DNA of 64,000 nucleotides from Isoetes taiwanensis (taxonomy: Eukaryota; Streptophyta; Lycopodiopsida; Isoetales; Isoetaceae), in contig JAJEKV010000095.1 of NCBI GenBank assembly GCA_021234155.1, positions 2,436,372-2,500,371 of the forward strand. The letters are read 5' to 3'. The translations under genes and the position numbers were made by a program. The notes under the pieces were generated by a model. It was not told the origin of the DNA, searched no databases, and saw only the letters and a program-made list of their open reading frames with translations. Every line of letters starts with the position of its first letter. Position 1 is the first letter of the stretch. Shown here one piece after another: positions 1 to 64,000 of the stretch.

Positions 1-71
1 TTGTTGTACTTCGTTCAAGATTTTGCATTGCTGGGATTACCGGTTATTCTTATGTCATTATCAGAAATGCA
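1..71. repeat. End of a degraded tRNA-array unit
   Basis: The last part (tatgtcattatcag..aatgca) matches the spacer between tRNA-Ser and tRNA-Gly found in every array unit. It ends at the A of the A|T insertion site of the Helitron that follows; the unit resumes with TTAAATCTTC at 1458. The first 40 bases do not align cleanly. Confidence 0.5.
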
Positions 72-1457
72 CTAGAAATTGCGGAGCCCAGCGTTCTTGG
101 ACATAGCTAGGAACTATAAATGTTGTGGGAGCGGTTGTTAGAAAGTGAACTCACATTTTAGGGTGCAATTAGAGCATTCAAGCTGTATTTCCCCGGCTCT
201 TCGAGTTCCCCTGGCTTTTCCACTTTTTCCTTTACTTTTTTTCCGCTTTTTATTTTTCCCCTCTTCATGCTGCTTTTTCTATTTCCTGCGGTTTTGTCTT
301 TTCCACTATCCCATTTCTTCCATTGCCCTTTTTCAGGTTTGCCCTTTTCCCATTTTTCCTTTTCTATTTTCCTTCCCTTTTCTCCCATTTCTTTTTGCCC
401 TTTAATTTTCCCTTATCCCCTCCTTTTTCCTTTTACATTTATTCCATTAATTAGTGTTTTTTTCTTTTTCCCTTTTTCTTTTTTTCCCCTCCCTTTTATT
501 TTCCGTTTTACTCTTTCTTTTTTCTCTTTTCCTTTTCCGTTTGCCCATCCCCACGCTTCCCTTTTTTCCATTCTCCTTTTTCTTTTTTCCTTCTCAATTT
601 TCCATTTTTCCACTCCCCATTTTTCCTTTTTCCTTTTTATTTCCCCCTTCTTTTCCCCCTTCCTTTTTTCCTTTTATCTTTTCATTTTCCTCCTTCCCTT
701 TCCCTTCCTTTAAACTTCCCTTTCCCTTTCCCTTTTCCCGATGGCCCTTTTCCTTCCTTTTTCCTCCTCTCCCAACCCTTTCTCTCTTTCTTTTTTTCCC
801 TTCCATTTCCCCCTTCCTTGGCCCTTTTTTTTTTTCTCTTTTCCCTTTCCCTTTTTCTAAGCCCTTTTTTCCAACCCTTTTCTCCACTTTTTTGTCTCTT
901 CTCATTTTTTCCTTCCCTTTTCCTTTGGCCCTTTTGTCTTCCCTTTTCCTTCGGCCCTTTTGCCTTCCTTTTGTCTTCCCTTTTCTCCATTTTTTTCTCT
1001 TCTCCCTTTTTTCCTTCCTTTTCCCCTTCCCTTTTGTCTTGCCTTTTCCTTTGGCCCTTTTCCTTCCTTTTTTTTCCTTTCCTTCCCTTTCCCTTTTCCT
1101 TCTCCACTTTTTTTTTTTTTTTTCTTTTCTCCCTTTTCCCCTTCTTTTTTCTATTTTCGTCTTTTTCCTTTTTTTAATTTTTACTTTTTATTTTCCTATT
1201 TCCCCCTTTTCCTTTCTCCCTTTCCTTTTGTCCTTTTCCCCTCCCTTTTGCTTTTTTCTCCATTTTGCCTTTCTTTCCACTTCCCTTTCCCATTTCACCC
1301 CTTGACTATCGGGATTGAGTGAATGCAGTATTGAAACTTGATCAAGATGAAATTTTAGTTGAAGTCCGCATGTCATCTTCACCATTGGTTGATAAAATCC
1401 TCAACGTTCGATCTAGGTCTCCATGGAAGACACACGCTATATTTTTATAATATAAGA
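72..1457 (-). mobile_element. Non-autonomous Helitron, polypurine-tract family, copy 1
   Basis: Read on the minus strand it starts with TC (TCTTATATTATAAA..) at 1457 and ends at CTAG (72-75). The hairpin near the 3' end (about 84-105) is degraded compared with the family form GCCCAGC-AAC-GCTGGGC. Flanks are A at 71 and T at 1458, and joining them restores the tRNA-unit spacer (aatgcA|TTAAATC), the A|T target expected of Helitrons. About 215-1305 is almost pure pyrimidine on the + strand, so purine on the element's own strand. There is no Rep/helicase gene. The long + and - reading frames here are only low-complexity Phe/Pro/Ser or Lys/Glu/Gly translations. It is an inverted copy of 7351-8777. 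Confidence 0.8.
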
Positions 1458-1516
1458 TTAAATCTTCTTTTTGGCTCTTGCGCCAAGAACAAAATTGGAA
1501 GAGTTGAACCATAGGA

Positions 1517-1590
1517 TGCATTGGCCGAGAATCGAACTTCGGTCTCATCTGCTTAGTGGCGGTACTATTCTACGACTAGACCACCAATGC
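1517..1590 (-). pseudogene. tRNA-Gly remnant
   Basis: The acceptor stem (GCATTGG/CCAATGC) and T arm are recognisable, but the anticodon arm is scrambled so no GCC anticodon can be placed, and the D loop has G to C (AGTCGTAG). Length is 74 nt instead of 71. The damage sits at CTG/CAG positions of the normal gene, so it may be a consensus error. Confidence 0.6.
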
Positions 1591-1997
1591 ACAAGTAATA
1601 CAAATGAATACCTTCTTGATTAACAAGCACATACAACCAACTCAATCAAATGCATCTCATAATCTCAAAAAATATCGTGGTCGCATAATAAGGTGCGGGA
1701 ATGGTTGTTCTAATAAGTCCAAACAAACGATTATGCCAAGGCATAAAGCGACAAGATTTGCTCAATCACCGTGTTTTCCATGCTTGAACTTGATATCATA
1801 AAAAAATTGAAAGAATTAACATGTGAATGAGTAACAATGTCGAAAGCATTGGTGTGGCACTAATGGGGGCTATGCATAAACCCTAGAATATTGCGCCTTG
1901 CTGGAAGAGTCGTGGGAAATCTGAATGACAAACTCTAAATATTAATCGAATGGACGATGTGATAGGGACTATAAAATAATATGAACAAGCTCCTACA

Positions 1998-2074
1998 CGG
2001 GATGATAGGATTCAACCTATGCAGCAAAGCCCACATGATTTCTAGTCATGCCCAATAACCACTCGCACATCCAC
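1998..2074 (-). pseudogene. tRNA-Ser(AGA) remnant
   Basis: The AGA anticodon loop (CTAGAAA) survives. About five bases are missing across the T arm, variable arm, D stem and acceptor compared with the 82-nt intact copies. The losses fall at TGG/CTG/CAG sites. Confidence 0.6.
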
Positions 2075-2316
2075 GCCCGATGTGGAATACTTAGATACTT
2101 CTTAGATCATTGAGATATTTAGGAGGATAGGATTTGGCTAGTCATTTATTCTCTCTCATTCTGATGTTTGATGGTTGGAAGAGCAAGATTAGCTTTGATC
2201 TCATTTCTCACCCTATGGTGCAATCTCCTTATGTCATTATCAACATGGTTTAATGCATTAAATCTTCTTTTTGGCTCTTGCGCCAAGAACAAAATTAGAA
2301 GAGTTGAACCACAAGA

Positions 2317-2387
2317 TGCATTGGCCGAGAATCGAACTTGGGTCTGTACCGTGGCAGGGTACTATTCTACCACTAGACCACCAATGC
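2317..2387 (-). tRNA. tRNA-Gly(GCC), T-stem variant
   Basis: 71 nt with anticodon GCC in the loop CTGCCAC and an intact acceptor stem and D arm. One T-stem change (CCGAG to CCAAG) creates an A-C mismatch. This equals C to T at a CpG on the + strand. The same variant occurs at 52254-52324. Possibly still functional. Confidence 0.75.
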
Positions 2388-2800
2388 ACAAGTAATACAA
2401 ATAAATACCTTCTTAATTAACAAGCACATACAACAAACTCAATTAAATGCATCTCATAATCCAACGCCAAAAAATATAGGTGGTGGGTTTAATAAGGTGT
2501 AGGAATGGTTGTTCTTCTAATACGTCCAAACAAATGATTATGCCAAGGCATAAAGCGACAAAATTTGCTCAATCACCGTGTTTTTACATGCTTGAACTTG
2601 ATATCATAAAAAATTGAAAGAATTAACATGTCAATGAGTAACAATGTCGAGCATTGGTGTGCCACTAATGGAGGCTATGCATAAACTCTAGAATATTAGC
2701 GCCAAAGGAAGAGTGCATCGAATCTGAATGACAAACTCTAAATATTAATCGAATGGACGATGTGATAGGGACTATAAAATAATATGAACAAGCTCCTACA

Positions 2801-2877
2801 CGGATGATAGGATTCGAACCTATGCGAGCAAAGCCCACATGATTTCTAGTCACCCAATAACCCACTCGCACATCCAC
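2801..2877 (-). pseudogene. tRNA-Ser(AGA) remnant
   Basis: Anticodon AGA and the T arm TTCGAAT are kept. Bases are missing in the acceptor stem (cggatg for cgtggatg), the anticodon stem and the D stem; length is 77 nt against 82. This may be consensus error, since the losses lie in TGG/CTG contexts. Confidence 0.6.
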
Positions 2878-3195
2878 GCCAAAGATGTGGAATACTTCCG
2901 ATACTTCTTAGATCATTGAGATATTTAGAAGGATAGGATTTGGCTAGTCATTTATTCTCTCTCATTCAATCTCCTTATGTCATTATCAACATGATGTTTG
3001 ATGGTTGGAAGAGCAAGATTAGCTTTAACAAGATCTCATTTCTCACCCTATGGTGCAATCGGTCGGATTGCTTTCGATTATTATCCTTATGTCATTATCA
3101 TATTATAATGTTGTGTAATGGACCACGTGCCCTAACATCTAAACTCTAGAATATTACACCGAGATTAAATGACCTCGATCTTATGGTGAGGATTT

Positions 3196-3480
3196 GATGT
3201 GCTTTTTTCTAGGGTTCGTTCATGGAGAGGGCTTATCGGTTTGAAGAAGGCTTATCTAAAGAATACCCGTGCTCCCATTTGGGAGCGGAGAGGGCTTACA
3301 TTCAAGGCTCCACAAAAAAAGTACTGTTCTTATCCACAACGGTAAGCCGCTCGTGAACTGTTATTATCCCGAGTACATTGAAGATACCGGAAGAATAGAG
3401 GTCCTAATTTGCTTCCGGAAGATCCGTATGAAAGATATATGTGGCTCGATTCTGGGCCGATGTTGTTGAGTATTTGTCTA
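3196..3480 (+). pseudogene. Captured tau-class GST fragment, copy a
   Basis: Codes, with frameshifts, for the same segment as the copy at 4050-4335: a lysine-rich lead-in, [13 protein letters not shown] and LLPEDPYER, and in another frame [11 protein letters not shown]. Small losses at CTG/CCTGG sites break the frame more often here than in the next copy. Confidence 0.6.
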
Positions 3481-4049
3481 GGCATTATTGTGACGCCAAA
3501 CAAGCCGCATGCAGATGCTCGAAGCTTGGTTTCTAGGGTTTGTTGGCCGCTGGAGGTGCTTATACCACCAAGTCTGATGCCATGTGAAGTCCTAGATGCT
3601 CTGTGATGCCGATTTTGTGGAGCTACGATTTGGAGCAGATCGTTTTTCTAATATCTTTCCTCTGCTCACAGCTCTGCTTGAATGCTATGTTGAATGGATT
3701 CTAAACTAGCAAGCCAAACTTGCAGCTGTTTTAATTTTTGCTTGGCACAAGCTACTCAACTATGCACTATAATGTTGTGTAATGGACCACGCCCTAACAT
3801 CTACGGTCGAGATTAAATGACCTCGATCTTATGGTCGAGATTTGATGTGCTTTTTTTAGGGTTCGTTCATGGAGAGGGCTTATCGGAAGAAGGCTTATCG
3901 GAAGAATACCCGTGCTCCCATTTGGGAACTGCCAGAAGGTTTTAATTTTTGCTTGGCACAAGCTACTCAACTATGCACTATAATGTTGTGTAATGGACCA
4001 CGCCCTAACATCTACGGTCGAGATTAAATGACCTCGATCTTATGGTCGA

Positions 4050-4335
4050 GATTTGATGTGCTTTTTTTAGGGTTCGTTCATGGAGAGGGCTTATCGGAAG
4101 AAGGCTTATCGGAAGAATACCCGTGCTCCCATTTGGGAGCGGCACGACTCAGGCGCTCCACAAAAAAGTACCTGTTCTTATCCACAACGGTAAGCCGCTC
4201 TGTGAATCCGTTATTATCCTGGAGTACATTGAAGATACCTGGAAGAATAGAGGTCCTAATTTGCTTCCGGAAGATCCCTATGAAAGATATATGTGGCTCG
4301 ATTCTGGGCCGATGTTGTTGAGTATTTGTCTAGGC
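4050..4335 (+). pseudogene. Captured tau-class glutathione S-transferase fragment, best copy
   Basis: The frame from 4123 reads [16 protein letters not shown], then [10 protein letters not shown] and LLPEDPYER. This is the conserved end of the GST thioredoxin-like domain (cis-proline VPVL and the E-S glutathione-binding pair) plus the linker to the helical domain. The next conserved block, [13 protein letters not shown], follows in a different frame, so one base has been gained or lost just after PYER. The N-terminal catalytic serine region and most of the helical domain are absent. Tau GSTs are cytosolic dimers that conjugate glutathione to xenobiotics; this fragment cannot. It looks like host exon sequence captured by the Helitron. 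Confidence 0.8.
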
Positions 4336-6602
4336 ATTATTGTGACACCAAACAAGCCGCATGCAGATGCTCGAAGCTTGGTTTCTAGGGTTTGTTGGCC
4401 ACTGGAGGTGGTCATACCACCAAGTCTGATGCCATGTGAAGTCCTAGATGCTCTGTGATGCCGATTTTGTGGAGCTACGATTTGGAGCAGATCGTTTTTC
4501 TAATATCTTTCCTCTGCTCACAGCTCTGCTTGAATGCTATGTTGAATGGATTCTAAACTAGCAAGCCAAACTTGCAGCTGTTTTATGCCTTCGCATGCTT
4601 GCCAAGATCCGGCCAAAGCAAGGATTCTCTGCATTGTTGCTCCCAGCCTTGATTGGTCTGCAGAATAATCCAGTTTTTAAGGGATTCAACACAAGGAGCA
4701 AAAGATAAATGTTTGAAGATCGGATGCGGATATGAGGAGGCGAACTGATTCAGGTTATATCTATGCATTTTTTGAGTTTAAATATTGAAAATATGATAGA
4801 AAAGCTAGACCAAAATAAGTTGGAGAAGAAGATCGTTGAAACTGAGATAGGAGGTGCTCAAGCAAAGACAAATGGGAACTGCCAGAAGGTTTTAATTTTT
4901 GCTTGGCACAAGCTACTCAACTATGCACTATAATATGAATCTAGAAGAGCACATGTTTTTGCATAGTTTGAAGTTCTCTTTGTAGTGAGCATAGTCGTAT
5001 GCCGCTCTTAGCAGGATCTCCTCCCATAAAGCCAAGGGATTTGCCAGATTATTTTCGTAATGCAGATCGCATAACATGGTTAGATTAACAACCTCCAAAT
5101 TCTGTGCTTCAGAGAATGTGTTGTGGAATCTGAAATAAGTGGGGTGAACCTAAACAGGGAATTGCAGTTTGATTTTAAGAGCTTCTCAGGGTGGTTTTCA
5201 AGGCAGGTAAGAAGGTACAATTACTAGGCACACTGCAGTAATAATCTGTCTAATCTGATAGTATATTGGGTTGTCTTTATTCAGATGCGTGCATAATTTC
5301 AATTTACGGCTAAGACAAGGGACAAGAGAGAAACCTGGGGAATGTGATTCAGTACACATATTATTGGGCATGCAAAACTATTTTGCAACAGATTCATAAA
5401 ACCAATTTAGCAGCAAGAAATATAGAGCCCTGATCTCTGTCTTTGAATACAGGTCTAACATGCAAAGTCTAGGAGTTTTACACAGAAAGATATGGCTGAC
5501 CAAATATTTTAGTCCTTTAGCAGAGGGATTCTCAAATTACATGTTAAACTGCTATTTGACATCCGAAATGATGATAGTTGTGTTGACATGTGTACCATTG
5601 ATCCATGTACAAGATAATCTAAACAAAACCGACGTTCAAAAGCAAAAACCATGTTAATGACTTTGTTTTATTTGTTGGGAAGCAAATTAAAATGGCATAG
5701 TTTTAGCGACTATACATCATGAGCAAAATTCATGTGGCAGTCTCAAATGCAAGCTACATCTATAAAATAATAATTGTTATGCATTGTGTCCTAACAACAT
5801 AGTCTAAGACAGAAAACATGCTTGCCATATTTATACATGTCTGCATTGGTAAGGCAATCAAAGGAAAAAATTCTCCAAGCCAATCCGTAGCGTTTCTGCA
5901 AAAATTTACGTTAAAAATAATCCAAGATTTTTGCTCGCAACTACCAATATATAGCCTTGCCTTTTTTTCTTTTTCTTTTTTTTTTCTTTTTCTTTGTGAT
6001 TAAATCACATCAGAATTTCATAGGTGAAGCAATTGTCTTTTTTTCCTTTGGTTTCCGAAGTGGAAGGATATTAAATCATAGCAGTGTTTGTCATCAACTG
6101 GAAGGATATTAAATCATAGCAGCATTTGTCATCAACTGGCCTGGTTAATACCTGCCTAGATTTTGGCACAAAAAAAATGTGGAGGCTTTTGATTAGAGAA
6201 CAATGACTTCTTTGCTAAAAACACAAGTGCCTCCTAACACTACGAACATGAGTGCTTGCCATCAATATTTCCTGCTCGAATTCTAATGAACACTTCACTT
6301 CTTGTTTAATGGAATGTAGGCACTTGACTTCCTATTCAATGGAATGTATTTTTGTAATAAGATATCGACGGAACAAGGTAACCTTCCTATGAGCAGCATT
6401 TTGCAAATCAAATACAATTCTACATCAAGTTGCAAAAAGCAAATTCAACAAATTCTTTTGGAACAAAACCTATTATTTACAGGTCCCAACTTATGCCCAG
6501 CAACGCTGGGCACCATTACTAGTTATCAACATGGTTTAATGCATTAAATCTTCTTTTTGGCTCTTGCGCCAAGAACAAAATTAAAAGAGTTGAACCACAG
6601 GA

Positions 6603-6673
6603 TGCATTGACCGAGAATCAAACTCGGGTCTGTACCGTGGCAGGGTACTATTCTACCACTAGACCACCAATGC
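6603..6673 (-). pseudogene. tRNA-Gly(GCC) with mutated B box
   Basis: 71 nt with GCC anticodon, but the T loop reads TTTGATT instead of TTCGATT. This removes the invariant C56 needed in the pol III internal B box and in the D-T loop contact. The acceptor ends in a G-U pair (TCAATGC). Probably inactive. Confidence 0.7.
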
Positions 6674-7088
6674 ACAAGTAATAGAAATGAATACCTTCTT
6701 AATTAACAAGCACATACAACAAACTCAATTAAATGCATCTCATAATCCAGTTCGCAAAAAAATATCGTGGTCGTACAATAAGGTGTAGGAATGGTTGTTC
6801 TTCTAATAAGTCCAAACAAATGATTATGCCAAGGCATAAAGCGACAAGATTTGCTCAATCACCGTGTTTTCCCATGCTTGAGCTTGATATCATAAAAAAT
6901 TGAAAGAATTAACATGTGAATGAGTAACAATGTCGAGCATTGGTGTGCCACTAATGGGGGCTATGCATAAACTCTAGAATATTGCGCCAGTGGAAGAGTG
7001 CGTGGGGAAACTGAATGACAAACTCTAAGTATTAATCGAATGGACGTATGTGATAGGGACTATAAAATAATATGAACAAGCTCCTACA

Positions 7089-7170
7089 CGTGGATGATAG
7101 GATTCGAACCTATGCGAGCAAAGCCCACATGATTTCTAGTCATGCCCAATAACCACTCTGGCACATCCAC
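7089..7170 (-). tRNA. tRNA-Ser(AGA), intact
   Basis: 82 nt. Acceptor GTGGATG/CATCCAC, discriminator G, anticodon stem CATGA/TCATG with loop CTAGAAA, a long class-II variable arm (GGGC-TTT-GCTC) and T arm ATAGG/CCTAT with TTCGAAT. About 25 nt past the 3' end the minus strand has TTTT, a suitable pol III stop. Confidence 0.93.
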
Positions 7171-7350
7171 GCCAGCATGTGGAATACTTCCGATACTTCT
7201 TAGATCATTGAGATATTTAGGAGGATAGGATTTGGCTAGTCATTTATTCTCTCTCATTCTGATGTTTGATGGTTGGAAGAGCAAGATTAGCTTCGATCTC
7301 ATTTCTCACCCTATGGTGCAATCGATTGCTCAGTTATCCTTATGTCATTA

Positions 7351-8777
7351 TCTTATATTATAAAAATATAGCGTGTGTCTTCCATGGAGACCTAGATCGA
7401 ACGGTTGAGGATTTGATCAACCAATGGTGAAGATGACATGTGCGTGACTTCAACTAAAATTTCATCTTGACTGTTGCTTCAATACGATTCACTCAATCCG
7501 ATAGTCAAGGGGTGAAATGGGAAAGGGAAAAGGGAAAAGGGAAAAGGGAAAAGAAAGGCAAAATGGAGAAAAAAGCAAAAGGGAGGGGAAAAGGACAAAA
7601 GGAAAGGGAGAAAGGAAAAGGGGGAAATAGGAAAATAAAAAGTAAAAATTAAAAAAAGGAAAAAGAAGAAAATAGAAAAAAGAAGGGGAAAAGGGAGAAA
7701 AGAAAAAAAAAGTGGAGAAGGAAAAAAGGGAAAGGGCAGGAGAAAATGAAAAAGGAAGGAAAAAGGGCCAAAGGAAAAGGCAAGACAAAAGGGAAGGGGA
7801 AAAGGGAAGGAAAAAGGGAGAAGAGAAAAAAATGGAGAAAAGGGAAGACAAAAGGAAGGCAAAAGGGCCGAAGGAAAAGGGAAGACAAAAGGGCCAAAGA
7901 AAAAGGGAAGGGGAAAAGGGAAGGAAAAAAGGAGAAGAGACAAAAAAGTGGAGAAAAGGGTTGGAAAAAAGGGCTTAGAAAAAGGGAAAGGGAAAGAGAA
8001 AAAAAAGGGCCAAGGAAGAGGGGAAATGGAAGGGAAAAAAAAGAAAGAGAGAAAGGGTTGGGAGAGGAGGAAAAGGGAAGGGAAAAGGGCCATCGGGAAA
8101 AGGGAAAGGGGAAAGGGAAGCGAAAGGAAGGGAAAGGGAAGGAGGAAAATGAAAAAGATAAAAGGAAAAAGGGAAGGTGAAAAGAAGGGGGGAAATAAAA
8201 AAAGGAAAAAGGAAAAAATGGGGAGTGGGAAAATGGAAAATTGAGAAGGGAAAAAGAAAAGGAGAATGGAAAAAAGGGAAGCGTGGGGATGGGCAAACCG
8301 GAAAAGGAAAAAGAGAAAAAAGAAAGAGTAAAACGGGAAAATAAAAAGGGGAGGGAAAAAAAAAAGAAAAAGGGAAAAAGAAAAAACACGACGAATGGAA
8401 TAACAGAAAAGGGAAAAAGGAGGGGATAAGGGAAAAATTAAAGGGCAAAAAGAAATGGGAGAAAAGGGAAGGAAAAAATAGAAAAGGAAAAATGGGAAAA
8501 GGGCAAACATGGGAAAAGGGCAATGGAAGAAATGGGATAGTGGAAAAAGATAAACGAGAAATAGAAAAAGAAAAGAAGGAAAGAGGGGGAAAAAAAGGGA
8601 AAGTGGAAAAAGGCAAAGGGAAAAGGGAAAAAGCTAGGGGAACCTTGGAAGAGCTGGGAAATGCAGTTGAATGCTCTTAATTGTGCAATCTTAAAAATGT
8701 GAGTTCACTTAACAATTGCTCCAATGTATCATTTATAGTTCCTAGCTATGTCCAGCAACGCTGGGCTCCATTTCTAG
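7351..8777 (+). mobile_element. Non-autonomous Helitron, polypurine-tract family, copy 2
   Basis: Starts TCTTATATTATAAA after A7350. It ends with hairpin CCAGC-AAC-GCTGG at about 8751-8764, then TCCATTT and CTAG (8774-8777), followed by T8778. About 7515-8640 is almost only G and A. It is the inverted sister of 72-1457 over its whole length. It sits exactly in front of the TC start of the GST Helitron at 8778. It carries no transposition gene. Confidence 0.88.
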
Positions 8778-11329
8778 TCATGTTATAATGTTGTGTAATG
8801 GACCACGCCCTAACATCTACGGTCGAGATTAAATGACCTCGATCTTATGGTCGAGATTTGATGTGCTTTTTTTAGGGTTCGTTCATGGAGAGGGCTTATC
8901 GGAAGAATACCCGTGCTCCCATTTGGGAGCGGCACGACTCAAAGCGCCCACAAAAAGTACTGTTTTATCCACAACGGTAAGCCGCCTGGGAATCCGCTAT
9001 TATCCCGAGTACATTGAAGATACCGGAAGAATAGAGGTCCTAATTTGCTTCCGAAGATCCCTATGAAAGATATATATGTGGCTCGATTAAGGGCCGATGT
9101 TGTTGAGTATTTGTCTAGGGCATTATTGTGACACCAAACAAGCCGCATGCAGATGCTCGAAGCTTGGTTTCTAGGGTTTGTTGGCCACTGGAGGTGGTCA
9201 TACCACCAAGTCTGATGCCATGTGAAGTCCTAGATGCTCAGATGCCGATTTTGTGGAGCTACGATTTGGAGCGATCGCTTTTTCTAATATCTTTCCTCTC
9301 TCCACACCTCCGCTTGAATGCTATGTTGAATGGATTCTAAACTAGCAAGCCAAACTTGCAAATGCTTTTATGCCTTCGCGATGCTTGCCAAGATCCGCCA
9401 AAGCAAGGATTCTCCTCGCATTGTTGCTCCCAAATTTCTTGATTGGTCCGCAGAATAATCCAGCTTTTAAGGGATTCAACACAAGGAGCAAAAGATAAAT
9501 GTTTGAAGATCGGATGCGGATATGAGGAGGCGAACTGATTCAGGTTATATCTATGCATTTTTTGAGTTTAAATATTGAAAATATGATAGAAAAGCTAGAC
9601 CAAAATAAGTTGGAGAAGAAGATCGTTGAAACTGAGATAGGAGGTGCTCAAGCAAAGACAAATGGGAACTGCCAGAAGGTTTTAATTTTTGCTTGGCACA
9701 AGCTACTCAACTATGCACTATAATATGAATCTAGAAGAGCACATGTTTTTGCATAGTTTGAAGTTCTCTTTGTAGTGAGCATAGTCGTACGCAGCTCTTA
9801 GCAGGATCTCCTCCCATAAAGCCAAGGGATTTGCCAGATTATTTTCGTAATGCAGATCGCATAACATGGTTAGATTAACAACCTCCAAATTCTGTGCTTC
9901 AGAGAATGTGTTGTGGAATCTGAAATAAGTGGGGTGAACCTAAACAGGGAATTGCAGTTTGATTTTAAGAGCTTCTCAAGGTGGTTTTCAAGGCAGGTAA
10001 GAAGGTACAATTACTAGGCACACTGCAGTAATAATCTGTCTAATCTGATAGTATATTGGGTTGTCTTTATTCAGATGCGTGCAGAATTTCAATTTACGGC
10101 TAAGACAAGGGACAAGAGAGAAACCTGGGGAATGTGATTCAGTACACATATTATTGGGCATGCAAAACTATTTTGCAACAGATTCATAAAACCAATTTAG
10201 CAGCAAGAAATATAGAGCCCTGATCTCTGTCTTTGAATACAGGTCTAACATGCAAAGTCTAGGAGTTTTACACAGAAAGATTTGGCTGACCAAATATTTT
10301 AGTCCTTTAGCAGAGGGACTCTCAAATTACATGTTAAACTGCTATTTGACATCCGAAATGATGGTAGTTGTGTTGACATGTGTACCATTGATCCATGTAC
10401 AAGATAATCTAAATAAAACCGACGTTCAAAAGCAAAAACCATGTTAATGACTTTGTTTTATTTGTTGGGAAGCAAATTAAAATGGCATAGTTTTAGCGAC
10501 TATACATCATGAGCAAAATTCATGTGGCAGTCTCAAATGCAAGCTACATCTATAAAATAATAATTGTTATGCATTGTGTCCTAACAACATAGTCTAAGAC
10601 AGAAAACATGCTTGCCATATTTATACATGTCTGCATTGGTAAGGCAATCAAAGGAAAAAATTCTCCAAGCCAATCCGTAGCGTTTCTGCAAAAATTTACG
10701 TTAAAAATAATCCAAGATTTTTGCTCGCAACTACCAATATATAGCCTTGCCTTTTTTTCTTTTTCTTTTTTTTTTCTTTTTTTTTTGTGATTAAATCACA
10801 TCAGAATTTCATAGGTGAAGCAATTGTCTTTTTTTCCTTTGGTTTCCGAAGTGGAAGGATATTAAATCATAGCAGTGTTTGTCATCAACTGGAAGGATAT
10901 TAAATCATAGCAGCGTTTGTCATCAACTGGCCTGGTTAATACCTGCCTAGATTTTGGCACAAAAAAAATGTGGAGGCTTTTGATTAGAGAACAATGACTT
11001 CTTTGCTAAAAACACAAGTGCCTCCTAACACTACGAACATGAGTGCTTACCATCAATATTTCCTGCTCGAATTCTAATGAACACTTCACTTCCTGTTTAA
11101 TGGAATGTAGGCACTTGACTTCCTATTCAATGGAATGTATTTTTGTAATAAGATATCGACGGAACAAGGTAACCTTCCTATGAGCAGCATTTTGCAAATC
11201 AAATACAAGCACAACAAAAATACATTCTACATCAAGTTGCAAAAAGCAAATTCAACAAATTCTTTTGGAACAAAACCTATTATTTACAGGTCCCAACTTA
11301 TGCCCAACAACGCTGGGCACCATTACTAG
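8778..11329 (+). mobile_element. Helitron carrying tau-GST fragment, copy 2
   Basis: Begins TCATGTTATAATG directly after the preceding element's CTAG. Ends with hairpin GCCCAAC-AAC-GCTGGGC and CTAG at 11326-11329, followed by TTATCAACATGG. It is collinear with 3098-6522 but lacks that copy's internal duplication. 9480-11329 is nearly identical to 4690-6522; 8800-9450 shows many small CAG/CTG-type indels. Confidence 0.75.
8860..9120 (+). pseudogene. Captured tau-class GST fragment, copy c
   Basis: Same captured exon as at 4050-4335, with more frameshifts (for example cacaaaaagtactgttttatcc). Pieces of EYIED and LLPEDPYER can be read in different frames. Non-functional. Confidence 0.6.
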
Positions 11330-11409
11330 TTATCAACATGGTTTAATGCAATAAATCTTCTTTTTGGCTCTTGCGCCAAGAACAAAATTAAAAGAGTTGA
11401 ACCACAGGA

Positions 11410-11480
11410 TGCATTGGCCGAGAATCGAACTCGGGTCTGTACCGTGGCAGGGTACTATTCTACCACTAGACCACCAATGC
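11410..11480 (-). tRNA. tRNA-Gly(GCC), intact
   Basis: 71 nt. Acceptor GCATTGG/CCAATGC with discriminator A, D arm with AGTGGTAG, anticodon stem GTACC/GGTAC with loop CTGCCAC, T arm CCGAG-TTCGATT-CTCGG. TTTT lies about 25 nt past the 3' end on the minus strand. Confidence 0.94.
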
Positions 11481-11898
11481 ACAAGTAATACAAATGAATA
11501 CCTTCTTAATTAACAAGCACATACAACCAACTCAATCAAATGCATCTCATAATCCAGTTCTCAAAAAAATATCGTGGCCGTACAATAAGGTGCAGGAATG
11601 GTTGTTCTTCTAATAAGTCCAAACAAATGATTATGCCAAGGCATAAAGCGACAAGATTTGCTCAATCACCGTGTTCTTCCTTGCTTGAACTTGATATCAT
11701 AAAAAATTGAAAGAATTAACATGTGAATGAGTAACAATGTCGAGCATTGGTGTGCCACTAATGGGGGCTATGCATAAACTCTAGAATATTGCGCCAGTGG
11801 AAGAGTGCGTGGGGAAACTGAATGACAAACTCTAAGTATTAATCGAATGGACGTATGTGATAGTAGGGACTATAAAATAATATGAACAAGCTCCTACA

Positions 11899-11980
11899 CG
11901 TGGATGATAGGATTCAAACTTATGCGAGCAAAGCCCACATGATTTCTAGTCATGCCCAATAACCACTCTGGCACATCCAC
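11899..11980 (-). pseudogene. tRNA-Ser(AGA) with mutated B box
   Basis: 82 nt with AGA anticodon and good stems elsewhere. The T arm reads AAGTTTGAAT instead of AGGTTCGAAT: C56 is T and one T-stem pair is weakened. Confidence 0.7.
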
Positions 11981-12234
11981 GCCAGCATGTGGAATACTTC
12001 CGATACTTCTTAGATCATTGAGATATTTAGGAGGATAGGATTTGGCTATTGATTTATTCTCTCTCATTCTGATGTTTGATGGTTGGAAGAGCAAGATTAG
12101 CTTCGATCTCATTTCTCACACTATGGTGCAATCGATTGCTCAGTTATCCTTATGTCATTATCAACATGTTTAATATTAAATCTTCTTTTTGGCTCTTGCG
12201 CCAAGAACAAAATTGGAAGAGTTGAACCACAGGA

Positions 12235-12304
12235 TGCATTGGCCGAGAATCGAACTTCGGTCTCGCATGCATGTGGTACTATTCTACCACTAGACCACCA
12301 ATGC
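12235..12304 (-). pseudogene. tRNA-Gly remnant
   Basis: Acceptor, D arm and T loop are kept, but the anticodon arm reads TACCACATGCATGCGAGAC, with no 5-bp stem and no GCC in place. The changed stretch starts where the normal gene has CTG and CAG. Confidence 0.6.
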
Positions 12305-12687
12305 ACAAGTAATACAAATGAATACCTTCTTAATTAACAAGCACATACAACCAACTCAATCAAATGCATCTCATAATCCAGTTCTCAAAAAAATATCGTG
12401 GCCGTACAATAAGGTTCAGGAATGGTTGTTCTTCTAATAAGTCCAAACAAATGATTATGCCAAGGCATAAAGCGACAAGATTTGCTCAATCACCGTGTTC
12501 TTCCTTGCTTGAACAATGAGTAACAATGTTGAGCATTCGTGTGCCACTAATGGAGGCTATGCATAAACCCTAGAATATTGCGTCAGTGGAAGAGTGCGTA
12601 GGGAATCTGAATGACAAACTCTAAGTATTAATCGAATGGATGTATGTGATAGTAGGGACTATAAAATAATATGAACAAGCTCCTACA

Positions 12688-12769
12688 CGTGGATGATAGG
12701 ATTCAAACCTATGCGAGCGAAGCCCACATGATTTCTGGTCATGCCCAATAACCACTCTGACACATCCAC
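12688..12769 (-). pseudogene. tRNA-Ser(AGA), type-2 variant with C56 to T
   Basis: 82 nt. Anticodon loop CCAGAAA (C at position 33 in place of the near-universal T) and T loop GTTTGAATC. This variant recurs at 15047, 53520 and 55174 with the same flanking changes (gagcgaag, ccacgacgac), so it is a true subfamily. The missing C56 and U33 argue against function. Confidence 0.7.
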
Positions 12770-12985
12770 GACGACATCTGGAATACTTCCGATTCTTCTT
12801 AGATCATTGAGATATTTAGGAGGATAGGATTTGGCTAGTCATTTGTTCTCTCTCATTGTGATGTTTGATGGTTGGAAGAGCAAGATTAGCTTCGATCTCA
12901 TGTCATTATCAACATGGTTTAATGCATTAAATCTTCTTTTTGGCTCTTGCGCCAAGAACAAAATTGGAAGAGTTGAACCACAGGA

Positions 12986-13056
12986 TGCATTGGCCGAGAA
13001 TCGAACTCGGGTCTGTACCATGGCAGGGTACTATTCTACCACTAGACCACCAATGC
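12986..13056 (-). tRNA. tRNA-Gly(GCC), loop variant
   Basis: 71 nt, all stems intact. The loop is CTGCCAT: the base after the anticodon is T rather than C. The B box TTCGATT is intact. Probably transcribable. Confidence 0.85.
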
Positions 13057-13478
13057 ACAAGTAATATAAATGAATACGTTCTTAATTAACAAGCACATAC
13101 AACCAACTCAATCAAATGCATCTCATAATCCAGTTCTCAAAAAAATATCTTGGTCGTACAATAAGGTGCAGGAATGGTTGTTCTTCTAATAAGTCCAAAC
13201 AAACGATTATGCCAAGGCATAAAGCAACAAGATTTGCTCAATCACCGTGTTTTTCCATGCTTGAACTTGATATCATAAAAAATTGAAAGAATTAACATGT
13301 GAATGAGTAACAATGTCGAGCATTGGTGTGCCACTAATGGGGGCTATGCATAAACTCTAGAATATTGCGCCAGTGGAAGAGTGCGTGGGGAAACTGAATG
13401 ACAAACTCTAAGTATTAATCGAATGGACGTATGTGATAGTAGGGACTATAAAATGATATGAACAAGCTCCTACACGAA

Positions 13479-14842
13479 CAAAATGGCCTTTTCCATTTTC
13501 CCCCTCCTTGCTTTTTCCTTTTTCTATCTCCCCCTTTCCCTTTTTCCCTCCCATTTTCACATTCCCTTTTTCCTTTTACTTTATTTTATTTTTCTTTTCT
13601 CCCATTCCATCCCCTTCGCTTCCCTTTCCCCTTTTCCCTTTTCCTTTGTCTTTTTCTTTCTTTTTTACTAATGGCCTTTTTCCCTTCCCTTTTCCTCCTC
13701 TCCTGACCCTTTCTCTCTTCCGCTTTTATTCGTGTCCTTTTTCCCTTCCATTTCCCTCTCTTCCGCCTCCTTTTCCTTACCTTTTTCCCTTTCTTTTTCT
13801 CATGTCTTTTTTCCATTCCCTTTATTTCTCTTCCCCCTTTTACAGGGCCATTCCCCTTTCCTCCCTCTTTTCTCTCTTCCTTTTTTCCGTTTCTCTCCTT
13901 CTTTTCTCTTCCTCTTTTCCCCATGCCCTTTTTCCCTTTTGCCCCTCCCCTCCCTTTTTCCCTTTCCATCCCTTCTCCCCTCCCTTTATCTCTTTCCTTT
14001 TTGTTTTAACTGTCCTTTTTCCCTTCCTTTTTTCTCCTTTCCCGACCTTTTTCCTCTTCCCCTTTCCCGTTGTCCCTTTTCGCTCCCTCCTCCTCTCCCC
14101 TTTGCCCCTTTTCCTCTCCCTTTTCTCTTTTCCTTTTCCCTTCCCTTCTCTCTACCCTTTTCCTCATCCCCCTTTTCCCTTCCCTTTTACTCCTGTCCTC
14201 ACCCTTTCCCTCTTCTCCTTTTTGTACTGTCCCTTTTTCCTTTCTTTTCTCCCTTTCTTTTCCTTTCTCTTTTTTGTGTTTTTTGCCATTTCTTTTTCCC
14301 TTTTACTTTTTGCCTTTTTTTTTATGTTTCACTTTGCTCTTTTCTCCTCCTTTTTTCTCCTTTCCCCACCTTTTTCCTCTTCCCCTTTCCCAATGTTCCT
14401 TTTCGCTCCCTAATCCTCCCCTTTCTTTTTCCTTTCTTTTTTCCCTTTTTCTTTTCTTTTCCCTTTTCCTTTTCCCTTCCCTCCTCTCTACCCTTTTCCT
14501 CATCCCCTTTTCAACTTCCCTTTTACTCCTATCCTCATCCTTTCCATCCTTTCATTTTTGTAGTGTCCTTTTTTTCTTTATTTTCCCTTCCCTTTTTCGT
14601 GCTCTTTTCCCTTTCCTTTTTCCCTTTCTTTCTTTCCCTTTTACCCGTGCCTTTTGCCTTTCATTTTGCCTTTTTCTCCTCCCTTTTCCTTTTCCCTTTC
14701 CTCTTCAGACATTAGAGCATGGCCAATCATGATGGTGGGAAGTCGTGTGATAAATCTCGGTCTTCGGATGCAATTAGTTGATCTCAACCAATCCAAATTA
14801 GGGTTTGATTCATGACATACGCTAAAACTTTATAATATAAGA
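13479..14842 (-). mobile_element. Polypurine-tract Helitron, 3'-truncated
   Basis: On the minus strand the 5' end TCTTATATTATAAAG is at 14842, and the adjoining host sequence is TCAACATGG, the same A|T site used by other copies. The low-coordinate (3') end lacks hairpin and CTAG; the tract is joined directly to the start of a tRNA-Ser gene at about 13478. 13485-14705 is pyrimidine-rich on the + strand. 14710-14842 matches the 5' region of 44991-46867. Reading frames of 220-330 codons are low-complexity. Confidence 0.75.
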
Positions 14843-14919
14843 TCAACATGGTTTAATGCATTAAATCTTCTTTTTGGCTCTTGCGCCAAGAACAAAATTA
14901 GAAGAGTTGAACCACAGGA

Positions 14920-14990
14920 TGCATTGGCCGAGAATCGAACTCGGGTCTGTACCGTGGCAGGGTACTATTCTACCACTAGACCACCAATGC
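14920..14990 (-). tRNA. tRNA-Gly(GCC), intact
   Basis: Identical in its 71 nt to the copy at 11410-11480, with complete stems and GCC anticodon. Its upstream region is replaced by the deletion junction at about 15000, so it keeps only about 10 bp of the usual 5' flank. Confidence 0.92.
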
Positions 14991-15046
14991 ACAAGTAATA
15001 TTGCATCAGTGGAAGAGTGCGTAGGAAATCTGAACAAGCTCCTACA

Positions 15047-15128
15047 CGTGGATGATAGGATTCAAACCTATGCGAGCGAAGCCCACATGATTTCTGGTCA
15101 TGCCCAATAACCACTCTGACACATCCAC
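15047..15128 (-). pseudogene. tRNA-Ser(AGA), type-2 variant
   Basis: Same 82-nt type as at 12688: loop CCAGAAA and C56 to T in GGTTTGAATCC. Confidence 0.7.
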
Positions 15129-15382
15129 GACGACATCTGGAATACTTCCGATTCTTCTTAGATCATTGAGATATTTAGGAGGATAGGATTTGTCTAGTCA
15201 TTTGTTCTCTCTCATTGTGATGTTTGATGGTTGGAGCAAGATTAGCTTCGATCTCATTTCTCACACTATGGTGCAATCGATTGCTCAGTTATCCTTATGT
15301 CATTATCAACATGGTTTAATGCATTAAATCTTCTTTTTGGCTCTTGCGCCAAGAACAAAATTGGAAGAGTTGAACCACGGGA

Positions 15383-15454
15383 TGCATTGGTAGAAATCGA
15401 ACTTCGGTCTGCATCGCGGGTGGCGGTACTATTCTACCACTAGACCACCAATGC
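15383..15454 (-). pseudogene. tRNA-Gly remnant
   Basis: 72 nt. The T stem is broken (ggtagaaatcg for ggccgagaatcg) and the anticodon arm is scrambled (ctgcatcgcgggtggcgg on the + strand). The D arm and 5' acceptor are intact. Confidence 0.6.
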
Positions 15455-15870
15455 ACATGTAATACAAATGAATACCTTCTTAATTAACAAGCACATACAA
15501 CCAACTCAATCAAATGCATCTCATAATCCAGTTCTCAAAAAAATATCTTGGTCGTACAATAAGGTGCAGGAATGGTTGTTCTTCTAATAAGTCCAAACAG
15601 ACGATTATGCCAAGGCATAAAGCGACAAGATTTGCTCAATCACCGTGTTTTTCCATGCTTGAACTTGATATCATAAAAAAATTGAAAGAATTAACATGTG
15701 AATGAGTAACAATGTCGAGCATTGGTGTGCCACTAATGGGGGCTATGCATAAACTCTAGAATATTGCGCCAGTGGAAGAGTGCGTGGGGAATCTGAATGA
15801 CAAACTCTAAATATTAATCGAATGGACGTATGTGATAGGAACTATAAAATAATATGAACAAGCTCCTACA

Positions 15871-15952
15871 CGTGGATGATTGGATTCGAACCTCTGTGAG
15901 CAAAGCCCACATGATTTCTAGTCATGCCCAATAACCACTCTGGCACATCCAC
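15871..15952 (-). pseudogene. tRNA-Ser(AGA) with broken T stem
   Basis: 82 nt. Anticodon loop CTAGAAA and B box TTCGAAT are intact, but the T stem is AGAGG against CCAAT, giving two mismatches. It may be transcribed but is unlikely to fold well. Confidence 0.6.
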
Positions 15953-17246
15953 GCCAGCATGTGGAATACTTCAGATACTTCTTAGATCATTGAGATATTT
16001 AGGAGGATAGGATTTGGCTAGTTATTTATTCTCTCTCATTCTGATGTTTGATGGTTGGAAGAGCAAGATTAGCTTCGATCTCATTTCTCACCCTATGGTG
16101 CAATCGATTGCTCAGTTATCCTTATGTCATTATCAAAATGGTTTAATGCATTAAATCTTCTTTTTGGCTCTTCACACTGACCCCGAATTTTGGTCCACAA
16201 TTGTTTTTTACTTGTACGGAAGTGTTGTTTTATGCCAAAAACAACACCAAAATGGCCCCAAAAGTCCACGTGGCCCGTTTATCCGGATTTGCACAAAGAG
16301 ACAGTGGTTTTTTGGCAAAAAATCCCACGGTGGTTTTTCTGACACTTTTTCGTTTTTTTGTCAACGTGTCCTTTTTTTCAGTGTTGTTTTTACCGAACTT
16401 TTTCGACGTGTAGTTTTTTTCTTGACTGTAGTTTTTGAAGGAGCTATACGTTGTTTGTCTTCTAAATAACATGCGTAGATTTAGATATTACTACAGGTTA
16501 AAAATAATATTACAACATCAAAATCGATGGTTTTTAAAAAAAATTACATGTTGTTTAATAAAATACCACATGCGCTATTTAAATTTAGCTATTGTAGATT
16601 TAGATATTACTACAGGCTAAAAATAATATTACAACATCAAAATCGATGGTTTTTAAAAAAATACATGTTGTTTAATAAAATACCACATGCGCTATTTAAA
16701 TCTAGCTATTGTTGTTAATGCTACCAACTATTGTTTTTCAAAATAAGGACATGTAAAAACATTATTGTGACACATAGAAAAGCGAGGTGTTGTTTTTTGA
16801 AGTGTTTTTAACCAATGAAATATTAACACGCAGCATGCTTTTTAAATAAAAACTCATTATTTTTATTAATGAAATATCAACACGTGGCACATTGAAATAT
16901 CAACACGTGGCACATTAAAAAAAGCTAATATGTACCAAAAATCAATATATCATGAATTGCTTAATTTAAAATAAAAATGCCTTTTTGGGAATCGAACCCA
17001 AACAAGTCCATAAAGCATAATATTATTTATTTGTAATCCAAATTTTAAAATTCTATCACTGATTATAGGATAATGGGGAAGATAAGGCTTGTTAATAATA
17101 TCTTTTGGATTTTAAGTGGATTATTGTTTTGTGAGAAAGTTCATAACAATGCCAATGGATGCATTTTTCAAAACATTAAAATTCTACAAAGACTATTATT
17201 GCAGTGCCTTAGTAAGTTTTCAAATCTTGATGGTTTGCCTATTATA

Positions 17247-18072
17247 TTACAAACTGCACGAAGTTGAAATGGATTGTTTCTCCAGTTGCTTGTGAGCATT
17301 TGATTTTACACGATCTGTGCCGCAATGCAATAGTACTGCTGCAACATTTTTCTTCTCTGTAACCTGACAAAGAAAGTATGATGAGAACATGATTGAAATC
17401 TCAAATTGGAGCAAAAAAACAAATGCCACATGTACCTCTGATGTTTTCTTAGGCTGCTTTAGCTCCTCAAATTTAGGAGCATCATTTTTTAATTTCTTGC
17501 CCATCCATTTCTTCAGTTCAGATCGATTGAAGAGCAAAAGGGCTAGTTCTGCAAACAAAGTTAACAGAAGTAAGGAGTAGAGCACAGAAGAATGGCAGAA
17601 ACGTAAATGCAAAATCCAGCAAGATTACTTGCCTTCACTTCCATCGTCTAAAATTGCTTTGGACTTAGCTTGCTTTGAAAAAAAGACTTAACAAATTAGT
17701 AGTAGGCTAAACAAATCTATGCAGCTAAATAGAGCAATCTACTAGTATTAGCATTATAGTTTACCAGATTTGTACTGTCAACCCGTTCAGAGAGGAAACA
17801 AATTCAAGCATAAAAAATATTTTGATTCTTTGACGTGACCGAAGTTGAGTAGTTACGTCCCCGTTTAAATGAATCGATCTATAACAGCCAGGTAAACATT
17901 TCCTACATGCCCGAAGTATGTAACTCAGCTCTATCTATATAGATCGACCTCTCATAGGCAGGCAAACTAGAATCCAATACCAGGATAGACGCACCTGGGG
18001 AAGCATCACACAGTGTTCCAATCCGCCAAGCACGTCCCGCTCAGCCAGACCTCCGCTCAAGCATGCACCCAT
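17247..18072 (-). CDS. Putative four-exon small protein gene, 115 codons, function unknown
   Basis: Model on the minus strand: exons 18072-17995, 17672-17633, 17548-17436 and 17363-17247, summing to 348 bp with one open frame from ATG to TAA. Junctions: CCCAG|GTGCG, AAG|GCAAGT (a GC-AG intron with perfect donor consensus), GAG|GTACAT; acceptors TTCAAAG, TTTGCAG and TTGTCAG. The protein starts MGACLSGG, so it has Gly2 and Cys4. It has a basic middle (LKKWMGKKLKNDAPKF) and ends QSISTSCSL. I recognise no domain. A glycine at position 2 could allow N-myristoylation, but that is a guess. It sits in a duplicated segment in a transposon-rich area, so it may be a captured gene fragment. Consistent phases in all four exons argue against chance. 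Confidence 0.5.
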
Positions 18073-18170
18073 CACCAAGAAATCATCAGAGCCCAATCGA
18101 AGAGGGAGGGAAATGACGGCAATGCCATGCAGCCAGTAGATTGACAGATTTTAACAGTAAAAAACGAAAG

Positions 18171-18347
18171 GGGAAGAGCTTAGTTTGGGAACCAAAGGGA
18201 CACTGCCGGATTTGCATGCGCTTCAAGAAAGGGGGAAGAGCTTACGTTTGGGAACCCAAAGGGACATTGCCGGATTTGCATGCGCTTCAAGAAAGCGGGA
18301 AGAGCTTAGGTTTGGGGAACCCAAAGGGACATTGCCGGATTTGCATG
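18171..18347. repeat. Three tandem repeats of 62-64 bp
   Basis: Starts at 18172, 18234 and 18298 with ggaagagctta. Each copy contains tttgggaacc, aaagggac and gccggatttgcatgcg. It lies just upstream of the ATG of the four-exon gene, in its presumed promoter or 5' leader. Confidence 0.9.
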
Positions 18348-18610
18348 CGGCATAAAGCGACAAGATTTGCTCAATCACCGTGTTTTTCCATGCTTGAGCT
18401 TGATATCATAAAAAATTGAAAGAATTAACATGTGAATGAGTAACAATGTCGAGCATTGGTGTGCCACTAATGGGGGCTATGCATAAACTCTAGAATATTG
18501 CGCCAGTGGAAGAGTGCGTGGGGAAACTGAATGACAAACTCTAAGTATTAATTATCGAATGGACGTATGTGATAGTAGGGACTATAAAATAATATGAACG
18601 AGCTCCTACA

Positions 18611-18681
18611 CGTGGAGGAAATATGCGAGCGAAGCCCACATGATTTCTGGTCATGCCCAATAACCACTCTAACACATCCAC
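18611..18681 (-). pseudogene. tRNA-Ser(AGA) lacking its T arm
   Basis: 71 nt. A deletion (cgtggaggaaatatgcg) removes most of the T arm and B box. The type-2 loop CCAGAAA is present. Not expected to be transcribed. Confidence 0.75.
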
Positions 18682-18928
18682 GACGACATCTGGAATACTT
18701 CCGATTCTTCTTAGATCATTGAGATATTTAGGAGGATAGGATTTGGCTTCTCTCTCATTGTGATGTTTGATGGTTGGAAGAGCAAGATTAGCTTCGATCT
18801 CATTTCTCACACTATGGTGCAATCGATTGCTCAGTTATCCTTATGTCATTATCAACATGGTTTAATGCATTAAATCTTCTTTTTGGCTCTTGCGCCAAGA
18901 ACAAAATTGGAAGAGTTGAACCACAGGA

Positions 18929-18999
18929 TGCATTGGCCGAGAATCAAACTCGGGTCTGTACCATGGCAGGGTACTATTCTACCACTAGACCACCAATGC
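18929..18999 (-). pseudogene. tRNA-Gly(GCC) with C56 to T
   Basis: 71 nt, good stems, loop CTGCCAT, but T loop TTTGATT. This is the same CpG-site transition as at 6603-6673. Confidence 0.7.
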
Positions 19000-19417
19000 A
19001 CAAGTAATACAAATGAATACCTTCTTAATTAACAAGCACATACAATCAACTCAATCAAATGCATCTCATAATCCAGTTCTCAAAAAAATATCTTGGTCGT
19101 ACAATAAGGTGCAGGAATGGTTGTTCTTCTAATAAGTCCAAACAAACGATTATGCCAAGGCATAAAGCAACAAGATTTGCTCAATCACCGTGTTTTTCCA
19201 TGCTTGAACTTGATATCATAAAAAATTGAAAGAATTAACATGTGAATGAGTAACAATGTCGAGCATTGGTGTGCCACTAATGGGGGCTATGCATAAACTC
19301 TAGAATATTGCGCCAGTGGAAGAGTGCGTGGGGAAACTGAATGACAAACTCTAAGTATTAATTGAATGGACGTATGTGATAGTAGGGACTATAAAATAAT
19401 ATGAACAAGCTCCTACA

Positions 19418-19501
19418 CGTGGATGATAGGATTCAAACCTATGCGAGCCCCTTTCCCACATGATTTCTGGTCATGCCCAATAACCACTCTGACACATCCA
19501 C
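19418..19501 (-). pseudogene. tRNA-Ser(AGA) with variable-arm disruption
   Basis: 84 nt. The variable arm contains a foreign pyrimidine patch (cccctttccc on the + strand) in place of gaagccc, and C56 is T. The patch resembles the Helitron tract, so it may be consensus mixing. Confidence 0.6.
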
Positions 19502-19760
19502 CACGACATCTGGAATACTTCCGATTCTTCTTAGATCATTGGGATATTTAGGAGGATAGGATTTGTCTAGTCATTTGTTCTCTCTCATTGTGATGTTTGA
19601 TGGTTGGAAGAGCAAGATTAGCTTCGATCTCATTTCTCACACTATGGTGCAATCGATTGCTCGCTTATCCTTATGTCATTATCAACATGGTTTAATGCAT
19701 TAAATCTTCTTTTTTGGCTCTTACGCCAAGAACAAAATTAGAAGAGTTGAACCACACAGA

Positions 19761-19831
19761 TGCATTGGCCGAGAATCGAACTTCGAGGTCCATCACGTGG
19801 CGGTACTATTCTACCACTAGACCACCAATGC
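19761..19831 (-). pseudogene. tRNA-Gly remnant
   Basis: 71 nt with intact acceptor, D arm and T loop. The anticodon arm is scrambled (ggtccatcacgtggcgg on the + strand) and has no placed GCC. Confidence 0.55.
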
Positions 19832-20257
19832 ACAAGTAATACAAATGAATACCTTCTTAATTAACAAGCACATACAACCAACTCAATCAAATGCATCTCA
19901 TAATCCAGTTCTCAAAAAATATCGTGGTCGCACAATAAGGTGCGAAATGGTTGTTCTTCTAATAAGTCCAAACAAATGATTATGCCAAGGCATAAAGCGA
20001 CAAGATTTGCTCAATCACCGTGTTTTTCCTTGCTTGAACTTGATATCATAAAAATTGAAAGAATTAACATGTGAATGAGTAACAATGTTGAGCATTGGTG
20101 TGCCACTAATGGAGGCTATGCATAAACCCTAGAATATTGCGTCCAAGTGGAAGAGTGCGTGGGGAAACCGAATGACAAACTCTAAGTATTAATCGAATGG
20201 GGCCGTTATGTGATAGTAGGGACTATAAAATGATATGAACAAGCTCCTACACGTGGA

Positions 20258-21698
20258 AAAATGGCCTTTTCCATTTTTCCCCCCTTGATTTTTCCTTTTT
20301 TTTCATGCCCCCTTTCCCTTTTTCCTCCCATTTTCACATTCCCTTTTTCCTTTTACTTTATTTTTATTTTTCTTTTTTAGATTCCATAGGATTTCCCACT
20401 TTCTCTGGGGCTTTGCATAAACTCTTTTCCCTTTTTCCCTTTCCTTTGTCTTTTTGATTCTTTTTACTAATTTCCTTTTTGGACATATGTCCGGGACTTT
20501 TTCTCATAATGAACAAGATTCCTCTTTTTCTCTTCAACATGGTTTAATGCCTTTTTCCCTTCCATTTCCCTCTCTTTCCAAGAACAAAATTAGAAGATTT
20601 GAACCCTTTTTCCATTTCTTTTTTAAAGCATTAAATGTCTTTTTTCCATTCCCTTTATTTAAAATCTTTTCCATTTAGACCACCAATGGCCAAGTAATCC
20701 TCTTTTCTCTCCTTCCTTTTTCCGTTTCTCTCCTTTACAACCAACTTCCTCTTTTCCCCATGCCCAAGTAATACCAAAAAAATACCTTTTTTTCCCTTTC
20801 CATCCCTAAGTCCCTCCCTTTTATCCTTTCCTTTTTGTTTTGCTCAATGATCCTTTTTCCCTTCCTTTTTTCTCCTTTCCATAAAAAATTTTTCCTCCTC
20901 CCTTTCCCTTTGTCCCTTTTGGAGGCCTCCTCCTCTCCCCTTTTGCCAAGAGTTTTCCTTTCCCCCTTTTCTCTTTTCCTTTTTCATTCCCTTCCCAATC
21001 TCTCTATTGGTTTTTCCTCATCCCCCCTTTCCCTTCCCCCCCTTTTCCTTTCCTTCCCCCCTTTTTTCTTCTCCTTTTTTTTTTTTTCCTTTTTTCCTTT
21101 TTTTTTTTTTTTTTTGACAAACTCTTTTAATCTTTTTTTATTTGACTATAAAATTGAACAAGCTGCCTTTTCCTTTCACTTTTCCCCTTGATCTTTTCTC
21201 CTCCCACATCCTTTCCCCACCTTTTTTCCTCTTTCCCCTTTGAGATGTTTTTTCCTCCCTAATCCTCCCCTTTCTTTTTTCCTTTTTCTCTTTTTTTTTC
21301 TGTTTTCTTGGTTCCTTTTCCCTTCCCTCCCTCCTTTATTTTCCCTCATCCCCTTTTTGAACTTCCCCTTTCGCCCATCCTATATCCTCATCCTTTTAAT
21401 GCATCCTTTCATTTTTTTTAGTGTCCTTTTTTTTCTTTAAATTTTTTCTTGAACTTTGCATTGGTTAATTTTCCTTTCCTTTTTTTCCCTTTCTTTCTTT
21501 CCCCACTAGACCACTTTTGCCTTTCATTTTGCCTTTTTCTCCTAATTCCTTTTCCTTTTCCCAACTCTTCAGACATTAGAAATGGCCAATCATGATGGTG
21601 GGAAGTCATAAAAATATCTTCGGATGCAATTAGTTGATCTCAACCAATCCAAATTAGGGTTTGATTCATGACATACGTTAAAACTTTTAAATATAAGA
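20258..21698 (-). mobile_element. Polypurine-tract Helitron interleaved with tRNA-unit sequence
   Basis: Collinear with the Helitron at 13479-14842: same first motif (aatggccttttccatttt) and same 5' end (atataaGA|TCAACATGG at 21698). Short pieces of the tRNA unit in correct unit order are spliced in throughout, such as caacatggtttaatgc, ccaagaacaaaattagaag, tagaccaccaatg, acaaccaact and gacaaactc. No single insertion explains this. I infer an assembly or polishing artefact. Frames here are meaningless. Confidence 0.65.
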
Positions 21699-21780
21699 TC
21701 AACATGGTTTAATGCATTAAATCTTCTTTTTTTTCTCTTTGCGCCAAGAACAAAATTAGAAGAGTTGAACCATGTGAATG

Positions 21781-21854
21781 ATTGGCAATGTCGAGAATCG
21801 AACTTCTAATGGGGGCTATGTGGCGGTAATATTCTACCACTAGACCACCAATGC
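21781..21854 (-). pseudogene. Chimeric tRNA-Gly remnant
   Basis: The right part (D arm and 5' acceptor, ctaccactagaccaccaatgc) is normal. The rest mixes gene sequence (cgagaatcgaactt) with the downstream spacer (ggcaatgtcg, aatgggggctatg). Another sign of interleaving. Confidence 0.55.
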
Positions 21855-21920
21855 ACAAACTAAATATTGCATCGAATGGAAGAGTGATAGGGACTATAAA
21901 ATAATAAACAAGCTCCTACA

Positions 21921-22004
21921 CGTGGATGATAGGATTCAAACCTATGCGAGCCAAAGCCCACATGATTTCTACGGTCATGCCCAATAACCACTCGACACAT
22001 CCAC
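21921..22004 (-). pseudogene. tRNA-Ser(AGA) remnant
   Basis: 84 nt. T loop with C56 to T, extra bases next to the anticodon (tttctacggtc on the + strand) that break the anticodon stem, and CTG lost in the D arm. Confidence 0.6.
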
Positions 22005-22264
22005 GGCGACATCACATCCGGAATACTTCCGATTCTTCTTAGATCATTGAGATATTTAGGAGGATAGGATTTGTCTAGTCATTTGTTCTCTCTCATTGTG
22101 ATGTTTGATGGTTGGAGCAAGATTAGCTTCGATCTCATTTCTCACACTATGGTGCAATCGATTGCTTTCGCTTATCCTTATGTCATTATCAACATGGTTT
22201 AATGCATTAAATCTTCTTTTGGCTCTTGCGCCAAGAACAAAATTGGAAGAGTTGAACCACAGGA

Positions 22265-22339
22265 TGCATTGGTCGAGAATCGAACTTCGGTCCAGCATCT
22301 GCAAGTGGCGGTACTATTCTACCACTAGACCACCAATGC
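22265..22339 (-). pseudogene. tRNA-Gly remnant
   Basis: 75 nt. The anticodon arm is scrambled (cggtccagcatctgcaagtggcgg on the + strand in two parts). Acceptor and D arm are intact apart from ggtcgag in the T stem. Confidence 0.55.
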
Positions 22340-22754
22340 ACATGTAATACAAATGAATACCTTCTTAATTAACAAGCACATACAACCAACTCAATCAAAT
22401 GCATCTCATAATCCAGTTCTCAAAAAAAATATCTTGGTCGCACAATAAGGTGCAGGAATGGTTGTTCTTCTAATAAGTCCAAACAAATGATTATGCCAAG
22501 GCATAAAGCGACAAGATTTGCTCAATCACCGTGTTTTTCCATGCTTGAACTTGATATCATAAAAAATTGAAAAGAATTAACATGTGAATGAGTAACAATG
22601 TCGAGCATTGGTGTGCCACTAATGGGGGCTATGCATAAACTCTAGAATATTGCGCCGAAGGGAAGAGTGTGGGGGAATCAATGACAAACTCTAAATATTA
22701 ATCGAATGGACGTGTGTGATAGGAACTATAAAATAATATGAACAAGCTCCTACA

Positions 22755-22835
22755 CGTGGATGATTGGATTCAAACCTCCGTGGAGCAAAGCCCACATGAT
22801 TTCTAGTCATGCCCAATAACCACTCGCACATCCAC
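22755..22835 (-). pseudogene. tRNA-Ser(AGA) remnant
   Basis: 81 nt. CTAGAAA loop is present. The T stem is disturbed (gattggattcaaacctccg), C56 is T and the D stem has lost TG. Confidence 0.6.
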
Positions 22836-23094
22836 GCCAAATGTGGGAATACTTCGATACTTCTTAGATCATTAAGATATTTAGGAGGATAGGATTTGGC
22901 TAGTCATTTCTTCTCTCTCATTCCGATGTTTGATGGTTGGAAGAGCAAGATTAGCTTCGATCTCATTTCTCACCCTATGGTGCAATCGATTGCTTTCGCT
23001 TATCCTTATGTCATTATCAACATGTTTTAATGCATTAAATCTTCTTTTTGGCTCTTGCGCCAAGAACAAAATTAGAAGAGTTGAACCACGAGGA

Positions 23095-23165
23095 TGCATT
23101 GGCCGAGAATCGAACTTCGGTGCATCTACCATGGGGGTACTATTCTACCACTAGACCACCAATGC
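23095..23165 (-). pseudogene. tRNA-Gly remnant
   Basis: 71 nt. Acceptor, D arm and T loop are fine. The anticodon arm reads ggtgcatctaccatggggg on the + strand, so the GCC-bearing loop is lost. Confidence 0.55.
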
Positions 23166-23580
23166 ACAAGTAATACAAATGAATACCTTCTTAATTAACA
23201 AGCACATACAACAAACTCAATTAAATGCATCTCATAATCCAGTTCGCAAAAAAATATCATGGTCGTACAATAAGGTGTAGGAATGGTTGTTCTTCTAATA
23301 AGTCCAAACAAATGATTATGCCAAGGCATAAAGCGACAAGATTTGCTCAATCACCGTGTTCTTCCATGCTTGAACTTGATATCATAAAAAATTGAAAGAA
23401 TTAACATGTGAATGAGTAACAATGTCGAGCATTGGTGTGCCATTAATGGAGGCTATGCATAAACTCTAGAATATTGCGCCAGTGGAAGAGTGCGTAGGGA
23501 ATCTGAATGACAAACTCTATATATTAATCGAATGGACGTATGTGATAGGGACTATAAAATAATATGAACAAGCTCCTACA

Positions 23581-23662
23581 CGTGGATGATAGGATTCGAA
23601 CCCATGCGAGTAAAGCCCACATGATTTCTAGTCATGCCCAATAACCACTCTGGCACATCCAC
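23581..23662 (-). tRNA. tRNA-Ser(AGA), nearly intact
   Basis: 82 nt with CTAGAAA loop and TTCGAAT B box. One T-stem pair is G-T (ATGGG/CCTAT) and the variable arm has GGGC-TTT-ACTC. Likely still transcribable. Confidence 0.85.
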
Positions 23663-25046
23663 GCCAGCATATAGAATACTTCCGATACTTCTTAGATCAT
23701 TGAGATATTTAGGAGGATAGGATTTGGCTAGTTATTTATTCTCTCTCATTCTGATGTTTGATGGTTGGAAGAGCAAGATTAGCTTCGATCTCATTTCTCA
23801 CCCTATGGTGCAATCGATTAAATCTTCTTTTATCCTTATGTCATTATCAAAATGGTTTAATGCATTAAATCTTCTTTTTGGCTCTTCACACTAGACCACC
23901 AATTTTGGTCCATAAATTTTTTTTTACTTAACAAGTACAACCAACTCAATTGTTTTATGCCAAAAACAACACCAAAATGGTTGTTCCCTAAAAAGTCCAA
24001 ACAAACGATTATTTATCCGGATTTGCATCAAAGAGATTCCATGTTTTTGTTTTTGGCAAAAATCCCACGGTGGTTTTTCAAAATAATATGAGTGACTCCT
24101 ACTTTTAAAATAATATGACACTTTCTTTTTTTTGTCAACGTGTCCTTTTTTTTTCGGTGTTGTTTTTACCAAACTTTTTCGGGACGTGTAGTTTTTTTGG
24201 ACTCAGAGTTTTTGAAGGAGCTATCGTTGTTTGTCTTCTAAATAACATCGTGATTTAGATATTACTACGAGGTTAAAAATAATATTACAACATCAAAATC
24301 GATGGTTTTTAAAAAAAATTACATGTTGTTTAATAAAATACCACATGCGCTATTTAAATTTAGCTATTGTAGATTTAGATATTACTACAGGTTAAAAATA
24401 ATATTACAACATCAAAATCGATGGTTTTTTAAAAAAAAAATACATGTTGTTTAATAAAATACCACATGCGCTATTTAAATCTAGCTATTGTTGTTAATGC
24501 TACCAACTATTGTTTTTCAAAAATAAGGACATGTAAAAAACATTATTATGACACATAGAAAAGCGAGGTGTTGTTTTTGAAGTGTTTTTTAACCAATGAA
24601 ATATTAACACGTGCATGCTTTTTAAATAAAAACTCATTATTTTTATTAATGAAATATCAACACGTGGCACATTGAAATATCAACACGTGGCACATTAAAA
24701 AAAGCTAATATGTACCAAAAATCAATATATCATGAATTGCTTAATTTAAAATAAAAATGCCTTTTTGGGAATCGAACCCAAACAAGTCCATAAAGCATAA
24801 TATTATTTATTTGTAATCCAAATTTTAAAATTCTATCACTGATTATAGGATAATGGGGAAGATAAGGCTTGTTAATAATATCTTTTGGATTTTAAGTGGA
24901 TTATTGTTTTGTGAGAAAGTTCGAATGTAACAACGAGAAATATAACAATGCCAATGGATGCATTTTTCAAAACATTAAAATTCTACAAAGACTATTATTG
25001 CAAAGGCCTTAGTAAGTTTTCAAATCTTGATGGTTTGCCTATTATA

Positions 25047-25861
25047 TTACAAACTGCACGAAGTTGAAATGGATTGTTTCTCCAGTTGCTTGTGAGCATT
25101 TGATTTTACACGATCTGTGCCGCAATGCAATAGTACTGCTGCAACATTTTTCTTCTCTCAGAACGACAAAGAAAGTATGATGAGAACATGATTGAAATCT
25201 CAAATTGGAGTAAAAACAAATGCCACATGTACCTCGATGTTTTCTTAGGCGCTTTAGCTCCTCAAATTTAGGAGCATCATTTTTTAATTTCTTGCCCATC
25301 CATTTCTTGATTCGGATCGATTGAAGAGCAAAAGGGCTAGTTCCAAACAAACAAAGTTAACGTAAGTAAGGAGTAGAGCACGTAAGAATGGCGTAAACGT
25401 AAATGCAAAATCCAAAGAAGATTACTTGCCTTCACTTCCATCGTCTAAAATTGCTGGACTTAGCTTGCTGGAAAAGACTTAACAAATTAGTAGTAGGCTA
25501 AACAAATCTATGCAGCTAAATAGAGCAATCTACTAGTATTAGCATTATAGTTTACCAGATTTGTCTTTGTCAACCCGCTCGGAGAGGAAACAAATTCAAG
25601 CATAAAAATATATTTTGATTCTTTGGATGGACTCGAAGTTGAGTAGTTACGTCTGTTTAAATGAATCGATCTATAACAGCCCGGTAAACATTTCCTACAT
25701 GCCCGAAGTATGTAACTCAGCTCTATCTATGTAGATCGACCTCTCATAGGCAGGCAAACTAGAATCCAATACCGGGGATAGGCGCACTGGGGAAGCATCA
25801 CCACAGTGTTCCAATCCACCAAGCACGTCCCCGGCCAGACCTCGCTCAAGCATGCACCCAT
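25047..25861 (-). pseudogene. Second copy of the four-exon small gene, frame-disrupted
   Basis: The ATG (25861), exon order and stop (25049-25047) match the model at 17247-18072. Several exon sites are altered: the exon-4 acceptor region (ctcagaacgac for ctgtaacctgac), tctgatg to tcgatg, gctgc to gc, and ttcttcagttcag to ttcttgattcgg. These break the frame and splice sites. Nearly all changes hit CAG or CTG, so it may be an intact gene with a poor consensus. Confidence 0.5.
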
Positions 25862-25959
25862 CACCAAGAAATCATCAGAGCCCAATCGAAGAGGGAGGGA
25901 AATGACGGCAATGCCATGCAGCCAGTAGATTGACAGATTTTAACAGTAAAAAACGAAAG

Positions 25960-26143
25960 GGGAAGAGCTTAGTTTGGGAACCAAAGGGACACTGCCGGAT
26001 TTGCATGCGCTTCAAGAAAGGGGGAAGAGCTTACGTTTGGGAACCCAAAGGGACATTGCCGGATTTGCATGCGCTTCAAGAAAGCGGGAAGAGCTTAGGT
26101 TTGGGGAACCCAAAGGGACATTGCCGGATTTGCATGCGCTTCG
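25960..26143. repeat. Three tandem repeats of about 62 bp, second copy
   Basis: Identical in arrangement to 18171-18347, upstream of the second copy of the small gene. Here the third repeat is complete and runs on into gcttcgccttcgctatag. Confidence 0.9.
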
Positions 26144-26170
26144 CCTTCGCTATAGTTGGAGCAAGATGAA

Positions 26171-28061
26171 GCAGTCATTGCCATAGCTGGGCACAGGGCA
26201 ACGCGGGAAACAAAGAAACACAAACTGGCCCATTAAGGCCAACCAATAGGATGAGAAAGCCTGGATCACAATCTAGGCCGTTAATCTCAACTCACCTCGG
26301 CCGTTAGATGGGGATGCAGGTTAAATAGAAAACGAAAATTCTAAAAATGCCTCTTACTTCTTTATAATTTTAAAAGTGACCCTCCATTTTTTTTTTTATT
26401 TGTTGAAATGCCTCTAGCCTACTTCTTATACTAGGAGGATTAATCACTGTGATTAACAAGAAGCCCAACAAGGGTGACCGTGAATTTTTCGTTTTGTCAT
26501 AGCAGACCTCCTTGAAGCTCAAGCCTCGCGTTTTCGCATTGAACATGCTGCTTGTTTTTACATAAGTGATTTTGATGTCAGATTTATCATTTTTTGCCAA
26601 CAAAATTTGCGTTTAATCTTGCCACATTGCCGGGCCTTATCATTTTTGAGACCCTTGACAACATGGCAACTGGGTGGGAGATTCCGGCCCTAATGGAAAG
26701 CGGCAACAATTCCACTCAAGCGGTCACATGCAGGTAAGAACCAAGCAAAACTCCCAGTTGCCATGTTGTGGCGGCCTGGAAGTGGGTCGCGGATTCCAGA
26801 TTGTGGCGGCCTGGCAGTGGGTCGCGGATTCCAGACCCGCTCCTGGCTCCCGCCGGTCGCGGGTCCCCTGGAATCTTGTAGAAGAAAAATAGTAGAGTGG
26901 GAGTGAGAGAAAGGGCATGAAACTAATGGGGTTTCTTGAAATATAGTTTTTCTTATGATTGAATGCTATTGATTTGATGTTCTTTCTTGTAGGCCATCGA
27001 TTCATGCTATAGATCTAAGATTGGAGAGCATAGTCGATTGTCTTGGAACTTCTGTTGTGTAGAATCGAAGATTTTTCATCAGTCTTATGCAGGTCTAAGG
27101 TCTCTTAAGCTAATTGCCAATTCCTTGTGATGTAGAGTTTGTGCTTTCTTAATTGTTACAACAATGTTATTTCTTCTTTTAAAAATTCAATAGTTGAAAA
27201 ATATGTATCTATGCTTCTTATAATATGAAATGAAGTAAAAAAGTATATCAAAAGAGAAGAAAGTTCAAATAAAGAAGGTGGCTATCTAGGTGGAAAATTG
27301 AAGAAAAGAAAGGCAGATAGAATTGACGAAGATGATAAGCCGGATCTCAGATTCAAAAGCAATGTACAAAAAATGAGGAAATTGGAGTTGACATAGTGAA
27401 GTCGAATGAAATTTAAATTCCGAAAGAAAGGAGTACCTCAATTTAGTTTTGTATACGGTCAAATCTAAAGGCTTGCCCCTGAATACCCTAGACATCTATT
27501 AAGAAGCCAATGAAGGTTTGTCACATTGCAAGTTTCTTGGTACACAAATTTTAATTTGGACTATTTAGTGAAAATTGTTTGCATCGTTGATTTGTGCAAT
27601 AACATGACTTAAGATATTAAAATCGAAAGGAAAAACCCTCAACCTTACAAAAACCATGATAAACAAAAACCAAAGGGTTTCCATTCGAGAAGCAAATTTA
27701 AACAAGATGGAGCTTCGACCATGATCTTCAATGGAAGATGAACCATATGCTACTGCATGGCATGTTACTATATTCCAAAATGGAAAGCGGGAAGATAATT
27801 TCGTGGCAACTTAGAAAAAAACATCGAATCAACTTAGGCAAAAACATAGACTTACAACTACAACGGTTTCTCGATGATTTTTAGTGCTCCAACTAGTGCA
27901 CATTGGCAACGGAGAAGCCGAATGCCCTTGTAGGAGTTCCAAAAATAGTATTGTAGCTCCAAAATCGCTTTGCCAAATTCCATGTTGTGTGGAGAGGGGG
28001 TATTCTAGTGTTAAGATTGGTTTCTACGTATCGGAAAAACCAAAGCAAGAGATACCCTTAT
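26171..28061. other. Region without recognisable genes
   Basis: About 1.9 kb of mostly AT-rich sequence. 26765-26860 holds two copies of ggcggcctgg..agtgggtcgcggattccaga in a GC-rich island. Open frames of 60-95 codons occur on both strands, but none has a motif I recognise or a convincing splice pattern. Confidence 0.5.
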
Positions 28062-28290
28062 CTCAATTGCTCAAAACGTTGGAGCCCACGTGGCATGTTT
28101 GAGACACCTTGGCATGTTGGAGCCTAGATGGCATGTTGGAGCCTAGGTGGCATGTTGGAGCCCACGTGGCATGTTTGAGCCACCTTGGCATGTTGGAGCC
28201 TAGGTGGCATGTTGAAGCCCATGTGGCATGTTTGAGCCACCTTGTCATGTTGGAGCCTAGGTGGCATGTTTGAGCCACCTTGCCATGTCG
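28062..28290. repeat. 19-bp satellite array 1
   Basis: Head-to-tail variants of a 19-bp unit: GGCATGTTTGAGCCACCTT, GGCATGTTGGAGCCTAGGT and GGCATGTTGGAGCCCACGT. About a dozen copies. Frames through it only encode the repeat. Confidence 0.93.
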
Positions 28291-28540
28291 TCCGAAAAAG
28301 CGAAATTACCCTAGGGACCAAGTTACACGGTCATTTTTTGCAGCAAAAGAAACACGAACCCTCTACATGGCAGTATTCTGCACCCTCTGCTAAGGCCAAT
28401 TCACTATGAATGTGTTGGGCATGAGCTACTTTGGCGCTTCCGGGAGCAAGGGTTGTCTTCTGCCCACGAATCTTGGTCTCCAGGGTAATGTCGATGTTTC
28501 GAGTCCGTTGGCAGAGTCAGATCACAGTTCTGGGGTGGGA

Positions 28541-31400
28541 CACTACAAGAGAAGGGTACCTATAGTGTCTAGTGTAACGTCAATTTTTTTGACACAAGGA
28601 GAACCTGTCTAAACCCAATTATTGTCACAGTCTTGACACTATACTTGTCGTGATCATTTGTCACAAACATGCCACAATAGCGTCAAATGTTGTGTCAAGC
28701 TTGTGGCTTTAATTTATGTCATAATATTGACACAAAATCAATTTGAAACTATATGGTAATCTAGAAAATGTCAAACTTGTGGCAATACTTTAACAACATT
28801 ACATCAACATTATAGCAAGCTAGTGCCTAAATAGTAGCTAGAATACATCTACAATAAGACAACCAATAAGAAATGTTGTGACTAATTTTGTATTAAAAAA
28901 ATACCTAGTATTATGACCATATTGTGATAGACAAATAATGACTATAATGACAACATAGCATCATCATCATGGCAAGGTAGTGACAAAATATCACCTATAA
29001 TCCTATCCACAATAAGAAGTTTTGTGATCAGTTTTGTGTCTACAAAATAACTAGTGTTATGATCACATTATGATAGACAAATGGAGCCTATACTAACAAC
29101 ATAGCGTCATCATCATGGCAAGCTAGTAACGACATGATAGCTATATTCCATCTACCTTAAAACAATCTTTCTCTGCCATCTTTTTCATACCTAGCTTCAT
29201 ACCCAGCTTCGTTCTTTGCTGCATCATTCATAGTGCTTTGCTGTGAAAAAATAACAGTATGCCAAAAGAGACAAGCTTGAAGATCTTTTTCTACACAACT
29301 TCTTGATTCTAAAAGTGTTGGTTTTGTTACAGTACCAGGGCATCTCCAGAGAGAAGGAATGACAAATCAAGAAGATCGATGCTGCTTATGATTATTTCGG
29401 GAGAGCCAGCAAAATGCCAGCCCTCCAATGCTATAAAATCATGCTGGTCTGTGTCCTGCTCTTGCCCTCTGCTTAGAGAGTGTCTGATGCTTCATACTCT
29501 GCCTTGTTGTCTCTCTGTTGATTCTGTGCCTGCAAGATAAGCCATAGCCAAGCTCTGCTAAGCCGAATCTAGAAAAGAAAATATGTTATACATGTTAAAA
29601 GCTGGAGCCAAGTATCTACAAGAAAATTTCTGATATCTTCATATCTCACCATATCTTTTACCTGCAAGCACAAGAATCAGCAAAAAAGTGCAGTTTTGCC
29701 ATAGCCGACATAGTTTTGCCATAGTCAGCATTCTGTTGTCCAACCTGCAGAAAAGCCACCATGCCTGTTGCCGAATCCATCCGCTATAGCCTGTTTGCCG
29801 CACATACTTAGCCGACCTGCAGAAAAGAATGAAAAGGAGAAGAGTGCAGCAGCAGCCAGTAAAAGATGCAAGGCTTATTGCTGGATTTACTGAGGAAGGG
29901 GAATGAAGAACAGAAATTTTGCTTCTGCCATAACCGCTTGTTTGCTTTCTGTTTGCCGCCCACGATCTGCAAGAGATGGGAAGGGAGGAGAAAAGAAGAG
30001 TAAAAGGAAGATCTATCCGCCATTACTGACCACCATATCCGCCATTCTCTCAAGAAGCCATACCTATCAAGAAGCTGCCGCCATCACCTGTTCGTTGCCG
30101 CTCCACGATCAACAAAAATTTTCTTTCCCTCTTTTCTTATCATGTTTATATTTACATATTTGCCCCTTTTGCCTTTCTCGTCTATTCTTGCCTTTTTGCC
30201 ACACACTTTTGATTTTCCATGCCACGATTCGTTCCATATGTTCCATATGATTTTTGTATCTTTTTTCTCCCTTTTTTCCACCACTTATCACGTTGCCACT
30301 TTGCCACTTTACCACTTATTATTTTTCACCTACTTGTTATGCCTTGCAATACCTTCCATATATTATTGCCATTTTTTGCACCTTTACATATCATCTTGCC
30401 ACTTCTTTATTGTGAAAAATTTATCATTTGCCTTATTGCACACCTTGTTGGACACTTTGGCTAGCAACGCGACATCTTTTTGAATAAGGGAAAGTCCCTC
30501 CGGGCTTGATTCCGGAGAGGAAACCCTGTCGACCCGCAGAGCGGGGAGGCTGGGTTGACCCTCCGGAATCAAGCCCGTAGGGACTTTGCCCTACCAAAGA
30601 CGAAGAGATTACCGAACATGCACATGATCCATCCGAAGCAATTAGGAATTTGGCTCTTTGTTTATATCTAGATGAGGATGAGATAGAGGATATTGAGAAA
30701 CGATCTTAATGAAGTTGCCACATGTGATTAATCAACATTGTTAATCTTATTGCTATGACTACTATGGTATAGCTCATTTGGTATTGAGTAATGTTTTTTA
30801 TCTTCCTATAAATTTGCTCCCTTGTTCAAGTTGCCAAGTACCCTTCACCATTATCTATTCCCCTTCATCTGACTGTGTCCAATTCATTCTTTCTATCAAG
30901 TAACATTCCTTAGCGCAATACCAAATCTTTAATAATATATGAATACCAAACTCAATTCTACTAATATATTAGATACAAATTGGATGGCATTATGTTATAA
31001 ATCTCATCGAAATGTTATAATGATGGAGTTATAAATTTGTTAAAAAATTGTTGCAACAACCCACTTGAATTGCAATATAAAGTTGACAAAATGCTCCTCA
31101 AAGTTCCGTTAGGATATTAGATGAAATTTTGGATAATCGTTTGTTATAAGTCTTAAAAAAAAGTTGGCACAACTTAGCTTAAATATTGTTCAAAAGTTGT
31201 GCAAAAACCTACTTAACATGCGATAGAAAGTTGACAAAAGGAGGTCATTGCTTTGACAAAAGATTTGACACTATGGAGTAGACACAATGTTGACACAACA
31301 CAAGCACTTTGTGTCAAGATAGTAGTATTCGACACAAATTTGTCACTACACATAGGACTTGTCACAAGGGTTGACACTATACCCCCATCCTCTTGTAGTG
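28541..31400. mobile_element. Non-autonomous CACTA (En/Spm) transposon, 2.86 kb
   Basis: Left terminus CACTACAAGAGAAGGG, right terminus ..CCTCTTGTAGTG, that is CACTACAAGAGG inverted. The 3-bp target duplication is GGA (28538-28540 and 31401-31403). Both subterminal regions are rich in short TGTCA/TGACA motifs (28580-29110, 31210-31380), the usual transposase-binding repeats. The interior has no transposase-like frame. 29200-30110 contains repeated tttgccatagccg/ccatagtcagc phrases, possibly captured sequence. The paralogous site at about 32205-32222 lacks the element. Confidence 0.92.
30488..30591. repeat. Foldback (inverted repeat) of about 104 bp
   Basis: Arms 30488-30517 and 30561-30591 pair almost completely (GGGAAAGTCCCT / AGGGACTTTGCCC and GGCTTGATTCCGGAG / CTCCGGAATCAAGCC). 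The centre adds CCCGC-AGA-GCGGG. It may be a small foldback element nested in the CACTA element. Confidence 0.85.
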
Positions 31401-32502
31401 GGAGAGTTGCCCGTCCGTGGCCAAGGACCCTCCAGAGAGGACCTTTGGGACGAACTTCTTCTGGAAGGTTTTAGGGCTCCGTCTTCTGGCATCAATGCCC
31501 TCCCACTACCTCATGACATTGTGCAAGATCCTGGTCCAATCGGGGTGGGGTATGGCCTCCAAAACGTAAACCCCCGTATGTTGCTAGGTTATTGTAGGGT
31601 TTACGTTATGGAGAGCGAAGTTTTATTCAGTTGCACTTGAGACATGGTCGAAAGCCGCAGCTTGAAAACAAGAAGCAAATGTAAACGAATTTAAATGGGG
31701 TTTGGATTTACCGAGGCATGCTTTCCTACCAAGCAGCCTCCTCCCGGAGGGCAAATGCAAATGCCTCCCTTCCTAACCCGTTTCCCTATCCGACCGCTGA
31801 ATTCTCCATTCAAGTAACTTGCTTCGAAAGGTGCTCAAGAAAATTCAAGATCTGTCCGGAGAACATATCCCTCCGCAAAGTGTCATGTAGTCGGCCGGGT
31901 AGAAACCCAAGTGTTTTGTCATTCGGGCAAGACAAAGGTTCTAAATGGAGATTTGACTTCGCCATGTTGTCCCAAACAAATAAATTACCCTAGAGACCAA
32001 GTTACACGGTCATTTTTGCAGCAAAAACGCATTACCTAACCCTCTACATGGCGTGATTTCCGCACCCTCCGCTAAGGCCAATTCACTAGGAACGTGTTGG
32101 ACATGAGCTATTTTGGCGCCTCCGGAGCAGGGGTGGTTTTCTGCCCACAAAACTTGGTCCTTATGGTAATGTCGATGTTTTGAGTCCGCTGGGCGAGTCG
32201 ATCATAGTTCCGGGGGGGAGAGTTGCCCGCCCATGGCCGTGGGACCCTCCGTGAGAGGACCTTTGGGTCGAACTTTTCTTCGAAGGTTTTAGGTCAAGGC
32301 CAACGCCTCCCACTACCTCATGACATTGTGCAAGATCCTGGTCCAATCGGCTAGGGTATGGCCTCCAACACGCAAAACCCCGTGGCGCTGCCGTGTTATT
32401 GTAGGGTTTACGCTTATAGAGGTCGAAGTTTTATTCGGGCTTGCACTTGAGACATGGTCGAGAAGTCGCGCGGTTGAAAACAAGAAGCAATAGAAACCGC
32501 GG

Positions 32503-33180
32503 TGAGTCTCCGCCTTGACGCTGAGATGTAAACCCTAGCAAACCCTAGGGTTTGATAGGGTTTACATTCTCGGGATGTCCGGCGACCCGTAGGGCCCGTG
32601 GATCCGACGTGGAATACCCGTCTTTGGATTACCCTCATGGCACCGGGAGACAGGGGCCAAATTTCCCTGGCAAAGATAATTTTTCGAGACTCCCTTCACA
32701 AGCCCCTTTCCAAAGGAAGGGGAGTTCGAAAAGCATGCCGCGCATGGGGATTCGACCCCATCTCCCGCATGGTCCCCGTGAGCATACACAGAGAACTCCA
32801 TGCAAAGTTTCGGATGTGTGAGTCTCCGCCTTGATGCTCGAGATGTAAACCCTAGCAAACCCTAGGGTTTGATAGGGTTTACATTCTCCGATGTCCGGCG
32901 ACCCGTAGGGCCCGTGATCCGACGTGGAATACCCGTGGCCGGATTACCCTCATGGCACCGGGAGACAGAGCCAAATTTCCCGCAAAGATACCTTTTTTGA
33001 GACTCCCCTTCACAAGCCCCTTTCCAATGAAGGGGAGTTTGGAAAAGCATGCCGCTGCAGGGGATTTGACCCCATCTCCCGCATGGTCCCCGTGAGCATA
33101 CACGAGAACTCCATGCAAAGTTTCGGATGTGTTAGTCTCCGCCTTGACGCCGAGATGTAAACCCTACCAAACCCTTTGGT
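32503..33180. repeat. Two tandem copies of a repeat of about 315 bp
   Basis: Starts at about 32503 and 32820 with gagtctccgccttga and ends with a third start at about 33133. Each contains the perfect palindrome-like aaaccctagggttt segment, ggcgacccgtagggcccgtg, and ggggattcgaccccatc. No gene; frames on both strands are repeat-encoded. Confidence 0.85.
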
Positions 33181-33223
33181 AGGATTTACATTCTGGGATG
33201 CTCCTCTCGATCAAGAGGGCCGT

Positions 33224-36050
33224 GGAACTTGTCCCCTAGGGTAAATTCGACGTTCCAGATGACATGGAGAGGTCGGATCGCCAATCCGGGGCCTCCATGC
33301 CCCAAAATCAAAAACGTGGTCTAAACCCCCGCCGCCGTGGCCAATCGGTGGCCATCCCAATAAAAATCGAGGGTCTAAAGCTCACCCGAAATACCGGGAT
33401 TTTCCTCAGACGCTGGGCCACTTGGCAAGCCAGCTGGCTGAAAACCATGATTTTTCCCGCCCCATGCATTAATCATGAATTTCCGGATCATAAACACAAA
33501 GAAAAGCAATGATAAAAATCCGGGTCTCGAAAAAGGTGAAATTTGGCGGGATGTGCAGCAAGATGACGCCGCACACGCAAGAGAAAATGCACCGCAATAG
33601 AAGCACAAGCAGGGCATGAGACGAAGCTTCCGAGCCAACCCCTTCCCGAGGCCACCGCCTGTGAACGCCCCATCGGGCGTGGAGCTAGCTTTGCTTCTCC
33701 GCGGGGTCACATGTATACCACCTAGCAGTCCTAGTGCTGCTATTCTCACTTCGATCTTCTACCGTGGCCTCGGGGTGACCCCAAGTATCTTGTTCTCGCA
33801 GGCTAGTCCAAGCCGGGGCCGAGGACTGGCCGGACCCCCACCCTAATCGAACTGGCTCGCCAATGGACCCGAACATCCCCATTACCTAGGGAGACCAAGT
33901 TTCAGGGGCGTAAGACCACCCTCTCCAAGAAACGCCAAAGTAGGTCGCTTACTACACACTTGTAGTCAATTGGCATGGAGGTGGATGTTTGAATACCTCC
34001 TAGTGGGGGTAAGTGATTGATCCCCCGAAAAACCGGTAGTGGAACTTGTCCTCTAGGGTAATTTCGGCGTTCCGGGACGATGTGGAGAGGTCGGATCGCC
34101 AATCCGGGCCTCCTCCATGCCCCAAAATCGAAAACGGGTCTAAACCCCCCGTGGCCAATCGGTGGCCATCCCAATCAAAAATCGAGGGTCTAATGCTCGC
34201 CTCGAAAATACCGGGATTTTCCTATACGCCATGCCACTTGGCAAGCCAGCTGGCTGAAAATCAGGATTTTTCCCCGCCCCATGCATTAATTATGAATTTC
34301 CGGAGCATAAACACAAAAAACACGATAAAAAATCCGGGTCTCAAAAAAGGTGAAATCTTGGCAGATATGCAACATGACGCCGCACACGCAAAAGAAAAAA
34401 ATGCACCGACAATAGAAGCACAAGCAGAGGCATGAGACGAAGCCCCGAGCCAACCCCCTTTCGGAGGCCACCGGGTCGGTAATGTCATACTGAGCAGTGG
34501 AGCTAGCTTTTCTTCTCCGTGGTCACATGTATACCACCTAGCAGTCCTAGTGCTCCTATTGTCACTTCAATCTTCTACCGTGGCCTCGTGGTGAACCCCA
34601 AGTATCTTGTTCTTGCAAAGCTAATCCAAGTTGGGGGCGAGGATCTGGGCCGGGACCCCCACCGAATCGAAACCGGCTCCGCCAATGGACCCTAACATCC
34701 CCATTACCTAGGGGACCAAGTTTAGGCGTAAGACCACCCCTCTCAAGAAACGCCAAAGTAGGTCGCTTTACTACACACTTGTAGTCAATTGGCATGGAGG
34801 TGGATGCCAATACCTCCTAGTGAGGGGTAAGTGATTGATCCCCCGGGGAAAACTCGCCCGGGAACTTGTCCCCTAGGGTAATTTCTCCCGTTCCCGACGA
34901 CGCTGGGCGAGGTCGGATCGCCAACCGGGGCCTCCTCCATGCCCCAAAATCAAAACGTGGTCTAAAACCCCTGCCAAGGCCAACGGTGGCCATCCCAATC
35001 AAAAATCGAGGGTCTAAAACTCATCCGGAAATACCGGGATTTTCCTATACTCGGGGGGACACTTGGCAAGCCAGCTGGCTGAAAACCAGGATTTTTCCCT
35101 GCCCCATGCATTAATTATGAATTTCCGAGCATAAACACAAAGAAAAGCACGATAAAAATTCGGTCTCAAAAAGGTGAAATCTTGGCGATGTGCAACATGA
35201 CGCCGCACACGCAAGAGAAAAAATGCACCGCAATAGAAGCACAAGCAGAGGCATGAGACGAAGCTTCCGAGCCAACCCCCTTCCCGGAGACCACCGGCCG
35301 GTAACGCCCTACTAGGTAGTGGAGCTAGCTTTGCTTCTCCGCGGGTCACATGTATACCACCTAGCAGTCCTAGTGCTGCTATTCTCACTTCAATCTTCTA
35401 CCGTGGCCTCGTGGTGAACCCCAAGTATCTTGTTCTCGCAGGCTAGTCCAAGCCGGGGCCGAGGATCTGGCCGGACCCCCCACTCCTGAATCGGTGAACT
35501 GGCTCCGCCAATGGACCCTAACATCCCCATTACCTAGGGGACCAAGTTTAGGGGGTAAGACCACCCTCTCCAAGAAACGCCAAAGTAGGTCGCTTACTAC
35601 ACACTTGTAGTCAATTGGCATGGAGGTGGATGTTTGAATACCTCCTAGTGAGGGGTAAGTGATTGATCCCCCGGGAAAACTCGCCGGGAACTTGTCCCCT
35701 AGGGTAATTTCGCCGCTCCTGACGACGCCGGGCGAGGTCGGATCGCCAATCCGGGCCTCCTCCATGCCCCAAAATCGAAAAACGGGGTCTAAACCTTGTC
35801 GTGGCCAACTACGCCATCCCAATAAAAATCGAGGGTCTAAAACTCATCCGAAATACCGGGATTTTCCTATACTCGGGGCCACTTGGCAAGCCAGCTGGCT
35901 GAAAACCAGGATTTTTCCCCGCCCCATGCATTAATTATGAATTTCCTGAGCATAAACACAAAGAAAAGCAATGATAAAAAACCGGTCTCAAAAAGGTGAA
36001 ATCTTTGGCGGATGTGCAAAGATGACGCCGCATAATGCAAGAGAAAAATG
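33224..36050. repeat. Four tandem copies of a repeat of about 0.82 kb
   Basis: Copies begin near 33224, 34045, 34863 and 35690 with aacttgtcccctagggtaa. Each contains gaggtcggatcgcc, gccacttggcaagccagctg, ccatgcattaat, gacgccgcacacgcaagag and tcacatgtataccacctag; the last is truncated after about 36050. Frames of 60-145 codons recur in every copy but shift between copies, so I see no conserved protein. Confidence 0.88.
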
Positions 36051-36249
36051 CACCAGCATATATACCTTTCGAGACTCCTCTTCACAAGAAAGGGGGCAGC
36101 CGAGGTGCCCGCCCTGTTTGCAAAGACATCCAAGGTCCATGTCACCATCATCTAGCCATGTCACCTAAAAATTTGCCAACATCACCCATCGAAAAGACCA
36201 AAGATGGACATCTTTGGTTTTTGGCCTAGTCAAAACTTGACCTTGCTTA

Positions 36250-37835
36250 CTTGGCATGCCATGTCACCACTTGGGGTGCCTAGGTGGCATGCTTGAGACT
36301 TGGTGGCATGCCCGAGCCACCTTGGCATGTTGGAGCCCCGCATGACATGTTGGAGCCACCTTGGCATGTTGGAGCCCACGTGGCATTATGGAGTCCACGT
36401 GGCATGTTTGAGCCACCTTGGCATGTTGGAGCCTAGGTGGCATGTTTGAGCCCACCTTGGCATGTTTGAGCCACCGGCATGTTTGAGCCCTCGGGTGGCA
36501 TGTTGGAGCCTAGATGGCATGTTTGAGCCACCTAGGAATGTTGGAGCCTAGGTGGCATGTTGGAGCCCACGTGGCATATTTGAGCCACCTTGGCAAGTTG
36601 GAGCATAGGTGGTATGTTGGAGCCCAAGTGGGCATGTTTGAGCACGCTGGGAGCCTAGGTGGCATGTTTGAGCCATTTTGTCATGTTGCAGCCTAGGTGG
36701 CATGTTTGAGCCACCTTGGCATGTTTGAGCCACCTTGGCATGTTTGAGCCTAGGTGGCATGTTGGAGCCACCTTGGCATGTGGGAACCACCTTGGCATGT
36801 TTGAGCCTAGGTGGCATGTTTGAGCCACCTTGGCATGTTGGAGCCCATGTGGCATGTTTGAGCCACCTTGGCATGTTTGAGCACGTTGGAGCCTAGGTGG
36901 CATGTTTGAGCCACCTTGGCATGTTGGAGCCACCTTGGCATGTTGGAGCCTAGGTGGCATGTTGGAGACCACGTGGCATTTTTGAGCCACCTTGCCATGT
37001 TAGAGCCTAGGTGGCATGTTGGAGCCTCAGGTGGCATGCTTGAGCCACCTTTGCATGTTGGAGCCCACGCAGCATATTTGAGCCACCTTGGCAAGTTGGA
37101 GCATAGGTGGCATGTTAGAGCCCGCGTGGCATGTTTGAGCATGTTGGAGCCTAGGTGGCATGTTGGAGCCACCTTGGTGCGTGGCATGTTGGAGCCCACG
37201 TGGCATGTTTGAGCCTAGATGGCATGTTAGAGCCACGGTGGCATGTTTGAGCCAACTTGGCATATTTAAGCCTAGGTGGCATGTTGTGAGCCACCTTGGC
37301 ATGTTGGAGGCTAGGTGGCATGGTGGAGCCCACGTGGCATGTTTGAGCCACCTTGGCATGTTTGAGCCTAGGTGGCATGTTGGAGCCTAGGTGGCATGTT
37401 TGAGCACACCTGGCATGCATGTTTGAGCCACCGGCATGTTTGAGCCTAGGTGGCATGTTGGGAGCCTAGGTGGCATGTTTGAGCCACCTTGGCATGTTTG
37501 AGCCTAGGTGGCATGTTGGAGCCACCTTGGCATGTTGGAGCCTAAGTGAGCCCCGCATGGCATGTTTGAGCCTATGTGGCATGTTTGAGCCACCTAGGAA
37601 TGTTGGAGCCTAGGTGGCATGTTGGAGCCCACGTGGCATATTTGAGCCACCTTGGCAAGTTGGAGCATAGGTGGCATGTTGGAGCCTCGTGGGCATGTTT
37701 GAGCACGTTGGAGCCTAGGTGGCATGTTTGAGCCATTTTGTCATGTTGGAGCCTAGGTGGCATGTTGGAGCCACCTTGGCATGTTTGAGCCTAGGTGGCA
37801 TGTTAGAGCCACCTTGGCATGTTGGTGCCCACGTT
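36250..37835. repeat. 19-bp satellite array 2
   Basis: About 80 copies of the same 19-bp variants as at 28062-28290, in the same orientation. Units GAGCCACCTT, GAGCCTAGGT and GAGCCCACGT alternate irregularly. A few single-base slips (at 37020, 37288, 37460) change the frame, so the 60-130 codon open frames are repeat by-products. Confidence 0.95.
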
Positions 37836-37839
37836 ATGC

Positions 37840-38240
37840 AAAAATAGGTGTTAAGTAATTGAAGTAGTTGAAGTAACTTGTGTTACATGGAATACTAGTA
37901 TAAGAACATGTGATCGTGCACGTGCATCACATGTAGCAAATCAAGTACTCTGTCCTACCACTATAAAGACCCGTGATATGGAAGGATAGGACATGTAGAG
38001 AATCAAGTACTCTTTCCTACTTCTATAAAGACATGTGAGAATAGAAGTATTACACATGTCGTAATTCATGTATTCTTTCCTACAATGCCTTAGCAAATAA
38101 AGTACTCTGTCCTACTACTATAAAGACATGTGACATGGAAGCATATGACATGTAGAGAATCAAGTATTCTTTCCGACTTCTATAAAGACATGTGACAATA
38201 GAAGTATTACACATGTCGTAATTCATGTATTCTTTCCTAC
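37840..38240. repeat. Tandem repeat of about 158 bp
   Basis: Copies share gacatgtagagaatcaagta, tctataaagacatgtga, attacacatgtcgtaattca and tattctttcctac. The same repeat continues at 51851-52040 on the other side of the large CACTA element, so the element split this array. Confidence 0.85.
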
Positions 38241-38936
38241 CACTAGTAGAATATAATATAGTTTGTAACGTATTTTGTAACAGAAAATACATTAATTAGT
38301 ATTTTTTTTATTTGCGTCACAAAAGGTGATTTGTGACGCGTTACCAACGAAGAACCACTTGTAACACGTTACAAAATTTTATTCTGTCACACGTTACTAA
38401 CGCAATATTTGCGACGTGTAACAAACTTTAATAATAATTGTCACGCGTCACTAATTAACTTTTATACCACGTGTATTTGTAGTTGTCACGCGTCACGAAT
38501 GATTTTTAATAATTACCATGGTTCGTTGTCACGGGTGTCAATTGCAAATAAATTAAATTAAAAAAAAAAATAAAAAAAAAGAGGGAAAGGGAGGGGGAGG
38601 GGGATGAATATCTCTAAGGAGTAAAAGAATACAATGAAAAAATTGATTCTATGATACAAAATAATGTATACAAAAAAATATGGTTCAAATTGTCTCAACA
38701 TGTTTATGCATCATAGCTACTGCTCTTATCATCATCTCCATCAAAATAATCCCGGTGCATGCGTATCTCATCATTTTCTACGCTAGAGGGAATGCTATCA
38801 TTAGCAGAATCCATGTTAGGAGCATCAATATCGCCCCCTCCTTCGCCTAATCACGCCATAATTCTCTGCAAAAGAATTATGATTAATAAACATCAAGGAT
38901 CAATGTTATTGCATAAATAATGTCATATGAGCTTAC

Positions 38937-39460
38937 TTCTTGATCGGTATGGTGCAAGGGCCATGTGTTATGTCGAGCAAGATATATCTCCAACTCAGCA
39001 AAAGACATTCTTTTAGCGAATTGGGCTTGGTCAAACGTTGGCTCTTTTCCATATTTTTGGTACTGAAATTAAACAATATAAAAGATTTGTTAGCTTTATT
39101 TATACTCGAGTAATAGAACCAAAAAAAAAAAAAAAAAAAAAAGAAAGAAAAAAAAAAGGTTAGCAAACTTACAAACTTCGTGGCAAACGTTAGTTCACCA
39201 CCACTACCAAGTCGATGGGCCGCACCAGTATCTTCCTTTCTAGCACTGTAGCATAACCACTTCAATAAAGTTTTTAATAATAAACAAGATATATCAAGTA
39301 ATTGTAGGACTTACGCAAAGAAATTGCTTTTGTTGTACATGTCTCTGATCTCCTGCTTTATCCAATTGGGCTTCTTTAATTGCCCAATTCCAAAACTCAT
39401 CACTTGCTCTTTTAGGTTTTGGATCTTCTCCAAAGACATCCTAGTTTTTTGCTTCATTCT
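38937..39460 (-). pseudogene. Exons resembling the Ptta/En/Spm plant transposase domain
   Basis: Three exon-like blocks in order on the minus strand: about 39460-39315 (..EIRDMYNKSNFFA), 39245-39173 (ARKEDTGAAHRLGSGG..FATKF) and 39062-38937 (YQKYGKEPTFDQAQF..). Junctions are TTTGC|GTAAGT, CTACAG|TGC, GTTT|GTAAGT, TTTCAG|TACC and GAA|GTAAGC, with consistent phases. The pattern N-K.N, R.., H.x.GS/G, FAT, then x-KYGKEPT matches my memory of the plant transposase (Ptta/En/Spm) family, which fits the CACTA host element. A T/A-run within intron 39121-39160 and no visible start leave it likely partial. Confidence 0.5.
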
Positions 39461-39639
39461 ATAACTTCATGTCCTACAAAACCATAGAATTGAAATGTGA
39501 GTTTCAACTCTAACAACATATAAACACTTCCAAAACATCAAATGATCTTAAAAATAAGGCGTTGGCATTCTATTTTATAAATTTCTATATGATTACCTTA
39601 AAACGCCAGACGTCTTGCGCTTCACTTCAGATTTATCAA

Positions 39640-39800
39640 ATCCGATACCATCTCCAAAAAGAGATGTGTGCTTCCATCCTGTGCCCATTTTGGGTATAGG
39701 TGGCAATGATAAAATTCCAAGACACTATGTTTTGTCCGTCTTAACAAAAATATCCCAGGCAACTCTAGGGAGTGCAAACTTTCCGTACATATTCAACAGC
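39640..39800 (-). pseudogene. Fragment of a PPR (pentatricopeptide repeat) gene
   Basis: On the minus strand: NMYGKFALPRVAWDIF, then after a one-base frameshift NIVSWNFIIATYTQNGH. This is the typical PLS-type PPR pattern (MYxKxGxxxxAxxxF..xxVSWNxxIxxYxQNG). PPR proteins bind organellar RNA. Only about one and a half repeats remain, so it is a captured or decayed fragment inside the CACTA element. Confidence 0.65.
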
Positions 39801-40162
39801 ATAAAAAAAACAGATATATCCATTTTGAAATGAGTGAAAAGAATGCAGGTGTGTATCTGCAGGCTCCCTTAAGTCTTGGTGTGGCGATTTCCTGCAATAT
39901 TCACCTCCTAAGCTACTCAAGATGTGCTACTTTATAAGGTGGTGCTACATCAGGACCATGTTACAAGTAGACTGATTAGAAAGAAAGCTGCATTAAAAGA
40001 AACAAAGTGCTACTCATTAGAAAGAAAGCTGCATTAAAAGAAAGCTGTATGGCATGCCATAAATTTGACAACGTGTTTATGTCAAACTCTCTTGGTCCTA
40101 TGTTGATGTTGACGGGCCTAGATTGATGTTTTAAAGGAAGATGCAAATAGAACAGAATTTAC

Positions 40163-40396
40163 TTGCATTCTTCAGTTCTTTTTCTCTCTTTTGCTGCTCT
40201 AAATTCACCAAGGATTTGCCTAAGAAGGTGCTATTTATTTTACTTACGGAGTATTCCTGGACATATGCGGACAGATATTGAAGGATTAGAGGAAATTACA
40301 AGACTTGCAAATTTGGGCAAACTTGAAATCCCAGTTGGCCAATCATATCCATTGGAGGCAGCATCAGAAGCTCATCGTGCAAGAGAAAGCATGCAG
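40163..40396 (+). pseudogene. C-terminal exon of a medium-chain dehydrogenase/quinone oxidoreductase-like gene
   Basis: The frame reads MRTDIEGLEEITRLANLGK, then LEIPVGQSYPLEAASEAHRA. This matches the conserved C-terminal pattern of zinc-type alcohol dehydrogenase/quinone reductases (L...G.L.I.V...YPL..A.EAH). It ends at a good donor (ATGCAG|GTTAGA, exon end 40396). The Rossmann fold and catalytic domain are missing. Upstream start of the exon is uncertain. Likely captured host sequence. Confidence 0.6.
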
Positions 40397-41455
40397 GTTA
40401 GAAGGACATGTTAGAAGGCTGACCAAGAAACAGCATAAGTAGCACACATTCATTTCAGATTCAAGATAAATGATGTTTCAGATTCAGATTCTAATGTTCA
40501 TCTTTTGCTATGATCTGCAGCAAGCATTTACAATTGGGATATAAAAGAAGGAAGCTTGGAAAATGTACTACAATTGCTGGAGGAATGTAGGTCAATGCAA
40601 TGCTGGAAGGTTTAAAACTGGCTTGTAAACTTTCAGGTCGATGAAAGCCTCAGTTAGTTCAAGAGAAAAATGAAATTGTTCTGTACCTTATGTTAGGATT
40701 GAAGCTAGTTTGGGGCATTAGCATTGTTTTGGGACCATATCTAGAGAAAAGAGACTGGCTGACTGTTAGGATCCCACAGTATGACTGACAGAGTGCAAAT
40801 GCATGGTGCATATATTGCATTGCATATCCGTGCATGCAATGGTGGCAAACAAGAACAAAAGCACGATTTAATGCACAAAATTTGAGCTGCATATCAGTGG
40901 GCCTGGCTTGGAGAGAACATACTACGACCGTTTCTTTATCCAAGACCTGGCCACCATCACTACTTGGCCTAAGGTGCTGTAGCAAGTGTTCAACAAACAG
41001 AAATTTGTTTTGTAAAGACAGAGAAAATTGTTGTTGTCTCTGAAAATGGTAAAACTGTATCAGAAAATTGGCCGACTTTGGAAGGGTCGTTCTCCCTGTA
41101 CAGAGATCGGAATTTTGCAATTCAAAGATTAAAAATGATCAGCTGAGAGTCTACTTTCCAAAGAAACTGAAATCACTCAATTTGACTGACTATAACTCGA
41201 GTTAATGGATTCCAAACACAAGCACCTTTTCTATGACAGTTTTGGAAAAGTTGGAGCTTGTATCAAGTATATTTATGAGACCATTTTGGAATGAACTTGA
41301 CAAACTTGATAACCATACTTCTATATACTATACTTCCCCTTCCCAACCAACCTAGAACACAACTAGTAGCACAACTCTTTACCTACAAATAAAGGCAATA
41401 TCTGCTAAAGATTCAAGCATATTAATGCGCAGCACTGAAAATCTGAAAATATCCA

Positions 41456-41812
41456 ATGCTAAAGATTCAAGTGCGCAGCACTGAAAAATCTGAAAGCTTG
41501 GAAACATACCTTGGAAAGGAGACTTTGTGTAGCTACTTGAAGACAACGTCCAATCATTTGGGTATGCTGCACTTTGGGGTACAATGTGCAGATGAAAAAG
41601 CTCTAACCGTGCATACATGTCTTATGAAACTTGGACGTTTAAATGAGGCCAAAGTCATGCTCAAAAGCATTGAACGTCCCAATTCAGCTGGAAATTGCAG
41701 CAAAAATTCACATGGGAAATCTTTTGAACATGCTCAAGAAGTACTTCATGAGATAGAAGGTATCAATCCGATTCAGAGAGGAAGTGCAGCAAAGCACTGG
41801 GCTGCAGGATAG
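41456..41812 (+). pseudogene. Fragment of an SDI1/POLLENLESS3 (MS5)-type TPR gene
   Basis: 118-codon open frame. Its centre reads ADEKALTVHTCLMKLGRLNE and AKVMLKSIE, followed by SFEHAQEVLHEIE. This is the layout of the last TPR helices and the AYERAQ-like block of the plant SDI1/POLLENLESS3 family (sulfur-response and meiosis-related proteins). The N-terminal TPRs are absent. The frame is open, but no promoter or neighbouring exons are evident. Confidence 0.55.
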
Positions 41813-42065
41813 AACAGTTTTTCCCATAAACAAACAAAGCGCTGTTTTTCCCTTTGCATTTGGAGACACTGATAATGTAATATGTACTGTTACCCCTTGG
41901 TTCTGGCCTAGTTAAGGCAACATAAATATATAAAGAGAGGTTCAGCAAGAAGAAGTGTCCCATTACGTCAGCCTTCAATGTTTAAGACGTTGGTGAAGAG
42001 CATGGAATGCATGATAAAATGTAAAAATGATGATGTTGATTCAATTTCTTAAAGCCAGGAGGTAC

Positions 42066-42159
42066 CTGAGTTCCGAAAATCTGATAAGTGCTCCACACTT
42101 GATTTGCTCCAATGTCTGCTCAAAGGTCGTTCTGCTGCAAATGCAGTCACTGCTGTCAC
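42066..42159 (-). other. Possible captured exon, unrecognised
   Basis: 94 bp between an acceptor (GGAGCAG|GTGACAG) and a donor (CTCAG|GTACC). One frame reads TFEQTLEQIKCGALIRFSEL. An upstream block ending KLSHDNWNRFLTSSR|GTGGTA (about 42240-42330) may belong to the same gene. I cannot name a family. Confidence 0.3.
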
Positions 42160-42339
42160 CTGCTCCATAAAATAGAGTTGAGAAAACTCAAGATTTTGTG
42201 ATAAAATGACTGGCCCAAATGAGAGCGCATACCACCTGCTGCTAGTAAGAAATCGATTCCAATTGTCGTGGCTAAGCTTCACTTCACAATCGGCACCAAC
42301 ACAATCCACGGAATGCTCCAGTTCTCCGGAGTGGACCTG

Positions 42340-44270
42340 TAACTAATTAATGTGCATTAGCCATTGTTTCTTGCCAGAACTACCTGCATAGATACAACAA
42401 AAAAGCATATCCTGGAAAGAAAACCTCTTTGCACAAAAAATAAGCATCTATGCAACAAAAAGCACGAATCCTTGAAAGTAAACCTTCTTACACAGAAAAT
42501 AAGTAAGCACAGACCTCCATATGCATTTGCCCTTAAAGATCGATCACTTTCTTGCTTATGTCTGGAATATTCACCCATTTAAAAATGTGAAGATCGAGAT
42601 CTCTGAGTTCTTGAACAACCTCCAGAAGATGTCCTTGATTCCACTGCACCAACTAGCAACGTAAGCAATGAAAGAACTAGAAACTATGTTTTGCAATTCA
42701 TTTTGCCAAGATTTCAAAATGGTATGTTAGATAATAGAGTATATAAAAGGCTATCTTTCAAGCAGAGCTATAGTATTTTCTACTGCTCTAAATTTGCAGT
42801 GCCATAAATATTTTTCTGTTGTCAAGTCTTGGCTACTTCAAACATTTCTGTTGCCATCTCCAGATAATATTACTGCATTATCTTAGGCCATACTAAAAGC
42901 ATTAGCTTACAGGTTGTTTGCATCTCATTGTGGCGGAACGACCTGATTTAAAAAATGATAATCAAGCTGGCAAATTTTATGGTCTTCAGTGAAAATAAAG
43001 ATCAGAATTGTCACTCCATTTCTATTTCCTAAACAGACGATACTTGGGTTTCTTTTCCGCTTCTGTTTCCGCCATAGCCAGCCGGTTTCATCAAAAATTT
43101 TCACGAGAAAATTTTCTGGAGGCTTTAGATGCGTGATGCATCAATTTTACATTAGATGTAGGGGATCAAAAATACCTGGAATAAAGATTAGAAGCGACTA
43201 CAGATCAACCGAATGAGGCCCGCACCGCAAACAAGATTGATCAGCACTGGCGGGAATCAAGAAAGATTGAACAATTTTGGATTATTTGTGACGGATAAGG
43301 GGCACACATGTTACTCGTTACAACACAATTGGGATTATGTTTGTGACGATTCCTCGCCACCTGTGACTCGTCACAAAGTAATTCGTATTTAGCCTTTATG
43401 TATTGAATTGAATTAAATATTGCTCTGCTCATCCCATGGTTTAACTAAAATTGTATCAATGTTTTCTAAGGTGTTATCAATATCCAATACGCCTTATCCA
43501 TCCACGCTCTAAGTGCTAGTCTTTGAAACAATTTATGCTCTTATTATGTGCCATCAAGGTTGGAGTTCCTTTCTGCATCTCCAAAGTATAGTGCCATGCT
43601 AGGGGATATAAGAGAAATGACTGTAGTCCCTTTCAAAGGTTTTAAATTGTATTTTTCCTATTGACGGCTCGAAATTAGGGGACCGTAGTCCCTTTCAAGG
43701 TTTTAAAATGCTCAACTTTCAACTTTGTCATCTTTCACGTCATTCATAGTATATTCAACACTTTGGCTTAAAAAAAGCACTTGTTAGGCCTCTATCTAGT
43801 CTAAAGTTGGTGGCATACTGTGCAAATCACCCTAATTGAGAAGATGCTATAACGAGATGTACGAGCAAATATAGAAAAGTATGTGCCATCAAGGTGCATC
43901 TCCAAAGCATGTGAGGGTTTTATTTTTAGCTACTATACATTGTTGAACACATTTTGCTCATTGGTGCCTATGATGCTAGGGAAATATATTGGACATCATG
44001 ATCTATACTTAAGTCGGCAAGATTCCATTTATGGAACCTGTGCTCTTGGTCTATAAGATAGATAGATAGATAAGGTGGGTGGATCACTACACATGAAGTT
44101 TACAAAAGGTTTGTATCCATAAGATGACTTGAAGTGATAAGGAACGTAGTTGTAATACTAAGTTCTTCCCCGCACTTAAATTTTATCTATAACCTAGGAT
44201 AGATATCTATGCAAATATCCAACATTGATATTTTTCACATTCGCAACTTATGCATGCATCTTGTATAAGT
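42340..44270. other. CACTA interior without recognisable genes
   Basis: AT-rich. 43270-43385 contains TTTGTGACG, CTCGTTACAA and CTCGTCACAAA motifs like the subterminal repeats of the large CACTA element, so it may be the scar of a related element. A short GATA run lies at about 44060. Confidence 0.45.
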
Positions 44271-44289
44271 CTGGCATAAGGTGTTTTAG

Positions 44290-44480
44290 AGTGCAGGACC
44301 ATGGAGTCTATAGGTAGCCCTAGCCTATAGGTACCACCCCTAATTTAAGTGTGCTCATCTTCTTGTATGTCTACATATATAGACCATGGGGTCTATAGGT
44401 AGCCCTAGTCTATAGGTACCACCCCTATTTTAAGTGTGCTCATCTTCTTATATGTCTACATATATAAAGTTTGCTATTCT
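44290..44480. repeat. Tandem duplication of about 93 bp
   Basis: Two copies of gtctataggtagcccta..ctataggtaccacccct followed by aagtgtgctcatcttctt and tctacatatata. A short aatcctaa..gttacccctacaact duplication follows at 44505-44560. Confidence 0.85.
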
Positions 44481-44575
44481 TACCCACATATACGAATCCT
44501 AAATGTTACCCCTACAACTACATTAATATAAATGTAGAATCCTAAAAGTTACCCCTACAACTACTTTAATATAAA

Positions 44576-44990
44576 CTAGTAATGGTGCCCAGCGTTGCTG
44601 GGAATTTGGAAGCCTATGAAAGTTCTAGCTGCAATGAGAAAATTACGCAGTATTAATTTAACATTTGTACTCTTTTCTCGTAATTTCTGTACAAAGGATA
44701 AAAAATGAACGGGTGCCAAGAATATGTTGTTGGATTCGTTCATTAAAGTGTTGGCAAAGTATAGCTTGAAATAGCTTCAATTGTAGGAGGGTGATGTCTC
44801 ATTCATTCAAGTTCACATCGAATAACGTCATTGAACCATATAAATCATCGGTTGATTGCTCCAGCTGAGCAATGTGTTCGAGCACATCGTCTGCATCATT
44901 TTTTGTAGGTGCCCTGTAAAGCAAAAGCATGATGCTAATTGATACATTTTTATGGATGCCTGTAAAACAAAAGCATGACGTTAATTGATA
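44576..44990 (-). mobile_element. Helitron 3' end, remainder interrupted
   Basis: A|CTAG at 44576 followed inward by TAATGGT and the hairpin CCCAGC-GTT-GCTGGG: a minus-strand Helitron 3' terminus. The following sequence (gcaatgagaaaa, gcagta) resembles that after 60472. Another Helitron is inserted at 44991. The 5' end was not identified; it may lie beyond 46867. Confidence 0.7.
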
Positions 44991-46867
44991 CTAGTAATGG
45001 TGCCCAGCGTTGCTGGGCAAATGTTGGGAACATTTGTGGATGGAAACCTATTCAACTTAGACTCATTAACCAAGTCCATCATATCTAGGCTATAAGAGGT
45101 GTGCATTTGATAACCTTCCCTTTGCTCTATCCTGCATATCATTTTTTCCTCATTTTCTTACACACTTTCTTTTTTCCCTTTTCTTGTTTTTCCTGCACAT
45201 TTACTTTTCCCCTTCTCTCTCTTTTTTTTTCTTTTCTTTTTTACCCTCTTCTCCCTCCTCTTTTCCTTCCTTTTCTCCTTCTCATTTTTCCCTTTCCCTT
45301 TCCCGTTTTTGACGACTTTTTTCCTTCCCTTTTCACCTTTCTCCACCCTTCCCATTTTTCTCATGCTCTTTTTTTTCCTTTCCTTTTCCCATTCCTTTTG
45401 CTTTTCTCTTTTGCCTTCCCTTTTCTCATGCCCTTTTTGCATTTCCTTTTCCCACCTTTTTTTTTTGTTTTTTCTTCCTCCTCACCCTCTTCTTCTTTAT
45501 CTCATGTCTCTTTTTTCCCATTTTCTTCTTCCTTTTTTCTCATGCCTTTTTTCCTTTCCTTCCTCCTTTCCGCCTCCCTTTTTTTTTTTTCCCTTTCCTT
45601 CTTTTTTTTTTTCATCATTTCCCACCCTTTCCCTTTTTCCCCGTGCCCCTTTTCCTCTTTCCTTCCCCCTTCCTTTTCTCTTTCCCTTTCCCTTTCCCTT
45701 TCTTTTTTTTTTTCCTTTTTTTCCCATGTATTTTTCCATTCCCTTTTTTCCACTTTTTTTTACTTGCCTTTTCTTCCGCCTTTCCCTACCCTCTTCCCTT
45801 TTCCCCGTCCCTATTCCCCTTTTTTTTCTTTTTCTTTTCCCTTTCCTATGCTCTTTTTTCCCTTTATTTTTTACCCTTTCCTCATCCTTTCCCTTTTCTA
45901 GTTTTTTTCAGCCCTTTTTCCTTCCTCTTTTCCATTTTCCCTCCTTATTCCTTGTGTTCTTTTTTCTTTCCCCTTTCCCCTTTCGCCTCCCATTTCCTTT
46001 TTCCTTTTCCTTCTTTTTTTCATCCTTTTCTCTTTTTCCATGCCCTTTTCCTCTTTCCTTTCCACCCTTTTTTTTTTCCTTCTCTATTTTCCTTTCCATT
46101 TTCCCCACACCCTTTTCCATTCCATTTTTTCCACCTTTTTCACATGCCCTTTTTCCTCCTTTTCCCACCCTCTTCCCCTTTTCCCTTTTCCTCTTTTCCT
46201 ATTCCATGTTTTCTGTTCTCTTTTTGCTTTTCGCTTTTCCCTTTTCCCTTTTCCATCTCGTTTTCCCTTTTTTTTTTTTTCCCTTTCCTCATCCTTTTCC
46301 TCTTCTCGTGCCACTTTCTCCTTCCTCTCTCATTTCCCTCTCCCTTTTCCTCATGCCCTTTTCCCTTTTTTGCCTCCTTTTTTCCTTTTTCCCTTCCCTT
46401 TCTATTTTTCCATGCCCTTTTTTTCCTTCTCTCCATCATTCTTATCTTCCCATTTTTCCTTAGTCACCATTTCCGTCTTCACCTTTTTCCGTTGCCCTAT
46501 TTTTCTTCCTTTTTCCTCCCTTCCCTTTTCTTTTCCCCTTTATTCTGTCCTCACCCTTTCCCCCCTTTTCCTTTTCATAGTGTCCTTTTTTCCTTCCTTT
46601 TTCTCCCTTTCTTTTTCTTTCCCTTTTTCGTGTTTCTTTTCCCTTTCCTTTTCCTTCTCAGTCTTTCCCTTTTACCCATGCCTTTTTGCCTCTCACTTTG
46701 CCCTTTTCTCTGCCATTTTCCCTTTCCTCTTAAGAGATCAGAGCATGGCCAATCACGGTGGTGGGAAGTTGTGCGATAAATCTCGGCTGTCGAATGCAAT
46801 CAGACGATCTCAACTATCTAAATTAGGGTTTGATTGAAGACATACGCTAAAACTTTATAATATAAGA
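44991..46867 (-). mobile_element. Non-autonomous Helitron, polypurine-tract family
   Basis: Both ends are clear. A44990|CTAG with hairpin GCCCAGC-GTT-GCTGGGC at the low end, and ..TATAATATAAGA|T at 46866-46868. Length 1.88 kb. 45130-46735 is pyrimidine-rich on the + strand. 46735-46867 matches 14710-14842. It is nested inside the 13.6-kb CACTA element. The reading frames of 266-384 codons are Phe/Pro/Ser low-complexity with no support as genes. Confidence 0.88.
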
Positions 46868-47735
46868 TATTTTTTTGAATGCAATGAAAAAGATGTCTTA
46901 TCCTAGGGTTGATAACAATGCCAAGATCTTTCGATACCTAAGTTGTGTGTTCATTATTGTCTTTCATCTTCGTTGCATGGGAGAATTTTAAGAGAAAGTT
47001 CTTTAAAAAAGGGCCTTTTTATCCACGTCACATGTCATTTTACCATACCCCCTTTCGTTTCGTATAACCCTTGTAGCTGTTGTTAAAAAAGGACATGACA
47101 ATACAATCATTTAAGTATAAAATTGTAGTTGTTGAAAAATGACATGGCGCATAGTTGTAGAAAAGAACATGGCAACACTACAACCCCAACATTTGGTCCA
47201 CGGCTGAAAACAATAGTAAAAACAAAATACGGATTGTTTTTTTGAAGATTTAGAAAAAACGTACACGTAGTTATACGGAGGTGTGGTTTTTCAAGAATAT
47301 CTTGGTAGTTTTTTTAGGGAGCCATAGCTTTTGTTTTTAAGAATGTGTGGTTTCTTAAGAAGGTGTAGTTTCTTTTTTACGGATGTGTTGTTTTCTCAGG
47401 CGGTATGGTATTTTGAAGAGATGTTGTTTAATAAGGTGTTGTTTTTTAAGGTAGTGTTTTTTTTTGAGGTGTGGTTTTTTATGGTTTTCTAAAAAACCAT
47501 GTATGACCAAGTTGTCCACAGGCCATTACTTCCACAAAATGGCGGCATAAAACAGATGTATGCATACTTGACACACTCACTAGCATTTGACTTCATACAT
47601 GTGTCTGAGCTTGTAGAGCATGAAACTTGAAGACATCCATCACTTGGCAACTTGTAGAAGATACATTGATACGAAGAACCAAAGGTAGACATTGGTTTGG
47701 CATACACATAGGCATTTCTTGAAGGACTCAAACAT
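46868..47735. other. AT-rich stretch without genes
   Basis: 47080-47500 has many imperfect short repeats of the type gtagttttttt/gtggttttt spaced by 15-30 bases, similar in style to 16380-16440. No coding signal. Confidence 0.45.
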
Positions 47736-47738
47736 GCC

Positions 47739-48835
47739 ACACCCACTCTAACATGCCACGTGGGCTCCAACATGCCACCTAGGCTCCAACATGCCAAGGT
47801 GGCTCAAACATGCCAAGGTGGCTCAAATATGCCACGTGGGCTCCAACATGCCACGTCGGCTCCAACATGCCACCTAGGCTCCAACATGCTAAGGTGGCTC
47901 AAACATGTCACCTAGGCTCCAACATGCTAAGGTGGCTCAAACATGTCACCTAGGCTCCAACAAGCCAAGGTGGCTCACAACATGAGGCTCCAACAAGCCA
48001 AGGTGGCTCACAACATGCCACCTAGGCTCCAACATGCCAAGGTAGCTCAAATGTGCCATGCAAGCTCCAATATGCCACCTAGGCTCCAACATGCCAAGGT
48101 GGCTCAAACATGCCATGCGGGCTCCAACATGCCGAGGTGGCTCAAACATGCCACGTGGGCTCCAACATGCCACCTAGGCTCCAACACACCAAGGTGGCTC
48201 ATATGTGCTACCTAGGCTCCAACATTCCAAGGTGGCTCGGACATGCCACGGGCTCCAACATGCCATCTAGGCTCCAACATGCCAAGGTGGCTCAAACATG
48301 TCACCTAGGCTCAAACATGCCAAGGTAGCTCAAACATGCCAAGGTAGCTCAAACATGCCACGCGGGTTCCAACATGCCACCTAGGCTCCAACATACTAAG
48401 GTGGCTCAAACGTGCCACATAGGCTCCAAGCCACCTAGGCTCAAACATGCCAAGGTGGTCGAAATATGCCAAAGTGGCCACGTGGGATCCAACATGCCAC
48501 CTAGACTCAAACATCCCAAGGTGGCTCAAACATGCCACGCAGGCTCTAACATGCCACCTAGGTCCAACATGCCAAGGTGGCTCAAATATGCCATGTGGGC
48601 TCCAACATGTCACCTAGGCTCCAACACACCAAGGTGGCTCAAACATGCCACTTGGGCTCCAACATGCCACCTAGACTCAAACATGCCAAGGTGGCTCAAA
48701 CATGCCACCTAGGCTCCAACATGCCAAGGTGGCTCAAACATGCCACCTAGGCTCCAACATGCCAAGGTGGCTCAATCATGCCACCTAGGCTCCAACATGC
48801 CACCTAGGCTTAAACATGCCAAGGTGGCTCAACAC
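47739..48835 (-). repeat. 19-bp satellite array 3, left arm
   Basis: Reverse-complement orientation of the 19-bp unit (AAGGTGGCTCAAACATGCC, ACCTAGGCTCCAACATGCC, ACGTGGGCTCCAACATGCC), about 55 copies. It turns around at about 48835. Confidence 0.95.
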
Positions 48836-48839
48836 AAGG

Positions 48840-49360
48840 AGCGTAGGTGGCATGTTTCAGCCACCTTGTCATGTTTGAGCCTAGGTGGCGTGTTTGAGAT
48901 ACATTGGCACGTTGGAGCCTAGGTGGCAAGAACCAAGCCACCCAGGCATGTTGGAGCCTAGGTGGCATGTTGGAATCGTTGGGCATGTTTGAAGAAGCCC
49001 TCTTGCCGTGTTTGGAGCCTAGGTGGCAAATCCAAAGCCCAAAATGGCATGTTTGAGCCACCTTGGCATGTTGGAGCCTAGGTGGCATGTTGGCATGTTG
49101 GAGCCTAGGTGGCATGTTTGAGCCACCTTGGGAGCCTAAGTGGCATGTTTGAGCCATATTGGCATGTTGGAGTCCACGTAGCATGGTTGAGCCACCTTGG
49201 CATGTTGGAGCCTAGGTGGCGTGTTTGAGCCATATTGGCATGCTGGAGCCCACGTGGCATGGTTGAGCCACCTTGGCATGTTGGAGCCTAGGTGGCACGT
49301 TGGAGCCTAGGTGGCGTGTTTGAGCCATATTGGCATGTTGGAGCGCACGTGGCCAAGATT
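48840..49360 (+). repeat. 19-bp satellite array 3, right arm
   Basis: Forward orientation, about 25 copies, partly degraded at 48920-49040. With the left arm it makes a head-to-head inverted repeat. Confidence 0.93.
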
Positions 49361-51540
49361 AATGCCAAAATGGAAGGCCTGGATTTTGATCTAGGTCTTA
49401 TCATTCTAATGGTCGTTCAAATTAACAAGCCTGTTCCCTTGCCCGCCTCCACCACCTTGACCGCTATTCCGTTCGAATGCTCCAGCTATGGCGATTGCAT
49501 CCAGTTTGCTTCATCGACCGCTTTGCTTCATTCCACCATCGCCGGATCTATCCAAAGCTTTGTTTATTATGTTCTTCATATTGCCGGATTTTTGAAGTTG
49601 AACTCAACTCAATCATTTTAAAAAAAGCGGACTGTGGTGAAGTTCTTCAATTCGATGCACTCGAAGTTTATAGAGCATGCTTTTCTTGATGGCTGGGTTT
49701 GAGGATGCAATTTCGGTTGTTGCTATTGCAAAAGAATCCTGAAGTCTCGAGCCCAGTTTAACGGCCCTAAAACTGCTTTTTGAACATGTACGAGGAGTTA
49801 TTGTGCAGTTCGAGGCAAAAAGCAGGAAGCCAGAGGTTTTGGAGCAGGCCGTTTTGCTCTAATACAAAGCAGGGTATTTCACTACGAAAAAAGCAAGGAT
49901 TAGATATGTTTGTAGATTTCAGAAGTGGATTTATGCCCGGTCTATCTTTTAATTTTATTTGCTCTACTAGGGGGCTTTTATCAGCTGGAACTAGTGAAAA
50001 TCCTACTATGTACTTCTTACAGGCAAGCTTGGCCTTCGCTTCTTTCGAGCAAACATAACTAGGCTTGCAAAAACTAGAGTTATTGCACCTAACAGAGTTG
50101 GCAATATGTAATTTGGGATCAACAAATGTCCTACTTCAATGCCCGTACATTTTAATGAAGTAAGGTTGCTTGGTGATACGTGCCCCATTTCCACCTTGCC
50201 AACATTTGCAATGAAGGATCGTGCCACTGATGTTTCATTGCACTTCTGGTGTTACATTCATTAATATTGATGTTGTATACTCCATGGCAACTCTTCCCGG
50301 AACTCAAAAGTACTTGAACTTAATCTGGCAGATGCATTAGTTTCCATGGGCCTTGCCCTTGCGAACACAATTCTTGTTTAAAATGAAGGACGCACTATCA
50401 ATGCTCCCTATTACCTTGTTGAAAAGAACCAAATATTGCAACAGAAGACAATATTATTCTAGAATCTGACTTTGAAGGCCAGTGTACTAAAAGACTTTGT
50501 CGCCCAAATGCATCACATCCAAACCATGAAATTTGTGATTCTGCTACAAGTTGGGAATTGCCTTTAGTTCCATGCATTGATACCAATTTGTAATATAACA
50601 TACATGCCAGAAAATCAATGACCATGGGCCTCATGCAGTGGGTTCTTCCATAACAGGACGAGATCATTGATGTGTTCACAAGCGTGTATGACCTACAATT
50701 CGTAGGTAGTTAAACTGTAGCCAAGGTTTTGAATCCTGGTTCCTAAATCCGAACTTGCTGTGTTGTAGAGTATGAACGAAGCCAAAATGTGGTCTTTTGA
50801 AGCTGGTGTGGTGGGTGTACACCCTATCTAAATTGGACTGTGTCAAGTTCAGAAGCCATGAAGAATGAATGAGTGGATTTGCAGATATTAGAACTGGGCT
50901 TTTGACATTACCTATCTCTCTAACATTCCGCGCATGAAAACTCCCGAGTTCCCTCTGCTCTCTGGCTCCTATGGCTTTTTGCATGGGAAGTCCGCTATCT
51001 TGAATCTTATCTGTCCCTTTCACCGCGTGCCCTAATCTGGGCCCTTGTTCTAGTATAAACAAGGCATATTCCTTTCTCACCTCCATCAGACCTAGGGTTG
51101 GCCCTTCGGGCAACCAAAAACCCTTAATTCTCGCTTGGCAAAATCATAGGAATAATTCGAGGGCAAATTGTAAAAATACCCCAATATTTTGGGTATTTAT
51201 AAAAATGCCCCTACTTGTTTAAAAATTGTCAAAATGCCCTGTGCAAAGCCTGATGCCCTCCATTGCAATATGCAATGCCCAACCTGTCATACTGCATAAG
51301 CAATCAATCAGACCCACAAATTTGTTCTCGATAAGCTTGGCCCCTGGGATTTATGATCCGATTATGATCTGACATATGATTAAGTGGCTTTTCTTGGAGA
51401 CACGTGGGACGTATTTATCGTCAACTAGAGTGGGCCGCAGGTACATGTGTTGTCGTCGTCAACTTCAAATTCAGTTGTGTTTTGTTTCAATGGAGTAGAA
51501 ACCTTGCAATTGCTCAGATCAAGTGGCTTAATTGGAGTTC
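49361..51540. other. CACTA interior with gene-like but unrecognised sequence
   Basis: Codon-like stretches occur (49370-49620; 49760-49860; 50020-50110, reading RFFRANITRLAKTRVIAPNR; and a 145-codon minus-strand frame 50676-51113). None matches a family I know and no complete exon chain could be built. Possibly further captured host fragments. Confidence 0.35.
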
Positions 51541-51850
51541 ACAAAGCACTCTTATGTTACAAAATTGTAATATTTGTCACACGTTACAAATGAGACTTGT
51601 AACGCGTTACAAACTTTAATGCTTGTCACACGTTACAGATTTAAGTTGTACCTCGTTACACAATTTACTATTTGCCACATGTTACAAACAAGTCTATACA
51701 AATTTTAGTAACACGTTACAAGTATACAAGGTGTGCTACCCGTTACAAAATACAATGTTTTCTATCACGTGTGACAAATCTAAAATTGCGTTACAAATTA
51801 ATATGCGTTACAAATCAATCCGTTACAAACCCCCATTAGCCCTTGTAGTG

Positions 51851-52213
51851 TACAATGCCTTAGCAAATAAAGTACTCTGTCCTACTACTATAAAGACATG
51901 TGAATGGAAGTATAGGACATGTAGAGAATCAAATATTCTTTCCTACATCTATAAAGACATGTGACAATAGAATTATTAGACATGTAGAAATTCAAGTACT
52001 CTTTCCTACAGTGGATTGTATTATAAAATGACATGTCACAATAGAAGAAACTACAAAACAACAGTGGATGTTTTAGTCCACTGAAAAAAGAACACCATTA
52101 TCGAACAAAACCATACCTTCACAAATCCACATGTAGGATTCTTTGAAAACAGGACATGTAGACCTACCAAAACTGATGTTTTCAACAGTGGACCAAAAAC
52201 CGGGGTGAGTGTG
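51851..52213. repeat. Continuation of the 158-bp repeat, then short unique sequence
   Basis: 51851-52010 repeats the 37840-38240 units (tgccttagcaaataaagtac, gacatgtagagaatcaaat). 52040-52213 is unique sequence running into a tRNA unit at cttgcgccaagaac. Confidence 0.8.
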
Positions 52214-52253
52214 CTTGCGCCAAGAACAAAATTGAAAGAGTTGAACCACAGGA

Positions 52254-52324
52254 TGCATTGGCCGAGAATCGAACTTGGGTCTGTACCGTGGCAGGGTACT
52301 ATTCTACCACTAGACCACCAATGC
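52254..52324 (-). tRNA. tRNA-Gly(GCC), T-stem variant
   Basis: 71 nt, same A-C mismatch in the T stem (CCAAG) as at 2317-2387; all else intact. The flank after the gene (caagtaataaatg) lacks three bases. Confidence 0.75.
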
Positions 52325-52707
52325 ACAAGTAATAAATGAATACCTTCTTAATTAACAAGCACATACAACAAACTCAATTAAATGCATCTCATAATCCAGT
52401 TCGCAAAAAAATATCGTGGTCGTACAATAAGGTGTAGGAATGGTTGTTCTTCTAATAAGTCCAAACAAATGATTATGCCAAGGCATAAAGCGACAAGATT
52501 TGCTCAATCACCGTGTTGTTCCATGCGACATGTAAATGAGTAACAATGTTGAGCATTCGTGTGCCACTAATGGAGGCTATGCATAAACCCTAGAATATTG
52601 CGTCAGTGGAAGAGTGCGTAGGGAATCTGAATGACAAACTCTAAGTATTAATCGAATGGACGTATGTGATAGTAGGGACTATAAAATAATATGAACAAGC
52701 TCCTACA

Positions 52708-52785
52708 CGTGATAGGATTCAAACCTATGCGAGCGAAGCCCACATGATTTCTGGTCATGCCCAATAACCACTCTGACATATCCAC
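52708..52785 (-). pseudogene. tRNA-Ser(AGA), type-2, acceptor deletion
   Basis: 78 nt. Four bases are lost in the acceptor (cgtgatagg for cgtggatgatagg), C56 is T, and the loop is CCAGAAA. Confidence 0.75.
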
Positions 52786-53030
52786 GACGACATCTGGAAT
52801 ACTTCCGATTCTTCTTAGATCATTGAGATATTTAGGAGGATAGGATTTGTCTAGTCATTTGTTCTCTCATTGTGATGTTTGATGGTTGGAAGAGCAAGAT
52901 TAGCTTCGATCTCATTTCTCACACTATGGTGCAATCGATTGCTCAGTTATCCTTATGTCATTATCAACACATTAAATCTTCTTTTTGGCTCTTGCGCCAA
53001 GAACAAAATTGGAAGAGTTGAACCACAGGA

Positions 53031-53101
53031 TGCATTGGCCGAGAATCGAACTCGGGTCTGTACTGTGGCAAGGTACTATTCTACCACTAGACCACCAATG
53101 C
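53031..53101 (-). tRNA. tRNA-Gly(GCC), anticodon-stem variant
   Basis: 71 nt. GCC anticodon is kept, but the loop is TTGCCAC and the closing pair of the anticodon stem is C-A (GTACC/AGTAC). Both changes are C to T on one strand or the other at CG/CHG sites. The same form occurs at 54684 and 56338. Function is doubtful but possible; the B box is intact. Confidence 0.75.
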
Positions 53102-53519
53102 ACAAGTAATACAAATGAATACCTTCTTTATTAACAAGCACATACAACCAACTCAATCAAATGCATCTCATAATCCAGTTTTCAAAAAAATATCTTGGTC
53201 GTACAATAAGGTGCAGGAATGGTTGTTCTTCTAATAAGTCCAAACAAACGATTATGCCAAGGCATAAAGCAACAAGATTTGCTCAATCACCGTGTTTTTC
53301 CATGCTTGAACTTGATATCATAAAAAATTGAAAGAATTAACATGTGAATGAGTAACAATGTCGAGCATTGGTGTGCCACTAATGGGGGCTATGCATAAAC
53401 TCTAGCATATTGCGCCAGTGGAAGAGTGCGTGGGGAAACTGAATGACAAACTCTAAGTATTAATCGAATGGACGTATGTGATAGTAGGGACTATAAAATA
53501 ATATGAATAAGCTCCTACA

Positions 53520-53601
53520 CGTGGATGATAGGATTCAAACCTATGCGAGCGAAGCCCACATGATTTCTGGTCATGCCCAATAACCACTCTGACACATCCA
53601 C
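53520..53601 (-). pseudogene. tRNA-Ser(AGA), type-2 variant
   Basis: 82 nt, loop CCAGAAA, C56 to T in the T loop. Identical in type to 12688-12769. Confidence 0.7.
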
Positions 53602-53858
53602 GACGACATCTGGAATACTTCCGATTATTCTTAGATCATTGAGATATTTAGGAGGATAGGATTTGTCTAGTCATTTGTTCTCTCTCATTGTGATGTTTGA
53701 TGGTTGGAAGAGCAAGATTAGCTTCGATCTCATTTCTCACACTATGGTGCAATCGATTGCTCAGTTATCCTTATGTCATTATCAACATGGTTTAATGCAT
53801 TAAATCTTCTTTTTGGCTCTTGCGCCAAGAACAAAATTGGAAGAGTTGAACCACAGGA

Positions 53859-53929
53859 TGCATTGGCCGAGAATCGAACTCGGGTCTGTACCGTGGCAGG
53901 GTACTATTCTACCACTAGACCACCAATGC
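53859..53929 (-). tRNA. tRNA-Gly(GCC), intact
   Basis: 71 nt, same sequence as 11410-11480 with complete stems, intact A and B boxes and TTTT downstream. Confidence 0.94.
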
Positions 53930-54344
53930 ACAAGTAATACAAATGAATACCTTCTTAATTAACAAGCACATACAACCAACTCAATCAAATGCATCTCATA
54001 ATCCAGTTCTCAAAAAAATATCTTGGTCGTACAATAAGGTGCAGGAATGGTTGTTCTTCTAATAAGTCCAAACAAACGATTATGCCAAGGCATAAAGCAA
54101 CAAGATTTGCTCAATCACCGTGTTTTTCCATGCTTGAACTTGATATCATAAAAAATTGAAAGAATTAACATGTGAATGAGTAACAATGTCGAGCATTGGT
54201 GTGCCACTAATGGGGACTATGCATAAACTCTAGAATATTGCGCCAGTGGAAGAGTGCATGGGGAATCTGAATGACAAACTCTAAATATTAATCGAATGGA
54301 CGTATGTGATAGGGACTATAAAATAATATGAACAAGCTCCTACA

Positions 54345-54426
54345 CGTGGATGATAGGATTCGAACCTATGCGAGCAAAGCCCACATGATTTCTAGTCATG
54401 CCCAATAACCACTCTGGCACATCCAC
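54345..54426 (-). tRNA. tRNA-Ser(AGA), intact
   Basis: 82 nt, same sequence as 7089-7170: type-1 loop CTAGAAA, TTCGAAT, full variable arm. Confidence 0.94.
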
Positions 54427-54683
54427 GCCAGCATGTGGAATACTTCCGATACTTCTTAGATCATTGAGATATTTAGGAGGATAGGATTTGGCTAGTCATT
54501 TATTCTCTCTCATTCTGATGTTTGATGGTTGGAAGAGCAAGATTAGCTTCGATCTCATTTCTCACCCTATGGTGCAATCGATTGCTCAGTTATCCTTATG
54601 TCATTATCAACATGGTTTAATGCATTAAATCTTCTTTTTGGCTCTTGCGCCAAGAACAAAATTAGAAGAGTTGAACCACAGGA

Positions 54684-54754
54684 TGCATTGGCCGAGAATC
54701 GAACTCGGGTCTGTACTGTGGCAAGGTACTATTCTACCACTAGACCACCAATGC
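54684..54754 (-). tRNA. tRNA-Gly(GCC), anticodon-stem variant
   Basis: 71 nt, same C-A mismatch and TTGCCAC loop as at 53031-53101. Confidence 0.75.
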
Positions 54755-55173
54755 ACAAGTAATACAAATGAATACCTTCTTAATTAACAAGCACATACAA
54801 CCAACTCAATCAAATGCATCTCATAATCCAGTTAAGCAAAAATATCGGTGGTCGCACAATAAGGTGCGGGGAATGGTTGTTCTTCTAATAAGTCCAAACA
54901 AACGATTATGCCAAGGCATAAAGCAACAAGATTTGCTCAATCACCGTGTTTTTCCATGCTTGAACTTGATATCATAAAAAATTGAAAGAATTAACATATG
55001 AATGAGTAACAATGTCGAGCATTGGTGTGCCACTAATGGGGGCTATGCATAAACTCTAGAATATTGCGCCAGTGGAAGAGTGCGTGGGGAAACTGAATGA
55101 CAAACTCTAAGTATTAATCGAATGGACGTATGTGATAGTAGGGACTATAAAATAATATGAATAAGCTCCTACA

Positions 55174-55255
55174 CGTGGATGATAGGATTCAAACCTATGC
55201 GAGCGAAGCCCACATAATTTCTGGTCATGCCCAATAACCACTCTGACACATCCAC
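55174..55255 (-). pseudogene. tRNA-Ser(AGA), type-2 variant
   Basis: 82 nt with C56 to T and loop CCAGAAA. It also has cataattt on the + strand, which breaks one more anticodon-stem pair. Confidence 0.72.
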
Positions 55256-55512
55256 GACGACATCTGGAATACTTCCGATTATTCTTAGATCATTGAGATA
55301 TTTAGGAGGATAGGATTTGTCTAGTCATTTGTTCTCTCTCATTGTGATGTTTGATGGTTGGAAGAGCAAGATTAGCTTCGATCTCATTTCTCACACTATG
55401 GTGCAATCGATTGCTCAGTTATCCTTATGTCATTATCAACATGGTTTAATGCATTAAATCTTCTTTTTGGCTCTTGCGCCAAGAACAAAATTAGAAGAGT
55501 TGAACCACAGGA

Positions 55513-55583
55513 TGCATTGGCCGAGAATCGAACTCGGGTCTGTACCGTGGCAGGGTACTATTCTACCACTAGACCACCAATGC
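55513..55583 (-). tRNA. tRNA-Gly(GCC), intact
   Basis: 71 nt, full match to the intact form at 53859-53929. Confidence 0.94.
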
Positions 55584-55998
55584 ACAAGTAATACAAATGA
55601 ATACCTTCTTAATTAACAAGCACATACAACCAACTCAATCAAATGCATCTCATAATCCAGTTCTCAAAAAAATATCTTGGTCGTACAATAAGGTGCAGGA
55701 ATGGTTGTTCTTCTAATAAGTCCAAACAAACGATTATGCCAAGGCATAAAGCAACAAGATTTGCTCAATCACCGTGTTCTTCCATGCTTGAACTTGATAT
55801 CATAAAAAATTGAAAGAATTAACATGTGAATGAGTAACAATGTCGAGCATTGGTGTGCCACTAATGGGGACTATGCATAAACTCTAGAATATTGCGCCAG
55901 TGGAAGAGTGCGTGGGGAATCTGAATGACAAACTCTAAATATTAATCGAATGGACGTATGTGATAGGGACTATAAAATAATATGAACAAGCTCCTACA

Positions 55999-56080
55999 CG
56001 TGGATGATAGGATTCGAACCTATGCGAGCAAAGCCCACATGATTTCTAGTCATGCCCAATAACCACTCTGGCACATCCAC
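55999..56080 (-). tRNA. tRNA-Ser(AGA), intact
   Basis: 82 nt, full match to 54345-54426, including the downstream TTTT. Confidence 0.94.
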
Positions 56081-56337
56081 GCCAGCATGTGGAATACTTC
56101 CGATACTTCTTAGATCATTGAGATATTTAGGAGGATAGGATTTGGCTAGTCATTTATTCTCTCTCATTCTGATGTTTGATGGTTGGAAGAGCAAGATTAG
56201 CTTCGATCTCATTTCTCACCCGATGGTGCAATCGATTGCTCAGTTATCCTTATGTCATTATCAACATGGGTTAATGCATTAAATCTTCTTTTTGGCTCTT
56301 GCGCCAAGAACAAAATTAGAAGAGTTGAACCACAGGA

Positions 56338-56408
56338 TGCATTGGCCGAGAATCGAACTCGGGTCTGTACTGTGGCAAGGTACTATTCTACCACTAGACC
56401 ACCAATGC
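56338..56408 (-). tRNA. tRNA-Gly(GCC), anticodon-stem variant
   Basis: 71 nt, third copy of the C-A mismatch form in this block. Confidence 0.75.
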
Positions 56409-56823
56409 ACAAGTAATACAAATGAATACCTTCTTAATTAACAAGCACATACAACCAACTCAATCAAATGCATCTCATAATCCAGTTCTCAAAAAAATAT
56501 CTTGGTCGTACAATAAGGTGCAGGAATGGTTGTTCTTCTAATAAGTCCAAACAAACGATTATGCCAAGGCATAAAGCAACAAGATTTGCTCAATCACCGT
56601 GTTCTTCCATGCTTGAACTTGATATCATAAAAAATTGAAAGAATTAACATGTGAATGAGTAACAATGTCGAGCATTGGTGTGCCACTAATGGGGGCTATG
56701 CATAAACTCTAGAATATTGCGCCAGTGGAAGAGTGCGTAGGGAATCTGAATGACAAACTCTAAATATTAATCGAATGGACGTATGTGATAGGGACTATAA
56801 AATAATATGAACAAGCTCCTACA

Positions 56824-56905
56824 CGTGGATGATAGGATTCGAACCTATGCGAGCAAAGCCCACATGATTTCTAGTCATGCCCAATAATCACTCTGGCACA
56901 TCCAC
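56824..56905 (-). tRNA. tRNA-Ser(AGA), D-loop variant
   Basis: 82 nt, type-1 loop and intact T arm. The only change is AGTGA for AGTGG in the D loop/A box, which could weaken pol III recognition. Confidence 0.85.
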
Positions 56906-57085
56906 GCCAGCATGTGGAATACTTCCGATACTTCTTAGATCATTGAGATATTTAGGAGGATAGGATTTGGCTAGTCATTTATTCTCTCTCATTCTGATGT
57001 TTGATGGTTGGAAGAGCAAGATTAGCTTCGATCTCATTTCTCACCCTATGGTGCAATCGATTGCTCAGTTATCCTTATGTCATTA

Positions 57086-57179
57086 CTAGTCAAGGTGCCC
57101 AGCGTTGCTGGGCATAGCTAAGAACTGTGAATGATATACTGGAGCAATTGTTAAATGGATTCATGTTTTTAAAATTAGA
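57086..57179 (-). mobile_element. Helitron 3' end in the tRNA array
   Basis: A57085|CTAG followed by TCAAGGT and hairpin GCCCAGC-GTT-GCTGGGC. The next about 60 bases (catagctaagaactgtgaatg, ggagcaattgtta) match the 3' region of the purine-tract copies at 72 and 8777. A second Helitron 3' end follows at 57180, so this one is interrupted. Confidence 0.75.
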
Positions 57180-58118
57180 CTAGTAACGGTGCCCAGCGTT
57201 GCTGGGCAACAGTTGGTAACATGTAAATGATAATCCTGCGAAATACAACATATTGAATTTGTGCCAAAACATAAGGGAGGATATAAGGAATTTATGCAGC
57301 AGTAGCTATGCCATTGTATCAGGGAAAGTTTTTGCCGATCACACAATTTCAAGCACGCATTGGCCATTTTTTGGGCAAGTTTTCGTCCATGCCCCTACTA
57401 AATTTGGAAGTTAATGGAAAAGCTTCAAATAAATCCATGTTTATGGGACAATAGCTTCATTACTTATATATAGTTGCATAAACCAACTCATGCAATCTCC
57501 TACCAAGATGCATTGGGGCACATGCAAAGGTCTTAGCTACCATAGGTTGTGATTTCAATTGATTATGCCAAATTACATTTGTAAAGACATGGTCAATGCT
57601 TTCTCCAAGCCAATGGACCTGAATTTGCAGTTGTAAAGGCGGATAATATTTTCGCTTAAATCTGTATCTCTAGCATGCTGGTGACAAATGGACAAACTAT
57701 TATTTGTAGTGTTGCTTGTCTGATGTTCAGCACCAACCAAGTATTTGTAGTATATCAACCAATTATTTGTAGTGTTGTTTGCTTAATGTTCAATGTAGAG
57801 GGAACACCTGATGTTCAGAACCACCTGATTATTTGTGATGTTGTTTGCCTGATGTTCAGTTCTAACCATCTAATGTTCAAGACCATCAGATTATTTGTAG
57901 TGTTGCTAGTCTGACATTTTTTTGCCCTAGTACCAAATTGACAGCAAGATCTGTGACTCTGCTATCAATTTGATGAACAGAAACACAAATATTAATAGCA
58001 AAGAGAGCAGATCAATATATTAATCACTGATTTTACATTTCTTATACTATATTGAATATGAAGATGACGTCAATCCTCTTTTGGCCACCCTATAACCTTA
58101 TTTTTCTACTAGTAATGG
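57180..58118 (-). mobile_element. Helitron 3' end with about 0.9 kb of unrecognised interior
   Basis: A57179|CTAGTAACGGT with hairpin GCCCAGC-GTT-GCTGGGC. The 5' end was not located; the sequence runs to the next insertion at 58119. The interior has no coding signal apart from the short repeats at 57690-57910. Confidence 0.6.
57690..57910. repeat. Imperfect tandem repeat, three to four copies
   Basis: Repeated phrase attatttgtagtgttgcttg..ctgatgttca..accaacca (about 65-85 bp period). The degenerate copies keep attatttgt and gatgttca. Confidence 0.8.
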
Positions 58119-60471
58119 TGCCCAGCGTTGCTGGGCAAACATTGGGAACCTCTCAATGATATGTGGTCTTTATTGAGATACGGTTTTTTCTCATACATGC
58201 AAACTTATCAATGACTTATAAAGGTTTTTTCTCAACCTTTTTTATGTACCCTTTTTCCTTCTTTCCCCATCCTCTTCCCCTTTTTCCCCTTTCCACTTTC
58301 TCCTTTCTTGTTTCTTTTTTCTTCTCCCTTTCCCATACTCTTTTTCCCTTTCTTTTTTCTATTTCCTCACCCTTTCCCTCTTCCTTTTTTTCTCGTGCCC
58401 TTTTCTCCTTCCTCTTTTCCTCTTTTCATATTCCTTGCTCCCTACCCTTTGTCTATTCTACTTTCTGATATCACCTTTTTTTCCTCATTTTTTCCATCCT
58501 TTTCCCTCTTCCTTTTTCTCGATGCTCTTTTTGCTTTCCTTTTCTCTTTCTTCACCCTTTCTCTTTTCCCTTTTTTTCAAAACCTTTCCTTTTTCTCTTT
58601 TTCTCGTTCCCTTTTCCCAAGTTCTCTTTTTCCCTTTTCCCCCTCTCTTTTCCTTTTTACTTTTCTTTTTCCCATAGACTTTGCAACCTTTTCTTATTTT
58701 CCCTTACCTTTTTCTACTTTTCTCACCTTTACTTCTTACCCTTCTCGCGGTGCTCTTATTCCTTTCCCTTTCCCCCTCGCTTATTCTATTCCTTTTTCTA
58801 TTTCCTTTTATCTTTCCCTTTTTCCTTTTCTCCTTCTCTTTCCTTTTTCCTTTTACCTTTCTTTTATTCCTTTTCCCTTTTCCCTTTTCCCTTTCATCGT
58901 TTCTCCTTTTCCCTTCCCCTCTTCCTTTTCCCTTTTCCCTTTTCCCTTTCATCGTATTTCCTTTTCCCTTCCCCTCTTCCTTTTCCCTTTTCCCTTTTCC
59001 CTTTTCCCTTTCATCGTTTTTCCTTTTCCCTTCCCCTCTTCCTTTTCCCTTTTCCCTTTCATCGTTTGTCTTTTTCCCTTCCCCTTTTCCTTTTCCCTTT
59101 TCCCTTTCATCGTTTTCCTTTTCCCTTCCCTTTTCCGTTTCCCTTTTCCCTTTTTCTCTTTCATCGTTTTTCTTTTTCCCTTCCCTTTTCCTTTTCCCTT
59201 TTCCCTTTTCCCTTTCATCATTTTTTTCCTTTTCCCTTCCCTTTTCCTTTTCCCTTTTCCCTTTTTCCCTTTCATCGTTTTTTCTTTTCCCTTCCCCTTT
59301 TCCTTTTCCCTTTTCCCTTTTCCGTTTTCCCTTTTCCCTTTCATCGTTTTCCCTTTTCCTTTTTCCCTTTTCCCTTTCATTATTTTTCCTTTTCCTTTTT
59401 CCCTTTCATCGTTTTTTCCTTTTCCCCTTTCCCTTTTCCCTTTCATCGTTTTCCTTTTCCCTTTCCCCTTTTCCCTTTTCCTTTTCCTTTGCCTTTTTCC
59501 CTTTCATCGTTTTTCCTTTTCCCTTTCCCTTTCCCTTTTCCTTTTCCCTTTTTTCCTTTTATCGTTTTTCCTTTTCCCTTCCCCTTTTCCGTTTCCCTTT
59601 TCCCTTTTCCCTTTCATCGTTTTTTCCTTTTCCCTTCCCCTTTTCCGTTTCCCTTTTCCCTTTTCTCTTTCATCGTTTTCCTTTTCCTTCCCTTTTTCCC
59701 TTTTCCTTTTCCCTTTCATCATTTTTCCTTTTCCCTTCCCCTTTTCCCTTTCCTTTTTCCCTTTCATCGTTTTCCTTTTCCCTTCCCATTTTCCTTTTCT
59801 CTTTTTTCCCTTTCATCGTTTTCCTTTTCCCTTCCCTTTTCCTTTTCCCCTTTTCCCTTTCATCTTTTCCCTTTTCCCTTCCCATTTCCTTTTGTTTTTT
59901 TCGCTTTCATCGTTTTCCTTTTCCTTTTCCCTTTTCCACTGACTATCATTATCGTCGGATCTCATCAATCCTACGCCCGGTCAGTATGTTGGAGCCTCTG
60001 GACACCTCTCGTTTCGATTATGCTCAATTATGATTGGGGACCTATGATTTTAAGATGTCGAATACGAGTTTGCCTAAGGTTTTGATGGTATATCGTGCCC
60101 TCTATACGGTTTCATTTAAGCTTTTAGAATATGAAATACGGATTCAACCTCTACTAAAATAACTCAATGTCCTAATAAGACTACTTTAACCAATCTAACT
60201 AGTGAGCTAATGTGACTATTTTTTATCTTAAATCTATGTTTTTTTTTTATAATAACCCATTGAATTGTTTTAGGGATATGGTCTATGGTTTCAAGAATTA
60301 TATCTATATCAAATCCCCCTGGAACCCCCTGTTATTTTGCTACATATTCAAGATGAAATTTTAGTTGAAGACACGCACACATCATCTCCACCGTTGGTCA
60401 ATCAAATCCTCGACCGTCCGATTTAGGGGACCGTTCACAACGGACAAACGGTATAATTTTATAATATAAGA
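58119..60471 (-). mobile_element. Non-autonomous Helitron, polypurine-tract family, longest copy
   Basis: A58118|CTAGTAATGGT with hairpin at the low end; ..TATAATATAAGA at 60470-60471 is the 5' TC end on the minus strand. 58240-59940 is pyrimidine-rich on the + strand. 60345-60425 (caagatgaaattttagttgaag) matches the 5' region of the copy at 72-1457. The 544- and 450-codon frames are Phe/Pro/Ser/Leu low-complexity on a repeat and not supported as genes. Confidence 0.88.
58850..59940. repeat. Pyrimidine minisatellite of about 50 bp, some 20 copies
   Basis: Regularly spaced CCCTTTCATCGTTTTTCC followed by CTTTTCCCTTCCCC-type runs. The TTTCATCGTTTT marker recurs about every 40-65 bases, with occasional ATCATT variants. 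It lies inside the Helitron. Confidence 0.92.
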
Positions 60472-61140
60472 CTAGTAATGGTGCCCAGCGTTGCTGGGCA
60501 TAGGTTGGAAGTCTGTAAATGTTTTGACCGCAATGAGAAAAGTGTGCAGTAATCTTTTATTATAACAAAAATATCCAAACATAGTAGCAGTGCTTAGCTC
60601 ATAAGTACCCGCATGTATATCACCTTTACTGTAAGAATGATCCCATGGTGTTGGTATTCTATCGATCGCCTTTAGTGTAATTTTATGTGACCGTGAGCAG
60701 GATCGGGCTTCAAAATTGCATCAAAGCTTTCAGAAATCCCAGGACAATTTTGAGGGATCAAAGTTTGGCCTAAGTTCCCTCTGTTCCCTAAGGGTAGATG
60801 AGCCGATTTATAGTAAAGACTTATTAAGATCAACTGTTTGGAAGTATTAATATAGAGGACCAAATAAACCAATGTTATCAAAATCAAATCCAAGCATAAG
60901 TAGAACTCAATTGGCAACGCATATCTTAAATAATTTCATGATTGATAGGTATTGTTAGTCATCAGTACAATTCTAGCACATGCAACTCTAAAAAGTAATT
61001 ATAACCCCTTCCCCCCTCTCCCCCCCCTCCCGTTTTGGGGATTATTGCATATAAATTGGAAAATATATTTATTAGGTTATGCCTTACACTATACCATAAA
61101 ATGGGCACACTAACATAATCTATGCCCAGCACTGCTGGGG
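60472..61140 (-). mobile_element. Helitron 3' end directly abutting another Helitron
   Basis: CTAG at 60472-60475 immediately after the GA (5' TC) end of the preceding element. Hairpin GCCCAGC-GTT-GCTGGGC follows. The 5' end is not found. A degraded hairpin (gcccagcactgctggg) at about 61124-61140 may mark a further old copy. 61009-61040 is a short C-rich run. Confidence 0.65.
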
Positions 61141-62160
61141 ATTTGGGAACCTGTAAATATTGCCAACCTGTGCAAATATTGGGAGTATATGCATTTGCTT
61201 ACAGTAATTTTTGGGCCGTTGAATCATTTTGGAAACCTCTACATTGCAAATATCGATGTCTGTGAGTTCTTGATGTTGTGTGTTAAATCTCATATTATCA
61301 CTCTCTTTTGATGTTGTGTGCGAAATCTCATATTATCACTCTCTTTTGTTGCTTGTATATGAACGTGAATGTGATGTGGCTATGGATATGTTAACAACAT
61401 CATGTAACTTTTGAAGGCATTGTATTTATTGCATTTATTGTGTTTTCTAATGTGATTGTAGACAGCTTGTTCATTGTGTGTTGCACCTTTGTAGCTATCT
61501 TGAAAAATACTTTGCACCATTAATTAGAGCTACCTTTAAAAGTACTTAGATGATGCTAATTGTGTGTGCAATTAAATATTAAACTCGTGTTCATGGCTCT
61601 TGCCGTTTAGAAAAGAAACATTGCAAAAAGACGAAATGTGGGCTTGATGAATTTTCTTGAATAAAGATGGACTTAATGGATTTTTTTTAATATATGTATT
61701 GCATGTGTGCCTAATGTAATATCTGTAGGAAATGAGATTCTGTTTTTAACCATTGACAACAAATATATGATAAGTCACATTCCAAATATTACCTTCCAAG
61801 CTGGCTACATTTTGTTTATGCTCAGGTGTCAAATTTATAAAAAGAAGACTAAGTTCTTGATTTTTTTAGTGACCCCATAAAGTCCATCCGGAAGCTTGGG
61901 ATATGAAAGTTGCTACATGATGATAGTGCATCGTGCCCTAACTTATGAAACGATTTTCAGATCAGCTTGTTTTTGATAAAAATGCATGAAGACGTAGAGA
62001 GTAATCGAAAAGGACAAACATTTTATTGGTGAAAGGCAAATGCAAAGAACATCTTTGGGCGAGGAGAAATACTTGTCTCCTCTGTTATCATCTATAAAAA
62101 ACTGCCACCATAGATATAGCCGAAAATACATTAAGAATGAAAATTATGAACGAGGGAAGG
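61141..62160. other. AT-rich region, nothing recognised
   Basis: Contains a 56-bp local duplication near 61268-61345 (gatgttgtgtg..aaatctcatattatcactctctttt). No gene, RNA gene or transposon end seen. Confidence 0.5.
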
Positions 62161-62166
62161 AACTTG

Positions 62167-63673
62167 CCACTTCGGGATACCTAGCCACAAGGTCATCAAC
62201 AATAGGTTGCAATAGATGAGGCTTGTACTCTAAAGTCACAAAATTGACCATGAGTTGTAGATCCCTGCCTTTGCATGGCTGAAAAAAGAAGGTTTGAAAG
62301 CTTAAAAGCAATATAAGAGCAATACATCATCAATAAAAGAAAATATTCATGAAACTTAAAAACTATACTTCAACCACAACATACAATGATGTATTACCGT
62401 CCAATTCGAATCATAAGATGCCTTAAAACCCCGATGTGTGCGAGTATCATATGGGGGCATTTTATCCAGATTATTTTCCCAAAATGCGTGGAAATGATCA
62501 AATATCTGCAGACACAAAAAAATCATCTTTTTGTGTAAGGCCTTCATCAACTACAAAATGCTTGTCCGATAGAGTCAAGTAAATTGCACTCTCGACAAGC
62601 TAAGATGCTTGCAAGAGATTCAACTTTAAACAAATGCAAGTCAAAAGACAACTCAATCAGCGGAATTTCAGTAGCAAGAAGATTCCCATTTGGCCTCCAA
62701 TTTTGGCAAGCACATGGCATCATTGTGAATGATCTTATCTTGTGCCCACATTAACCGTTCTATTTTTACTTGTATTTATTATCTCCGGTTGCTTTCGTGC
62801 ACTCCCTAAGCCACATGAAAGGAATTATCATTGACTTAATAACTTCCACATAATCCAATAATAGATGCATGCATGCATTAAGCACAAATCTTTACCTGGT
62901 TGGCTATACCATCCCGAAGCAAACACTTTTTTTTATGTTTAATATCTTGTCATATCGACTGGTGCATGGAGACCAAGTGCAAATTCTGCATAAGGCCGTA
63001 ATTCACCCCCTTTTCCACCTTTACATAGTCATCCGATGGTGTCCATCTTTGTGTGCCAAATGAAAACTCCATCCGTTTGTCACCTTGAAGAGGGCAAAGT
63101 CAAACACAGTCAAAATTCACTATGAGAGATCTTGAGAATTGCTACCGCTCCCCACCTTCTTCCCCGTGGTTATGCCCATGTTAGTCTACTTTGCCTACAC
63201 TATCTAATGGAGTGTGGCTGAAGTTAAACTATGGCTCTGAAAAAAGACCTATCTGAGAATTCTTGTTTTTGTAGCAAGCTTGACAACACTATGCTCTTCC
63301 AATTACTTCTCGGAACTATTATGTGGATACCAAAGAGCTCAGCATCCGGCCATTCAAACTTGTAAGCTTATCATTCCCTTGACAAAGTCCAAAAAAGGTA
63401 AATGTATCTTAAATGCATACCTTGTTGCGGTAATGATATTTTTGTGCGAATGCACGATTGGTTTGAAGTATCTTTTGTACCACTACTTTTCGACAGGCTT
63501 GAATTCAAAATGTCCCACACGTGAAATGAGCTGATATACCTGATCTTCCTTTGCAGCAAAAGTTGAGCCTCGTATGCCAAGGCACAGGTCTCTTGCAACC
63601 CCACAATCCTTGGCATATTGACATGGGGGACCAATGCATTATCATGGGGTTCAATTGTCTTCAATTTTTGAGC
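62167..63673 (-). CDS. Possible exons of an unrecognised gene
   Basis: Minus-strand blocks with plausible splice sites. 63673-63540 (acceptor CCTTTAG|GCTC, donor ATCAG|GTATAT) reads HVNMPRIVGLQETCALAYEA. 62505-62398 (acceptor TCTGCAG|ATATTT, donor ACG|GTAATA) is 36 codons starting IFDHFHAFWENN. 62278-62167 (acceptor TTTTCAG|CCATGC) reads CKGRDLQLMVNFVTLEYKPH. The last two join in frame. I recognise no family and could not find the start; it would extend beyond 64000. It may be a decayed or captured gene. Confidence 0.35.
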
Positions 63674-63679
63674 CTAAAG

Positions 63680-64000
63680 GAATATGAAGAATCATGACAA
63701 CACCGGAATGAAGAAGGTAGAAGGAAAACCCGTAACTTGCACCTTGACCTGAGTCGGATGGTTGCAACGGACCCGATTTCAAGATCTGAAAGCTGCAAAC
63801 ATCCGTCGAAAAAACAAAAAATGGAAGATGTAATTGCAAGAATAACTTCGAGAGAATATAAGACTTCAAGATATCCGAGATCCGGGCGCCCATAACAACA
63901 CCCAATAACCCCTCTTTTTTTAAGGGTAAAAAGGGATAAGAGGAAGAGCCCGCACAAAACCATCGATTCTGAGAGGGTTTGAAGCAATGCACTCAAAATT
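63680..64000 (-). other. Unresolved sequence at the window end
   Basis: Two overlapping minus-strand frames of 111-113 codons span 63651-63996, but neither has a known motif. A CAG acceptor at about 63797 and a GTCAAG donor at about 63750 hint at an exon belonging to the chain at 62167-63673. Phases did not agree in my reading. Confidence 0.3.

What the first reader, a model, noticed from the sequence alone, without database searches (positions are those of the whole stretch)
7351..8777. A Helitron family made mostly of a kilobase-scale polypurine tract
Six copies (72, 7351, 13479, 20258, 44991, 58119) carry 1.1-1.7 kb of nearly pure G/A, always on the element's sense strand, between a TCTTATATTATAAA 5' end and the hairpin-CTAG 3' end. 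Copies in both genomic orientations obey this rule. Long purine-pyrimidine tracts can form triplex (H-DNA) or R-loops. Their maintenance inside a mobile element is odd and may relate to rolling-circle replication, strand displacement or tract expansion.
Basis: partly seen in the sequence, partly recalled or inferred. Interest (0 to 1): 0.8.

Follow-up and report, generated by a model that had tools for sequence, protein, structure and literature searches.

The report
Helitron transposons filled with purine tracts
Hundreds of copies of a plant jumping gene, a non-autonomous Helitron, consist mostly of a kilobase-long stretch of almost only G and A on the strand thought to be transferred; the stretch is real and looks inherited, but no function for it is shown.

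Summary
A 1.66-Gb plant genome carries non-autonomous Helitrons with a tract of about 0.9-2 kb, about 91% G/A, on the element's sense strand. Exact 5' ends: 502. Of 40 sampled, 39 enter a purine tract at 129-165 nt (34 tracts at least 900 bp, five 132-596 bp), none a pyrimidine tract; the odd one departs from the family there. Hairpin-CTAG end, A|T insertion, empty sites and a RepHel partner establish Helitron identity, although 15 of 40 lack a recognised 3' end. The tract is not a general transposition signal: it is absent from the 1.5 kb before 29 of 40 same-type 3' ends, from the parts read of 3 autonomous copies, from 20 of 20 copies with a related tip, and from 9 of 16 with the identical 14-base tip in a variant context. 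Fixed orientation mostly reflects descent. An apparent depletion of purine-breaking changes (P=7.5e-8) lost significance on a tree (P=0.39). Tracts are degenerate period-6/7 repeats, partly mosaic, joined to different ends. Best reading: a simple-repeat passenger. New variant of a known kind.

The parts
72..1457 (-). E1: Helitron copy, TC...CTAG, purine tract on sense strand, inserted in the tRNA-Gly/Ser array
   Evidence: joined flanks match 13 array units across the junction, with small differences near it
7351..8777 (+). E2: the element of the finding; tract about 7515-8640
   Evidence: the same flanks lie joined without the element at window 3097|3098, 77% identity over 375 positions
13480..14842 (-). 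E3: copy with intact 5' end, 3' end lost; tract abuts the sequence before tRNA-Ser
20257..21698 (-). E4: related to E3, with a changed 5' tip and an interrupted tract; 3' end lost
44991..46867 (-). E5: full-length copy of the commonest sampled subfamily (GTTTTAGCG)
58109..60471 (-). E6: full-length copy with about 48-bp tandem units in the tract; its 5' end directly abuts another Helitron's CTAG
8752..8777 (+). 3' terminus of E2: hairpin CCAGC-AAC-GCTGG followed by GCTCCATTTCTAG
   Evidence: 3069 exact matches to the group pattern genome-wide
60472..60497 (-). 3' end of a neighbouring Helitron, immediately upstream of E6's 5' end; no purine- or pyrimidine-rich run in the window just before it

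Best explanation
These are non-autonomous Helitrons mobilised in trans by a RepHel family that shares their 3' hairpin-CTAG end and has a similar 5' tip. Their interior is a degenerate repeat of GGGAAA/GGGAAAA-like units that entered, or expanded in, ancestors of this group and has been copied passively ever since. Shown: termini, A|T insertion, empty sites, a partner with the same 3' end, strand orientation, repeat periodicity, partly mosaic tracts joined to different ends. Inferred: trans-mobilisation, passive carriage, renewal of the tract by slippage and duplication, and end exchange inside the tract.
For: Termini and site: the base before the tip is A in 38 of 40 if an extra TCT in 7 copies is read as part of the tip (raw: A 31, T 7, G 2); the two G belong to another CTAG; 25 of 25 copies with a recognised 3' end are followed by T. 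Empty sites for E1 and E2. Partner: a RepHel ORF (PF14214 4.1e-30, PIF1 4.8e-57) ends in CCAGCAACGCTGGGTACCGTTACTAG and is followed directly by a 5' end plus a purine tract of about 430 nt. Three more RepHel loci have similar 5' tips upstream and no tract in the 6.5 kb read of each. Passenger reading: relatives lacking the tract are numerous; gap openings per aligned base are 0.0249 in the tract and 0.0106 in the ends (120 pairs; 0.0142 and 0.0085 in 10 pairs of another subfamily); autocorrelation is highest at lags such as 6, 7, 13, 14 in 9 of 9 representatives; tracts are partly mosaic and joined to several 3' ends; tree-placed changes show no significant depletion of purine-to-pyrimidine changes on internal branches.
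Against: Tract types that can no longer be aligned still share about 91% purine (27 of 29 complete elements 90.2-92.4%), more uniform than simple decay would suggest. Every tract examined has purine on the same strand. Shared variants are poorer in purine-breaking changes than singletons (25:131 against 69:87), most of all at A positions (2:42 against 28:30), and a looser tree count gave P=0.02; I ascribe this to recurrent A/G changes, but the strict tree ratio still points the same way. Tract bearers are 11 of 40 sampled 3' ends, so they spread well.
Confidence: 0.68

Rival explanations
1. The tract helps transposition by keeping the transferred strand free of hairpins. The Helitron helicase peels off the top strand and a 3' hairpin ends the reaction; a purine-only strand can form no Watson-Crick hairpin, so the terminator would be the only structure met.
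For: Predicted DNA folding of the sense tract is -0.2 to -1.0 kcal/mol per 100 nt in 8 of 8 elements chosen, against -5.8 to -8.5 in 8 tractless relatives (8 of 29, some related to each other) and -7.4 to -7.5 in the parts read of 3 autonomous copies. In Helraiser only the top strand is used in vitro and the hairpin acts as terminator (passages of PMC5876387, PMC4778049).
Against: Low folding follows trivially from purity and holds for the antisense strand too. Most sampled relatives exist as copies without a tract. No constraint on purity could be shown once homoplasy was controlled.
Confidence: 0.14
2. The tract is a platform for end exchange: similar low-complexity tracts allow recombination or template switching between copies, making new 5'/3' combinations while keeping strand orientation. 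This is compatible with the passenger reading.
For: Two 5' clusters occur with six 3' clusters among 29 complete elements (three of the six have one member; numbers depend on the thresholds), and 3' cluster 1 occurs with both 5' clusters. L037's tract exceeds the null maximum against A-type tracts in windows starting at 150, 230, 310 and 470, and against the L009 type at 790; L033 matches L037 and E1/E2 only at 230-550.
Against: Helitron 3' ends also change by read-through and truncation without any tract (PMC4778049 passages). No breakpoint was mapped to base resolution, and several matches are only just above the null maximum of 160 (89 reversed windows).
Confidence: 0.25
3. The tract is selected because it forms H-DNA, G-quadruplexes or R-loops that open the element for the transposase.
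For: GGG-run quadruplex motifs occur on the sense strand in 26 of 29 elements and on the antisense strand in 0 of 29.
Against: Of 7 tracts tested, mirror repeats are clearly above a Markov-3 control in E2 and E6, about two s.d. above in L034, near it in E5 and L035, and below it in L012 and L016; quadruplex motifs cover only about 0-11% of a tract and are absent in three.
Confidence: 0.04
4. Assembly or sequencing artefact.
For: E4 shows words resembling its own flanks scattered in the tract, as a wrong consensus might.
Against: 22 copies on many contigs align to one reference at 81-96% identity, and the empty sites of E1 and E2 are clean.
Confidence: 0.01

Closest known systems
Plant non-autonomous Helitrons, for example Xuan elements of the wheat Xuan-Feng family (passages of PMC13286980)
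   Same: Seen in the passages: hairpin 11 nt before the 3' end, no transposase, dependence on autonomous relatives, classification by 30-bp ends. TC/CTRR ends and A|T target are recalled as general plant Helitron features
   Different: The words purine, microsatellite and GA-rich do not occur in that paper's main text
DINE-1 / HINE elements, non-autonomous Helentrons (passages of PMC4067079)
   Same: Rolling-circle elements carrying microsatellites or tandem repeats; in some HINE copies repeats fill about 50% of the element
   Different: Subterminal inverted repeats, palindromes at both ends and TT or T-rich target; here A|T insertion, and the repeat is a purine tract filling most of the element
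Lepidopteran Helitron-like elements associated with (GAAA)n microsatellites (title in the reference list of PMC4067079 only)
   Same: Helitron-like element linked with a purine microsatellite
   Different: By its title that element disrupts (GAAA)n arrays; paper not read
Helraiser / Helibat1 (passages of PMC4778049 and PMC5876387)
   Same: TC/CTAG ends, hairpin 11 nt from the 3' end, RepHel transposase; the mechanism model is taken from it. [quoted passage not shown]
   Different: Bat element; no tract mentioned in the passages seen

Membership tests
Helitron (non-autonomous) | 5' TC and 3' CTRR termini | tested here: met
   502 exact 5' ends, 3069 exact 3' ends, reversed controls 0; both ends recognised in 25 of 40 sampled copies, no 3' end recognised in 15
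Helitron (non-autonomous) | Short hairpin about 10 nt upstream of the 3' end | tested here: met
   CCAGC-AAC-GCTGG, 9 nt before CTAG in E2; 60-nt tips fold at -6.0 to -11.6 kcal/mol in 8 elements
Helitron (non-autonomous) | Insertion between A and T without target duplication | tested here: met
   38 of 40 preceded by A (31 raw, 7 after reading an extra TCT as tip), 25 of 25 followed by T; empty sites of E1 and E2
Helitron (non-autonomous) | No terminal inverted repeats | tested here: inconclusive
   None seen by eye in the printed ends; no formal search was run
Helitron (non-autonomous) | RepHel-encoding partner with matching ends | tested here: met
   Same hairpin and CTAG in L081, one base different; similar but not identical 5' tips upstream of Rep in L084-L086. 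No single autonomous copy was read end to end
Helitron (non-autonomous) | Rolling-circle transposition in trans | not testable with these tools
   Needs an assay
Helentron/DINE-1 non-autonomous elements | TT or T-rich target | tested here: not met
   A|T target
Helentron/DINE-1 non-autonomous elements | Subterminal inverted repeats | not tested
   No search was run for them

The most novel reading that the evidence does not exclude
Helitrons in this plant have repeatedly come to consist of a purine-only transferred strand because it works: a hairpin-free strand speeds peeling and leaves the 3' hairpin as the only stop signal, while the shared tract lets copies swap ends. The filler would then be a cis-acting module defined by base class rather than by sequence.
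Probability: 0.12. Interest if true: 0.82.

Novelty: new variant of a known kind. Interest (0 to 1): 0.5.

Why it matters
Kilobase purine-only DNA dispersed in hundreds of mobile copies is a natural experiment on how non-B-prone DNA survives replication and transposition. With RepHel genes of the same group in the genome, the question whether the make-up of the transferred strand matters for Helitron movement becomes testable. The tracts may also be a source of assembly error and of misleading purine-skew signals.

Tried and rejected
Selection on purity: in 22 copies of one subfamily, shared variants showed far fewer purine-to-pyrimidine changes than singletons (25:131 against 69:87, P=7.5e-8; P=4e-9 and 7e-7 with other windows), while the flanks showed no contrast (P=0.73-0.75). 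A first version on 16 copies gave P=2e-5 in the tract but also P=0.03 in the same direction in the flanks. The contrast was strong at run edges and at A positions, not significant inside base runs (P=0.42), and on a tree the ratio was 24:112 on internal and 81:299 on terminal branches (P=0.39). Recurrent A/G changes at run edges probably explain it. A looser tree count gave P=0.02. Not used as evidence for constraint. Of 25 sequences gathered for this set, L014, L017 and L028 were dropped (63-64% identity to the reference).

H-DNA: not supported. Origin of the tract from the purine-rich part of the autonomous element: rejected by eye; 200-base windows there reach at most 69% purine and lack the tract's repeats. 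One common origin of all tracts: not shown; several types do not align above a reversed control. Plant identity: rbcL found, species not determined. Papers: searches for Helitron with polypurine, purine-rich, microsatellite/tandem repeats, homopurine/triplex/R-loop/GA-rich and purine/hairpin terms listed no title or abstract start describing a polypurine Helitron. The listings were capped (20 of 35, 4 of 4, 15 of 45, 12 of 1,037, 6 of 6); one search was for the mechanism. Passages of four papers were read, none in full.

Full report
OBSERVATION. The six loci are real. In 300-base windows the only stretches with at least 80% purine or pyrimidine coincide with them. Read from the 5' end, each is purine-rich. 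Four of six are complete (E1, E2, E5, E6). E3 and E4 lost the 3' end and run into sequence that in other array units precedes tRNA-Ser. E6 ends at 58109.

GENOME-WIDE. The host is a 1.66-Gb assembly, a plant by its rbcL (species unknown). The 5' pattern occurs 502 times and the 3' pattern 3069 times, both with zero reversed controls. I sampled 40 5' ends: 34 of the 100 rows listed, and 6 of the 43. 39 of 40 enter a sense-strand purine tract at 129-165 nt; 34 tracts are at least 900 bp and five are 132-596 bp. The exception, L002, departs from the family at about position 133 with sequence beginning TGTGACG, by eye perhaps an LTR. None has a pyrimidine tract. A 3' end was recognised in 25 of the 40. 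Of 40 3' ends taken from the 100 listed, 11 have a tract reaching to within 56-149 nt of the end, all purine on the sense strand; 29 have none there, one of these (L054) having a 291-bp purine stretch near the far end of the 1.5 kb read. A rough product, 11/40 of 3069, is about 840 tract-bearing ends.

WHAT IT IS. The elements are Helitrons: TC and CTAG ends, a 3' hairpin, A before 38 of 40 (7 of them after reading an extra TCT as part of the tip) and T after 25 of 25. E1's joined flanks match 13 units of the tRNA array across the junction, and E2's flanks lie joined at 3097|3098. Six of 40 copies abut, or sit three bases from, another 5' end or a CTAG (L027's upstream CTAG lacks a recognisable hairpin); head-to-tail Helitrons are known (passage of PMC5876387). 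L004's flanks read TCTTATATTA and TAATGT, as if it had inserted into another 5' tip. A RepHel ORF of 994 codons (PF14214, PIF1) in L081 ends with the same hairpin and CTAG, one base different, and is followed directly by a 5' end with a purine tract; 40 copies of its 3' region were scored among 649 candidates. Three other RepHel loci from that list have similar tips about 5 kb upstream (TCCTATATTATAATG, TCTTTTATTATAAAA, TCTTTTATTATAATG) and no tract in the 6.5 kb read; their 3' halves were not read.

WHERE THE TRACT IS MISSING. 20 of 20 sampled copies with the tip variant ATCTTWTATTATAATGTTTTNNTGT (206 exact places) lack it in their first 600 nt. Of 16 sampled from 35 places with the identical 14-base tip but a variant context, 5 have it, 2 have one that breaks off (L110, L116) and 9 lack it in the first 500 nt. 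The tip alone does not decide: the element after L081's RepHel and the one after L040 have an AATG tip and a tract. The tract is thus a trait of certain subfamilies, recognisable by their 5' subterminal sequence.

ANATOMY. In 29 complete elements (25 sampled and 4 in the window), with 160 and 150 nt trimmed off the ends, the interior is 90.2-92.4% purine in 27, 86.4% in E6 and 79.2% in L036; G is 32-38%. Autocorrelation is highest at lags such as 6, 7, 13 and 14, though only modestly (0.49-0.61 against means of 0.43-0.46), and E6 has about 48-bp units. Elements of one subfamily align at up to 97% identity; elements with different tract types fall to 62-66%, which A/G-only sequence may give without homology. 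Two 5' clusters combine with six 3' clusters, and some tracts are mosaics.

MECHANISM. In Helraiser only the top strand is cleaved and joined in vitro, and the 3' hairpin acts as terminator (passages of PMC5876387 and PMC4778049). By analogy the purine strand is the transferred one here; that is inference. The sense tract is almost without predicted structure, which fits a facilitating role but follows from purity alone. Evolutionary tests gave no firm support for constraint: the strong contrast between shared and singleton variants lost significance when changes were placed on a tree, though a looser count kept P=0.02. I therefore favour a hitchhiking simple repeat renewed by slippage and duplication, with end exchange in or near the tract as the most interesting open side-process.

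KNOWN OR NEW. Repeats inside rolling-circle elements are known: DINE-1/HINE carry microsatellites, and in some copies repeats fill about half the element (passages of PMC4067079). A plant Helitron group made mainly of a purine tract did not appear in the capped listings of the searches made, which cover open-licence papers only. I rate it a new variant of a known kind.

LIMITS. The listed places come in contig order, so samples lean towards small contigs. Only exact patterns were counted. Tree-based tests used 22 copies. Other genomes were not compared.

Noticed in passing
2315-23663 and 52251-56906: Array of tRNA-Gly(GCC) and tRNA-Ser(AGA) genes, all on the - strand; in 53028-56906 the unit is about 825 bp (25 genes by ARAGORN; 19 Rfam matches). 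E1 to E4 lie in or beside this array.
   Followed up: partly
20257-21698: E4 looks like E3 with words resembling its own flanks (CTTGTTC, TTTTATAGTC, CCATGTTGA) scattered through the tract; perhaps a consensus error in polypurine DNA.
   Followed up: no
8778-8830 and 3098-3160: The sequence right after E2 begins TCATGTTATAATGTTGTG and resembles another Helitron 5' tip, so E2 seems to sit exactly at the A|T boundary of an older insertion.
   Followed up: partly
28078-28288, 36314-37829, 47746-49344: Minisatellite with 19-bp and 57-bp periods (GTTGGAGCCAACTTGGCAT-like) in three places.
   Followed up: no
3' ends at 6522(+), 11329(+), 44576(-), 57086(-), 57180(-), 60472(-): Further Helitron 3' ends of the same group in the window that belong to none of the six tract elements.
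   Followed up: no
L001-L040, 5' flanks: 7 of 40 copies carry an extra TCT before the 5' tip, a three-base variant of the 5' end.
   Followed up: no
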